NCBI GenBank assembly: GCA_015179125.1
Contig: WHVA01000033.1
Coordinates: forward strand, 358,769-422,768
Reading direction: 5' to 3'
Origin: Gautieria morchelliformis
Taxonomy: Eukaryota > Basidiomycota > Agaricomycetes > Gomphales > Gomphaceae
DNA length: 64,000 bases
Positions within the stretch are counted from its first letter, which is position 1; each line of letters opens with the position of its first letter. This document shows positions 1-64,000 of the stretch, in pieces. The notes below the pieces were generated by a model that saw only the letters and a program-made list of their open reading frames with translations, searched no databases and was not told the origin of the DNA. Made by a program: the position numbers and the translations under genes.

Positions 1-2
1 TC

Positions 3-86
3 ACGCTGAAAATGACGGGGATGGCTGCGTTCCAGGCGAATACGAAGGACGTGTTTGAGGCCCCGTGCATTCGAATGACCACTTGA
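3..86 (+). CDS. 3' end of an unidentified gene (partial)
   Basis: An open frame enters from the left edge and ends at TGA 84-86. Its last residues are AAFQANTKDVFEAPCIRMTT. The composition looks protein-like, but 27 codons are too few to assign a family and the frame could be chance. Nothing upstream is visible. Confidence 0.25.
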   Translation, partial: TLKMTGMAAFQANTKDVFEAPCIRMTT

Positions 87-1373
87 AGGGCTGACTGACC
101 CCACTTTTTTGTGCTTCATCTGATAGTCTACTAGGTACAAGTGATTATACCCACCCCCGGCTTTGATTGCGAGTGTGATGTCGTGTATTCTATGTATATG
201 TAATGAGCGTGGATTTAGCCATTATGAATTATTTCCCGATCTGAAAAATTATCATTCCTTGAGTCTGCATTGGTTAGCGAGTGTTCAAGTCGATTGCTCT
301 GCCTCAAAACAGTGGGGTTCGTAAAACCGAAGTGTACAGTGAGCGGAACGTCCACAATCCGAATTAACTTGAAGCTTCTGATGCGGAGCAAACATCGTCA
401 AAACGACAATTACCAAGCAGAAGGTGAGTTTGGTTGTGTCTGATCGTTCCACGTACACATTCCATGGCCTGTAATTGTAAAAATGTTTCCGAGTAGCAAG
501 CAGCATCCCGGTGTCACGACCGTGGGCCGGGCAGCCGGAGGATCGAGGGAATGTGGGTGTGGCTGAATTGCACGGCAGAGCTCACTGATAATCACTGGAA
601 GTGAGCCTGGCGAATGGTGATTAGTGATGATAAAGTATTGGGTTCCGAGAGGGTCACGCTCCGGCTCGCTGGCGGTAACATTTCGAAATAGGTACTTTGG
701 AATGCAACAGACACGTGCTACTTACAAACCTTCACAGGTCGAAGCTGTCCTCAGCAGTGCCATCCTTCCACATCCATAAATAGAGGCACTGCCAGGAAAC
801 CTTTTTAAACCCCGATGGCACTTTGGCACTCATGTACACCCGGAATATTTTCTCGTGCTTCTGTGATTGCTCAAAACATGGTTAGATATTCTTGGATAGA
901 AGCTAGCGTTTACCCCTCGTGGGTAGGGTGTCAGGCACGCCTTATTATTGCGACTCGACAGGATCGATCCGAACTTGCTCCCCGACTAGGAGGCCTTGAG
1001 CACCGGATATTGGTACACAAATATTTAATTTTCCAGGACGTGACTTAAACCGAGCCTAATGAGGTCACAATGAACCGAGCCATACCACAATCTATTCCAT
1101 GTGAAGATGGGTGATTCCCCAGGATACTGGATCAAGTGCGTCACTTCCTTTCCTTTTCCCTGTTCCTATCGTCTCTATTCAAATTTGTATCATTGAGAGC
1201 ACAGCCATTGTATTTGAAATGCTTAACCCATGACGCTTGTCCTGTGATCTGCGTGGCGTTGATGCATGCTTCAACGTTTTTGACACGTTGTAAACTCTAT
1301 AACGCCATTCTCAGCGTATCGGACTCAACGCAATCGTGGATTAGGCTGACTATTTGTGGAATGCTCCAAGTAG
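87..1373. other. Intergenic region, no gene seen
   Basis: Only short unrelated frames are present on both strands. No repeat shared with the rest of the window was recognised. The right part leads into the promoter of the zinc-finger-like gene. Confidence 0.5.
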
Positions 1374-1382
1374 ACATATAAA
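1374..1382 (+). promoter_or_regulatory. Putative TATA box of the zinc-finger-like gene
   Basis: The sequence acatataaag lies about 45 bp upstream of the ATG at 1426. This spacing leaves room for a short 5' UTR. The assignment rests on sequence and position only. Confidence 0.4.
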
Positions 1383-1425
1383 GGGCATGCGTTCGTTTCC
1401 TTACCGCAACATACTCTGATCCCAG

Positions 1426-3149
1426 ATGGCGTCCGACACCAGCTACACGCACTATAGCAGTGATGAGGTCTCGGCCGCATACGCCACCCCAGCACCTGTC
1501 GACCCACAAGCATGGCTGTTAGAGTATCAGCTAGAGCAACTTGTTGGAGGCACCTCGGTCCCCCCAGATTGGACTGATGACGCCGGTCAACCCTCTCAGT
1601 ATGTTTCGCCAGGTTCTGTCAGAGTGAAGAAAAGCTCACTGGCTCACACACAGACATGCGCCGCTTCTGACAGCAGACGGGTTTGTTCCACAGGTTCTAC
1701 CATGTGTTGCCGGTGGACCAGTCGAAGAATGTCCACCAGGGACGGAACATGTCCCATACGACTTGGCTGGTCAGATATGCTCAGATTATGGGTAGGGACA
1801 AGCATCCTATGGCACGCTATACCAGTACTCACCTTTTCTCAAGCGGCCAACAGGAATGGCAGCATTGCGCACCGCCGATAGGCAACATCGACCAGGTTTA
1901 CGGCGACAGGATACTCCAGAACAGCGCAGGGGTCAGCAGTGCTCGCTCAGAGTACCGTTCCATCCGGCAGGGCATACCCTACACCAGTTGTGATGTAGGT
2001 CACGAAGAGCCTGTGTCGGACATGCCGTACCGCGTGGCTCATCACACTGGCTCCGAGCCAGTGTGGCCGCTTGTCGAGTCGACAAGCTCACTTATCGGTT
2101 ATCGTGTGGAGGAGTATGCTTTCGGGTAAGCACATTTCCGTTATACGTGACAATAGCAAATATCTGACATGTTTATAAGGGGTCCAGACACAGGACCCAG
2201 TTTTCTACCGCAAGTAGCCCATGCCAACAATGCTTCTGAGCTTGGCGCAGAAGAGCTTGGGCCGATCGTATTCCACGCGACTCCCAGTGGTCAGACAGGC
2301 CAGACCTTCAGCTTATCAGCCTTGATGGAATATCTTGGGTAGGCAAATATTTTTCATGGATGTAATAGCACATATCTGATCTAGTTCTCAAGCGATCAAG
2401 ATATTAGAGGTTTTTACCTCCCGTCGGGAAATGTGCCATACAGTGACAATGGTACACTACCATATCAGGGAACGTCCTATGATAGCGGAGGGAGAAACTA
2501 CACAGATGGTGGGCAGAACATGTGCGTGGCTTCGCGTGTGTTCGACAGACAGAGACATGACCCTGACGCATGCTATAGGCCCACCATCCAAAACAAACAA
2601 AATTATTACAACCAAGGGGTGGCGTGGACTACCATGGCCACCCCACCGGCAGCAAATGTTGCCAGCTTGGAGATGGTGGGATCTCTGACAATGCAGTCAG
2701 ATCCAGTACCTTCCTCTCCAAGCCCGCACCCCAAGTCGGCAAATAACGTCGACGGCGATGGGGAGCATACGGAGATGGCACAGCACTCACACCAGTTCCG
2801 GTTGGACAGTGGATGCGGCAAGACATGCGGCGCAAATATTTCCATAAACCGCAAACGGCACTTCAAGTCCCACCTCAGGCGTGAGCTTAGGCGCATTAAG
2901 AATGGGCCAATGGACCTATCTGGTGCGAAGATAATCAAATCTGAGGCTGACCTTCGCCGTGCGGAGGAGCTGGAGGTGCCATGCCCCTACGGGTGCACAA
3001 TATATGGTTTGCCGACGACGTACGCCCGGAAGGCTAATCTTCGGCGACATCTGGAGCAGACGTGCTGGAAGCCGCTCAGCGACAAGGAGATAGCTGACAT
3101 GGCCACAAAAGCCTTTTCACGCAAAGGCAAGACGTCGCGGAGAACATGA
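1426..3149 (+). CDS. Zinc-finger-like protein with C2H2/C2HC-type cysteine motifs, five exons
   Basis: A consistent model has exons 1426-1598, 1654-1791, 1844-2125, 2180-2338 and 2393-3149, giving 502 residues. The introns are 52-55 bp, with 5' sites gtatgt, gtaggg, gtaagc and gtaggc. Every junction keeps the frame, and no unspliced frame spans the region. The N-terminal 380 residues are rich in Ser, Gly, Tyr and Gln and look disordered. The C-terminus has two metal-site-like clusters: CGKTC followed by HFKSH (C-x3-C-x10-H-x3-H), and CPYGC followed by RRHLEQTC (C-x3-C-x17-H-x4-C). Basic stretches around them suggest nucleic acid binding. The first spacing is shorter than in a canonical C2H2 finger, so the DNA-binding role is inference. 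The ATG at 1426 was chosen because it follows the TATA-like box and opens the first exon. The gene appears intact. Confidence 0.7.
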
Positions 3150-4160
3150 GGGTATTCAACGAGTTGGCCTATATGAAATTTGAGAAACAGGTGCTCGTAG
3201 AAGGCATGCATCCCATACCGACCAATTCATTGAAATTTGAGAGCCTGATGCAAATTGCCTCACTGGCTCATATGATGAACGATTGAAATCAGAAGATACC
3301 GCACTTGAGCAGCATTGGCCGCGGCTGGCCGCCACATGGGCCGGTCACGTGTGACCCATGCGGGTCTGAACGATCGATTTTCCACCCACACCCATATTTT
3401 GCGTGCTCGAAATCGGTTTGCCGCAGAGGACCGCTCGTATACAGAGGCTATGGCAGCATCTCTGCCAATTCGGCTATCCATGGTACCTTACCGCTGCGTA
3501 CTCCGTCTTGCTCCGTACAGCATACCTTTATTCCCATATAAAACTGCTTATATTTGTCCTGAAGGGACACTTCCTATCCATCTTACTGTAAGCCCCGCGT
3601 TGCGGGAGCATGGTCAATTCCTGTGCAACCTTAATTAGTGTGCGTACTCAACTTTCTTCCGGATGTCTACTTATACTATGGTTCTCATTGACGACTCAAC
3701 CCGAAAGGCACACTTGATTTCTGTGCCTGAATGCACGCAGGATTTGCACAATAGAGACTTGAGTATGATGGTAAATATCGCACAATTACCGAAGGAAGCA
3801 CAGCAGCGCAGTGGTTCCCCAACTGACCCCTCTAATCCGTGCATCACTCTTACATGGCGACACACGTATACCTGGTGGCTGTCCAAGCATTCCAATTTGC
3901 TTGGAACCATTGTAGGAGAGAGACATCTACCAACAATTTCTTCCATTATTCAAAGTTTGAGGACCCACAAGCAGTTGGGGGTCTCAATGGGACTGGCCGC
4001 GCAATATCCATTCCTATCAGTCTGCGACTTTGCGTTGGACCGGGTCCCATTTCAACATGCGCTGTAGCACATTCTCCCATATATCTTAAACAATGTACGC
4101 ATCATTCTGGTCTTTTATGGGCCTCAGTTTTCCCAGGGGACAAGCATGTCGTAAACATGT
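3150..4160. other. Intergenic region with one doubtful 134-codon frame
   Basis: A plus-strand frame at 3663-4067 (134 codons) follows a TATA-like ccatataaaac at about 3535. It has no recognisable motif and no evident splice partners. A frame of this length can occur by chance, so it is not called as a gene. Nothing else was recognised here. Confidence 0.4.
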
Positions 4161-4163
4161 CGT

Positions 4164-5479
4164 TCAGCATCGAGGTGGGCTCCACTTCTTCGAGAAGTGA
4201 GAAGTGATGTACGAGGAGCACATAACTTTGACGGGGCACCTCCCGGATACGAAAATCCATGCTGACAGGCCAATAGATGGGAAGATGGCGCAGAGCGAAA
4301 AGAATTGCCAGTAGAGAGAAGTGAGGAGGTTTCTGGAGATCTGGTCAGGATCCTGAGGTAACCATTCTGCGTGTTGAGCTCCATGTGGCAGTTGATATCT
4401 TCTGACGATTAGCTGTTTTGAGGATCCTTCCAGACTAACGGCAAGAAAGTCGTACACATCAAGTTGAGGTTGTTGCTCCAGGGTGCCCCTCCCTACAAAA
4501 TGTCTCGGTGAGAGAAATGAAAAACTCGTACTGGCGTTGTCTCTGGATTCTAAGGACTATAACATAGTAAGCACTGTCAGCGAAAAACGGAAGGCTTGAG
4601 ATGTCTGCCAGTCTTCCAATTCCAAATAAAAGGCTCTCCACTGGAATCGCCTAGGAAAGAGCGAAAAAGGAAGGCAAGGAAGTCGCCTATAACCTGGATG
4701 GTGAGCATTGAGGGAATGGTGATGGGGATACAAGATAGAATGGGATCAGAGGCATTAGGATGGTTTCCACCACTACTCATGGCACGCAAATGGATCGGAT
4801 ACTCGCGCAACCATCCAGCAGGCCTGCATAAGAAATAGGGCAACAAACACAGCTAAGAGATCAATGATACACACACTGCGAGGGTCTCACTTTCGGCGCT
4901 CAGGACTACGAGGTCCTGTGCAGGGTCTATTGCGAAATCCCGTATGGTTACCCCCATGTTCCCATGTTCCCGGGTGTGCACACACAGGAGACCCATGTGC
5001 CGCCGAGGGCACCCGCATGAACCCCAGTCCACGCGTCGTCGTCGATATTTCAATGTCGCGAGCTAGGACATCACCATAGAGCTCGCATGGGTGCCATTGA
5101 GGCCAGTCTAGGGTGTGTTTCTGACAGAAGTGAAGGTTGAAGGTTGGCCCAGCCTTGTTCAGTAGTTTTGAGTTGAGCAAGTCGTTCAGGAATTGAACGT
5201 CGAGAATCAGTTTGTGCATCTTCAACGCACCTGCAGCAGGGAGCTCCACGTGATACTGCAAGATCAACGCATCTCGGATCGTTTCATGAAAAACGCGACA
5301 TGTCTGCAAAACGTCAAGTATTCTTGAAGGCTCCGGTAGCTTGGAAGTAGGACGGTCATTACCAGCAAACAACGGAATATGTCATCTATGTCCAGCTCAT
5401 TCAAAATGTGTATAAGAATTTCGTTGGGAAGAGCCCGCCGAACTACGTGACGCGCGGGCCTCAGATTTAGGGATGACAC
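4164..5479 (-). pseudogene. Degraded F-box protein gene
   Basis: The first exon (5479-5363) encodes the core of an F-box, ALPNEILIHILNELDIDDIF. A 59-bp intron (5362-5304, GTAATG...GCAG) joins it in phase 0 to TCRVFHETIRDALILQYHVE, the usual continuation in basidiomycete F-box proteins. Downstream blocks fit the same family: CELYGDVLARDIE near 5080, IRDFAIDPAQDLVVL near 4930, and FIWNWKTG near 4625. F-box proteins bridge substrates to the Skp1-cullin ubiquitin ligase. The frame is lost at least twice without a convincing intron: near 4985 between VPSAAHG and MGVTIRDF, and near 4620 just after WNWKT, where a one-base shift is needed to continue as LADISSLPFFADSAYYVI. The 3' end of the gene is uncertain. 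It could be a live gene with sequence errors, but two breaks favour a pseudogene. Confidence 0.6.
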
Positions 5480-5575
5480 TGGTAGAACGGTGGGTAGTAT
5501 CTCCAGGGTTGATCGTATTCACAGAGCACATGGGATATTCACCGTGTACAAATACTGAAAATCTCACCTGTATAA

Positions 5576-6173
5576 TTCAATGAGACTGAAGGGTTTATCA
5601 GGTCTATCAAGTTGTCCATTGCCATACAGCCAGCATCCTTCCCAGATGAGCACACAAAGATCCTATATGCTCTTTCCTTCATGACGTGAGGCTCTGCGGA
5701 GATTTGGGTGTTGGGTGTATATATGCTCCTGCACCAAATCCAAGCATAATATATTCAAATCTTCATATGGTGCTCCAATTCTTTCTCATTTTGTTCTCCT
5801 GCTATGCATCCACTTTCATGATTGTTTTTCAAAAATTTTGAGTCACTCCTTAATTCTCTATTTCATTCTGTTTTCATAGGCGGCTCTGCCCAGTGGAGTT
5901 TGAAACGACTTCGACGTGCAAGCCCATGGGCGCTAAAGTGCCGGCTCGAGGTATATACGGTTTCAGACACATTTCTGCCCCTCTTTCAGTGACAACAAAT
6001 TCACTGAAAGAGGCGAGTAGTTACTATTATTTTTCTACATCATGTTGACCCAAAATCATGTAGTGAATTTAATTCTAGCTCTCTAAAACCTCCAACGAAC
6101 CTTCCCTGCCATAACCCTGAGTTGCTACAATGGGCACACAATGAGACACAGGCTGTCATTGATGGCACCTCCT
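5576..6173 (+). pseudogene. Gypsy B gag, N-terminal fragment, separated from the rest by inversion
   Basis: The first block (5576-5704) reads SIKLSIAIQPASFPDEHTKI and then LYALSFMT, a TGA at 5687-5689 and GSAEIW, a typical Gypsy gag pattern. Element T1 interrupts it at about 5705-6080. The frame resumes as NPELLQWAHNETQAVIDGTS and stops abruptly at R1 (6174). Joined to the minus-strand gag at 40122, the frame runs on as GTSSIYTLEEAFGDPDRARM. The same join reunites TSD CTCCT (6169-6173) with its reverse complement AGGAG (40118-40122). This shows the fragment belongs to Gypsy B. It is truncated upstream by a stop at 5573. Confidence 0.65.
5705..6080 (+). mobile_element. Element T1: hairpin-bearing insertion related to T2
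   Basis: This block interrupts Gypsy B gag. Its start (tgttgggtgtatatatgc) resembles that of T2 at 37587. It shares with T2 the motif gggcgctaaagtgccgg (5928-5944), followed 36 bp later by a perfect hairpin with 13-bp arms (5980-5992 and 6001-6013) and an 8-nt loop. No coding capacity was seen. The exact ends and TSD could not be fixed, so the boundaries are approximate. Confidence 0.4.
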
Positions 6174-6264
6174 TGTCAAGATTGGTTTTCAGGCGTTAAT
6201 ATCATGTATTAGTGCCACAGTGAATGCCCGAATAACTTGTGCGAATAAGTATGCCATTTGGCGA
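6174..6264 (-). mobile_element. R1 solo LTR, left part (split by Gypsy A)
   Basis: R-family solo LTRs begin TGTCATGAC and end CTTGACA in their presumed sense direction. R1 is in the opposite sense, so it begins tgtcaagattgg at 6174. Gypsy A is inserted after 6264 with TSD ggcga/ggcaa, and R1 resumes at 19495. The flanking 5-mer CTCCT (6169-6173) does not match the right flank GTAGG (20679-20683). Both instead match the reverse complements of the R6 flanks. Confidence 0.85.
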
Positions 6265-6479
6265 TGTAAATAACCTGTGTATCTACATGTACAATAGTTA
6301 TTACATAATCCCAGTGGGCCCCTTAGGGACCCACTGTATAGTTTATGCGTGGGAACCGTCCAGCGGTTCCCATCGCATCTTACTCTTACCTGTCACTATG
6401 TAGCATTCAGAATACCACTCATTGGTCAAGTTCTGTAGTGCCCTTGTGATACAAGGTCTTAAGATCGACATCCTTTACA
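6265..6479 (+). repeat. Gypsy A 5' LTR
   Basis: It runs from TGTAAATAACC to CCTTTACA and matches 19280-19494 with few differences. It holds two strong palindromes, gggaaccgtccagcggttccc near 6352 and one built from cagtggg/cccactg near 6311. A diverged relative at 21.1 kb keeps the first. No primer site complementary to a tRNA 3' end was evident after it. Confidence 0.9.
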
Positions 6480-6617
6480 CCTTTTTGAACTATCCTGTGG
6501 TTGATCGCCATGCGACCAACCGATAGTGGATTCGAAGCAATCTTGAAAAAGATCGCTGTGTCGACGACTAAAAATCGTTGAGACCCTCCAGTAGACCTTC
6601 TACTGTCGGCTGCGGGC

Positions 6618-8281
6618 ATGATGATTCCACGCAGTCGAAGACGGACACGAGCGACGAGCTCAAGGTCCACGCGCCAGGCGCAGCCCAGTGACACGATGGC
6701 TGACGCTACCCTGGACCAAGAGTCCAGGACGATAGAAGACGGAGAGCTCGTAGATCTCACCGCCCTCGTCCCCTCAGTAGAGGATGAGGAAAACCCCAAC
6801 CACATCTCGTCAAGCATGGCCGAGGAAGAGACGACGCCGGGCAACGAGCGGGCACCGCCCCCCCATTCCCCTCTGCCCAGAGACAAAGGAAAGGGCAGAG
6901 AAGTCTCGCCGTCATCAGACGGTAGAGCAACAACGTCGAGGCGGGCACAAAGCCACGACTCAAACCAACGCTCACAAAGTAGAGCGACGACGATCGCCCC
7001 TGAAGGGGGACGACAGCAAAAAAGACGAGCCCCAGACGATGGTCAGGACTCGGAATACTCGAGCTCCATCCACAAGAGCTCGAGGGCTCACGCCATCGAC
7101 CACGAGACGGCAGAGGCCCTGAACAAACAGGTGCAGGCTGCGCTGCACCGAAGCACGCTGACGCGCCACAAGCACCATCAGCTGGCATCGCAGCTTGACA
7201 ATGCTGCCGCCACCCTAATGGCGATCGGCAAGGAACTCCACCAGGTGGAGGAGATCAGGCTGCAAGATGCAGCCACGCTGGAGGACGTCCAGAAAGCCCT
7301 CCGCCCACGTGGGAAACGCGACGCAACTCATCCGAGCTTGCGACAGTCCGCAGCCAACGAACGCAGTCGCGACGTGGAAGACCCGCGCCGAAAGGAGCAA
7401 GACAAGCAGCAAATGCCGCTGCCAGCCGTCCCAGTCGAACAGGATGTAAGGTTCGGGAACGAACCTCAAGAGCAACCGGCTGCCCCAACGGACAGCCGTA
7501 AGACGATCCAACAGATCGTTAGGGAGCAGGTCGCCTCAGAGCCTGACTCTGAAAAGACGACCGAGAGCTTGGAGCTCGAAGCCGCACACTGGCAGCGTAA
7601 AGAAGCCGCAGCCGTGCGCCGCCACACACGGGCACTCGAGCTACTAGCGAAGAACGCTGAAGAGACAGTGGCCCACAGCCACACCGCTCAGCTGCCCGAC
7701 AAGCAGCTCACGCGAGCCGTACAGGATGCACGGCAGGCATGCGCAGCCTACAACAGCAGGCTGCGGATCCGCAATGCGGGACTGACCGGGGACACCAGGC
7801 ACAAAACACCCCTGGAACCGAGAGCACAAAATGCTCCCGATCCCGAGCCCGATCCGGGCCCGGGGCCCGTCAGGGCATATAACAGCCTGCCCCGCGCGGC
7901 GTCACAGCCGCGCGAGCAATCCATGGCCCCAACGGAAGGCCAGGGAATCCCTGACCAGGCTGATGTCGTACCAATGGAACCGTACAACGGGATCACACGG
8001 ATGATCCGCGTGGCATTAGCAGACACCACAGACACAGACCCGGAGAAGTCTGTGCTAGCGAAAGCCGGCGTAACATTGGCTCATCCCGAGCCATATGCCG
8101 GGGGATATGACCTCAAAGAGTTTGAAATCTTCGTGGCAGCCATACTACGATGGCTGAAAATGAATTGCCTCCTAGGGCCAAACAGCATCGACATGCAGGT
8201 CGGCTATGGGGGCACTTGCCTCACCGGTGAAGCCCAGGAGTGGTTCCTTCGAAACGTTGAACGCTTCAATCACCAGGTCCG
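6618..8281 (+). pseudogene. Gypsy A gag, N-terminal two thirds
   Basis: The frame opens at ATG 6618 and runs without a stop into R2. The first 450 residues are charged and low-complexity (Arg/Ser/Glu/Gln), with coiled-coil-like stretches such as ASQLDNAAATLMAIGKELHQ. The capsid-like part begins near YAGGYDLKEFEIFVAAILRW and ends at EWFLRNVERFNHQVR, where R2 interrupts it. The following residues in the present frame come from R2 and are not gag. The continuation (SWMLETVMQGLQKRF) lies on the minus strand below 15364. Gag proteins package the element RNA into virus-like particles. Confidence 0.85.
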
Positions 8282-9555
8282 TGTCAAGATTGGTTTTCAG
8301 GTGTTAATATCGTGTATTAGTGAACACAGCGAATGCCCGAATAACTTGTGTGAATAAGTATGCCGTTCTGCGAATAGGTGAACCAATGAATGTTCACAAG
8401 GTAAGAGGGTTTGCCTAAACGGGGCTCACCCTATCTACAGTCGTAGCGAAATAGCCCGTGGCTCTTGACAATGTAACGTGCAAGGCCTCACGGAAGGGCT
8501 GTGTAGGTCTCGACAATCCCTTCGCTGGTGAAGGTGCTCCTTCGGAGCCCTTCGCCAACAGCACAGAAAATGGTTCGAAGGCTAAGGTAATGAAGATGAA
8601 GTATGAGAACTCACCAGTGATGCCTAAGTCCTCTGCTAGTCGAAGATGGAAATCTCCAAGAGAAGGCTTAAGACGATGACCATGGCGAGGTCAAAGCTGC
8701 ACAAGATGGACGACGTATGATAATTGAACTGGGGAATATACATGTGAATGTAAACTACTTATATCAAATGCTCGTAAGGTATCAGTGAATAGGAAAGAGG
8801 CCATCGTGAGTCAGGGTTGGATAGGGGTGCGCAGTCATGATACAACATAGATGAAATAAACATACAATAGAATGAGAGAAGAGGGAGAACATGAAATGAC
8901 GGAGGGTGAAGGTGGCGAAGACACCTATGTACTAAATCATGTCTTGGGGCCCGCATATACCCTGCCCTGCACGGGTTCTTCATCTACTGGGTTGATCCCA
9001 CACGACCCACGGGTAGGACGTCCCGCGAACACACCCTGCTCATATGAACACCAAAAGGGGGTTGGATCGAGAAGCTGATGGAGTTACTGACGAGCCATTC
9101 TGCCAGATCGGGATGTTGATCATGGTTTGATGGTGTGCCTGTTGGCGAATGATGCGAGCAGCAAATGACCGTTCAGCGAAATGCAAGGAAGGGCCAGCGG
9201 AGATGACATAGGGCAGGAGTGGTCGAGGTGGAGGGTGAAGACAAGTGAACACGGAAGAGGAGTAGCGAAAGGGGAATGGGGATAACAAGGTGCAGGAAAT
9301 ACACAGGTCATGACAATCCAATTACCCGAACGCCATTGGAAGAGGGTTGCGCAGAGGAGGTGGTAGACCCAGTGATGACTGCTGAGTCAGTCCAAAGACG
9401 TCGATCGTGCGTTTGACAGTGTGGCTATGGTAATTGGCGCGAACAGCGAGAATTGGTTGCCGAACATGGCAATGACGATCGGAAAGAACACAAAGGTGGA
9501 GTGAGAAAATAGGAAAACTGAGCATCTGAGTATGGGAAATAAACGCGCCATGACA
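8282..9555 (-). mobile_element. R2 solo LTR (1,274 bp) inserted in Gypsy A gag
   Basis: It runs from tgtcaagattgg to cgccatgaca, the opposite sense to R3. The left flank is GTCCG (8277-8281) and the right flank is GCCAG (9556-9560), which do not match each other. They match the reverse complements of the R3 flanks. It carries no internal retrotransposon genes; short frames conserved among R copies reflect only their DNA similarity. Confidence 0.9.
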
Positions 9556-10398
9556 GCCAGGCCCGATGTACTGGGCCTCGATCTGTGCTACCCGCCGCTG
9601 AAGGGTGGGGTCGTTGGCAGTGTGCGACAATGATGCCGCTAGGTAAGCGCTAATCGCGCTTTCCCTCACAATGGCTAGCCCATTGACGCTGTTGGGGGAG
9701 TTGCGCAATTTCTTGCGCTTTTTCTTTGGCTGCTCTCCCAGCCGCTGTGCCCTTTCCGGGTCATACGTCTTCCAGACAGACGAGTCTGACTCCCATCCAT
9801 CTGGGATGCCATACGCAGAGTCGGAAGGAGCGCTATGCCCTTCCGTCGTTGTCGTTGTCGGGGTCGGCGCCGACAATCGGGACGCTAGTCGCGATGTTGC
9901 GCGTGCCGGCAGAGGCACCATCACGCGAAGTGATGATGGCCCAGCCACTGGGTCCGTGGCCGGGTCATGTCGCGGCCTTTTTGAGGCAACGTGGGCCAGG
10001 GTAACCTGGAGCTGGGCTGCGCTCAGCTGTTGCTCCAGTTCCTTGATCCTGGCACACTCGGTTGCAAGCGCGTCGTTGCGGTCTTCGACCGCGCGTTCCA
10101 ACTCCTTGACCTCTTTTTTAAGGTCATGGATGTCCCGGAGGGGTTCTTCTCGCGCGTCACGCGTGATACCCCTTGGGAGCCATCCCCAGGCTGCATCGAC
10201 GGCGTCGCCGATGTCTTCGTCCCGCAACTTGACCTTGCGGGTGCCTGTCGTGGCCCTGAGGTGCGCGGCGTAATCCGCGCACATTGCGCAATCGTTCGGG
10301 TGGACGATGGCGAGGGCGTCCTCCCATCCCACGATCGTCCAGTGCTCCTAGTCTATTGGAGCATGGAGGATGTCTGCGGCCCCCTGTCTCGGGGCCAT
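9556..10398 (-). pseudogene. Gypsy A ORF3, N-terminal part (accessory protein, unknown function)
   Basis: The frame starts at ATG 10398 (MAPRQGAADILHAPID), has a TAG at 10348-10350 and continues EHWTIVGWEDALAIVHPND to the R2 boundary. A coiled-coil-like segment (KKEVKELERAVEDRNDALAT) follows a Cys-rich start. The chain ends ...AQYIGPG at 9556 and resumes at 16640 (VALPPPAGTVHPPYPGEGT). ORF3 lies between the chromodomain of pol and the 3' LTR, the position where some LTR elements carry env-like or accessory genes. No transmembrane segment was seen. Its function is unknown. Confidence 0.65.
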
Positions 10399-10574
10399 TG
10401 TTGGCGTTGTGGACGTTGACGGATCAACGTCCATCCCATCTTTAGGGGGCATCATCTTCGTGGGGATGCTGGTGGTTAGCTTCCAAGAAGCGATGCGCCC
10501 TCGGAAAGATCTGAGGTGAAAATTTAACCGCGCCGCGGCCGGCGTGTCACGTGGTCTGCACGTGACAGACGCGT

Positions 10575-12363
10575 TTAGCGACGTCTGGGGAGGTTGCGTG
10601 GCTTGCCCACCCCCCGAAGCTCTAGATAGCTGTCTAGGGCTTCAAGGTCCTTGCAGGACGACATGGGTTCCCATGTCATGTCGCCTAGGTTCCAACGGAC
10701 CTGGAGCTCCAGGTCTGTCGAGTTTCTCCATCGATGTGCGATAATCTCGTCGACGAGCCACTCCTCGTCGTTATTTGCTCCGAAGTCATAAAATGACTTG
10801 GCCTCACGACGAGGGAACAATTCGTGGTTGTTAGCCTCGTATCGCCATACGAGGCTTGAATGGAAGACCGGTGAAATGCAACGGCTTTTCAGCTTGTCGG
10901 GAAGATCGAGGGTCACCGTCAAGGCGTCGTTGTGAGCCTCGACGACGTGGTACGGTCCGATGTACCGTGGGACTAGTTTTCTGGCTCTTCCTTTCGGGAG
11001 AGTTAGGTTTTGTGTCAAAAGGTAGACGCGGTCGTTGGCCACGTACCTGTTGCTCGTCATACGTTTCTTATTTGCATGAAACGTTTGCGTCACTCGATGC
11101 TCTATGATTGCATCGTGTGCCGCCATCAGGTTCCATTTTGCCTGATGTGCGAACCGGGCTACCCCCTTGAATGGGGTGTCCACGGCTATGGGGAGGTCTA
11201 TCCACGGCATATAGCCATGGTCCAGCTCGAAAGGTGCGAATCCTGTGGTCGCACTGACGTTGCTGTTGAGGGTGACCTCAACCATTGGGCATTTCAATGC
11301 CCAATCCTTCTGATCGTCTCTGACGACCGTGTGCAATATCTGGCCGATTGAGCGGTTTGCCCGCTCTGTCTGTTTGGGGATGGAAGGCAGTTGACATGAG
11401 GAGCTTAGTCCCCATGAGTCGCTGTAGTTCACGCCAGAAGATTGACATGAACTTCGAGTCTCTGTCTGAGACGATGGAGTCGGATGACCTCCTTCAGAAA
11501 CAGCCAGGCTACTCCCTTGGCTGACACGCTCATCGTGGTTGGTACGAGGTGTACGAGCGATGTTAGTCGGTCGATGACTACCATCAGGTAGTCACACTTG
11601 TTGGATTTGGGCAGGGGCCCCATGAAGTCGATGCCAATCGACTGCCACGGCCTATCCGGAATGTGTAGGCTGTGTAGTAGGCCTTTGGGCCGTTGTGGCC
11701 TGGTTTTCATCATCTGACACCTCGCGCACGATGTGCAGAACGCTTCTATGTCTGGGCTCATGCCCGGCCACCAATATGCTCTTCGAACTACGTTTGAAGC
11801 CTTCAGATGCCGTAGTGGCCGACTATCTGATGTGCCCGATCGATGATAATTTCGATCAGCTTCCTTCCCCCTTGAAGAACAGAGCGGGGGACGGCAATGT
11901 CATCTCTTTTAAGCTGGTTCTTAGTCCAGATCAGCCCGTCCCAGATCCCGAATCTTGGGTGCACGTCCGGGTGTCCCATGATCTTTGTGAACATGGTGTC
12001 CCTGTGGTACGTGTCTCGTAAGACCTTAGACAGGTCCACGCTTTGTTCAACGACCCGGCGCAGGGGTGTGCCATCATTCCCTGCGGTGATGGCTCTGACA
12101 TCATCGTCGTCGTCGCATGATGTGGCGACGGTCGTGGGCTCTTGTGAGCCCTCGTTTAATGCGGCGGATTCCGTTACCCTCGCCTCTGTCTTCTCCGCGA
12201 GGCATTTAGAGTGTCTTGTTGCCACTGTTCGCAGCTCAATATACCGGTGGGTGGGCAATAATTCACCGTCCAGGTCTAAACGCGCATCCGCGGTCACAAA
12301 GACATGGTCCGGGTGATTGTCATCACTCGTGTCGTTCTCGTAGTAGCACGACAGGCAGTCCAC
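10575..12363 (-). pseudogene. Gypsy A integrase with C-terminal chromodomain-like region
   Basis: Reading leftwards: the end of RNase H, the zinc-binding HHCC region (GHYG ... CTSCARCQMMK), the catalytic core (IGIDFMGPLPKSNKCDYLMV, then IVSDRDSKF, then [12 protein letters not shown] supplying D, D and E), the SH3-like part (KKRMTSNRYVANDRVYLL), and a chromodomain-like tail (EWLVDEIIAHRW...LQVRW). Chromodomains of Gypsy integrases guide insertion to chromatin marks. The gene is broken: a one-base deletion near 11805 follows GHYG, a small deletion near 11480 removes residues before IVSDRDS, and a further shift is needed near 11365. Confidence 0.85.
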
Positions 12364-13833
12364 TACCTTGTTCTCTACACTGTCAACATGAACGGTGTTG
12401 AAATTGAACCGGGAGAGAAACTCCTACCATCTGACCTGGCGGTCAGACAGGCTCTTCTGGGTCTCGAAGTACTCAAGCCCTTTGTGGTCTGTGACGAGGG
12501 TGAACCTTTGTCCCAGCAGTTTGTCCTCTCATTTCATGAGAGCCTCGAGCACCGCGATTGTCTCGTGCTCGTGAGTCCGGTAGTGTTGCTGAGCAATGCT
12601 GAACTTCTTTGACAAGAAGCCAGCAGGTCGACAAGTTTTCCAGTCGGGACCTTGGCCGTAGACCGCACTGACGCCGGCTTTTGATCCATCGGTGATCACC
12701 CAGATTGGCTTTGGGCACCTTGCATCTACTGGACGCAGGATCGGGGCCTTACAGGCCAACGCCTTAATGCTTTGCCAGCATTTGTCTAGTAGTGGCGTCC
12801 ATTCGAATGGACAGTTATTACGCGCACAGCCCGATAGTGGGGTGGTATATGCACTAACATCTGGCATGTAGCGTGCCAGATACTGTACCAGCCCGAGGAA
12901 ACGCTGGACGTCGTTGAACGTCCGTGGCCTGCGCCACTCGCGGATGTGTTGCATCTTGTCCTCGTCAGCATGTACCCCTCGGCCATCGATGATATGGCCG
13001 AGACACTCCATTCGGATGGAATAGAGGTCCACCTTTTTCTTGCTCAGAAAAAGGTGATTCCTCCTCAGTCTGTCAAAGACAATGTAGAGGTGCTCTTCAT
13101 GCTCTTGTATTGAGAGCGAGAATATGAAGATGTCGTCCATGTATACATGGACGAAGCGACCTATGCAGCCGTGGAAAATGGCTGTCATCAGCCGTTGGAA
13201 TGTTGATGGGGCGTTACAGTCCCCCATCTGTATCACCTGGCTCCTGAAGGTGCCAAGGATCGTGGCAAAGGCAGTCTTTGCTACGTGATCCGGGTGGATC
13301 CGGATCTGCTCGTATGCTTCTGACATATCCAGTTTTGTTCGATATTGACAGCGAGCCATGTCACTGCGAATGATATCTTGATCCGGGAAGGGCGTGATGT
13401 CCTTCACCATGTTTTCGTTCTGCTGGTGCAGATCGAAGACGGTTCTCAATGTACCGTTCTTCTTCTGCACACACAGCATGGGCACTGCCTGCTGCGTGAC
13501 TGCTGGAATCCACCACTTTGCAGTGGTGTATCGTTCTATCTTAGTTGACAGTTCCTCTCGGAAGTGTTCGGGGCATTTCGGTAGTCGATACCGCATGTGC
13601 TTGTTGGGATCTATGAGGTTGATCTCATGGTTGATCTCCTGTAGTGGCAGGAGTTCTAGTGGAATTCCACCGACTAAGTCAGTGATTCGTTCCATCCATT
13701 CCTCGCGGAGGCAAGGAAGGTCATCATCCGTGAGGATGATGGTGGTGGTTGGCTTAGAAGCCATTAGGCGCTGTTGGCATCTATTAGGTCCCGCGGTGCG
13801 CGGGCCCGCTTTCCTCTTTCCCATCGCTTTCAC
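12364..13833 (-). pseudogene. Gypsy A reverse transcriptase and RNase H
   Basis: RT motifs appear in order: MLCVQKKNGTLRTVFDLHQQ, YRTKLDMSEAYEQIRI, and the catalytic VHVYMDDIFIFS. RNase H follows with WVITDGSKAGVSAVYGQG and HEHETIAVLEALMK. A TGA at 12529-12531 then interrupts it where family members have Trp. The frame goes on as EDKLLGQRFTLVTDHKGLEY, with a second stop (TAG 12424-12426) after RQVRW. Both stops fit G-to-A or C-to-T change. Confidence 0.88.
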
Positions 13834-13993
13834 CGTTAGGTGAGAGCGCCTCTCCCTACGGCTGTAGGGTGAGTTTGAGGACGAGTCGTCCCACGACTCG
13901 TCCTCCTGGCTTCAATGAGCCAGGTTCGGCTTCGGTGCCTGGGTGATCCTGCTCACCCGTGGCCCTTTGTCCTCATTCGTTGATCCGTTGTTG

Positions 13994-14443
13994 TCAAATG
14001 AGACCTTGCCGGATCGTCCCTGGGCTCGAGAAGTCCAGGGTTATGCCAAATTTCCTTAGGAACAGTGTCCCTAAGATCGCGTCGTAATATTCGATGTTCG
14101 CTACGTCAAAATATTTGTCGTATGTCTCACGACCAAACTTGATGGTTGTGTTCGTTCCATAGTTGATCGTGGAATGGCTGCCTATGCAGGCTAGCTGCAG
14201 CGCGATTGGTTGCTCCAGGGAGAATGTCTTCATCCCTGTAGCTCGCGTAAACTCGGGGGATAGCAGTACCCCTTCACTGCCGCTATCTAGCAGGCAGTGG
14301 GCTTTTATGCCGTTTATTTCCCAGTACCCCGATAGGGTACGGTTCTCACTACGTGGGCGCGTTGGCCGTGTCCTGTGTTTGCTTCGGTGGTGATACACCG
14401 GCTCGGCTGCCTTGTCTGGCGTGACCGACGTGCGTGCCGCCAT
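13994..14443 (-). pseudogene. Gypsy A aspartic protease
   Basis: The frame has the catalytic motif AHCLLDSGSEGVLLSPEF (D-S-G) and a later hydrophobic flap region (YYDAILGTLFLRKFGI) typical of Gypsy proteases, which cut the polyprotein. It begins just below the gag stop at 14447-14449. The linker to RT (13834-13993) is degraded. Confidence 0.8.
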
Positions 14444-14446
14444 GAC

Positions 14447-15364
14447 CTACCTGGTGATTTCATCCTCCAGCGCGAATCTGATTGCGCTGGACCTGTAGGT
14501 GGTGTCTTCCACCTCTTCATCCCATTCATAGTATTGGGACGGCTCAGTGTCCCACTCTTCAGTGGGTGCATCTCCGTTGTCCGGAGTGTCATTGGGTTGG
14601 GGATCACCCTCCCCCTCTTCATCAATCTGTTGAAGAGAATTTTGACCGAGATCCGTCTCCGGATCCTCGGCCTCATCGTCGTGCCTCACGGCTGCTGTCC
14701 TTATACCGGACGTAAGCCGGGGGCACTCTGCCTTCTTGTGGCCGGGTTGGCTGCATTCGAAGCACGTGGTAGTGCTTTGGCTGCCGATGGGCCTATCGTT
14801 AGGCCGGCCCAACGTTTTCGTTGGTGGGGCAGGTCGTGGGGACGACCCTGACGCTTGAGGCTGTTTAGCTTCAGGCGGGCGTCCAGCTTGTGCTGTGCGT
14901 GAGGGTGGTATCCGTTGTCATGTTCCGCTTCTTGCGAACAGGCTGGGCCTGGTCAGGCCTGTTTGTGTCAATGGCTTGCTCCCTGTGAGCTGGGCAGTGC
15001 TTGCCATTGCTGCGGCGCTTTCTGCGCGGTGCATCCCCATGTTGTATCGGGATGCCTCCTCAATCATCCGGGCTGTCTCAAAGAGTTGCTCTATTGAGCT
15101 GCTCTCGGCATTATAGCCCTTTTTGAGGACCTCGTTTCGCAGTGTTTCACGCAGCGCTGATACGAACTGTCTCCGGAACGTGTAATCGTCTGGCGGCTGT
15201 ATCATACCTGCCGTGTATTTTGTGAGCTCATTCAGCATCTCCTGAACGGTTTTCATGCCCTGCATGACCGCATCAAATTTATTCGATGTGTGATGGTACA
15301 TCAGTGTGTGCAGGAACCTTTTTTGAAGGCCTTGCATCACGGTTTCCAGCATCCAGCTGCGGAC
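14447..15364 (-). pseudogene. Gypsy A gag, C-terminal third (inverted segment)
   Basis: From 15364 the minus strand reads SWMLETVMQGLQKRFLHT, the direct continuation of the plus-strand gag ending at 8281. A retrotransposon gag block follows (DDYTFRRQFVSALRETLRNE). One in-frame TGA at 14918-14920 interrupts it. The frame then continues to a zinc knuckle CFECSQPGHKKAEC (C-x2-C-x4-H-x4-C) that would bind the RNA genome, and ends at 14447. Confidence 0.85.
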
Positions 15365-16639
15365 TGTCATGACGCGTTTATTTCCCATACTCAGATGCTC
15401 AGTTTTCCTATTTTCTCACTCCACCTTCGTGTTCTTTCCGATCGCCATTGCCATGTTCGGCAACCAATTCTCGCTGTTCGCGCCAATTACCATAGCCACA
15501 CCGTCAAACGCACGATCGACGTCTTTGGACTGACTCAGCAGTCATCACTGGGTCTACCACCTCCTCTGTGCAACCCTCTTCCGATGGCGTTCGGGTAATT
15601 GGATTGTCATGACCTGTGTATTTCCTGCACCTTGTTATCCCCATTTCCCCTTTCGCTACTCCTCTTCCGTGTTCACTTGTCTTCACCCTCCACCTCGACC
15701 ACTCCTGCCCTATGTCATCTCCGCTGGCCCTTCCTTGCATTTCGCTGAACGGTCATTTGCTGCTCGCATCATTCGCCAACAGGCACACCATCAAACCATG
15801 ATCAACATCCCGATCTGGCAGAATGGCTCGTCAGTAACTCCATCAGCTTCTCGATCCAACCCCCTTTTGGTGTTCATATGAGCAGGGTGTGTTCGCGGGA
15901 CGTCCTACCCGTGGGTCGTGTGGGATCAACCCAGTAGATGAAGAACCCGTGCAGGGCAGGGTATATGCAGGCCCCAAGACATGATTTAGTACATAGGTGT
16001 CTTCGCCACCTTCACCCTCCGTCATTTCATGTTCTCCCTCTTCTCTCATTCTATTGTATGTTTATTTCATCTATGTTGTATCATGACTGCGCACCCCTAT
16101 CCAACCCTGACTCACGATGGCCTCTTTCCTATTCACTGATACCTTACGAGCATTTGATATAAGTAGTTTACATTCGCATGTATATTCCCCAGTTCAATTA
16201 TCATACGTCGTCCATCTTGTGCAGCTTTGACCTCGCCGTGGTCATCGTCTTAAGCCTTCTCTTGGAGATTTCCATCTTCGACTAGCAGAGGACTTAGGCA
16301 TCACTGGTGAGTTCTCATACTTCATCTTCATTACCTTAGCCTTCGAACCATTTTCTGTGCTGTTGGCGAAGGGCTCCGAAGGAGCACCTTCACCAGCGAA
16401 GGGATTGTCGAGACCTACACAGCCCTTCCATGAGACCTTGCACGTTACATTGTCAAGAGCCACGGGCTATTTCGCTATGACTGTAGATAGGGTGAGCCCC
16501 GTTTAGGCAAACCCTCTTACCTTGTGAACATTCATTGGTTCACCTATTCGCCAAATGGCATACTTATTCGCACAAGTTATTCCGGCATTCGCTGTGTTCA
16601 CTAATACACGATATTAACGCCTGAAAACCAATCTTGACA
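15365..16639 (+). mobile_element. R3 solo LTR (1,275 bp)
   Basis: It runs from tgtcatgacgcg to accaatcttgaca. A TATA-like gatataagtag near 16157 supports this as the sense orientation. The left flank CGGAC (15360-15364) and right flank CTGGC (16640-16644) do not match each other. They are the reverse complements of the R2 flanks. Confidence 0.9.
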
Positions 16640-16702
16640 CTGGCGTGGCCCTGCCTCCACCAGCGGGGACAGTTCACCCTCCCTACCCGGGGGAGGGGAC
16701 AC
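16640..16702 (+). pseudogene. Gypsy A ORF3, middle fragment
   Basis: After the CTGGC shared with the end of the inverted ORF3 part, the frame reads VALPPPAGTVHPPYPGEGT. It stops at the S1 insertion and resumes after S1 as LIPLGDPPISETGLLPW at 18219. Confidence 0.6.
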
Positions 16703-18213
16703 TGTTTTGGAACCCTTCAAGACTTTGGTGTCAGAGCTAACATTTTGGTCTATCAGAACGTGTCGTATACGAAACTCAAAGAATATTAAACAATGCTGCA
16801 GCACAACTCCGGAAATAATTTAATATTTGTACCTTGGTTGCAATCCGCGTAAAAACTAGTCCAAGTTAATACGGATGGAAGGCAATACGTTTCTTAGCAG
16901 CACTGAACAATAAACTAAAAGTCTGTAGGTTCGAGGACAACTATCAGGGTCCATGTATTCCAAAAGATAGGAATGGCTTCACAGGAGAGTTTGTAAGTGG
17001 ACTGACCCGATTAACGTCAATGCACTGCAATAAACCAGCGACTAGGGTTTAAGAAGTGACTTGTGAAAGTCACTGAACAGGAAAGTCACTGATCAGTTCG
17101 CCTCGGGTATTGGAGAGCTAATTGACAAGGAAATCGATTGTCAGACTCACTCTGCAGAATTTCACCTGGAGTGTTAGTCCGGGTGGCTAAGTAGAAACGC
17201 AACTACTTAACTGAGAATTAATACACTAAGTAAGTGTAATAACCCTAGCTGGGGTTAGCAGCTTAGTAAGCTGTGCAAGCTTGGCAAGTCACACGAGGTA
17301 CGTGGATAGTAGATGATGATGTATTGGCTGATTCACTGCTAAAACTGCAGGCTATTTATACTGCATCTATCTAGCTTATGTAACTACTGCTAGGAACCTT
17401 GTAGAAGCTTCTACTACTGTGAAGAACCTTGTGGAAGCTTAGAGAAGCTTCAGGAAAGGTTTGGAAACTATTGGAAGGCTGTGGAAGGTTCTATTGCTAT
17501 ATTGGGTTAAAGTCACAGCTCTGTGACAGTAAAGCTAAGAGTATGTAAGAAACTCCCACGGTCATGTGATGGTGTCATGTGATTGTCAGGTGACCGTAGA
17601 TAATCAGGTGACTTAGAGGTCAGGTGATTGTCAGGTGACTGTAGATAATCAGGTGACTTTGAGGTCAGGTGATTGTCAGGTGACTGTGGATGATCAGGTG
17701 ACTTTGAGCTGTTTTTGAGGTCATGTGATAGTCATGTGACCATGGGGGATTCTTAGCTAAACTATCAAGAGATTGTTGTATCTTGTGGACCCAATGTGAG
17801 TATAGCTATGGCACAGCACAGCCTAACATAGCCTTGTTGCTATGGTAGCATAGGTTGGGCAAAGTTTGTATTGCACAAACTGTGTTGTGGAGGCTTGGGA
17901 ATAAATTGCCATTTCCAGAGTGCTGAGTCCGAACCGGTAGAGTGTCCACAGGCTCGAGTTCGGGCTCGCGCGCGTCGGAGTTTGAATAAGCAGAGTTGTG
18001 GATACATGTGGATTCATAACTCTGCTGGAACAGAATAGAAGTCTTTTGAGCCAAAGACTTCATTAGAAATGGCGAAAAAATGGTAGGAAATTAGAGGAAG
18101 TTTAAATAGTTCATCCCCAATGATAGCAATACCAGTATGCTATATTTTAAGGTCTCTATTTCGAAAATACATGGAATTTCTCCTATTTGACCGGCAAAGC
18201 AGGATCCCATACA
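16703..18213 (+). mobile_element. S1: solo LTR of family S (1,511 bp)
   Basis: It starts TGTTTTGGAACCC and ends ATACA, with flanks gacac (16698-16702) and gacgc (18214-18218), a 5-bp TSD with one change. Removing it restores the ORF3 frame. It is homologous to S2 (40240-41769) along most of its length. There is no coding region, so it is best explained as a solo LTR. It includes a tandem repeat at 17579-17713. Confidence 0.8.
17579..17713 (+). repeat. Three tandem copies of a 45-bp unit inside S1
   Basis: Units start at 17579, 17624 and 17669 with gtgattgtcaggtgac, and each includes a second aatcaggtgac-type motif. The TCAGGTGA motif recurs many times through about 17750. It may be an LTR enhancer array or simple slippage. 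Confidence 0.7.
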
Positions 18214-18218
18214 GACGC

Positions 18219-19243
18219 TCATCCCACTCGGAGATCCACCAATCTCCGAGACGGGCCTCCTACCATGGCCAGTAGGAAAGGCCCAACAGCGTCGTACTCA
18301 ATGGTACGACGTCTGCCTGCTCGACGACCCACGCTTCATCGAACTCATAGCGCGGGCAAAAGAAACGCCGCAGCTGGCGCGTACGCCCAAGATGATCGGC
18401 GTATTCAAATGCATCGAGCACAAACAACGTGCTCGCAATCCCAAAAGGGACTGTCTCGTGATAGCGGGTGGTACCCCGCACGATATCGCGGCCATCCTGA
18501 AGGGTTGGATACACAACCCTGAAGGAATCCCATCCACCATCCGTGACAACGCGGATGGCACCTTCAACCTAGATGACATGGACGTCTGGATGTGGTTGAA
18601 GGCCCTTGCGCCCCGGGTCAAAGGGGTCGCATCACCTCTCAGGGTAAGGCTACTCGACCTATTCGGCTCAACAAACCAATGGTCAAGCCTCGTCGACGCC
18701 AGGGAAGTGCTGATGCCTCAGAGCACCACCCTGCGCCTCTCAATCACGGGCCCATTCCCTGTGGAGGGCCGAGCCGGCCCCGACGTCCCCCTCGCCGAGA
18801 TCGCGAGATGGTTGGCCTGCTACGTGGGGGTCACTCGCGAGCGAGTGGCATGCATTGAACATTATGTTCAACGCAGCATCACCGGCGCGGCATTCAGTGC
18901 CGCTGCCCGCGAGGGCCAACAAAAGGTCATCGAGACCAACCATGTGAGGGCCGCGGTGCCGCGACCCCTCACTCATGCTCAGCTCGACCAAGAGCTAGCG
19001 CGCTTCCAGCCCCCTCCTCAGACTGAGGACCCGGCCATTGAGGCCATGCTCCGCGAGGACACTGGTCTCATCACCCAAGCAGATACCGCCGCTAGGGGTG
19101 AGGCCGACCAGCCTCACCCAATCACCACCGATGACGCGGAGGTGCCCCCGGAGGAGTCACGTGCTCCACCGGCCCCGTACGACGACATCGTCATTGTATC
19201 GGCCACTCTAGAGGACTCCCTCATGGATGACCTCTATGAGTAG
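18219..19243 (+). pseudogene. Gypsy A ORF3, C-terminal part
   Basis: The frame runs from LIPLGDPPISETG through WYDVCLLDDPRFIELIARA and DCLVIAGGTPHDIAAILKGW to the natural end DDLYE at TAG 19241-19243, 25 bp before the polypurine tract. There are no stops in this part. It shows no similarity I recognise to env, chromodomain or nuclease families. Confidence 0.6.
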
Positions 19244-19268
19244 TAGTTGACCCCTATAGTTGTCTATA

Positions 19269-19279
19269 GAGGGGGAGGG
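19269..19279 (+). promoter_or_regulatory. Gypsy A polypurine tract
   Basis: The purine run agagggggaggg directly precedes the 3' LTR. It would prime plus-strand DNA synthesis and fixes the element orientation as plus. Confidence 0.75.
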
Positions 19280-19494
19280 TGTAAATAACCCATGTATCTA
19301 CATGTACAATAGTTATTACATAATCCCAGTGGGCCCCTTAGGGACCCACTGTATAGTTTATGCATGGGAACCGTCCAGCGGTTCCCATCACATCTTACTC
19401 TTACCTGTCACTACATAGCATTCAGAATACCACTCATTGGTCAAGTTCTGTAGTGCCCTTGTGATACAAGGTCTTAAGATCGACATCCTTTACA
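19280..19494 (+). repeat. Gypsy A 3' LTR
   Basis: It matches the 5' LTR with only a few transitions, the same ends and the same length (215 bp). Confidence 0.9.
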
Positions 19495-20678
19495 GGCAAA
19501 TAGGTGAACCAACAAATGTTCACAAGATAAGAGGGTTGCCCGAACGGAGCTTGCCCTATCTACAGTCGTAGTGAAATAGCCCGTGGCACTTGACGATGTA
19601 ACATGCAAGGTGTCACAGAAGGGCTGTCTAAGTAGCGACAATCCCTTCGCCGGTGAAGGTGCCCCTTCGGAGTCCTTCACCGACAGCACAGAAAATAGCT
19701 CGAAGGCTAAGGTAATGAAGATGAAGTATGAGAACTCACCAGTGATGCCTAAGTCCTCTTCTGGTTGAAGATAGAAATCTCCAGGAGAAGGCTCAAGGTG
19801 ATGATCACAGCGAGGCCAAGTTTGCACAAGATGGACAACGTATGATAATTGAACTGAGGAATGTACATGCGAATGCAAACTACTTATATCGAATGCTCGT
19901 AAGGTATTAGCGAATAGGAAAGAGGCCGTCGTGAGTCAGGGTTGGATAGGGGTGCGCAGTCATGATACTAAGTAGATGGAATAAACATACAATAGAGTGA
20001 GGGAAGAGTGCGAACATGAAACAACGGAGAGTAAAGGTGGCGAAGGCACTTATGTATGAAACCATGTCTTGGGACCTGCATACATGCTACCCTGCACGGA
20101 CTCTTCGTCTACTGGGTTGATCCCACACGACCTATGGAAGGGACGTCCTGCGAACACACTTTGGCCATATGAACACCCAAAGGGGTTGGATTGAGAAGAT
20201 GATGGGGTTAGTGATGAACCATCATGCCGGGTAAATGGTATTGATCGTATTTGATGGCGTGCCTGCTGGCGAATGATGCGAGCAGCGAATAGTCATTTGG
20301 CGAATGCAACGAAGGGCGAACAGAGAGGACATAGGGGAGGAGTGGTCGAAGTGAGGGGCAAAGCTGAGCGAAGGCGGAGGAGGTATGGCGAAAGGGGAGA
20401 CGGGGATACCAAGGTGCAGGAAATACACAAGTCATGACAATCTGATCATAGGAACACCATCGAAAGAGGGTTGAGCAGAGGAGGTGATAGGACCAGTGAT
20501 GAACCACCAAGTCGGTCCAAAGACGTCAATCGTGCGTTGATGGCGTGGCTATGGTGAGTGGCATGAACAGCGAAGATCGGTTGCCGAACAGGGCAAAGGT
20601 GATCAGAGTGAACACGGAAGTGGAGTGAGAAATGGGAGGATAGAGTATGCAAGTATGGGAAATAAACGTGTCATGACA
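19495..20678 (-). mobile_element. R1 solo LTR, right part
   Basis: R1 resumes after the Gypsy A TSD and ends aataaacgtgtcatgaca. Joined with 6174-6264 and with one TSD removed it is 1,270 bp. The right flank is GTAGG (20679-20683), the reverse complement of the R6 right flank. Confidence 0.85.
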
Positions 20679-20699
20679 GTAGGCTCAACAATATAGGAG

Positions 20700-21145
20700 C
20701 GGCCCTGATGGGGTTCAGCAAAGTCCTCCAGCCAATCAAGGAGATTAGGCAATGGGTCACAGCATCACTTGAAGATGTCTAAAATGCCCCAGAGCACACT
20801 GCCACTGGGGCTCATGCCAGCCGGCAACAGGTCAGTGCTGCCATGCTGCTAAGAACCAGTGACATGAAGAACAGGACTGATGATGCATGCGACCACTGGC
20901 CGGCCTGGTCAAACAGGATGTATGATTCAGAGATGAATCACACAGAGCTGGCTGCCTCCGCAGGCAGCTGTAAGATGATCCAACAGATCATCAGAGAATA
21001 GGTCATCTCAGACGTAGACTCTGAGACCATGGCAGAGACGGTGGGGATTCCTTTAGGGTTGTGGACTCAGGTCCCATCTCAACATGTAGTGACAGTGTAA
21101 GGTAAGGATAGATAGGGAACTGCCAGGTGGTTCCCATGCAAGAAC
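20700..21145. pseudogene. Relict of a Gypsy A relative: gag scrap plus LTR-like piece
   Basis: From 20940 to 21055 the plus strand resembles Gypsy A gag around 7480-7570 (for example aagatgatccaacagatcat). From about 21078 the sequence resembles the reverse complement of the Gypsy A LTR, including gggaactgccaggtggttccc and actatacagtgggtcc. The two parts have opposite polarity, so a rearrangement or deletion has joined them. No open frame remains. Confidence 0.5.
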
Positions 21146-21775
21146 TATACAGTGGGTCCACCCTCCCTCTATTTATAGCAGCAACTGCGATATGCAAGTA
21201 TATCACAGTTGGAATTAGTATATGGATGGGAGTGGGGGAGTATGGAACTTAGAAGAAGGAGAAAGGAGAGATGGAGGAAGACAGATCAGGTGAACAAGGA
21301 GATAGAAGATGAAAGAAAGAAACAGGTTGTCCCCTGACTGTGAGGGCAACTCTCCCTAGACAGCAGAAGCCATGTGGTCTAGTAGAGGAGGATCCAAAGA
21401 GGAAAAGCTAAGGACCTCTGCTACCAGCACACACTACCTATATACCTTGCGCCCCTGATTGAAGTCAGGGATGCCACCTCCACTTCTGACACAAGTCTGT
21501 GCTCCATGGCCCTTGCCTAACATACATGTCTCAACCCATGACCTTGGGGCCACTCCAGGATGATTCCCAGCTGAAGCTTTGGAAACTCAGCTGGGCATTT
21601 GGGTTGTGCTTGGGGTGGCCTGGACCTTGGATTGGAACTGAAGCCAAGACCAGAAATGTCCTTGGAAGGGGGTTCCCTGACACTGACAGTCTCAGTAAAT
21701 ATACAATGTGCAAGGAGATATAATGTGATCTATTTCTGTTAGGCCTCAGGGTGAAGGTATTCTTGTCTGTGGCAC
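21146..21775. other. Unassigned sequence
   Basis: No gene or repeat from elsewhere in the window was recognised here. It ends at the R4 target site ggcac (21771-21775). Confidence 0.4.
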
Positions 21776-23018
21776 TGTCATGACGCATTTATTTCCCATA
21801 CTCAGATGCTCTGTTCTCCCATTTCTCACTCCACCTTCGTGTTCGTTCCGATTGCCCTTGCCGTGTTCGGCAACCGATCTTCGCTGTTCACGCCATTTAC
21901 CATAGCCACGCCGTCAAAGCACGATCGACGTCCTTGGACTGACTTGGCAGTCATCGCTGGGCCTATCACCTCCTCTGCTCAACCCTCTTTCCATGGTGTT
22001 CCTATGATAGGATTGTCATGACTTGTGTATTTTCTGGACCTTGTTATCCCCATTTCCCCTTTCGCCACCCCTCCCCCGTGTTCGCTCGGCTTCGCCTTCC
22101 ACTTCAACCACTCCTCCCCTATGTCATCTCCACTTGCCCTTCCTCGCATTTCGCCGAACAGCCATTCGCTGCTCACATCATTCGCCAGCAGGCACACCAT
22201 CAAAACACGATCGACATCCCTACCTGGCACGATGGCTTGTCAGTAGCTCCATCAGCTTCTCGATCCAACCCCCTTTTGGTGTTCATATGAGCAGGGTGCA
22301 TTCGCGGGACGTTCTACCCGTAGGTTGTGTGGGATCAACCCAGTAGATGAAGAACCCGTGCAGGGCAGTGTATATGCGGGCCCCAAGACATGATTTCGTA
22401 CATAGGTGCCTTCGCCACCTTCACTCTCCGTCATTTCATGTTCTCCCTCTTCTCTCACTCTATTGTATGTTTATTTCATCTATGTTGTATCACGACTGCG
22501 CACCCCTATCCAACCCTGACTCGTGACGGCCTCTTTCCTATTCACTGATACCTTACGAGCATTTGATATAAGTAGTTTGCATTTCACATGTATATTCCCC
22601 AGTTCAATTATCATACGTCGTCCATCTTGTGCAAACTTGACCTCGCTGCGATCATCGTCTTGAGCCTTCTCCTGGAGATTTCTATTTTCGACCAGAAGAG
22701 GACTTAGGCATCACTGGTGAGTTTTCATACTTCATCTTCGTTACCTTAGCCTTCGAACTATTTTCTGTGCTGACGGCGAAGGGATTGTCGCTACTTAGAC
22801 AGCCCTTCCATGACACCTTGTACGTTACATCGTCAAGTGCCACGGGCTATTTCGCTACGACTGTAGATAGGGCGAGCTCCGCTTGGGCAGCCCTCTTATC
22901 TTGTGAACATTTATTGGTCCACCTATTCACCGAACGGCATACTTATTCGCACAAGTTATTTGGGCATTCGCTGTGTTCACTAATACACGATATTAACGCC
23001 CTAAAACCAATCTTGACA
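21776..23018 (+). mobile_element. R4 solo LTR (1,243 bp)
   Basis: It runs from tgtcatgacgca to accaatcttgaca with matching flanks ggcac (21771-21775 and 23019-23023), a perfect 5-bp TSD. This copy shows the normal state of the family: TG...CA ends, a 5-bp TSD and no internal genes. That is the signature of a solo LTR. Confidence 0.9.
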
Positions 23019-23615
23019 GGCACATGCCAAGGCTGCATCAAACGTGCATTACTATATCTGGCCTAGTACTCCATGCCAGACACAGCAAAGTGGATGGACA
23101 TGATGAATTACCTAATCACTAATTAAAATTAGGCACTTCGTATGGAATAACCCCTCTAGGTCCAGGGAAACTGTCTGGGCAGACTAGCAGATGATTATTA
23201 GATTTACAGTATTTATAATAGTGCATGTGATAGTGCATGTGAGTGGCTAATCAAAGGCAGGAATGTTCTCAAAACCATGTGGAAGTCCAACCACTATGGT
23301 AGTAGAAGATGCAACATATCTGTGTGCCAATAAGTGTTCCCCTGGCAACATTATATGGCCTTTCTGCATCGCATCCATGATTTGCCATGCTCAAACTTGC
23401 TGAAATCAAGCTTTGTGGACCCCTTTGCAATGACAGCGGTGTTTGCCGGCCGCCAGAGACCTATTTGTGACCAGGGTGGTATCCAGAATAAAAGTTCTGA
23501 GGGTGAGTTTAATAACCAGCCATTTTCTAGCTGTGAGTCATTTCGAAACCCAGACCCCATAGCTGTGGAAAGGATATTAGCAGATTTCATCATGTTTGAC
23601 AAATCAAGGTTACAG
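23019..23615. other. Region downstream of the NLR-like gene
   Basis: It should contain the 3' UTR of the minus-strand gene ending at 23616. No other gene was recognised. Confidence 0.4.
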
Positions 23616-26600
23616 CTACTGACGAAGTGCTTGACCGTCGAATCGTGCTGAAATGAATTCCCCGGTAGTTGCATTCCACACACGGATCGTCCAGTCATCA
23701 GACCCGGAGACGATGCGTTTGCCGTCCTGTGAGAACGCCACCGATGTGACACACCCAGTGTGGCCTTTGAATGGTGCTGAAATTACGTGCCCGCTGTCTG
23801 CATTCCACACACGGATCGTCCGGTCATAAGACCCGGAGACGATGCGCTTGCCGTCCTGCGAGAATGCCACCGAAAAGACAAAGTCGCTGTGGCCTTTGAA
23901 TGGTGCTGAAATAACCTCACCGGTGGCTGCATTCCACACACGGATTGTCTTGTCACAAGACCCGGAGACAATGCGCTTGCCGTCCTGCGAGAACGCCACT
24001 GACGAGACGATGTCGGTGTGGCCTTTGAATGGTGCTGAAATGACCTCCCCGGTGTCTGCATTCCACACACGGATCGCCTTGTCAGTAGACCCAGAGACGA
24101 CGCGCTTGCGATCCCGCGAGAACGCCACGGATGTGACGGAGTCGGTGTGGCCTTCGAGTGGTGCTGAAATGAGCTCCCCGGTGTCTGCATTCCACACCCG
24201 GATCGTCTTGTCACGAGACCCGGACACGATGCGCTTGCTGTCCTGCGAGAATGCCACTGACAAGACCAAGTCGGTGTGGCCTTTGAATGGTGCTGAAGTG
24301 AGCTTACCAGTGTCTGCATTCCACACACGGATCGTCTTGTCATAAGACCCGGAGACGATGCGCTTGCCGTCGTGCGAGAACGCCACCGACGCGACGATGT
24401 GGGTGTGGCCTTTGAATGGAGCTGAAATTACGTGCCCGCTGCCTGCATTCCACACACGGATCGTCTTATCTGCAGACCCGGAGACGATGCGCTTGCCGTC
24501 CTGCGAGAACGCCACCGACATGACCAAGTCGGCGTGGCCTTCGAATGGTGCTGAAATGGCATCCCCAGTGTCTGCATTCCACACACGGATGGTCTTGTCA
24601 AAAGACCCGGAGACGATGCGCTTGCCGTCATGCGAGAATGCCACCGACCTGACCCAGTCGGTGTGGCCTTCGAATGGTGCTGAAATAACCTCACCGGTGG
24701 CTGCATTCCACACACGGATCGTCTTGTCATCAGACCCGGAGACGATCCGCTTGCCGTCCTGCGAGAACGCCACCGACCGGACCCAGGCAGTGTGGCCTTT
24801 GAATGGTGCTAAAATGAGCTTCCCAGTGTATGCATTCCACACACGGATCGTCTTGTCACGAGACCCGGAGACGATGCGTTTACCGTCGTGCGAGAACGCC
24901 ACCGACGAGACGACGTGGGTGTGGCCTTCGAATGGTGCTGAAATGAGCTTCCCTGTGTATGCATTCCACACACGGATCGTGTTGTCATCAGACCCGGAGA
25001 CGATGCGCTTGCCGTCGTGCGAGAACGCCACCGACGCGACGATGTGGGTGAGGCCTTTGAATGGAGCTGAAATTACGTGCCCGCTGCATGCATTCCACAC
25101 ACGGATCGTCTTGTCTGCAGACCCGGAGACGATGCGCTTGCCGTCCTGCGAGAACGCCACTGACGTGACCCAGTTGGTGTGGCCTTTGAATGGTGCTGAA
25201 ATGAGCTCCCCAGTGTCTGCATTCCACACACGGATCGTCTTGTCATCAGACCCGGAGACGATGCGCTTGCCGTCGTGCGCGAACGCCACTGACGTGACCC
25301 ACCCTGTGTGACCTTCGAATGGTGCTGAAATGAACTCCCCGGTGTTTGCATTCCACACACGGATCGTCCAGTCAGCAGACCCGGAGACGATCCGCTTGCC
25401 GTCATGCGAGAACGCCACCGATGCCACGGCGTCGGTGTGGCCTACCAGAACGGTTTGAATAGGTGGCCACGTCGTCGCTTTCCCGGTCTCGATGCGGAGT
25501 AGTCGTGGAAATCGTGGGAGGTAAGTCTTGCTTAGTTTCGAACTTTCAGGCGCGAACGGGAGTGCCGACAAATAGAGATGGGGAGCACTCTGAGAGATTA
25601 CACTCCCAAACGCACCTATAAAATGGCGGGTATCCGTTACGAAAGCTGCAATGTCATTATCCTGAAGTTCATTAGACTAACGTCGAAGCTCATAACAACT
25701 TGGGTACACACCTGACTCCAGTGCATTATTGACGAGAGTGCTGCCGAAGCATCGGGTACCTTCTTGATCAGGCTCAAAACTTCCAGCCAGTAGAGTAGCT
25801 TGGTCTTGAAGAACTGCTTGACCTTTGCACCTATACCCGGCGTAAAGGTGGTGGCGCGAACATGGTCCGCCCAAAAACGGCAAGAGTAGGAAAGTTGTGG
25901 AGATATATACTTCTTAGTCCGTGTCGCCAAGTCGACAACGTCGTTGTTACGCAGATGTGAAGTTTCAAGATGACAAATGTTGAAACAAAGCTCATCCTTC
26001 ATCACGCGCAAACATGAGAGCGCAAGGCCTTCATGGTGTAACGATGTGTCAATGTAGTATTGTCCACTCCGGCCGCGATCTGTCAAGAAGTCACGAAAAG
26101 ACGTGTGCAGCAGGCTGATTGGATCAGAGTCTTGAGTAGGAAGGCTCAGCAGAGCCCCCATGGGTCCAACTATTGCATGAACCTCGGTACCCGACTCGTC
26201 TCCATTGCACAGCTTCTGCAGGGCAGACACCGAGAGCGGTTCTCTGGCAATCAGGATGCAGCCCATCACCAAGCGAAAGCGGTGCTTGACATCGTCCGTC
26301 AAATCATCGCCATCCCCGAATATCTGCTTGAGGATACCAAGATACAGGTCATCCATCCCACGGAGGTTCTTTTCTAAAAGTCCCTCCAGCTGCTTAACGG
26401 CAACGCGACCACCCTTCCCATCTCCTTTGACAAATCGACAAGCCGTGGACGCCCATTGAAAGTGACCTTCAGAGTTCTCAACTAATAATCGACACCAACC
26501 ATTGTTGGGCCATTTGCGCTCGAGGGCCGTAATGTTACCTAGTTGATCTTTCACAAAGCGGGCGACGGCATCGGCAGGGTCCGGGTCAATATCCTTTAGG

Positions 26601-28562
26601 GACTTGGAAAGCACGTGCCTCTTCCCAAGCAGGGCGCCCTGGATGTCTTTTTCGGCACGGGAGGTGATGAGAACGCGGAAGTTAGGTGGCAGTTGTGCTG
26701 CTTCTTTGCCCAGGACAGACAAGACAGCCCGGCGAGATTCCAGGTCTCCGCTCTCATCCAATGCATCAATAACGATCACGATCGGTCCAACAGCCGCTAT
26801 GTCCTTGGAGGGGTCCAGAATGAACTTTTGGAACTGCTCACGAGGTACCCGTGTGGTCCGAAGTGCTTTCTGCTCCCCGACGACTTTCAGCAACGCTGCT
26901 TTTCGTTCTGGATCCAGATCGGCCAGATCATGAGCAATCGTGCTAAAGAGATTGTCGGGGGATCGCTGTGCCTGAAGAGCGCGGTCAAAAAAGTACGACG
27001 ACCCGAGACGTTTGATGCTACTAAGTCGTTTAGCGACCTCGTGGGCGATGGCAGACTTGCCGGCACCCGCAACATCGTTCAATAAAAATATCCGTGGCGC
27101 GTCCTCCCTATCCTGGTTCACCCAATCCCAGATCTCCGCAATAGCTGTCTCCCGGGTATCCCGAAGACATCCCTTTTCAGGGTTGAACTTGGCACCGTCT
27201 GCGTAGGGCATGTCATTCAGCAGAACTGCTTGAGCTGGTTGCAAGGTGTATTAGGGTCGGGAAAGGCCCAAAGTCAGAAAACTCACATAGGTCGCCGATG
27301 GCATCCAGAACACGTAGTACAGTGATTTCAGTATGAAGCACGGCATGTTGTTGTAACTCCGACCTGAGATTCTTGAACGTTTCCCGGTATTGTTCGACCT
27401 TGCTGTCGACATCCAACCATAGATTTTTCACGGTCCTTTGCCCTGAACAAAGATCGTCAGCTATGACCACCTGACAGTGGGTTCAACATACAGAATCCCT
27501 TGTTTTTTGCGTAGGCGCGAATAAAGTAGCTGCACTCTAACGTCTGTTGCACCAAGGATAGGATAATTGACTTGTGCGACTCAATTTTCTTCAACGGCTC
27601 TGTCTGATCGACGAACTCATAGGTGTCTCCAATAATTTTCGCCAGACCATGAATGCTATCGTCCCGATCCATCTGATCAATGATCGTCTAAATAGTGTCG
27701 ACCCCAGATGTCAGCCATATCTATCCGCTTGGTGTATGCCATATATGTACCATATATGCAAGAGACAAGATGGACCATGCCATTTTCGCATAAGGATGGG
27801 CCTAGAATAAGCACACTGTGTCAATCAGATAACATGGGAGACGACCAACCTAACGATACCTCTGAAGCCTTATCCACAATATTGGTAAACAGCTTGATCT
27901 TGCGCAGCAGGGGATCCCAAGCCGCCACTATTGGATCGGTAGTATTGGTGCTCGAAGCGACCCAGTTGACCACATTCCGTACACAAGTGATTAGGGACGG
28001 CGGCGGGTTCATATTATCGACCACTCTCGTTCCACTGACGGCTTCGCTCAACTCGGCCTTATGCGCCTCGTCGGACGTCGCGAAAGACGTGAGGGTGAAC
28101 TCTAGGACAGTCAGAAGCTCATGCATCTTCCCTGCCTTATCTGATTTTTGCAGTTTGCGAACAATGGCTGCTATGGTCGATGATTACGCGTGCATTCCGT
28201 CGACGAGCGAAAAGGACTGACCTCCAGTCCCCTCTTCTGCAAGCAGCAAACTAATCCGTTCCTTCGCACCGCCTATGTAGTCCTCATGTCCGATGGTATG
28301 ATGTCCATATACTTCAATTTCCAACATAGAAGACCGAGTCAAGTGGAAGCTGCGGATGGAGTTAAGATCACATTGAGGCACTAACGCTGGAATTCACGCA
28401 CAAATAGAATGGCTCATTCCACGAGGCAGTATTGCCTCTCGCAGAAAACGCAGTTTTCTGGGGGATGTCCTTATCGACGACGAGTTTCACGAAGCAGTGA
28501 CTAGGACGCTTGCCGAACAGTGTGACATTGGGAAGATGGGTGCATCTCAAGTCTGTTGCCAT
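23616..28562 (-). CDS. NLR-like receptor: C2 domain, NACHT NTPase, 14 WD40 repeats
   Basis: Eight exons fit: 28562-28402, 28349-28222, 28170-27860, 27801-27751, 27687-27492, 27442-27287, 27234-25712 and 25661-23616. All phases agree, for 1,523 residues; introns are about 50-65 bp. Residues 5-95 resemble a C2 domain (FVKLVVDKD...LEIEVYGHH). Residues 97-334 are a helical linker with PYAKMAWSILS and ECSYFIRAYAK blocks known from such proteins. The NACHT NTPase has its P-loop VAGAGKSA near 390-396 and Walker B IVIVIDALDES near 486-496. From about residue 913 come 14 nearly identical 43-residue WD40 units, enough for two seven-blade propellers. Fungal NLRs of this architecture (het-d/het-e type) act in self/non-self recognition through ligand binding by the WD40 part and NTPase-driven oligomerisation. 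The frame looks intact. The 5' splice site of intron 1 (GTGCGT) is the least certain. Confidence 0.85.
23646..25451 (-). repeat. 14 tandem 129-bp WD40-coding units
   Basis: Each unit encodes a version of GHTxxVxSVAFSxDGKRIVSG, then SxDxTIRVWNAxTGxxISAP. The framework is almost invariant; differences cluster at about eight positions per unit. The blocks around units 3-4 and 8-9 are alike (SGHVISAPFKG then THIVASVAFSHDG), suggesting duplication of several units at once. High DNA identity means the count may vary between alleles and may be mis-assembled. Confidence 0.92.
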
Positions 28563-29390
28563 GGCCAAGAGTCAGTATACAATAGATAGTGTAAATGAAA
28601 GAGCCTTTCTTGCAACTTTGATTGCTGCGGGAATACTTCGGGGTGGAGAGTGAACAGTTGGCTTACTAGAGAAGTAATCGTGGACTTACGCTACCGTGCC
28701 CTTATCATTGCCCTTAACGTTGTACATTGTTCGCAGTGATGGGTGGTAGGCGGAAAAAGACGACGAGAGGCGCCGTATGGCACTGCGTACTTCGGACCTG
28801 TCATCAAAGACATAACATCGAAGCCTGCGGCGCCCACGTCACGGTGGTCTCGGCGTCTAGATGAAGCGCCCGTCGATCATCACGTGGCTCCGCACGAACT
28901 TGCAGCCCGTGTACCAGATACATATAAGTATACCCGCACTGGCCTCCAGACTCCCGTCGCGCAGGAGGCCGACTCGAGGTTGCTGTTCCTGTAAACCTGA
29001 CTCGCAGCGGCAGGGTCGCGCAGACGAGCAGCGTTGCCAGACGGACGACTGGAGCGCGTTGGACCGTCTCCATGATGCTTATTCAGTGATTATGATCGTT
29101 TGAAACGATTATAACATAATATACGGCAGCCACAAGCCTGCCTGCACATGCGGCTCCCACTGTTCCCGGCGTCCAGATTAAGCGCCCGTTGATGTGGCTC
29201 CGTAGGTACTCGGCCGTCTTCGTAAGTACAGCTGGTCCGTGTCTCAGAGGCAACGCGGTTACATATCATGTCGCCTTGCTGTGAGTGAGCTCTGTGCACC
29301 GCCTGGGCAAGTTTCGTGGATCCGTTGTCGCGCCCACAACATGTGCACCACCGCAAGTAAGCATTTCACCCACGTCAATCCAGGTCATAC
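28563..29390. other. Region upstream of the NLR-like gene
   Basis: It holds the promoter side of the minus-strand NLR gene. No TATA box or other gene was recognised with confidence. The sequence becomes C-rich after 29150. Confidence 0.4.
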
Positions 29391-30494
29391 ATGCAGCTTT
29401 ATCGACCTGTTCCAACATCTAGTGCCCAGGTACCATCCCCAAAGCCGTCCGCTCCCAGACCTCCAAACGCGACACTTATCCCTTCGGTCCATCTCCCCTC
29501 CCAACTTTTCCAGCTTCTCCAAATTCTGTCAAACACCGTCCATGGCCACCAACTTCCGAATCGTCCTGTCCCAATCCGCCCGCAAATGGCTCATCCTCCG
29601 TTTCCCGCCAGCGTGTCCCTCTATGACTCCGACATCCCGCTCTCTTTCAGGCGTTTCACCAGCCCGGTCGCCCAAAACCCAAATCCACCAGTTCCCAGCT
29701 CCATACTCAGCACAAGCCCCAAACCTCCAAAGACTACAACAACTCCGCCTGGTGGCAGCCCCACAAAAGTTAGTGCCACCCTCCTAATGGTAGCTCCACA
29801 AAGCCCTCGCCCAATCACATCGCGACACGGCTCCAATGTCGCCAATATCGGCCCATTTCCACCCGTTCCTTGGTCGTCTCATGGCGCACTGGGACGACTC
29901 AGTGCAAAGCTTTCGCCGATTCGTCCCACCTTCATGCGCCCCAACGAGCAAGATGTCGACCCCTTGACGTCACACAGCCCACAGGCCAGAAATCGTAAGC
30001 CGAAATACCCCTTTCACTCCAGCTCATAACTCGTTAATGTAACCTCACCACGTCACTAAACCCTTGCTCAGTGCTCGTCTTCCTCAAGCCGCAACCAATT
30101 CTCTCTTGCTTGAAACACGGCATCTAGTGCCAATATTCTCCCTACTAGCCTAGCTGGATTTCAATTCATCGCTCCCAATGCTCTTCCACCGAAACCGCGG
30201 TTGGAATCTGGTCGCTTTGCCACTCAAAATCGTGGTCCTTACTACAATGCCGCCTTCGGGCCTCGTGTTCTTGCGAAAACACTTGCCCTCACCGAGCCCT
30301 GGGAACGGGCTGAAGTTTGCAGGGGTATAGAACGCGTCCTGGCAACCAGCAACGACCGCATGCGCCACGTTGAGCGGTATGTTAGGCGTTGCAAGGACCT
30401 TGCATTTGACGTCATTGAGCTCTCCACGGGTTCTTGTCGTTGCCAGTTGAGGACTGGGCTGAACTTGTACAATGCGTACAGCGGCCAGGTGTGA
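29391..30494 (+). CDS. Possible Pro/Ser-rich hypothetical gene, two or more exons
   Basis: A plus-strand frame at 29391-30029 is rich in Pro, Ser and Thr and lacks repeats. A gtaagc donor at 29995 could join it to a frame ending at 30494 that includes NRGPYYNAAFGPRVLAKTLA and RHVERYVRRCKDLAFDVIEL, which looks like a folded protein. An acceptor at 30152-30153 would keep the frame but gives a 159-bp intron, long for this genome. C-rich DNA alone can create such frames. No family was recognised. Confidence 0.35.
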
Positions 30495-30944
30495 AAACCA
30501 AACCAGAGCTGTGAATTCAACGGGGCGCCAGCGGCCATGCTAGTATTGCGGATTTAGAAAGTGCAGGGACGTCCAATGTGGATGGGCGGATCGACGGCGC
30601 AAAACCCTACTGGATGAAGGGGCCGAAATTTTCATGATTCGAAGTGAGGGTATCACGGAGAACGTGAGCGCATAGCATTGTTATTCAACGACGGTCTCTC
30701 TCGTACTTATTATTCGGTCGCTTCCATTCACCAAGCTTGTGTTTGAAGCTGTCGATCCGAAAGTCTTCGAATAGTACATCCAGAATCACGGGGTCGATGT
30801 TAACCTATTTATCGACCACTCCCCAGCGGTGCAGCTTGCGTGTCTTGGAGCTTGAATTTGGGGAATGAACCAAACATTTTGCGAAGTTTGTCAACTTCCG
30901 GGACTGGAAGGGTATATAAATGAGTATTGAGCCCAGCCAACGGT
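30495..30944. other. Unassigned sequence
   Basis: No gene was recognised. A TATA-like gtatataaatg lies near 30910, just before the truncated Gypsy C begins. Confidence 0.35.
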
Positions 30945-31738
30945 GGGAGGTTGACTCAACCCAGACTACACCCTTCATGTTGGACAGTGGCCAACATCCA
31001 AGGCTGGGACTGTAACCAGTCCGGGAAACTCAACTCGAGGCCCTGGATGAGTTCACAACGCGGATGGAAGTGGCCACAAGAGAAGCTTGTTCAGCCCTGT
31101 CCAAGGCAGCAGAGGACATGCCATGCTTCTATGATGTGCACCATAAAGCAGCCCCAGTTTATAATCTTGGTGACAAGGTCTGGCTCAATGCACAAAAGAT
31201 CACAACCACTCGCCCAATGAAGAAGCTAGACCACAATTGGCTAGGCTCCTACGCTGTTAATAAGGTGGTCTCACAAAATGCCTATGGTCTAAATCTTCCT
31301 GCATCCTTTGGTCGCACACATCCAGTGTTCTCTGTTGTCCTGCTTTGGCCATATGAAGATGACCCAATTCTTGAACATCATGCCCCTCTAGCACCCCCCC
31401 CTATCATACGGGATGGAGCCGAAGAATATGAAGTTGAAAGGATTCTAGACAGCAGGATGTTCCGTGGAAGGTTGGAGTATCTCGTGTGCTGGAAGGGCTA
31501 TGGAGCTGCTGACGATCTCTGGCTACCGGTCAAAGATGTCTCTGGGGCAAAGCGACTCATTAAGGAATTTCACAGGCAGAACCCAGAGGCACCTCAGTGT
31601 ATCTCAGCAGCCACATACATGTCCCTCCCCTTCCAGAGATTTCAGAACTTCACAGAACCTTCCAGGCAAACTCTCTTCAACTGGACAGCAGGCAGGGCTT
31701 CTACTCATAATGTCAAGGGGCCAGAACCCCAAAGATAA
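30945..31738 (+). pseudogene. Gypsy C integrase C-terminus with chromodomain
   Basis: The frame begins inside the integrase (STQTTPFMLDSGQHPRLGL, then a stop at about 31015) and continues through the SH3-like part (YNLGDKVWLNAQ) to a chromodomain (EEYEVERILDSRMFRGRLEY, then LVCWKGYGAADDLWLP). The element is truncated at its 5' side. Its polarity is plus. Confidence 0.8.
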
Positions 31739-31844
31739 GTGATATCGGCCTCCGCCTAACCAATTCATTCTGATAAGCTATATATCCCCTCTCCACCTGT
31801 GACCACTCACTTCCACTGCATCGACCCCACCACATCCATCAACC

Positions 31845-32441
31845 ATGTCCTCACCCACTATTGAGCTTGTTGCCCTCCCCAGCTTCACCCAAAACCTCTC
31901 TGACCTGCCAAACATGTCACGTGTCGATCCCACCCTCCTGCACTTCTCCAGCTTCTCATCATCCAGAGCAGCCAGTGAAGCCAAGCTACAAAGGATGCTT
32001 GACTGCCGTGATCTCGATGCTGCATGGTCTTCAAAGTGGTCCATCAGCTCTGAGGACATCACACCAGCGAAGAGTCAGGCACCCACTTGCCCTGCACTCG
32101 CATTCTTCAGACCCTGACACAGACGAGAGAACACCTACTATGTCAGTGACCCTGTCTTCCTCAATGATGGAACCCCCCCTTGTGGAACCCCCTACACTTT
32201 TGAAGGCTGGGTGGGGCGGCGTTTCCGTAACATGGCAGGAGAGCGACTACGTCGAGCAAGGTTCCAAGGGCCGCACTTGCCCATGGACCCCAATCCCCCT
32301 GAGATCATCATTGACCTGCACTACCAGGAGGGGAAGAGCCAGGAGAGATGGTGTTCCTGCCTGTGGCATACTTGGAAACGATGTCTCGGTGGATGTTGGG
32401 GGCTAGGTGGCAGCTGTGCTTGTCAGGACGACAAGCATTGA
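31845..32441 (+). pseudogene. Gypsy C accessory ORF between chromodomain and 3' LTR
   Basis: It starts MSSPTIELVALPSFTQNLSD, has one TGA at 32115-32117, and goes on as HRRENTYYVSDPVFLNDG and FEGWVGRRFRNMAGERLRRA to a stop at the polypurine tract. It occupies the same relative position as ORF3 of Gypsy A, but the two show no evident similarity. Function unknown. Confidence 0.5.
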
Positions 32442-32449
32442 GAGGGGGG
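32441..32449 (+). promoter_or_regulatory. Gypsy C polypurine tract
   Basis: The run agagggggg immediately precedes the LTR start TGATGTCAGG. The same arrangement occurs in Gypsy G and Gypsy H. Confidence 0.65.
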
Positions 32450-32712
32450 TGATGTCAGGGTTCACGTGTTTCCTTCCACAAGTTTCTGTTTCCTTCCATG
32501 AGTTTCCATCACCTTCCGTGACCTTCTACAAGTTTCCATCTCCCCTATTATGTAAGCCTTGCCAGCGCTATAAGACTGTAGCTAGTGTGGTGGCATTTCC
32601 TCAGCTTGATCTCTGAGGATACCCACTACACAGTTGGTTATTGTCCTTGCATCGGCCGTTATCTCCTTGAGTATCTTTAGGTTGTGGCTTCGTCATTAGT
32701 GTTGCCCTCACA
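32450..32712 (+). repeat. Gypsy C 3' LTR (about 263 bp)
   Basis: It starts TGATGTCAGG and ends GTTGCCCTCACA, like the LTRs of G (GTTGCCCTTACA) and H (GTTGCCCTTATACA). The three therefore belong to related families. Confidence 0.65.
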
Positions 32713-33339
32713 GATTCTCCCTTGGCCGTTGAGTTTTGTACTCAAAAAAAAATCTGTTAGTCCATAGTCTTGAAATTTCGACATATCAGCTGGAGTAAGT
32801 GCTTAAGTACATGTTGTAAGGTAATTCTATGTTGTCAATATGTACATGTCAAGAATGTTGTCCACAACCTGGCTATCCAGTATAATATCCACATATCCAC
32901 AAACATAGGTGCGTTGATTCGATTTTTTGGTTATATGTAATTTTACAAGGGAAATTCTTTGGTGTTCCCTGGTCAATATTGTGGATTAACATCTGAGTGT
33001 ATTATGGGTTTCCCTATAAGTTACTCGTGTGTATGCCATGAATACGTTTCTGGCACATAAATTTCCACAAGTTTAATATTCGTGGAAAATACAAGAGTAT
33101 ATAGTGGACATGTCAAGTTTTTCCACCTTCTGTACCGGCATATCCAGTAACTGGTATATCAGGCACCGTCCACATGTGGGAATACCAGAACACTTGCTGG
33201 GCTGTCCACACATTTCACTCATGGATTATCCAAATATTATATGGGGTGTTTTTTCCCACCGTGGTGGATGGATTTTCATGCGCACCCTTTCAACGCTCAG
33301 CATGCCGTATGCTAACTTATGCAATTTCACCCCAATCTT

Positions 33340-33585
33340 TATCAGAAGCCTTGTGGAGCAGTGGGATAAAGTGCTGTTGAGTAAGCTTGTTTATGGTAAG
33401 GTGGTGGGTTTGAATCTCGCTGCAAGTACAATTTTCTACAGTCCAATCAGTCGTTATGTATCTACGTCGTGGTAATGTCATATGTGTATCCGTTCAGCGG
33501 TGTTGAGGTTTGAGTTGAGTATACGGAAAGTAAACTAAATAATGTTGTCCTTTGGTTGTTTTTTATTTCTTTTTTTTGTGGTAGT
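33340..33585 (+). ncRNA. Possible tRNA-derived SINE-like unit
   Basis: An A-box-like tggagcagtgg (33354-33364) and a B-box-like ggtttgaatct (33407-33417) are spaced as in tRNA genes. The B-box region can fold as a T-arm (gtggg/ctcgc with wobble pairs). A T-rich run near 33575 could end pol III transcription. The acceptor and D arms do not pair, so it is not a functional tRNA gene. Confidence 0.25.
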
Positions 33586-33777
33586 AGCCATTGATAATCC
33601 AACAATTATTGATGGTATTTCCCTTAGAAGAATTAATGGATCATCCTACACATATGTCAATGGATATTGAATCCACGAAAAAAATGGCCTTATGGTGAGT
33701 GGATAGTCCATGTGTTGTACATGGATTCGGACATGGACCCCTGAGCGGCCGGTGGACTTACCATGAGAGGGATGTTG

Positions 33778-33832
33778 TGGATGGTCCACCACCGGACTGG
33801 TGGAGTGACCTCAACTGGTGGTGGACCATCCA
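33778..33832. repeat. Perfect inverted repeat, 16-bp arms
   Basis: The arms tggatggtccaccacc (33778-33793) and ggtggtggaccatcca (33817-33832) are exact reverse complements with a 23-nt spacer. Confidence 0.85.
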
Positions 33833-34084
33833 CCAAAATCGGGTGTGGATGTTCCACCAATTTATCAGGGAGTTTGTTCCCGCAGTGTCGAGGGCTCTGT
33901 GCTCTGCCCACAAATCATGCGAAGGACTCAGATTGGAGATGTTCCAGTACAACAACATGGATCCATCCACAAGTGAATGAAAACCACTGAACAGGGGTTC
34001 GGACAGCTTTCACAAGTAGCCAGGAATGTCCGAATAATGCTACATAATTCTGTCAATAAGAGCTAAAACAGAGTCTCAGATGAT

Positions 34085-35009
34085 TCGGTTGTTATAGGCA
34101 AACTCAGCCAAGGATATCCATTTGAACCAATCATCCTGACACTGGTTGATGAATAGTCAAAGGTATTGCTCAATCTCCTGATTAACCCTTTCAGTCTGTC
34201 CATCAGTTTGGGGGTGATAAGCAGTAGAGGCAGCGACTTTGACACCAAGAAGTTTGTTCAGTTCACGCATGAACTGGGAGATGAACTGTGTGCCTCAATT
34301 GCTGATGATTTCTTCAGGGAGCCCATGAAGTTTCCAAACATGATCACGGAAGAGTTGGGCGACTCCCACCGAAGTTACATCTGAAGTGGTGGGAATGACA
34401 TGTGCACGCTTTGAGAGGCGATCAACGACAACAAGGAGAGCATCATAGCCATGACTGGTAGGCAGTTCTACGATCAAGTCAACAGACATAACCTGCCATC
34501 TACGGTCTGGGATACGGTTTGGTAGAAGCTTGCCAATGGGAGAAGCAGGGAAGGTTTTTGTCTGGTTGCACAGGTCACAGGCCTTCATGTATTTTGTGAT
34601 GTAACATCCCATCCCAGGCCACCAGTAACTCTGAGCAACTAGTTCAGTAGTTCTCCAATGACCAGGGTGACCGGTGAGAGGCATGTCATGGTGCGCTTTC
34701 ACTATGTCATGTCATAGTTTTGCATCAAGCGGCATGTACACTTTGTTGTGATAGAGGACAAGCCCATCCTGTTCAGATCACTCTTCTCCTCATAAATTTC
34801 CAGAGGGGCCCAGTTCTTTGAGAGCCTTGACAACCTTTTCATCCCAGTCTACACAGTTCCTTACTCAATTGAGGAAAGCATCACCTTCACCTGGGACTAA
34901 CTGCAGGCCAGCCTCTGGGGGATTCACCTTGATGTGGAACAAGTCAGGGGTAAGTAAGACTTGATTTTGGTTGTCTTCCTCCCCCCGCTTATGATCCACG
35001 CGTTGTGAG
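34085..35009 (-). pseudogene. Gypsy B integrase and RNase H-integrase linker
   Basis: From 35009 leftwards the frame reads QRVDHKRGEEDNQNQVLLTP as the linker, then the HHCC zinc region (GHPGHWRTTELVAQSYWWPG ... CDLCNQTK) and the core (VMSVDLIVELPTSHGYDALL). After a TGA near 34295 come [19 protein letters not shown] and [20 protein letters not shown]. The stops (near 34295 and 34162) fit CGA-to-TGA change. The gene is lost after AEFAYNNRII near 34085, so the chromodomain and 3' LTR are missing. Confidence 0.8.
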
Positions 35010-35699
35010 TGTCATAAAAAGACCCGTAAGCTATCACTGCCATCACAATACGCCGAACCGCCGCATATACACCGTCCCGTGTCTCACACATACCTTCACC
35101 CACATCACCCACATCTACCCGACCACACACACGTCCGCAAGACATATCATGTTATTCCCACCATTCTACTGATACGACCCTGACCCAATGCCCACGGATC
35201 CACTCAACCTGAGTCAGAGCCCGAGCCCAAGGGGCGCTGATCCACGGAGGAGCTAGTCGTTGAGCCACACGTCTACATATCTTCCATGTTATTTCCCTCA
35301 TTAATTCACAACCCATCTTTCTGATGCATATGACTACCTACACCCCTTCTGATTCGATACATCGATTCCCTAGCTACCGCTGTCCCCGGACCACCGTATT
35401 CCCGAGTCCAGACGCATCAGTCGACCCATGTGTTCCCCCTCCACTCTTCACGCCGCAGCACACCTAGTAGCTAGTTAAATAGTTCAGCATGTGTACAAAG
35501 ATTCTCTAGTCAATTAGAACTCACATTCTTGAAGTAACTTGGTACCTTGCGACACATATACTTGCGTAGTTGTCACTGAAGAGCATACACACCTTGTGTT
35601 TACTCTATCTATCCATTTTTACGACTCCACTCGATTTGACTTCAAACCGAAGTCTGAATCTACATCTAATTCATCATCAGCTGCTCTTAAGCTTTCACA
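35010..35699 (+). mobile_element. L: solo LTR (690 bp) inserted in Gypsy B
   Basis: It begins TGTCATAAAAAGACC and ends CTTTCACA with perfect TSDs gtgag (35005-35009 and 35700-35704). Removing it joins PDALS to QRVDHKRGEE in frame. Its 3' part (actccactcgatttgac ... attcatca) resembles the end of the Copia D LTR, so it is probably a Copia solo LTR. Confidence 0.85.
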
Positions 35700-36225
35700 G
35701 TGAGAGTGCATCAGGCTTGGCTGAATGACAACCAGGACAATGGATCAGCTCAAAATCAAAGTGAGAGAGGTAGAGTGACCAGCGTGCTTGACCACGGTTC
35801 AGGTTTTGTGCAGTGTGGAAGTAGGTGAGATTCTGATGGTCATTGAGAATCTCAATCTTGTACTTCGTTCCCTCTAATATGTGGCGCCATTCCTCTAATC
35901 CCCGAATCACAGAAAGAAGCTCCTTGTCATGGATGGCATAGTTGTGTTCAGCATCATTGAGGCTTTTGGAGACAAACCCCACAGGCTGCCATTTGCCATC
36001 ATCACATAGCTGGGACAGTACTGCTCCTGTGGCATAGGCCGAGGCATCTGTTTCAAGACGGAAACACTTGTCTTGATCAGGGAGGACAAGGATCGGTGTT
36101 GAGGTGATGAGGAGTTTGAGCTTGTCAAAGGATGCTTGCTCTGGGACATTCAGATCCCAAGACCATTGGGCATCCTGTTTTGTCAACTGGTTGAGGGGCT
36201 TTGCAATGTGTGAGAAGTCTTCCAC
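35700..36225 (-). pseudogene. Gypsy B RNase H
   Basis: The frame includes CFRLETDASAYATGAVLSQL, AIHDKELLSVIRGLEEWRH and RGQARWSLYLSHFDFELIHC, the expected RNase H order, and ends at the L insertion. It overlaps the end of the RT frame, with a shift near 36230. Confidence 0.85.
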
Positions 36226-37579
36226 AAATCGACGGTAGAAGTTGATGAAACCAAGGAATGATTGACTTCAGTGACGTTATGTGGTATTGGCCAGTCCCGC
36301 ACTCCTGCAACCTTGACTGGGTCCATGGCAACCTGTCCTTGAGAGAGGATGAGGCCAAGATACTCCACCTCTAGTTGCTCAAATGGGCATTTTTCAGGTT
36401 TGAGGTACAGGTTGTTGGCCCGGAGGATTTCAAGGACACGTCGTACAATCCTATGATGTTCTTCAAGCGACTCTGTGAAGATGAGAATGTCGTCCATGAA
36501 CACCACCACAACCCCTTCATCGATGAGACTCTTGAAGATGTCATTCATGATCGTCTGGAAGGTTGCTGGGCTGTTCGTGAGTCCAAAGAACATGACTAGA
36601 GGTTCATACAGGCCCCTATTTGTCCGAAAGGCTGCCTTCCACTCATCTCCCTCTTTTATGCGTACATTATTATATCCCCAGTGAATGTCAAGCTTTGTGA
36701 AGTATTTAGCCCTTCCAGCAGCAATCTTATTCATGATGTCTGGAACAAGGCACAAAGGATAGGCATTCTTGACTGTTATATCATTGAGCTTCCGGTAGTC
36801 TTGCACAAATCCAAGACTGCCGTCCTTTTTCTTCACAAAGAAGACTGGAGATGCCATAGGTGACTTGGAAGGACGGATACGATGGCCCTTCAGGTTCTCC
36901 TCAAGGAAGTTATCCAGTTCCCTTTGTTCAACCGGTGACATTGGGTAAACCTTTGTGCTGAAGGGTTGTGCACCTGGAGTGAGCTCAATCACATGGTCCC
37001 AGGGCTTTCGAGGAGGCAGTTGGTCAAATGACTCCTTAGAAAACACATCCTTGAACTCCTGGTATGGTTTAGGGACAAGGTCCTTGAAGGATCTTACTGG
37101 TGCAGACTTGCTGGCCCGTTCAGCAAGCTGTTGGGTGACAGTCCAGCCTGCGCCAATCGTTTCAGGACTCTCATTCACAAAGATGACAAAGGTCCTGTCT
37201 CCTTCCTCAAGTAGGGAGCGGGTGTGCTGTATGGGAACCTCCTCTTGATCTACACTCTCTTCTGGAACAGTTTCGACTGTGGGCCCTCTGACAACAGGTC
37301 TGCCCCCACATGACTTGGGACAGCGTGTCATCTTCACATCTCCTGTATGCCAGTTAACTTCTGGGTTGTGTTCAACAAGCCATGTGTGACCAAAGAATGA
37401 TGGCAAGTCGTCCAAGGCTTGTGACAGAGAATGTGGCACGTTCTGTATGATCCCCAAAGGTGCAAATGAGGTCGACTTCTTCCTTGATTGAGCCAGCCTC
37501 ATTTGGGGTACCATCAATATTGTAGACAGGGATGGCACGGGGTAGGGGATGGGTCCGAAGTCTGTGTTCCCTTACAAAC
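36226..37579 (-). pseudogene. Gypsy B reverse transcriptase and end of protease
   Basis: After the protease tail (FVREHRLRTHPLPRAIPVYN) and a frame shift near 37440 comes a linker, then [39 protein letters not shown] and the catalytic VVVVFMDDILIFTES (FMDD variant of YMDD), followed by YLGLILSQGQVAMDPVK. A shift near 36260 breaks the thumb region. RT copies the element RNA into DNA. Confidence 0.85.
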
Positions 37580-37586
37580 TCTACAT

Positions 37587-38127
37587 TGATGTGTTGGGTG
37601 CATATGTGCACCAGGCTCCAAACCTAACATTTCTGTTGTTATTTCTTTCGATTTTGACCTGAAACTATGCTGACATTCATTCTATGCCTTTCACAATTTT
37701 CTTTGATTTTTTCGAGGCTGTATTACTACTCTTTTTCATGTTCTGTCCAACCGACCCTTTGTGGGTGCTTGTGGACAAGTTTCCTTTTTGAGCTGCGGCT
37801 GTTCACTAACGTGTTACGTTCTATGGGCGCTTAGCACGGCACACCAGTGCCTCAAGGGCGCTTAAGTGCCGGAACTTCGTATATGCGAGTGAAACAAGCC
37901 CATGCGCAGCCTCCCTCCTCAGTGTTGACTATCACTGAGGAGGTGAGTTTAATAGTGTACTTTTATAGTATGAAACTGAAAAAACATGTAGAACATTAAA
38001 TAGGTAGCATTCCTTTATATTACTAGTGTTGACTATCACTGAGGAGAACATTAAATAGTTTACTAATCTCCTGCAAGTCCCATCGTTCATATCTGGCATA
38101 TAACTTCCTACTTGCCCAAACCAAGTT
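37587..38127. mobile_element. T2: 541-bp hairpin-bearing insertion in Gypsy B protease
   Basis: It is flanked by the 7-bp direct repeat tctacat (37580-37586 and 38128-38134) and splits the protease between DSGATGMFI and NVEFVREH. It contains gggcgcttaagtgccgg (37856-37872), then a perfect hairpin with 11-bp arms (37914-37924 and 37933-37943) and an 8-nt loop. A second copy of gttgactatcactgaggag starts near 38028, with gaacattaaatag also repeated. It has no coding capacity. The 7-bp TSD does not fit an LTR element. Confidence 0.65.
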
Positions 38128-38134
38128 TCTACAT

Positions 38135-38353
38135 GATGAACATCCCTGTAGCACCACTGTCAAGGAGGGAGTCAATTGCAAGTGGATGCCCTGTGTCAAC
38201 GGAGTGGACCTTGAGAGGTTTTGGTGCATCGGTGGAGGTCAGCAGTACGGACATATAGAGGGACTGGAAGGTTTGCATTAGCAACTGGAGCGATGGGTTG
38301 GGTTTTTGGTATGGCTGGTTTGGTTTCAGTTCAATCAGGGGTAGGAGAAGCAT
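38135..38353 (-). pseudogene. Gypsy B protease, N-terminal part
   Basis: The frame contains HPLAIDSLLDSGATGMFI with the catalytic D-S-G-A triad region. It is cut by T2 immediately afterwards and resumes at 37579. Confidence 0.75.
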
Positions 38354-38709
38354 GCATCATATCGCCTGTGATCCCTATTGTACATGTTTTGAGAACTGAG
38401 AACCGATTCATCGAGCAAGGCATGTCTTTCACCACTGACTGGCCTAAAAACCCTTTCCTTCCTCTTGGACAGGGGCTTCCACCTTCTGTTTGCGTTCCTC
38501 CATCAACACTGCTACAGATTTAGAGACAATTGCTGCAATGTCTGCCTCTGTGAGGTTTGCACGGATTTGTGGCTTGCAAGGTTCAGGACAGTCTGGTGAA
38601 ATGTGACCAGGTCTCTTACAGTTGTAGCAGGTCCGTGTTTCGGTATGGTGGTGGGATGAGTCAATGTCCATAGGTGTCGCATTACTGGGTGGTGCTGTGA
38701 CAACAGGAG
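38354..38709 (-). pseudogene. Gypsy B gag, C-terminus with zinc knuckle
   Basis: It contains CYNCKRPGHISPDC (C-x2-C-x4-H-x4-C), the nucleocapsid zinc knuckle, followed by a Glu/Lys-rich tail. The segment ends at the R5 target site. Confidence 0.8.
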
Positions 38710-38714
38710 CCGTA

Positions 38715-39748
38715 TGTCAGGATTGGTTCTTAGCTGTTAATATTGTGTATTAGTGAACACAGTGAATGCCCGAATGACTTGTGCGAATAAGTATGCTGTT
38801 CGGCGAATAGGTAAACCAACAAATGTTCACAAGATAAGAGGGGTGCCCAAGCGGAGCTCGCCCCATCTACAGTCGTAGCGAAATGGCCCGTGGCACTTGA
38901 CGATGTAACATACAAGGTGTCACGGAAGGGTTGTCTAAGTAGCGACAATCCCATCGCCGGCAAAGGTGCTCCTTCGGAGCCCTTCACCATCAGCACAGAA
39001 AATAGTTCGAAGGCTAAGGTAACGAAGATGAAGTATGAGAACTCACCAGTGATGCCTAAGTCCTCTTCTGGTTGAAGATAGAAATCTCCAGGAGAAGGCT
39101 CAAAACGATAATCACAGTGAGGTCAAGTTTGCACAAGATGGACGACGTATGATAATTGAACTGGAGAATATACATGCAAATGTAAACTACTTATATCGAA
39201 TGCTCGTAAGGCATCAGCAAATAAGGAAGAGGCCATCGTGAGTCAGGGTTGGATAGGGGTGCGCAGTCATGATACTAAGTAGATGGAATAAACATACAAT
39301 AGAGTGAGGGAAGGGTGCGAACATGAAACGACGACGGAGAGTAAAGGTGGTGAAGGCACTCATGTACAAAACCATGTCTTGGGACCCGCATACATGCTAC
39401 CCTGCACGGACTCTTCGTCTACTGGGTAGATCCCGCACGACCTACGGAAGGCACGTCCCGCGAACACACTTTGGCCATATGAACACCCAAAGGGGTTGGA
39501 TTAAGAAGATGATGGGGTTAGTGATGAACCATCACGCCGGGGAAATGGTATCGATCGTATTTGATGGCGTGCCTGCTGGCAAAATGTGCGAGCAGCGAAT
39601 AGCAGTTCAGAGAATGGGGCGAAAAGTGGATAGAGTGGATGTAGAGGAGGAGTGGTCGGAGGGTGAGGCGAACTCTGGCGAAGATGCTAGGGAGTGACAA
39701 GGGGGAACATAGAGGCAGTGGGGTAAGAGAAATAGACAGGTCATGACA
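38715..39748 (-). mobile_element. R5 solo LTR, short form (1,034 bp)
   Basis: It begins tgtcaggattgg and ends ggtcatgaca with perfect TSDs ccgta (38710-38714 and 39749-39753). It interrupts Gypsy B gag. Its terminus corresponds to an internal tgtcatgacctgtgt block lying about 240 bp inside the longer R copies. Confidence 0.9.
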
Positions 39749-39753
39749 CCGTA

Positions 39754-40122
39754 TCAGGAGTGTGGAGTGGTCGGGCAGGAGGAGGGTGATTAGGAACATG
39801 AGGTGTCTGTGCCTTCCTGACCTCTAACAGACGGCGATGATTGCGGTCAATCTGACAGGCTGCTTCCTTCCAGCCTTTGAGGTTGGGCGGAAGAGAGGGC
39901 TGGGCATGGATCTTGTCAAGGATACCTGCTGGAAGGCCACGAGCATAGGCATCCTCGAGTGCCTCATCATTAAAGCCTGTCCTGCCTGCCAGGATCTCAA
40001 ATTGAGCCATGTATTCATCTGCCGACATTCCTGATGTCATCCTGAGGTCATGCAGCTTAGTGCGAGCCATTCTGGCACGATCTGGGTCCCCAAAGGCCTC
40101 CTCCAGAGTGTATATAGAGGAG
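39754..40122 (-). pseudogene. Gypsy B gag, middle part
   Basis: The frame reads SIYTLEEAFGDPDRARMART from 40122 down to HPPPARPLHTPD at R5. It is the continuation of the plus-strand gag fragment that ends at 6173. It keeps retrotransposon gag features (LHDLRMTSGMSADEYMAQFE, WKEAACQIDRNHR). Confidence 0.85.
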
Positions 40123-40239
40123 TGTCATGACACGTTTATTTCCCATACTTGCATACTCTATCCTCCCATTTCTCACTCAACTTCTGTGTTCACTCCGATC
40201 GCCCTTGCCCTGTTCGGCAACCGATCTTCACTGTTCGTG
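40123..40239 (+). mobile_element. R6 solo LTR, left part (split by S2)
   Basis: It begins tgtcatgacacg. The left flank AGGAG (40118-40122) is the reverse complement of the R1 left flank, not a match to its own right flank. Confidence 0.88.
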
Positions 40240-41769
40240 TGTTTTGGAACCCTTCAAGACTTTGGTGTTATTGCTAACGCCTCTGTCTATCAGAACGTGT
40301 CGTTTACACGACTAGTAGAATACCAGTTCAATGCAGCAGCACAACTCCGGAAATAATTTAATATTTGTACCTTGGTTGCAGTCTGTGTAATAACTAGTCC
40401 AAGTTATTACAGCTGGAAGGCAATGCGTTTCTTAGCTGCACTGAACAATAAACTAAAAGGGTGTGTAGGTTCAAGGACACTATCGGGGTCCAAGAGTATT
40501 CCTTTTAATAAAGAGGGAATAGGCTCCGCAGGAGAGTTTGTAAGTGGATTGGGTCGACCAACGTCAATGCACTGCAATAACGAGAGAGTAATGTGAAGTG
40601 GCTTTCGCGCACAACTTGACTTGACTTGTGAAAGTCACTGAACAGGAAAATCAACTGAACAGCTCGTCTCAGGTATTGGAGTGCTAATTGACAAGAAAAT
40701 CGATTGCCAACCTCACTCTGTAGAGTTTCACCCAGGGTGTTAGGCTAAGTGGCTAAGCAGTAAAGCAACTACTTAACTAAGAATAGTTACTCTAAGCAAG
40801 AGTAGTATTCTAGTTCGGGTTAGGAACTTAGGTAAGATGTGCAAGTCACACAAGCTGTGTAGGATAGAAGATGGGTAGATTGATTGCTCAAATGGCAGGC
40901 AAAGGGCCTCCTTTTATGTTGTAATGTACAAGGGCTTAGTAAGCAGGTAGAACCTCCTATCTATTAATGGAATGGGGGAAGAAGCTTGTGGAAGATAGAA
41001 GAAAGGGTTGGAAGACACTGGCTGTTTCCAGGGGACTCTACCATGCTTCCTACCAATCAGAGCTTGATTTGTCAGGAATGACTCACTGAAAAGGGTCATG
41101 TGTCATGGCACAGCTTGGCTGAGTCATGTACTCCTGACTCTCCAAGTTGTGCCTGGATTGGTTGAGTCATTGAGGCTGTATCTCCAGATAACCATGTATT
41201 TGGCACTCAGAAGCTGAGTAAGTTCTGAGCCAATTAGGGCTCTGTAGCCATAATTACTAAGAGCACTGCTCAGCACAGCTGAGCATAGCCTGGTACAGCC
41301 TAGTTGTCATGACTGACCATGATCCCCATTGTTTGGTGAAGCCAAACAGGCTGCACAGTTGCTATGGCTGCATATAGCAACTGTTTGGGACTCAGCTGGA
41401 AATACTGAGAGAGCCATCCTGCCGGACTTGTGGGTGCTTGGGTGACCATAAGTCCGAAAATGCGGCCGCCGCCGAGGTGCCCGGCGGAGTTTGAAATAGA
41501 GCGCCCGGAACAGAGTTGTGGGTGCTGGAGGATCCACAACTCTGTAATGACAGAAAAATGGTAGTTTGAGCCATGGAGACTTTGGAAAAATAAGGAAAAA
41601 TATGAGATAACTAGAGGAATGTTTGAAAAGCCTTTCCCCAGTTGTATTAACAGCATAAAGATACTGTTAATTCTTCAATTGTGTTTTTACATATTGTCAA
41701 GACAAAAAGGAAAAGACTAGGGCTGGTTGAGCAGCCTTCCTTGGCTGGTTGAACAGCCGTTCCCCTACA
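40240..41769 (+). mobile_element. S2: solo LTR of family S (1,530 bp) inserted in R6
   Basis: It begins TGTTTTGGAACCC and ends CCCCTACA with perfect TSDs tcgtg (40235-40239 and 41770-41774). It is homologous to S1. No coding region was seen. Confidence 0.88.
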
Positions 41770-42928
41770 TCGTGCCACTCACCATAGCCACGCCATCAAT
41801 GCACGATCGATGTCTTTGGACTGACTTGGTGGTTCATCACTGGTCCTATCACCTCCTCTGCTCAACCCTCTTTCGATGGTGTTCCTATGATCAGATTGTC
41901 ATGACTTGTGTATTTCCTGCACCTTGGTATCCCCGTCTCCCCTTTCGCCATACCTCCTCTGCCTTCGCTCGGCTTCGCCCCTCACTCCGACCACTCCTCC
42001 CCTATGTCCTCTCCATTCGCCCTTCATTGCATTCGCCAAACGACTATTCGCTGCTCGCATCATTCGCCAGCAGGCACGCCATCAAATATGATCGATACCA
42101 TTTACCCAGCGTGATGGTTCATCACTAACCCCATCATCTTCTCAATCCAACCCCTTTGGGTGTTCATATGGCCAAAGTGTGTTCGCGGGACGTCCCTTCC
42201 GTAGGTTGTGTGGGATCAACCCAGTAGACGAAGAGTCCGTGCAGGGTAGCATGTATGCGGGTCCCAAGACATAGTTTCATACATAAGTGCCTTTGCCACC
42301 TTTACTCTCCGTCGTTTCATGTTCACACTCTTCCCTCACTCTATTGTATGTTTATTCCATCTACTTAGTATCATGACTGCGCACCCCTATCCAACCCTGA
42401 CTCACGACGGCCTCTTTCCTATTCACTGATACCTTACGAGCATTCGATATAAGTAGTTTGCATTCGCATGTACATTCCTCAGTTCAATTAGCATACGTTG
42501 TCCATCTTGTGCAAACTTGACCTCACTGTGATCATCACCTTGAGCCTTCTCCTGGAGATTTCTATCTTCGACCAGAAGAGGACTTAGGCATCACTGGTGA
42601 GTTCTCATACTTCATCTTCGTTACCTTAGCCTTCGAGCTATTTTCTGTGCTGTCAGCGAAGGGCTCCGAAGGGGCACCTTCACCGGCGAAGGGATTGTCG
42701 CTACTTAGACAGCCCTTCTGTGACACCTTGTACGTTACATCGTCAAGTGCCACGGGCTATTTCACTACGACTGTAGATAGGGCAAGCTCCGTTCGGGCAA
42801 CCCTCTTATCTTGTGAACATTTGTTGGTTCACCTATTCGCCGAACAGCATACTTATTCGCACAAGTTATTCAGACATTCACTATGTTCACTAATACACGA
42901 TATTAACGCCTGCAAACCAATCTTGACA
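41770..42928 (+). mobile_element. R6 solo LTR, right part
   Basis: R6 resumes after S2 and ends aaccaatcttgaca. Without S2 and one TSD it is 1,271 bp. The right flank CCTAC (42929-42933) is the reverse complement of the R1 right flank. Confidence 0.88.
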
Positions 42929-43265
42929 CCTACCAACGATATACTCGTGTTTGTGGCCCATGAGGGTGTTCCTGTGCATGGCCTTCCATCACAGCCACTG
43001 TCTCATTGTTGATGACATTTGTTCTCAAGCTCTTTTGACTTGAGCTCGAGTACTCTGAACTAGGTCCTTGTCATTGCTAGCTCTCTTGTTTAAGTTACAT
43101 ATAATCATCACAAATACTATAATTATAATCATGCTTGCTAACTACAAAGTTTGGTTCTGTTAGTGTATATACCATTTCATACTGAGACATTATTGTGGAA
43201 GATAATCCAGACCAGTAGTTGAGAATATAATTCCAGTAAAATTATAGATTCCCTTTATGTTGTTT
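42929..43265. other. Short unassigned sequence
   Basis: No gene was recognised. Before the second inversion this DNA would have adjoined the sequence now at 20679. Confidence 0.4.
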
Positions 43266-44340
43266 ATAGGTGGAGATAGACCCCATCAAGGTCACAGTTG
43301 TCATGGACTGGCTGACCCCAGTGAATCACAAGGAGGTGCAGGCCTTCCTAGGGTTTGCAAACTTCTGTCACTGGTTTGTTGAGGGCTTCTCACATCACAC
43401 GTGACCCCTGTTCGAGCTCACCAAGAAGGATGTGCAATGGTCTTGAGGTGATCATGAGCAGCAGGCATTTGATGGGCTAAAGCTGCAATTCACATCAACA
43501 TCCTTCACTTTGCAGATGACAATCAGCCATACCAGGGGGTGGCCAACAGTTCAGATATCGCCACTGGTGCAGTTCTCTCCTAGCAATCACCAGAGGAGGA
43601 CAAGTGGCATCCAAGCACATTGTACTCCAAGAGCCTCACCCCTGTGGAGCAAAATTATGAGATTCATGACAAGGAAATGCTGGCAATTATTCGTGCCCTA
43701 GAGGAATGGTGACATTTCATTGAAGGCACTAAGCATTGCATTGAGATCTGACTGACCACAAGAACCTGGAGTATTTTCGCACTGCAAAAGAAACTGAATT
43801 GCAGACAAGCTAGATGGTCGCTCTACTTGTTGCATTTTGATTTTGATTGTCACAATGGGAAAGTCAGATGCAGCACTTTTGCAATGCTCGCACCATGGGT
43901 CAGGTTCAGGTGACAACAGTGATTTGATGCTCCTCTGCCTGGAGCTGTTCATTGTTCATGCCCTGGAGGGGCTCACCCTGGTGGGGAAAGAACATGGGAT
44001 TATTCCCAACATGAAGAAGGCATTTGGAGATGGGTCACTGGAGGATGAGGCCGCAGGGGCAGTCAGGAAGCTGTGAGAGTTGGGTGGGAAATCACTTGTG
44101 TCTGCAGAGTGAGCCAAGACAGATGGGCTGCTTATATTCTGAAGTAAAGTGTACATATGAGATGTCCAGGACCTCAGGCAATGAAATGTCACCCAGAACC
44201 ACAATTCACAAGTTGCTGATCATCCCAGGCAATGGAAGACCCTTGAGCTCATCTTGTGGGATTACTGGTGGCCTCACATGTCACAGTACATCAGCAAATA
44301 CTCCAAGAGGTGTGATTTGTTCCTGAAAATGAAGGCATGA
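43266..44340 (+). pseudogene. Gypsy J relict: RT end, RNase H and integrase zinc region
   Basis: Fragments in several frames read [40 protein letters not shown] and a remnant WWPHMSQYISKYSKRC of the integrase zinc region. Stops and shifts occur throughout. It is much more decayed than A, B or G, so an older insertion. Confidence 0.65.
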
Positions 44341-45399
44341 AGGCAGCTGCCCCTTGGTAAACTCCATCCACTACCAGCTTATAAGTCAATTGCACCCCAG
44401 GGTAAGACAGGGGGAGAGAAGAGGGCAGGAGCTGGAAAGCAGCTGAAACATGGGGAGAGCAACCAATGTGGCAGAGAACATGGCATGGCGGGGATGGACC
44501 AAGGACAACCCTGGGATGGAATGGGAGTACCAGCCCAGGAAAGGGACACTCTGAAAAAAAACAGGGGAAGGAAGGAAAGGTGATGACAGAGGAGGAAACA
44601 CAGGATGGAAGGAAAACCAGGACATCACCAATGTCAGAAATGGATGTCCACCAAGGCAAGGGACACCCCACTTGCAGAGAAAGTGTTGAGAGAGAGAGAA
44701 CAAAGAGAGCATGTGCAACATTGAGAAATGACAGTGCCCCTGGGAAAGCAGAGGCGAGGCAGGGACAGGAGTGACTCCAAGTAGCAGAGTCAGCAGAGGG
44801 GGAGACAGCACAAGAAAGGTGAAGACAAGACAGGTGTTGTAAGGGAAACCTCACCCTTCCACACAGGACTAAGGTGAAGAGGGTCCAAAGGTATATAAGT
44901 ACTGGGTCAGTAGCTACAATGTGCTGCACACCTAAGGTGAAAGGGTCCAAAGAGAAATGGGTGAGGACCCCTTACCTAAACAGCAGCTGTATAGCTACTG
45001 GACAGGCCAATCTACCAGGCTACAGAAGTGAAGAGGAGGGAAGGGGAGAAAAAAGGATGACAATAAGGAGGACAAAGTAGGGGGAAGAAAAGGAAGACAG
45101 AAGATAAAGAAACCTGAGGATCGTCCCCTGACAGGTGTTGGATGGCATGCTTTCCATGACATGTGACCTGTAACACAGGGGCAGCAAAGACCCCCGATAA
45201 AATCCCAGGATGCAGCAAAAAGCATAAGAAAGACAGGGAAAGGAGAGACTATGTCCCAAATGAGTGCAAGGGCAGCCCCCAAGACAGCTAGAAACATGGA
45301 CAATGGGAAGCAAAGAAAGCCAAAGCAATACACATCATATGCTTAATAGAAGAGTAATCTCCATGATTCGAGAATGTGATACTATATCCCTTCCTATTA
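44341..45399. other. Purine-rich region with a Copia-LTR-like piece
   Basis: The plus strand is strongly purine-rich. Around 44825-45000 (tgtaagggaaacctcaccc ... ctgtatagctactgg) it resembles the reverse complement of 52130-52280, next to Copia relict E. A TATA-like gtatataagt lies near 44890. The long minus-strand frame 44291-44950 is judged a composition artefact. Confidence 0.4.
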
Positions 45400-45658
45400 A
45401 TCAGATAGTGTAGGATTCATTTTGCAGCTTCCCAGTGAGTAATATTGGGCTTTGATGCAAATTGTGTGCACCTGTTGACAGCATGGGATATGTCTGGTCA
45501 AGTGGCAACCACAAAATAATTTTGGCTTCCAATGAGTGATGAATAGAATGTATCAATGATGTCATTTGGGTTGGTAGATGCCCTAAGTTCAATGTTTGTA
45601 TCCATTGGCAAGTTTACTGCATGCCCAGCAGTAATATTGAATGGTTTTGAGATAGAAT
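45400..45658 (-). pseudogene. Copia relict E, RT/RNase H part downstream of the D insertion
   Basis: The minus strand reads SISKPFNITAGHAVNLPMDT, then NDIIDTFYSSLIGSQNYFVV, and further KPNITHWEAAK. It continues the frame that ends SQPSFINS at 51724. Copia D is inserted between them with TSD agaat. Confidence 0.7.
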
Positions 45659-46394
45659 TGTTATGATATTCAAGTAACGACATTAATGACATCACCCAGA
45701 TCTGAATCTAAAATATACTGACGTCACCGAACCACATGATCCCCAAAATCCATGCCCGCGTCCATACACAGATACACAGAGATATCCCCGAATCCCCTGA
45801 CTCGCATACACACGACGCCGGACCAATACATTATCACGCACGCGCACAGGGCACGCCAAGCCGGTCACTATCACATTACATATGTCAATCCCATCAATCT
45901 CGATCGAGAGACCAACCCGAGGCACAGATCCCCGCTTAGGCACCAATTCAGTTGCGACCAAGACACGATATACATCCGATCGTCCCTGAGCAGCTCCGAC
46001 CGAAGCTCCACGATTTCTCCTATATATCACGCACATGTCCCTCCACACCACCGCCTTGCATACAATAAACTCTTAGTATTCTCTTGTACTATTCACTTGA
46101 GAGCTCATCTCAGACTCCATTCCACATCCCCCTATATCTATGAGTCACGAATCATATGTGTCGTATCGACGCCGAGTCTTTTCCCAGTAGTCAAATAGTA
46201 CCGACAAATGTAGTTGTTAAAGATAGAAATAACAGTAGTTTTTACCTCCCCACCGTCTCGAGATCCCCGACCCAAGTAGTTTCCATAGCATACACAGTTC
46301 CCTCAGTATTCAGACCTCTACTCGATTCAGTTTCTCTCGAAGCTTGAATCAAATCTCAACACCAAACCCAAACACATTTAGAGCAACTCTCATC
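45659..46394 (+). repeat. Copia D 5' LTR
   Basis: It contains a TATA box (tatatat, 46021-46027) and a polyadenylation signal (aataaa, 46064-46069) about 40 bp further on. This gives a short predicted R region. It is almost identical to the 3' LTR. Confidence 0.92.
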
Positions 46395-46410
46395 AGATTA
46401 AGAGTCTCAC
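46395..46410 (+). promoter_or_regulatory. Copia D primer binding site, possibly for a half-tRNA-Lys
   Basis: The sequence gattaagagtctcacg abuts the 5' LTR. Its reverse complement contains GACTCTTAATC, the anticodon-loop sequence of tRNA-Lys(CUU), rather than a tRNA 3' end. Priming by an internally cut tRNA is known for Copia-type elements. The exact host tRNA was not checked. Confidence 0.5.
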
Positions 46411-46420
46411 GACACTCACC

Positions 46421-47140
46421 ATGGCTCAAACCACAGTACACCCGAAACACGATATACACAAATTCCGCGACATCAAACCCAAACTGGACAAAAAGAGCTG
46501 GATGTCGTGGAAGAGGGAACTGGTAGCGACGATGAGGGACAGAGGGATTTTCAAAACGATCACCGGTGTGGATCCCTACCCCGTCACAGCTAACCAGCAG
46601 ATCACCGTCGTCGCCGGAATTAACATGGTTGGCAGCACGACTCTAACCCAGCTTCAGGACGAATGGGACGATAGAAATAACGCAGCTTACAGTCAGATCC
46701 TCTTATGCATTTCCCCCGAACTACAGACCGCAATCGACATGACAGACCAGTGCACAGAGGCATGGACCATACTGACTAGGAAGTTCGAGTCCACCGACCC
46801 TAGCAAAATCAGTATAATCAGGACAAAATACGAAAACTACCACATGATCGAGGGGCAGTCGGTCTCGGCGTATCTCACCGTGATGAAGGAATTCAGGAAT
46901 CAACTCGCCAAGATGGGTGAAGTAATCGCTGATTCCACTCACGCGGCTACCATACTTAGGAATGTCCCCGAGTCATGGAGACCTATAGCGCAGACCATAA
47001 GGATGATCACAAGGGTACCGGACGAGATCGAGGAGAGGTTGGAGGCACACGAGGCGGATCTCAACGCGGTGGAGATGTCGACACAAGCGGCTACGGCGTT
47101 CATAGCACAGGGCAGGACACAAAGACGATTCACAACCCAA
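46421..47140 (+). pseudogene. Copia D gag
   Basis: The frame opens at ATG 46421 (MAQTTVHPKHDIHKFRDIKP) and contains the Copia gag pattern ILLCISPELQTAIDMTDQCT, AWTILTRKFESTDPSKISI and YLTVMKEFRNQLAKMGE. After FIAQGRTQ, near 47110-47140, the frame is lost. The zinc knuckle and everything after it lie in the -1 frame. No clear slippery site was seen, so an indel is favoured over programmed shifting. Confidence 0.88.
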
Positions 47141-49100
47141 CGCCAAGAACAAACAACAGTCTCACCTATCCCTACCAAAACCGTATTCCACAACAAGTTA
47201 ACAACGGAATGCCTGCATTCTCCTGCAATAATTGTGGTAAGCCGAACCACTCTGCAGCGAGGTGTTACGCACCTGGTGGGGGACTGGCGGGTCAGGAGCC
47301 GTGGAAACGAGCGTACAGTGCACAAGGAGGAGGCATGCAGGGAGGAGGAGGCATGCAAGGAGGAGGTGGCGCTCAGGGAGGAAATAGCGCCCAGGGAGGA
47401 GGTCACACCGGCAACGATCGAAATGACATCATCAGGGCAGTCCCACCCCCACAGCGTCATCAGTCGGCAAATCCCGACATAGCTCGATTCGCCAATATAC
47501 CAAAGAAAAATATCGTCATGCTGGCACAAATCATTGAGAAACCATTTGATTCAAATAACATCACGTTGACAGCTAACTCGACAGCCCTATCAGCAATACA
47601 AGATAGTGTCCACATTTGGTTAATCGACTCCGGGACATCTAGTCACTTATGCGGAACCCTCAAGCTGTTCGAAGAGATACACCCCACACCACCTATCTCA
47701 ATAGAAACGTCCAGCAGGGACTCATTTAATGCGGATCAACATGGTACGATCCACATCACGATACAGAACGACTCACACGCACAGCTATCCCCGCTGGCAT
47801 TGACTCTAAAGGACGTCATATATGTTCCAAAACTCAATGCAAACCTACTATCAGTCGCAAGGATGACGAACGCCAATGCGGATGTCATATTCAGTAAATC
47901 CGACACGTCACTACTTCTAAGCGACGAAACGATCGCCAAGGGTACAAGAATAAACGATCTGTATGCCTACATTGCACAACCGTCCACGAGACCGGAGCCC
48001 GAAGCTGCTGTTTACTCAAAGGAACCCAACCCGATGTATCTGTGGCACCGAAGACTGGCACATACAGGAATCTCAATAATCGAGAAGATGTCAAAGAGAC
48101 AGATCGGGATCGGATTACCTGAACTGAGCGCAGGACAGGAGCTGAGTCCCTGCATAGACTGCCCTTTCGGAAAACAGACCCGCTTACCATTCAAAAATGT
48201 CGAAGACCTTCCAGAATCGATCAGTGACATCATATCCTCAGATCTATGCGGCCCCTTCGAAACCTCAGTCGGCGGCTTCAAATATTTCATCACCTGGATC
48301 GATCACACCACGAGATATGTCAAAGTGGACTTCCTGAAGAACAAAGAATGTAGGACGGTTACCAATTCGTTCAAATAGTACCTGGCATGGTTGAAGAAGC
48401 AGAGGGGAGTCGATGTGAAGAGAATCAGAACGGATAACGGAGGGGAATACATGGGGGGAGAATTCAAGGAACTGTGCAGTGAGCTTGGAATCGTTCATGA
48501 AACAACAACTCCTCACACACCTGAACATAATGGAGTCGCAGAGAGATACAACAGGACACTCCAGGAAGGCGCACTCACGTTGCAGCACGACACCGGCCTC
48601 ACAAGTCGATTCTGGGTATCCGGTATTCACACAATGAACTTTGTGAAAAACCGAATGCTACACAGCAAAATCGATATGTCACCTTACGAGGCCTTATGGA
48701 AAACAAAGCCCAGACTCGATTGGCTGTGCATATACGGCTCCAAATGCTGGGCATTGATCCCGAAGGATACAAGGAGGAAGGGCGACTACAAATCAACAGA
48801 GGGGATTTTCGTCGGATATTTTGATGGTTCAAAAGCGTACAAGGTGTGGATACCACGCACCCAAACACTGATGAAAGCTCGGGATGTAGTCTTCGACGAA
48901 CTGAAACAAATCGAACGTACTACGCTACACATCACCGACGAAGACGAAACCCCACAGCTCTGGGTAGTCAACGGAAATCTCCCCACATTCTCCCATCCAT
49001 CACAACCTAAAACCAACCCACCGACCGACGAAAACGATGATGAGATGCCACCCCTGACATACGACGACTCGATAGACACCGACAAAGAAGGAGAGGAAGA
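47141..49100 (+). pseudogene. Copia D zinc knuckle, protease and integrase
   Basis: In order: CNNCGKPNHSAARC zinc knuckle, a Gly/Gln-rich linker (GGGMQGGGGMQGGGGAQGG), protease IWLIDSGTSSHLCG, GAG-pre-integrase HRRLAHTG ... CIDCPFGKQ, and integrase core residues in SSDLCGPFE, RTDNGGEYM and HTPEHNGVAERYNRT (D, D, E). A TAG at 48376-48378 interrupts the core between NSFK and YLAW. The frame is the same on both sides, so a single nonsense change explains it. Confidence 0.9.
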
Positions 49101-49239
49101 GACGATAGAGGCGAGGCTGAATGTAGGAGAGGGGGAGTTACGAGCGGAGAGTTTCGACACAGAAGCCGAACCGGAGGAGCAAGTGGAAGAGTCAGAAGCG
49201 AGCACAGGAAGAGGAGAGGGTGAGGACATAGCACCGAAG

Positions 49240-50974
49240 GAATTTCTGAAGGGACCCTGGATGAATCCGTCAAACACGAATTACGGAAGAGGCAGAAGAC
49301 ACGCCGCACTACTCACCGAAGTAGCCGCGATGGCATATGGGAGGAGAGAACTTGAGGAGACCGAGGCAGGATTCGTGGTATTAGCAGAGGACGAGCCAGC
49401 GAGCTACAAAGAGGCAATGAAGTCAGAGAACGCAAAGAGGTGGAGAGAAGCATGCCAAGATGAGTACGACCTACTGATGGGGTACAACACGTGGAAGCTA
49501 GTCGAGAAACCAGCCGAGGCGAACGTCGTAGGAAGCCGATGGACGTTTCGAGTAAAGAGGGACAATAAGGGGGAGGTCGATAAGTTCAAATCCAGATTCG
49601 TCGCTCAAGGCTACTCACAAGTACCAGGAATCGACTTCCAAGAAACCTATTCTCCTACGATCAGACTCACCTCCATCAGACTCATCCTAGCACTCGCGTG
49701 CAAGTTCGACCTGGAACTACAACACATAGACGTGAAGGGAGCATACCTCAACGGAAAACTCGAGGACACAGTATACATGTGACAGCCGGAAGGTTTTGCC
49801 AAACCGGGGGAGGGAAATCTAGTGTGTAAACTCAACAAAGGAATATACGGCCTCAAGCAGTCAGGAAGGGTATGGCACGGGACTCTGAGAAAAGAGATGG
49901 AGAGGATAGGATTCAAAGCAGGGGAGGCGGATAACACAGTATTTTTCAAGTTCGGAGAGGGAAACACAGTCGAAATCGCTGGATGGTATGTGGATGACGG
50001 ACTCCTAGCGTCGAATTCATTAACCGCTATGGAATTCATTAACCGCTATGGAGAGGATGGTCACCCCAATCAGGGGGAGCTTCGATATCCAGGATTTGGG
50101 GGATCCGACGCGGCTACTCGGGATACAGATCGTCAGGGAACGCGAACGCGGCACAATCCACATCTCACAGCCGGCATTTATCAAAACGGTGTCAAAACGG
50201 TTCGAAATAACATCCGGACGCGCAGTAAACTCACCAATGGATCCCAACATCGAGTTACAAGTCTCCACCATCCCCAACGACATCATCGATTACACATACG
50301 CATCCATCGTAGGCAGCCTCAATTACTGCGCTGTTGCCACTCGACCCGACATCGCATACGCTGTCAATAAATGTGCACAATATTCATCAAAGCCAAACGT
50401 CACTCACTGGGAAGCCGCCAAGAGGATATTGCGTTACCTGTTGAACATGAGAGAGTATGGAATACTGTACGTCAGAGAAGGGGAAGGAGCTGTGGGATAC
50501 ACTCACAATCTAGCCGGATACACGGACGCGGATTTCGCGGGCGATCGAAATGACCGAAAGTCAACCACGGGATGGGTATTCACTTTCAACGGTGCACCCA
50601 TATCCTGGGCATCGAAGAAACAGGGTCTCGTCAGTCGATCGACCATGGAGTCCGAGGTGGTGGCAGGATCGTTTGCATCAGCGGAAGGGATATGGCTCAT
50701 CAAACTGGGGAAAGATTTCCAACACGACTTCACACCTATTCCAATATTCATGGATAATCAACCAGCCATCGCTTTCTTAACTAACAACGCCAATAGCAGC
50801 CGAACGAAACACATCAACGTACATTATCATTACACGAAGGAACAAATCGACGTGGGAAATATCAAACTACACTATGTAAAGACACTTGATAACCCCGCCG
50901 ACGTCCTCACAAAACCACTGTCTCCTCGCAAACATCTCAACATCCTAGCGATGCTAGGAGTGCGTCGAGTTTGA
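49240..50974 (+). pseudogene. Copia D reverse transcriptase and RNase H
   Basis: RT starts near GPWMNPSNTNYGRGRRHAAL and has FKSRFVAQGYSQVPGIDFQE, IDVKGAYLNG and the catalytic GWYVDDGLLAS. A TGA at 49780-49782 interrupts it after DTVYM. An exact 19-bp tandem duplication (50013-50031 and 50032-50050) then shifts the frame just after YVDD. The rest continues as ERMVTPIRGSFDIQDLGDPT through RNase H (YTDADFAGDRNDRKSTTGWV, KTLDNPADVLTKPL) to a TGA at 50972-50974, overlapping the polypurine tract gagggggag. Confidence 0.9.
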
Positions 50975-50981
50975 GGGGGAG

Positions 50982-51718
50982 TGTTATGATATTCAAGTAA
51001 CGACATTAATGACATCACCCAGATCTGAATCTAAAATATACTGACGTCACCGAACCACACGATCCCCAAAATCCATGCCCGCGTCCATACACAGATACAC
51101 AGAGATATCCCCGAATCCCCTGACTCGCATACACACGACGCCGGACCAATACATTATCACGCACGCGCACAGGGCATGCCAAGCCGGTCACTATCACATT
51201 ACATATGTCGATCCCATCAATCTCGATCGAGAGACCGACCCAAGGCACAGATCCCCGCTTAGGCACCAATTCAGTTGCGACCAAGACACAATATACATCC
51301 GATTGTCCCTGAGCGGCTCCAACCGAAGCTCCACGATTTCTCCTATATATCACGCACATGTCCCTCCACACCACCGCCTTGCGTACAATAAACTCTTAGT
51401 ATTCCCTTGTACTATTCACTTGAGAGCTCATCTCAGACTCCATTCCACATCCCCCTATATCTATGAGTCACAAATCGTACGTGTCGTATCGACGCCGAGT
51501 CTTTTCCCAGTAGTCAAATAGTACCGACAAATGTAGTTGTTAAAGATAGAAATAACAGTAGTTTTTACCTCCCCACCGTCTCAAGATCCCCAACCCAAGT
51601 AGTTTCCATAGCATACACAGTTCCCTCAGTATTCAGACCTCTACTCGATTCAGTTTCTCTCGAAGCTTGAATCAAATCTCAACACCAAACCCAAACACAT
51701 TTAGAGCAACTCTCATCA
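50982..51718 (+). repeat. Copia D 3' LTR
   Basis: It is almost identical to the 5' LTR, with a handful of base changes and a one-base length difference. Confidence 0.92.
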
Positions 51719-52117
51719 AGAATTGATAAATGATGGTTGGGAAATGTGGATGGTACCCAGCTCTCAATTCCTGATGATTTTAATTCCCATAAGCCTGCTC
51801 AGATCACCTAGATCTTGGATGTCAAAGCTCCCCCTCACATCCTTAATCATCCTCTCCATCAATGCTGAGGAATTCAAAGCCATCACCCTGTCATCCACAT
51901 ACCATCCCACTACTTCCACTTCTCCCTTGTTCCCAAACCTAAAAAACACTGTCTTATCTGCCTCTCCTGCTCTAAATCCCATTTTCTCTGGATCTTTCTT
52001 CAAAGTATGTATGTCAGGGAAAAGTCTGTTGGTCTCTTTTATTTCCTTTATGCCTTGTCTTCCTTCCCTTTCTTCCTCTGCCTCCTTCCATTTTTCCCCT
52101 CCTACTCCTAGGTCCAT
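51719..52117 (-). pseudogene. Copia relict E, RT part upstream of the D insertion
   Basis: The minus strand reads GFRAGEADKTVFFRFGNKGE, VVGWYVDDRVMALNSSALME and VRGSFDIQDLGDLSRLMGIK, then a TGA and ELGTIHISQPSFINS. It is related to Copia D at the protein level and much older. Confidence 0.75.
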
Positions 52118-53285
52118 ATGACATACTCACCTACTTGTGTTCATGACCAGTAGTTTGGTCTACTCAGCAGCTATATACTTGGTCACTGAGGTATTGGGAT
52201 CCTCACCTTGTTCTCTTTGTATCCCTTTACCTCAGTCCTATGTGGGCAGGTAAGGTTGCCCTTACATTGTGCCACACTCTCCCTGACTGTTTCAGCCCAT
52301 AAATTCCCTTATTCAGTTTGCCAACCAAATTCTCTTCTCCTGGTTTGATAAAACCCTCAGGTTTTTTTGAATTAATATCAGATATATCAGAATAATGAAT
52401 TCTGATTGCTCAGGGAGTAGGGTATCTATCCTTCGTGCACCCCTGTGCGCGATGTATGTGCGAGCTGACTAAGCCCTGTGGAGCAAGCAGGTCACCACTT
52501 GGAGTAAGTCATGCTGAGGTCTGCACTGTAATTATCTCAGACATTCAGGGAGCTTGAACGACTGTATTACCTGCACTGTAATTAGCTACAGTGCAAGTAA
52601 GTGATAGGTAACGAAATAATGAGTGTAACTATGGGTTCTTACCTCAGACGTTCAGGGAGCTTGAACAACTGAGGAAAGAGGCAGAGAATTGGAATCTAAA
52701 CTAATGACGTGGCGTGGGTGTGGGTCCATGTAGGTATGACATCGATTTCTAACAAGTCACGTGACCGAGTCGAGGAGGAAATAGGTGAGAACAGAGGAAC
52801 AAATGATCCAAAGCATTCGCTTTTGGAACAGTATAGTGTAACCAGTTATAAGATAGAGGACGCTCTAATAGGGCACCCTTATGTAATCCCTAACCCTAAC
52901 CCCAAAAGGTGGCCAAAATCCTGAAGTCGAGTTTGAAAAAACTACTCATCAAATTTCACATCAAGGATGCCTCCCACTCATAGTCTATGTATTGTAATGT
53001 ATCAAGTACCTCCAGATCAATAAAATAATCCGGCAAGTCACCGCAAGTCACCCGCAGGTTTAACCTGCGGGTCCAAGTCAACCTGCAGAAAAACTCAGGT
53101 CAAGTCCAGGTTCCACTTCTGGAAGCTGGCAAACCTGTGAGTCCAAGTCCAGGTAACCTGCAGGTTGACTCGTGGACAGCCCTGTACAAGGATGAGTCAA
53201 ATAGATGTTAATCTAATGATGGAGGAATATGTTTCTTGGTAGTTGATGCCTGGGAACTGTGAGTAACCTTGTGTGATGACTCTTG
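52118..53285. other. Gene-free region with LTR-like and palindromic sequence
   Basis: From 52130 to 52280 the reverse complement resembles 44825-45000, probably LTR debris of relict E. The phrase cagggagcttgaac occurs twice (near 52546 and 52650). A short ccctaaccctaacccc lies at 52888-52903. An 11-bp-arm palindrome lies at 53050-53072, amid several AACCTGC-type motifs. No convincing gene was found. Confidence 0.5.
53050..53072. repeat. Near-perfect palindrome with 11-bp arms
   Basis: The arms acccgcaggtt and aacctgcgggt flank one central base. Related aacctgcag and caggtt motifs follow up to about 53165. Confidence 0.8.
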
Positions 53286-55500
53286 ATTTAAATTTGACTT
53301 TCATCGGGTTTGTCAATTTCTACCGGCAGTCAATCAAGGACTTCTCCTGCCATGCCCATGCCCTCTTCGACCTCACCAAGAAGGATGTTGGATGGCGATG
53401 GGGGAAGCCAGAACAGGCCTCCTTTGACAAACTCAAGGAGCTGATCACTTCTTCCCTGGTTGTGATCTTTCCCGACGACTCTCGCCCTTATCGAGTAGAG
53501 GCGGATTCTTCCAACGCAGCCACTGGAGCAGTCTTGTCACAGCAGTCATTGGAAGATGGTGGCAGGTGGCATCCAATTGCCTTCTTCTCCAAGAGCCTTA
53601 GTCCGGTGGAGCAAAATTACGAGATCCATGACAAGGAAATGCTGGCTATCATCTGAGTGCTGGAGGAGTGGCGACACTTCCTTGAAGGTGGTCTGTGTCT
53701 GTTCGAGATCTGGACAGACCACAAGAGCCTAGAGTACTTTCACACTTCCAAGAAATTAAACCGACAACAAGCACGGTGGTCTCTATACCTGTCTCAGTTC
53801 GATTTCATGCTCCATCACCGCCCCGGCCGCACCATGGGCAAGCCCAATGCCCTATCACACCATGCGGATCATGGAAGCGGAAGCGGAGACAATGCCGACA
53901 TGACATTGCTCCGCCCAAGCCTCTTTGCAATCTGTGCACTCGAAGGAGTGACCACAGTTGGGGCGGAAGTGGAAATGCTCCAGGACATCCATAGGCAGTA
54001 CCGGGATGGAGAGAAGGAGGAATCGGTGGTGAAGACGGTGGAGGAGCTGCAGACAGGTCATTCACAGTCAGTATGGGCAGCGGCGTGGTCAGAATATGAT
54101 GGGTTGCTCCACTTCAGGGGCAAGGTCTATGTTCCAGATGGGGCGGACCTCCACCGCCGCATCATGTCCCAACACCATGACACCTGGGTCACAGGGCATG
54201 CTGGCAGGTGGAAAACGCTGGAGTTAGTGGCTCAGAACTACTGGTGGCCTCAGATGTCCTGCTACATTGGACAGTACATGAAGACGTGCGACCTTTGTCT
54301 CCAGACCAAAGCACAGCATCATCCGCCCATCAGAGAGCTCGTTCCACTCCCAATTCCAGAATCCCACTGGGACACCATCAGTGTCGACTTCATCGTTGAT
54401 CTCCCAAAGTCTCATGGCTACGATGCAATCATGAACATCATGGACTGGGTAAGCAAGATGTCCCACTTCATTCTGACGCACATGACAATCACGGCCCTTG
54501 GAGCGGCCTGCCTGTTCCTTGCACGTGTCTGGAAGTTGCATGGGCTCCCGAAGCAAGTCGTTTCCAACCGAGGTCTGCAGTTCATTGCGGAACTGGCACG
54601 AGAGCTCTACCGCTTGCTCGGAATAAAGCTGCTGCCACCACAGCATACCATCCGCAGGGTGACAGACAGATGGAATGGGTCAATCAGGAGCTGGAGCAAT
54701 ATCTCTGCCTCTTTTTCAACGAGAGGCAGGATGACTGGGACGAGCTACTTCCACTGGCGGAATTCCAATACAACAACCATGTACATTCCGCCATGCAGCA
54801 GACTCCCTTCATGCTCGACTCCGGACGACACCCGCGAATGGGCTTTGAGCCATGCCAGGCAGAGTCCCAACTCGAGACAGTCAATGAGTTCCGAGACCGC
54901 ATCGACTCCACCCTTTCAGAAGCCAAGTCTGCCCTTGCAAAGGCCAAGAACGACATGGCAAGGTACTACAACCAACGCCAGGTTCCTGCCCCGGAGTACC
55001 AAGTCAGAGACAAGGTGTATTTAGACGCGAGCGACATCCACACCACACGCCCTTCACAGAAGCTTGCCCACCGCTACCTGGGGCCCTTCACAGTGATGCG
55101 GAGGGTTGGACGGAACATGTACCACCTCCGACTTCCGATGTCCATGTCCCGCCTCCACCCCGTCTTCAACATAGTGAAGTTACTCCCTGCACTTGAGGAC
55201 CAAATTCCAGGTCGGAAGGCTCATCCACCACCTCCACCGGAAATCGTAGATGGGGAAGAGCACTATGTGGTGGAACAGATCCTGGACAGCCAGTTCATGC
55301 AAGGACGACTCCAATTCCTCGTGAAATGGGAAGGGTATGGGTATGAGGAGAATTTGTGGGTCCCGGAGCAAGATGTCTCTGCTCCGGACAAACTCCACGA
55401 GTTCCATAGGACTCACCCTGGTGCCCCTCGCCAAATCCGTTCGCTGGCCTGTCAATCCCTCGTGTCATGTGCTTCGAGGATGCAGCACACTAGAGGGGGG
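53286..55500 (+). pseudogene. Gypsy G pol: RNase H, integrase and chromodomain (5'-truncated)
   Basis: It starts in the RT thumb/RNase H (FVNFYRQSIKDFSCHAHALF), with RNase H DKEMLAII before a TGA at 53655-53657. It then continues EEWRHFLEGGLCLFEIWTDH, integrase zinc region (HHDTWVTGHAGRWK ... CDLCLQTK), core (ISVDFIVDLPKSHGYDAI) and a one-base loss near 54641. Then come WVNQELEQYLCLFFNERQDD and a chromodomain (EEHYVVEQILDSQFMQGRLQ, FLVKWEGYGYEENLWVPEQD). The two inactivating changes are few, so it is younger than J. The 5' half is missing. Confidence 0.88.
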
Positions 55501-55501
55501 G

Positions 55502-55987
55502 TGATGTCAGGGGACACCTTGTTTTCCAGTTCCAACACCACACCAAGTTCCAACTCCATTTCCTACTCCGCTTCCGGTTCCAATTCCATCTCCGACTCCG
55601 CTTTTGGAAATTATTCCGCTTCTGGGAGAACTTCCACCAGTTCTGTTTGCTTTGCTAATTCCACTCCACTTCCAACTTCCGCTCTCGGAACAGTGTCAGA
55701 AGTCAAGCGACTCACATAATAGGTGGCACCAAGGGTCAATCAAGGGTCAGGGAGGTCAGGGGGATGCAGGGTTGATGGCAAGTGCCAAGTGTTGTCCCTG
55801 GCTGCGGAGCGTAGTATAATACAGGCTTGCTGACATTGGGGGTCCTTAGACTTTTCTCTTCGGATTTCCCCTTGTCAGGTGAGAATCCCCTCTCTTGTAT
55901 ATTCTGTTCATTTATACATACTTCAGATTTCCCCTTGTCAATTGTGTGGTAGTGTGATCTCCACAGCCAGCTAGGGTTGCCCTTACA
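55502..55987 (+). repeat. Gypsy G 3' LTR (about 486 bp)
   Basis: It starts TGATGTCAGGGG after the polypurine run agaggggggg and ends GGTTGCCCTTACA. Its 5' part is full of repeated gttcca/cttccg trinucleotide-like phrases (ttccaactcc, cttccggttcc). Confidence 0.8.
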
Positions 55988-56335
55988 GCCTCCACCTCCT
56001 TGAGTTCCTTCCTCCCATGTGCCATTGCTATCATTTCCTTCACCAGTGCTGCATGTCTCTTCCCTCTTCCATACTCCACATTCAATGGATCCACCCATGG
56101 ACCCCTTGAGAAGTCTTTCAGTGTGATCTCTTCCTCAATTTCTTCTTCTCCTCAGTTGTCTCTTCCTCCACTCTCTGTTTCACCCTCTCTTCCTCCTCAT
56201 CCTGATCTTTCTCTCCTATCTTCTCTTCCACTGGTGTCAATATTCCAATGGAATCTTTCCTATCAAGGAAGGGTAATTCTTCATCATATTGCCATTCCTT
56301 GACAGGCTTTGGCTCCTCTGCTCAAATGGTGACAG
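55988..56335 (-). pseudogene. Copia relict F, start of the RT region
   Basis: The minus strand reads DPLNVEYGRGKRHAALVKEM and AMAHGRKELKEVEA, closely matching NYGRGRRHAALLTEVAAMAY in Copia D. An acidic low-complexity stretch precedes it, as in D. The Gypsy G LTR cuts it at its downstream side. Confidence 0.65.
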
Positions 56336-56387
56336 GTAATTGAGTGTCACTAGTGATCAGCTCAGCTCATATACCGGGGCTTCAGCT

Positions 56388-57191
56388 TGTATAAGGGCAA
56401 CCTGGGCAGATGCTCTACACTCAAGCGGCGAACTGGCGAAGGGGGATCCAAAGTGAGATAGAGAACTATATACAGGACATAGACATACCTGGCGAAGGGG
56501 GATCCAAAGAGAAAACTCTAAGGAACCCTTTTGCCACCTAACTATGACTATAAGCAAACGTGGGCATGCTAGCCCGATCACCGAAGGCCCGAGTTACATA
56601 AGCAATCATGCCGGCGATAACAGGGCTGGACAGATAAGGAAGGAATGATGTCGGAAGGGGCCGGAACAGGAAGGGAAATAAACGGAACACAAGACAGAAG
56701 GATGCTAAAGGCTAGGAGAAGCTCAGGGGCCACCAACAACACGCTGCGATGATGCAGTGTGTGATAATGCACAGTGCGATCATGCACGGTGCGATCATGC
56801 ACGGTGCGATCATGCACGGTGCGATCATGCACGGTGCGATCATGCACGGTGCGATCATGCACGGTGCGATCATGCACGGTGCGATCATGCACGGTGCGAT
56901 CATGCACGGTGCGATCATGCACGGTGCGATCATGCACGGTGCGATCATGCACGGTGCGATCATGCACGGTGCGATCATGCACGGTGCGATCATGCACGGT
57001 GCGATCATGCACGGTGCGATCATGCACGGTGCGATCATGCACGGTGCGATCATGCACGGTGCGATCATGCACGGTGCGATCATGCACGGTGCGATCATGC
57101 ACGGTGCGATCATGCACGGTGCGATCATGCACGGTGCGATCATACACAGTGCGATCATGCACAGTGTGTGATTGGTGTTCCCCTGACATCA
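56388..57191 (-). repeat. Gypsy H 3' LTR (804 bp) containing a minisatellite
   Basis: On the minus strand it starts TGATGTCAGGGG at 57191, right after the polypurine run gaggggggg, and ends TTGCCCTTATACA at 56388. Half of its length is the 15-bp array at 56746-57165. The remainder is similar in size to the G LTR, and a gatccccttcgcc-type phrase occurs twice near its end. Confidence 0.8.
56746..57165. repeat. 15-bp minisatellite, about 28 units
   Basis: The unit gcgatcatgcacggt is repeated exactly 24 times (56776-57135). Degenerate units lie at both edges, for example gtgataatgcacagt and gcgatcatacacagt. Each unit is self-complementary (gtgc...gcac and gcacggtgc). No reading frame contains a stop, so long pentapeptide frames appear on both strands; these are not genes. 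Confidence 0.97.
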
Positions 57192-57194
57192 CCC

Positions 57195-58203
57195 CCCCTC
57201 TAGAATGCGGCGACCCGACGCATGAAGTCCCACTGGTGGAACAGGGATGCGATTCTGAAACGTGACAGCCTCCAAGGAGCGAATGCGACGAGGGGCACCT
57301 GGATGCGAATGGTAGAAGTCGGCAATGAGGTCAGGAGCTTGGATATCGCCCTCATGTTCCCAAGAATTCTCTTCATAGCCATACCCCTTCCACTTGATGA
57401 GGAACTGGAGGCGATTTACTCGCATGCGACTGTCTAACACCTGTTCAACTTCAAAGTGCTCATCACCCTCTCTAAGGATGGGTGGAGGTGGTGGGGATGG
57501 TCGCCGACCCAAGATTGGATCGGATGGAGCAGGAGTGAGCTTAATGATGGGGAAAACAGGGTGGAGGCAACTTAGAGACCTTGGGAGGCGGAGACGGTAG
57601 GCTTGTGACCCAACTTGGCGTTCAACAACATAGGGGCCAAGTCGCCGATGAGCTAGCTTTTTCAAAGGACGGGAGGTGTGTATATCGCTTGCATTGAGGT
57701 AAACCTTGTCACCCAGAGAAAATGTAGGTGCTGGTTCACATCGGCGATTATAGTATGTCGCCATGTCCTCCTTCGACTTTGCCAGTGCCGACTTCGCTTC
57801 TGACAGTGACTCCTCCATGCGTTCCTTGAATTCATTGACAGACTCAAGGTTTGATGGGGGTTGATGTGGTTCGAAGCCCATTCGTGGGTGCCGCCCCGTG
57901 TCCAGCATGAAGGGCGATTGACGAGTGGAAGCATGCACATGGTTGTTGTACTGGAACTCAGCCATGGGCAAGAGGTCATCCCAGTCATCTTGTCGCTCGT
58001 TGACAAAGAGTCGAGGGTACTGCTCTAGCTCTTGATTGAGTCGCTCCGTCTGCCCGTCAGTCTGCGGGTGGTACGCTGTGGAGGCTGTGATGCGAATTCC
58101 CAGCAGGCGATAAAGCTCGCGAGTGAATTCGCACACAAACTGGACCCCACGATCTGACACCACTGTTCGTGGGAGGCCATGCAGCTTCCAGACATGGTGT
58201 AGG
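57195..58203 (-). pseudogene. Gypsy H integrase C-terminus with chromodomain
   Basis: An uninterrupted frame from 58163 reads [40 protein letters not shown], the SH3-like FSLGDKVYLNASDIHTSRPL, and a chromodomain (EHFEVEQVLDSRMRVNRLQF, LIKWKGYGYEENSWEHEGDI). The segment shown has no stops. It is cut off upstream at 58203 by the Gypsy I LTR; the rest should lie beyond Gypsy I, outside the window. Confidence 0.88.
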
Positions 58204-58867
58204 TGTTACGTATCGAGATTTCCACTAAGTCGGAACTGGAAAGCACAGCGGCTTCAACTTGTAGGTTGCGCCCCCAATGAACTATCGTCCTAAGTATTTT
58301 GGAATTGAGTCGGAAGTCGGAAAGTTACTGAACCAAAGGTTGGTTGGAACTTGAGTCGGAACTGAGGTGGAAGGCGGAAGATGGAAGGCGGAGAGAGACT
58401 GAGATCTTGCTAGACTCGCTGTACTAAGAACAGGAGATTGAGCGAAGGAAATCAAGTATCGAAGGCAATTATCTGATTGCAGAATAAGAGACATACAAGA
58501 CAGGCTTTTATACAAAGAGCTGAGACAACAGGTAATGGGGTAGTACTAAGCAAATTCCGGGGGAAGCGGAAGTCGAGTAGACAATGCGTGGGAACTAACT
58601 AATTGGGAACAATGGGACTACAAGGGGGGTTCAGGGTAAGGTAGAACAATGGCACAGAACAAGGGGTCGGAAAAACATATCTGACAACGAACTACAAGGG
58701 TGACCGGATATATGGTCTTGATGAACGGTGAGGTGGGTCCGGTGGGTCCGAGTAATAGAGTCGAAAGAACAAGGGAAATGTACAAGGGGCGGAATGTCGG
58801 AAATATCGGAGGAGCGGAAGGTGTTGTGGAACTGAGGGTCAGAAGTTGGAAATGAACGGTCGTAACA
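58204..58867 (-). repeat. Gypsy I 3' LTR (664 bp)
   Basis: On the minus strand it starts TGTTACGACCG at 58867 and ends ACGTAACA at 58204, giving 7-bp terminal inverted repeats TGTTACG/CGTAACA. A purine-rich ttagaagggagatac precedes it. The flank gtagg (58199-58203) should recur beyond the right edge. The phrase cggaa is very frequent here and across Gypsy I. Confidence 0.82.
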
Positions 58868-58989
58868 GTATCTCCCTTCTAAGGTCGAGCCCCGCGAGAC
58901 CACAAGTCGGAATCACGTGACCTGTGAACAAATGCATCGGAGTTCGAAAGATAGGCAGGAAACAAAACGCGTCTTCGTTTTGATCCATC

Positions 58990-60243
58990 ATGAGCACTCC
59001 AGTTGACTTCTCCAAAATGACCAGTGCTGAGATGAAGCAGCAATTTGCTGACATGCTTGCGCAAAAGGAACTGGCCAAAAAGCACGAGGCCGAGGAAGCC
59101 ACGCGGAAAGAGAGGGAGCATCTGGAGGAGGAGCGCAAGGAGAAAGAGCGCAAGGAACAGGAGCGTCAGGAGCGGGAGCGGAAGGAGAGGGAAGAAAAGG
59201 ACCATAAACGCCGCGAGGAAGAGTCGCACCTCCGCGAGGAGCAGCAGAAACGGGACGCGGCAAAAAAAGCTGCGGAAGGCAAGGCTGCGGTGGAAAAAGC
59301 AGGGAAATCCTGGGTGAGTCGGAAATGTCGTGTGGGGTGTTCCGGAGCTCACGGAAAAAACTGCCAGAGAGTCGTAGAATCCGAGGGGGAGTCGGAAGCG
59401 GAAAGCAGTGTGGAAAGCACACCGCTTCCAGAGAGCAAGGGGAAGCAGAAGGAAGGTGCTCCCATGCCGAACGTTGTTGCAGAACGGAAACGGAGGGCCG
59501 ACAAGTTCCAGCAGGCTCGGAAGGAGAAGATGGCCTGGATACTGGAGTTGCGAGAGCTGGGGCCGGAGAATCCCGTGACCCGGAAAAGGAAAACCAGGGA
59601 CGGCGAGGAGGAGAAGGCCCCTTGTGACACGTGCGAGGTCAAGGGCCTGGAGTGTGTGTGGTCGGAAAATCCGTGGGAGACGGCCTGCGAACAGTGCCGG
59701 GACAAGAAGCGACGTTGCGTGGTGGATGGGTGCGCCGCAAGGGTGGAGCGGAAAAGGCGCAGGGTCGAGACCGAGGGGCCTGAAACCCCCAAGTCAAAAC
59801 CAGGACCAAGCAGAAAGAAGCCGGAGGGATTTCCGGTGACCGGGACCTCGGAGACAGCGGTGCTCAACCGCTTCTCCATGGTGTCGCCGTTGTTCGACAT
59901 CGCCAGGTCGTTGAGGGGTATCCGGAGATCCCAGCGCGGGATCCGGAACACTCTTGAGGAGATGGCGGAAGTTCAACAACAACAGTTGTTGTCCTTCCAA
60001 AATCAAATGACCGTCATGTCGGTGGTCCTGGAGCAATTCAAACGGGCGTACCGATGGCGGAATGACATGGTCCGGGAAAGGATGGACTTGCGGATGCAGG
60101 AGGAGAATGGGGCGGAAACGGGTCCAAGTCAGGTGGCGGATACAAGGGTGGGGACCGAGTTGGTCAGCGTGGAGATAGGGAATGCGGAAAAGGGTGCGGA
60201 AGTGGAGAACGGGGATGAGGCGGAAACGATGAGGGAGGAGTGA
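58990..60243 (+). CDS. Antisense ORF of Gypsy I: coiled coil plus Zn2Cys6-like cluster
   Basis: An intact 417-codon frame starts at ATG 58990 (MSTPVDFSKMTSAEMKQQFA) and ends at TGA 60241-60243. It lies between the end of pol and the 3' LTR, on the opposite strand. Residues 25-100 are an extremely charged helix (EEERKEKERKEQERQERERK). Near residue 215-245 the spacing C-x2-C-x6-C-x10-C-x2-C-x6-C (CDTCEVKGLEC ... CEQCRDKKRRC) matches the fungal Zn2Cys6 binuclear cluster, followed by a basic run (RVERKRRRVE). A Gln-rich coiled-coil region follows near 315-360. This suggests a nuclear DNA-binding protein, by inference. The frame is intact although the adjoining RT is broken. It could be a captured host gene or an accessory gene of this element family. 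Confidence 0.75.
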   Translation: MSTPVDFSKMTSAEMKQQFADMLAQKELAKKHEAEEATRKEREHLEEERKEKERKEQERQERERKEREEKDHKRREEESHLREEQQKRDAAKKAAEGKAAVEKAGKSWVSRKCRVGCSGAHGKNCQRVVESEGESEAESSVESTPLPESKGKQKEGAPMPNVVAERKRRADKFQQARKEKMAWILELRELGPENPVTRKRKTRDGEEEKAPCDTCEVKGLECVWSENPWETACEQCRDKKRRCVVDGCAARVERKRRRVETEGPETPKSKPGPSRKKPEGFPVTGTSETAVLNRFSMVSPLFDIARSLRGIRRSQRGIRNTLEEMAEVQQQQLLSFQNQMTVMSVVLEQFKRAYRWRNDMVRERMDLRMQEENGAETGPSQVADTRVGTELVSVEIGNAEKGAEVENGDEAETMREE

Positions 60244-60372
60244 GTGTCGAAGTGACTTGTAAAATATTTCTTGAAGTGTCGGAAATTAGCGTATCGGAAT
60301 AATAATTGGATTTGACATATAACTTGAGATCTGAAAGATTCAATGGGGTATCGGAAATGAGGTCGGAAATGA

Positions 60373-62094
60373 CTAGGGCGCGGAAATGGGGCCAGGCTTA
60401 TCAGGATAAGACTTGTGGAAATCAGAGACGAGGTCAGAGGTGTGGTCTAGTTCCGTGGCGGAAATCCACGAGGTCTCTTCGTCGGTGTTTTCATAGCCTG
60501 CCCACTTGACTAGGTACTGGAGTTGGCAGCGGTATCGTCTGTCGAGCTTGGAGTTGAGAATTTCCGAGATCTCATATTCCAGTTCTCCGTCGATGACGAC
60601 TGGCGGAGGCGGAGGTTGTTCTCGATTCGGGATTGTATTCGGAACTGCGGGCTCAAGCATGGAGACATGGAATACCGGGTGTACTGCGCACATATTGTCA
60701 GGAAGTCTGAGAGTGAAAGAATGACTGCCGGCCTTAGTGATGATCTCATAAGGACCAAGGTATTTCTCAGAGAGCTTCTTCGAGGGGCGAGTGGTGCAGA
60801 AGTTTTCAGCTTTGACAAAGACTTTGTCGCCTATCTCGAATGCCAGTTGCGGAAGTCGTTTCCGATCGGCGGAAGTCTGGTATCTCTTCTGGGCAGCGGA
60901 AATGTTCTCTCGGAGGTGTTGGTGAAGGTCGTCAAGTTCCACAACGAAATCTCGGGCTCTTGCAGAGGCGAGGTCGCGTTCAGGGTGGATGGCAAGATTC
61001 GGGTGGTAGCCCTTGTTGGCGTAAAAGGGTGAAATTCTGGTGGTAGCGGAAGGCGCATTGTTGTAGGCAAATTCCGCAAGCGGAAGGAGGTCGGACCAAT
61101 TGCTGTGTTGGTAGTTGCAATAGACGCGGAGATACTGCTCAAGGGTCTGATTAGTACGTTCCGTTTGTCCGTCTCCTTTGGGGTGATAACCGGAAGTGAA
61201 GTGGAGCTTCATGTTGAGAGCCTTGCCGAGTGTGCGGAAAAAGGATGACACGAATTCTGATCCACGGTCGGAAGTGACATGGGTAGGGATTCCGTGCTTG
61301 GAAAAGACGTGGAGCACGAAGAGTTTTGCGAGTTGGGCAGAAGTGATGGTGTCGTAGGTCGGAATAAAGATGGACTGCTTTGTAAGGCAGTCAACGATTA
61401 CTAGAATGGTATCATAGCCAGATGACTTAGGAAGTTTCTCAATGAAATCCATGGATATCGAATTCCACGGTTGTTCCGGGATCGGAAGTTGCTTCAGGAG
61501 GCCGTATGGTTTGTGACGTTGAGGTTTGGCTCACATACAGGTGGTGCATGACTTGCAGTAGTCTTGGACCATCGTACGGAGGAGAGGCCAAGTATAGGTA
61601 CGTCGGATTATGTCGAGGGTTTTGTTCTGGCCTTGGTGTCCTGAGAGCGGATGATCATGGCTTTGCTGGAGTACGCGAAGTCGTAGATTGTTGGTATCCA
61701 GAACGTATATCCGGGACTTGTACCAGAGAAATCCGTCGGAATCGAGGGACCATCCAGGACTGGTGGGGTCATCGAGGTGGGCTGCGGAGATGGGGTCGGA
61801 ACGAAGTGCGGAATGGATGTCGGAATGGAGAGACTCGGTGTCCATAATAATTGATGCGCGGAGTAGCGGAAACTGCAATGCTGTGGCACGCAGGGACAAT
61901 GCCAGCTGCTCAGTCGAGAATACTGGGCGGAAATTGTGCAGATTAACGCTGGCATAGTCGCTACTTCCCTCTTTTGGGTAGACATCCCAACGTCTAGTGA
62001 GCGTGGGGTTTTGCTCCAGCTTTCCGGGGCGGAAGCGGATCACCATGTTGAACTGCGAGAGATATTCAGACCAGCAGACTTGACGGCGAGTCAA
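60373..62094 (-). pseudogene. Gypsy I integrase with chromodomain
   Basis: From 62094 leftwards: the end of RNase H (TRRQVCWSEYLSQFNMVIRF), the zinc-binding region (HDHPLSGHQGQNKTLDIIRR ... CKSCTTCM), a stop at about 61531, then the core MDFIEKLPKSSGYDTILVIV, HVTSDRGSEFVSSFF and GYHPKGDGQTERTNQTLEQY. An SH3-like part (FEIGDKVFVKAENFCTTRPS) and a chromodomain (ELEYEISEILNSKLDRRYRC, LQYLVKWAGYENTDEETSWI) follow. The frame from 61452 to 60373 is uninterrupted. Confidence 0.88.
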
Positions 62095-63259
62095 AATCTT
62101 GGTAGTTGCAAAATACTCAAGGTTTTATGATCCGTTACAACGTCGATCGGATAAGTTGGACCTTCGAGGTAGTGTCTCCAGATTTTGAAGGCTTCGAAAA
62201 TGCAAGTAGTTCCTTATCGTGGACTCGTAGTTGAGTTCCGGAGCGGAAAAGGTGCGGGAATGAAAGGCGATCGGATGAATTTCTCCGTCGTCAGGGGAAA
62301 TGATGGAAAGAATGGCGGCTAGCGCGTAGTCGGAAGCGTCGGTTTCGAGTACAAGTTGGGCATCTGGAATCCAGAAACCGAGTATAGGAGCCATAGTAAA
62401 GGCCGATTTGAGAGTTCAAATGCGGAAGGCATTCCGAGTGAAATTCCATGGGGCACCCTTCCTGGTGAGGCGTGTGAGCGGAACAATAATGTCGGAAAAT
62501 TTGTAAATGAAACGCCGGTAAAAGTTGGCGAAGCCAAGGAAAGACTGCACATCCTTAACACGTCGGGGTTCCGGCCATTCTTGAATTGCCTTGACTTGTC
62601 CTCTGCCATGGTAAGCCCGTTGGAGAGAGGATGTAGCCGAGGTATTCGACCGTGTCGCGATGCCATTCGCATTTCTCTGCTTTTGCGTAGAGATGGTGTT
62701 TGCGTAGGCGGCGGAGTACTTTGCGGACATGTTCCGATGTTTTTCCAGTGTGTCAGAATAGATGAGGATGTCGTCATGTAGACTAGGACGCATACATCGA
62801 GAAGGTCAGAAAATATGTCGTTCATGAATCACTGAAAAGCGGCGGAGCATTGGTTAGACCAAAAGGCATGACAACCCACTCAAAAGCACCGTAGCGGGTG
62901 CGGAAAGTGGTTTTCCACCATCACCTTCCCGGATGCGGACAAGGTGATAAGCGTGTCAGAGGTCGATTTTGGTGTAGATCTTCCCCTGGGGGAGTGTCGA
63001 GTAGATCGGAAATGCGCGGAAGCGGATATTTGTCCTTCTAGTGAGGGCGTTGAGTCCGGGAAATTGACGCAGAGTCGGAGAGATCCATCCTTCTTCTTGA
63101 CGAAAAGGACCGGAGCGCCGTGCGGAGACAGCGAAGGGTGGATAAGCCCATGTTGAGATGTTCATCGATGAACTCTCGGAGAGTCTGGAGTTCACTTTGC
63201 GAAAGGGAGTAGATCGGTCCAAGGGGCGGAGATGCTCCTTCTTCCAAATCTATCTTCAA
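62095..63259 (-). pseudogene. Gypsy I reverse transcriptase and RNase H, multiply broken
   Basis: Recognisable pieces are the RT start region ([20 protein letters not shown]), the catalytic area ([17 protein letters not shown] then [13 protein letters not shown] in another frame), the thumb ([20 protein letters not shown]) and RNase H (QLVLETDASDYALAAILSII). Small deletions or insertions near 63150, 62940, 62770, 62600, 62410 and 62210 shift the frame. Such dense small indels in an element whose antisense ORF is intact are noteworthy; sequence errors are possible. Confidence 0.82.
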
Positions 63260-63274
63260 TCATAAGGTTGATGT

Positions 63275-64000
63275 TCAGCGGTTTGTCGCTTTGGCCTTAT
63301 TGAACACGTCCGGGAAGTCATGATATTCTTCCGGAACTGAGCTCATGTCGACCGGAGCGGAAGTCGAGGCGGAACGAGCCTTGACTGAAGCTGAATCGGA
63401 TAGGTGAAGCTGAAAAATAGTCGTGTCTTCTTGCCGTTGCAATACGTGGGAAGCGGTGGCGGAAACGAGTGCAATTCGAGGAGCTTCTAGGGACGGAGGT
63501 GCTAAAGTGGGACCGGAGTGTGGAACTGAATGCACAAGCGGAGTTTCAGAAGAGGCCTGAGCCATCTTTGCGGACAACGTCGGAATAGACGGAAGTTGAT
63601 CCGGGGTACGGAACTGTATCTGACCCAATGCCCAGTTAATCGACGGATTATATCGGGTGAGCAAATTGTGTCCTAGTACAATGGAACAGCTAGCATCTAG
63701 CAGAGTAACGTAAAATGTAACTTCATGGTTGTCCCAGTAGCGAAACGGATAGACAGGTCCACGACTTGGGAAATTGCCGTGTTGGATGACCCGTCGAAAA
63801 GGCGGAGCGGAATTGTCAGAATGTTGCGGGTTGGAAGTTTATGTTTCAAAACAAAGTCGGAATCGAGGAAGCAATGAGTTGAACCAGAGTCGATCAATGC
63901 TGTGAACGGGGGTGCCGAGCCTGTGTCTGAAGTCAGTGGAACGGAGAGGGAGTCGGAGGACGAAAGAGCGGATGCTTGAGTTTAACCTCGTTTGTCGCAC
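63275..64000 (-). pseudogene. Gypsy I protease region (runs off the right edge)
   Basis: The frame near 63897 reads ALIDSGSTHCFLDSDFVLKH, the D-S-G protease motif, followed by LRLFDGSSNTAISQVVDLSI. After a stop near 63697 a linker rich in Ser and Pro (63664-63275) leads towards RT. Gag and the 5' LTR lie outside the window. Confidence 0.78.

Follow-up and report, generated by a model that had tools for sequence, protein, structure and literature searches.

Features of the locus

The window that we analysed is a stretch of 64,000 nt from Gautieria morchelliformis (GCA_015179125.1, contig WHVA01000033.1, positions 358,769-422,768 of the forward strand), and it contains six copies, R1 to R6, of a repeat that we call R. 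The features on which the analysis turns are given below in coordinates of the window.

6169-6173, + strand: CTCCT, left flank of R1; target site in the gag of element B, present as a single copy there in 10 of 10 sampled paralogues
6174-20678, + strand: R1, LTR-like repeat of ~1.27 kb in two pieces (6174-6264 and 19495-20678) with a nested element between them
6265-19494, + strand: nested LTR element N, within R1; 215-bp LTRs at 6265-6479 and 19280-19494, flanks GGCGA/GGCAA
8282-9555, + strand: R2, flanks GTCCG and GCCAG
9556-15364, no strand: putative second inverted block, R2 to R3, containing the pol region of element N in reverse
15365-16639, - strand: R3, flanks CGGAC and CTGGC; exchange partner of R2
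20679-20683, + strand: GTAGG, right flank of R1
20679-40122, no strand: inverted block, 19,444 bp between R1 and R6; the exchange point lies somewhere within R
21776-23018, - strand: R4, perfect target-site duplication (TSD) GGCAC
23616-27250, - strand: NACHT (NPHP3_N) and WD40-repeat gene, in two ORFs of different frames, wholly within the block
38715-39748, + strand: R5, a shorter form of R, perfect TSD CCGTA
39754-40122, - strand: another portion of the element B gag, moved and flipped by the inversion
40118-40122, + strand: AGGAG, left flank of R6
40123-42928, - strand: R6, in two pieces (40123-40239 and 41770-42928) with a 1.5-kb repeat between them
42929-42933, + strand: CCTAC, right flank of R6

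R is a repeat of ~1.27 kb that starts with TGTCA and ends with TGACA. Both the TG..CA ends and a 5-bp target duplication are found, and on the strength of these ends and of the length of the duplication we take R to be a putative solo LTR. R4 and R5, inside the block, keep normal duplications (GGCAC/GGCAC and CCGTA/CCGTA, respectively), as the first-pass annotation had noted. R5 stops at an internal copy of the 3' end motif of R and, since it is shorter yet carries a perfect duplication of its own, it seems that the 3' end of R can fall at either of two places. R6 is interrupted by a 1.5-kb TG..CA repeat (40240-41769, TSD TCGTG).

Elsewhere in the genome both ends were readable for 20 R copies, whose flanks are perfect in 13, nearly so in two and mismatched in five. 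These copies derive from three sets: paralogues of the GTCCG junction (seven readable; four perfect, one with 4 bp, two mismatched), paralogues of the CTGGC junction including the extended C840 locus (six readable; five perfect, one with a single mismatch) and a pattern search in which seven of the 16 copies fetched were readable (four perfect, three mismatched). The remaining nine pattern-search copies, where a 3' end was not recognisable, were dropped, as were CTGGC-set copies with one end fetched. R flanks match as a rule, and mismatched copies are frequent enough to point to other rearrangements. A candidate third inversion, on C840, was rejected, the extended locus proving to be a perfect fold-back of at least 225 bp together with an R copy whose CTATC flanks match. 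The fold-back itself (C840:773-4106, L002 and L137, arms of at least 225 bp) lies near the contig start and is probably an assembly or library artefact.

Exchanged target duplications at R1 and R6

Sequence comparison establishes R1 and R6 as reverse-oriented copies of one repeat family. R1 is flanked by CTCCT and GTAGG while R6, read in the same direction, is flanked by GTAGG and CTCCT, an exact reciprocal exchange. All four pentamers (CTCCT, GTAGG, AGGAG and CCTAC) lie where the first-pass annotation had placed them, and its reading of the flanks as swapped is borne out by a simulation in which each trial consisted of six copies with random 5-bp flanks drawn using the base composition of the window. 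At least one reciprocal pair was obtained in 4 of 400,000 trials and two reciprocal pairs in 0 of 400,000.

A second argument made at the outset was that reversing the block restores a split gag frame. At the R1 target site, once emptied, the frame of the element B gag does continue from one half into the other. The gag carries other damage, however: a 421-bp repeat with imperfect flanks (5709-6129, TTGGG/ATGGG) interrupts it independently of R1, lying 44 bp upstream of that site, and 21 bp that all 10 sampled paralogues have are missing from the right half.

Uninterrupted insertion sites in paralogues

If the block is inverted, what stands left of R1 was once adjacent to the reverse complement of what stands left of R6. 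The gag flank (39780-40122), used as a query against the same genome, yielded 40 scored places, with the window among them. Of the other 39, 10 were examined in stretches of 201-230 bases: the nine top-ranked ones and C337, picked for an extra partial match. In each of the 10 the two flanks of the window are contiguous, and the 5-bp target, CTCCT, occurs once. The CCTAC site was sampled at five places matching the start of the R6 right flank; both sides adjoin in three of these, with a spacing of 5 bp in two and 4 bp in one, and the reverse of the R1 right flank was not found beside the R6-type flank in the other two of the five. For C737, one of the three, two separate searches jointly place both window flanks of this site in the same direction, 5 bp apart. 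The CCTAC-site paralogues carrying both sides are more distant, ~69-84% identical over the matched stretches.

R1 and R6 have exchanged duplications, and both of their insertion sites are found uninterrupted in paralogues; together these observations support the 19.4-kb inversion between the two copies that was originally proposed. The uninterrupted state of both sites and the target duplications also give the direction of change: it is the arrangement in the window that is derived.

A probable second inversion within element N

Element N, which splits R1, is 13.2 kb in length and its two 215-bp LTRs have 6 differences. It contains R2 and R3, whose flanks bear the same signature as those of R1 and R6 and point to a second inversion, of the 5.8 kb between them. 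At each of the two junctions we sampled 10 of the 39 other scored places. At the GTCCG-type site all 10 run on into sequence that is reversed in the window, at 15359 and below, and at the CTGGC site all 10 continue into 16645 onwards, with L119 diverging ~40 bases further on. An initial query, 16645-16944, was unhelpful, 39 of the 40 best matches starting at base 49-59 where another repeat begins, and it was replaced. C782, C227, C228, C307 and C693 carry both search stretches in the same direction with 3.3 to 6.3 kb between them, and C695 likewise with 12.5 kb; in C848 and C249 they are too distant for comparison. The reverse transcriptase of element N lies on the minus strand at 12529-13911 and, because the paralogues are contiguous across the R2/R3 junctions, the pol part of N appears to be reversed in the window.

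The R copies are younger than the elements that they occupy. With N inserted in R1, and R2 and R3 in turn in N, the R2/R3 inversion must be later than the insertion of R1. Divergence, at ~4% for R1/R6, 2.8% for the LTRs of N and 1.4% for R2/R3 (18 of 1274 positions), weakly favours a later date for the R2/R3 event, since conversion resets clocks of this kind.

Origin of the inversions

Recombination between R1 and R6 is, with high probability, the best explanation for the arrangement. Two older repeat elements would each have received an R copy, the two copies facing opposite ways and each insertion generating a 5-bp duplication. Homologous recombination within the ~1.27-kb R, by a crossover or an equivalent inverted-repeat repair event, would then have exchanged the flanks and so reversed the ~19.4 kb between R1 and R6. 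The same process, acting separately, would account for the reversal of the 5.8 kb between R2 and R3. We infer that a single homologous event was involved, with the exchange falling somewhere within R.

Several comparisons bear on the exchange point. Of the 40 copies scored, out of 4239 first-look candidates, none matches R6 better than R1 does across the central 1072 bp, with C670 narrowly behind, while across the 3' 114 bp R1 is slightly outscored by three others. The middle of the R1/R6 pair is closer than the ends (37 differences in 1067 positions vs 15 in 203, p 0.018); a crossover or conversion tract was considered as the source of this contrast and dropped because a similar excess at the 5' end is seen in the control pairs R1-L007, R1-L005, R6-L007 and R6-L005. 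For R2/R3 the corresponding values are 9 in 1069 and 9 in 205 (p 0.0008), a stronger contrast and one that is absent from the R2-L018 pair. The near-identical middle of R2 and R3 resembles a conversion tract, and consensus polishing could produce the same pattern.

The first-pass annotation regarded the inversion as proven. This holds for the sequence as assembled. A misjoin inside R, by which an assembler flipped the segment between similar copies while the living genome is uninverted, would produce identical exchanged flanks. The finding of two exchanged pairs in one window, leaving four of the six R copies unmatched vs five of 20 mismatched elsewhere (and two more imperfect), would fit such a misjoin, as would the fold-back near the start of C840, from which it seems that the assembly may contain some palindrome-type artefacts. 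However, there are no Ns in the window or in 136 loci (261,112 bases), with nested high-copy repeats and tandem arrays running gap-free, and the resolution of nested repeats without gaps points to an assembly built from long reads. R1 and R6, moreover, show 52 differences in 1270 positions, 48 being transitions, so that the copies are separable, and the stretches that would need bridging measure 1.2 kb (19495-20678) and 2.8 kb. Nor is there a near-identical second copy of any flank among the scored places, the next-best matches being 97, 84, 98 and 74% identical. An assembler flip is in our judgement unlikely.

It is also conceivable that the R1 and R6 flanks arose in separate steps, such as a translocation and return, or truncation and decay, rather than in one inversion. 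Other rearrangements or decay do happen, as the five mismatched copies among the 20 elsewhere attest, and for two mismatched copies, C670 and C781, an exact-pattern search gave no reciprocal partner among the seven readable of 16 candidates fetched. The R1/R6 flanks, however, match reciprocally and exactly, lie on one contig and have the orientation that an inversion demands, and we consider separate steps to be very improbable. Recombination between R1 and R6 remains the preferred reading.

The NACHT-WD40 gene in the inverted block

The block carries a gene whose product matches the NPHP3_N model above the cut-off (E 1.1e-24) and the NACHT model below its cut-off (E 3.7e-4), with WD40 matches in 14 stretches. 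The WD40-coding part includes a tandem array at 23629-25476 with a period of 129 bp, 13 registers of which are 78-88% alike to the reference. The split of the gene between two frames is perhaps more likely to reflect a frameshift than a short intron, in keeping with the usual pattern of the family. Over the NACHT part (25700-26900, 1.2 kb) the window copy and 39 scored others, of 265 first-look candidates, are 87-91% identical; with at least 40 similar copies over this part (identity at least 87%), the gene is one member of a large family.

The first-pass annotation drew attention to the flipping of a candidate immune-receptor locus. The gene does indeed lie inside the block, but the significance attached to it is reduced by its being uncut by either breakpoint (the nearer block end is 2.9 kb away and the farther one 12.9 kb), by its having at least 40 copies and by its split frame. 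An effect of the inversion on the gene, if there is any, would be a position effect. We think it very unlikely that the R family provides dense inversion points at which NLR-like segments flip repeatedly, with both orientations present in a population or among nuclei and with consequent position effects.

Relation to known systems

The R1/R6 inversion is a new, and unusually well documented, example of a known process, ectopic recombination between LTRs. Mismatched duplications were reportedly used in a like manner by Hughes and Coffin in 2001 for human endogenous retroviruses. In yeast, crossover between inverted Ty1 elements causes inversion (PMC9879454); inverted copies of one retroelement family on the same chromosome arm reverse the segment between them, as we propose here, although the Ty1 events were induced by a cut and followed directly, whereas ours is an old natural event, deduced after the fact, between copies of LTR size. 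For Mycosphaerella fijiensis, 125 LTR elements with differing 5' and 3' insertion sequences were set aside and 515 analysed (PMC3562529), and in the portion concerned unmatched target duplications are likewise taken as ectopic recombination between elements; the partners are left unpaired in that portion, whereas in the present case we can name both partners and their uninterrupted sites. For Candida albicans, breakpoints in long inverted repeats are described for inversions spanning ~4 to 103 kb (PMC6591007); in contrast to the present case, eight of nine lie in ORF-containing repeats and some were checked by PCR in isolates.

The locus provides a clean case, partly ordered by nesting, of dispersed LTR-like copies causing inversions in a transposon-rich genome, and illustrates how target duplications and uninterrupted paralogues can reveal inversions, and their direction, from a single assembly. 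It also serves as a warning that element dating and comparisons of gene order in such regions must include a check for exchanged flanks.

Two further features were noticed in the window. A copia-type element occupies 45659-51718, with 737-bp direct repeats that are 97.8% identical and gag, integrase and RT domains between them, and at 56635-57264 some 30 to 40 units of 15 bp form a tandem array that adjoins an ORF containing a chromodomain.
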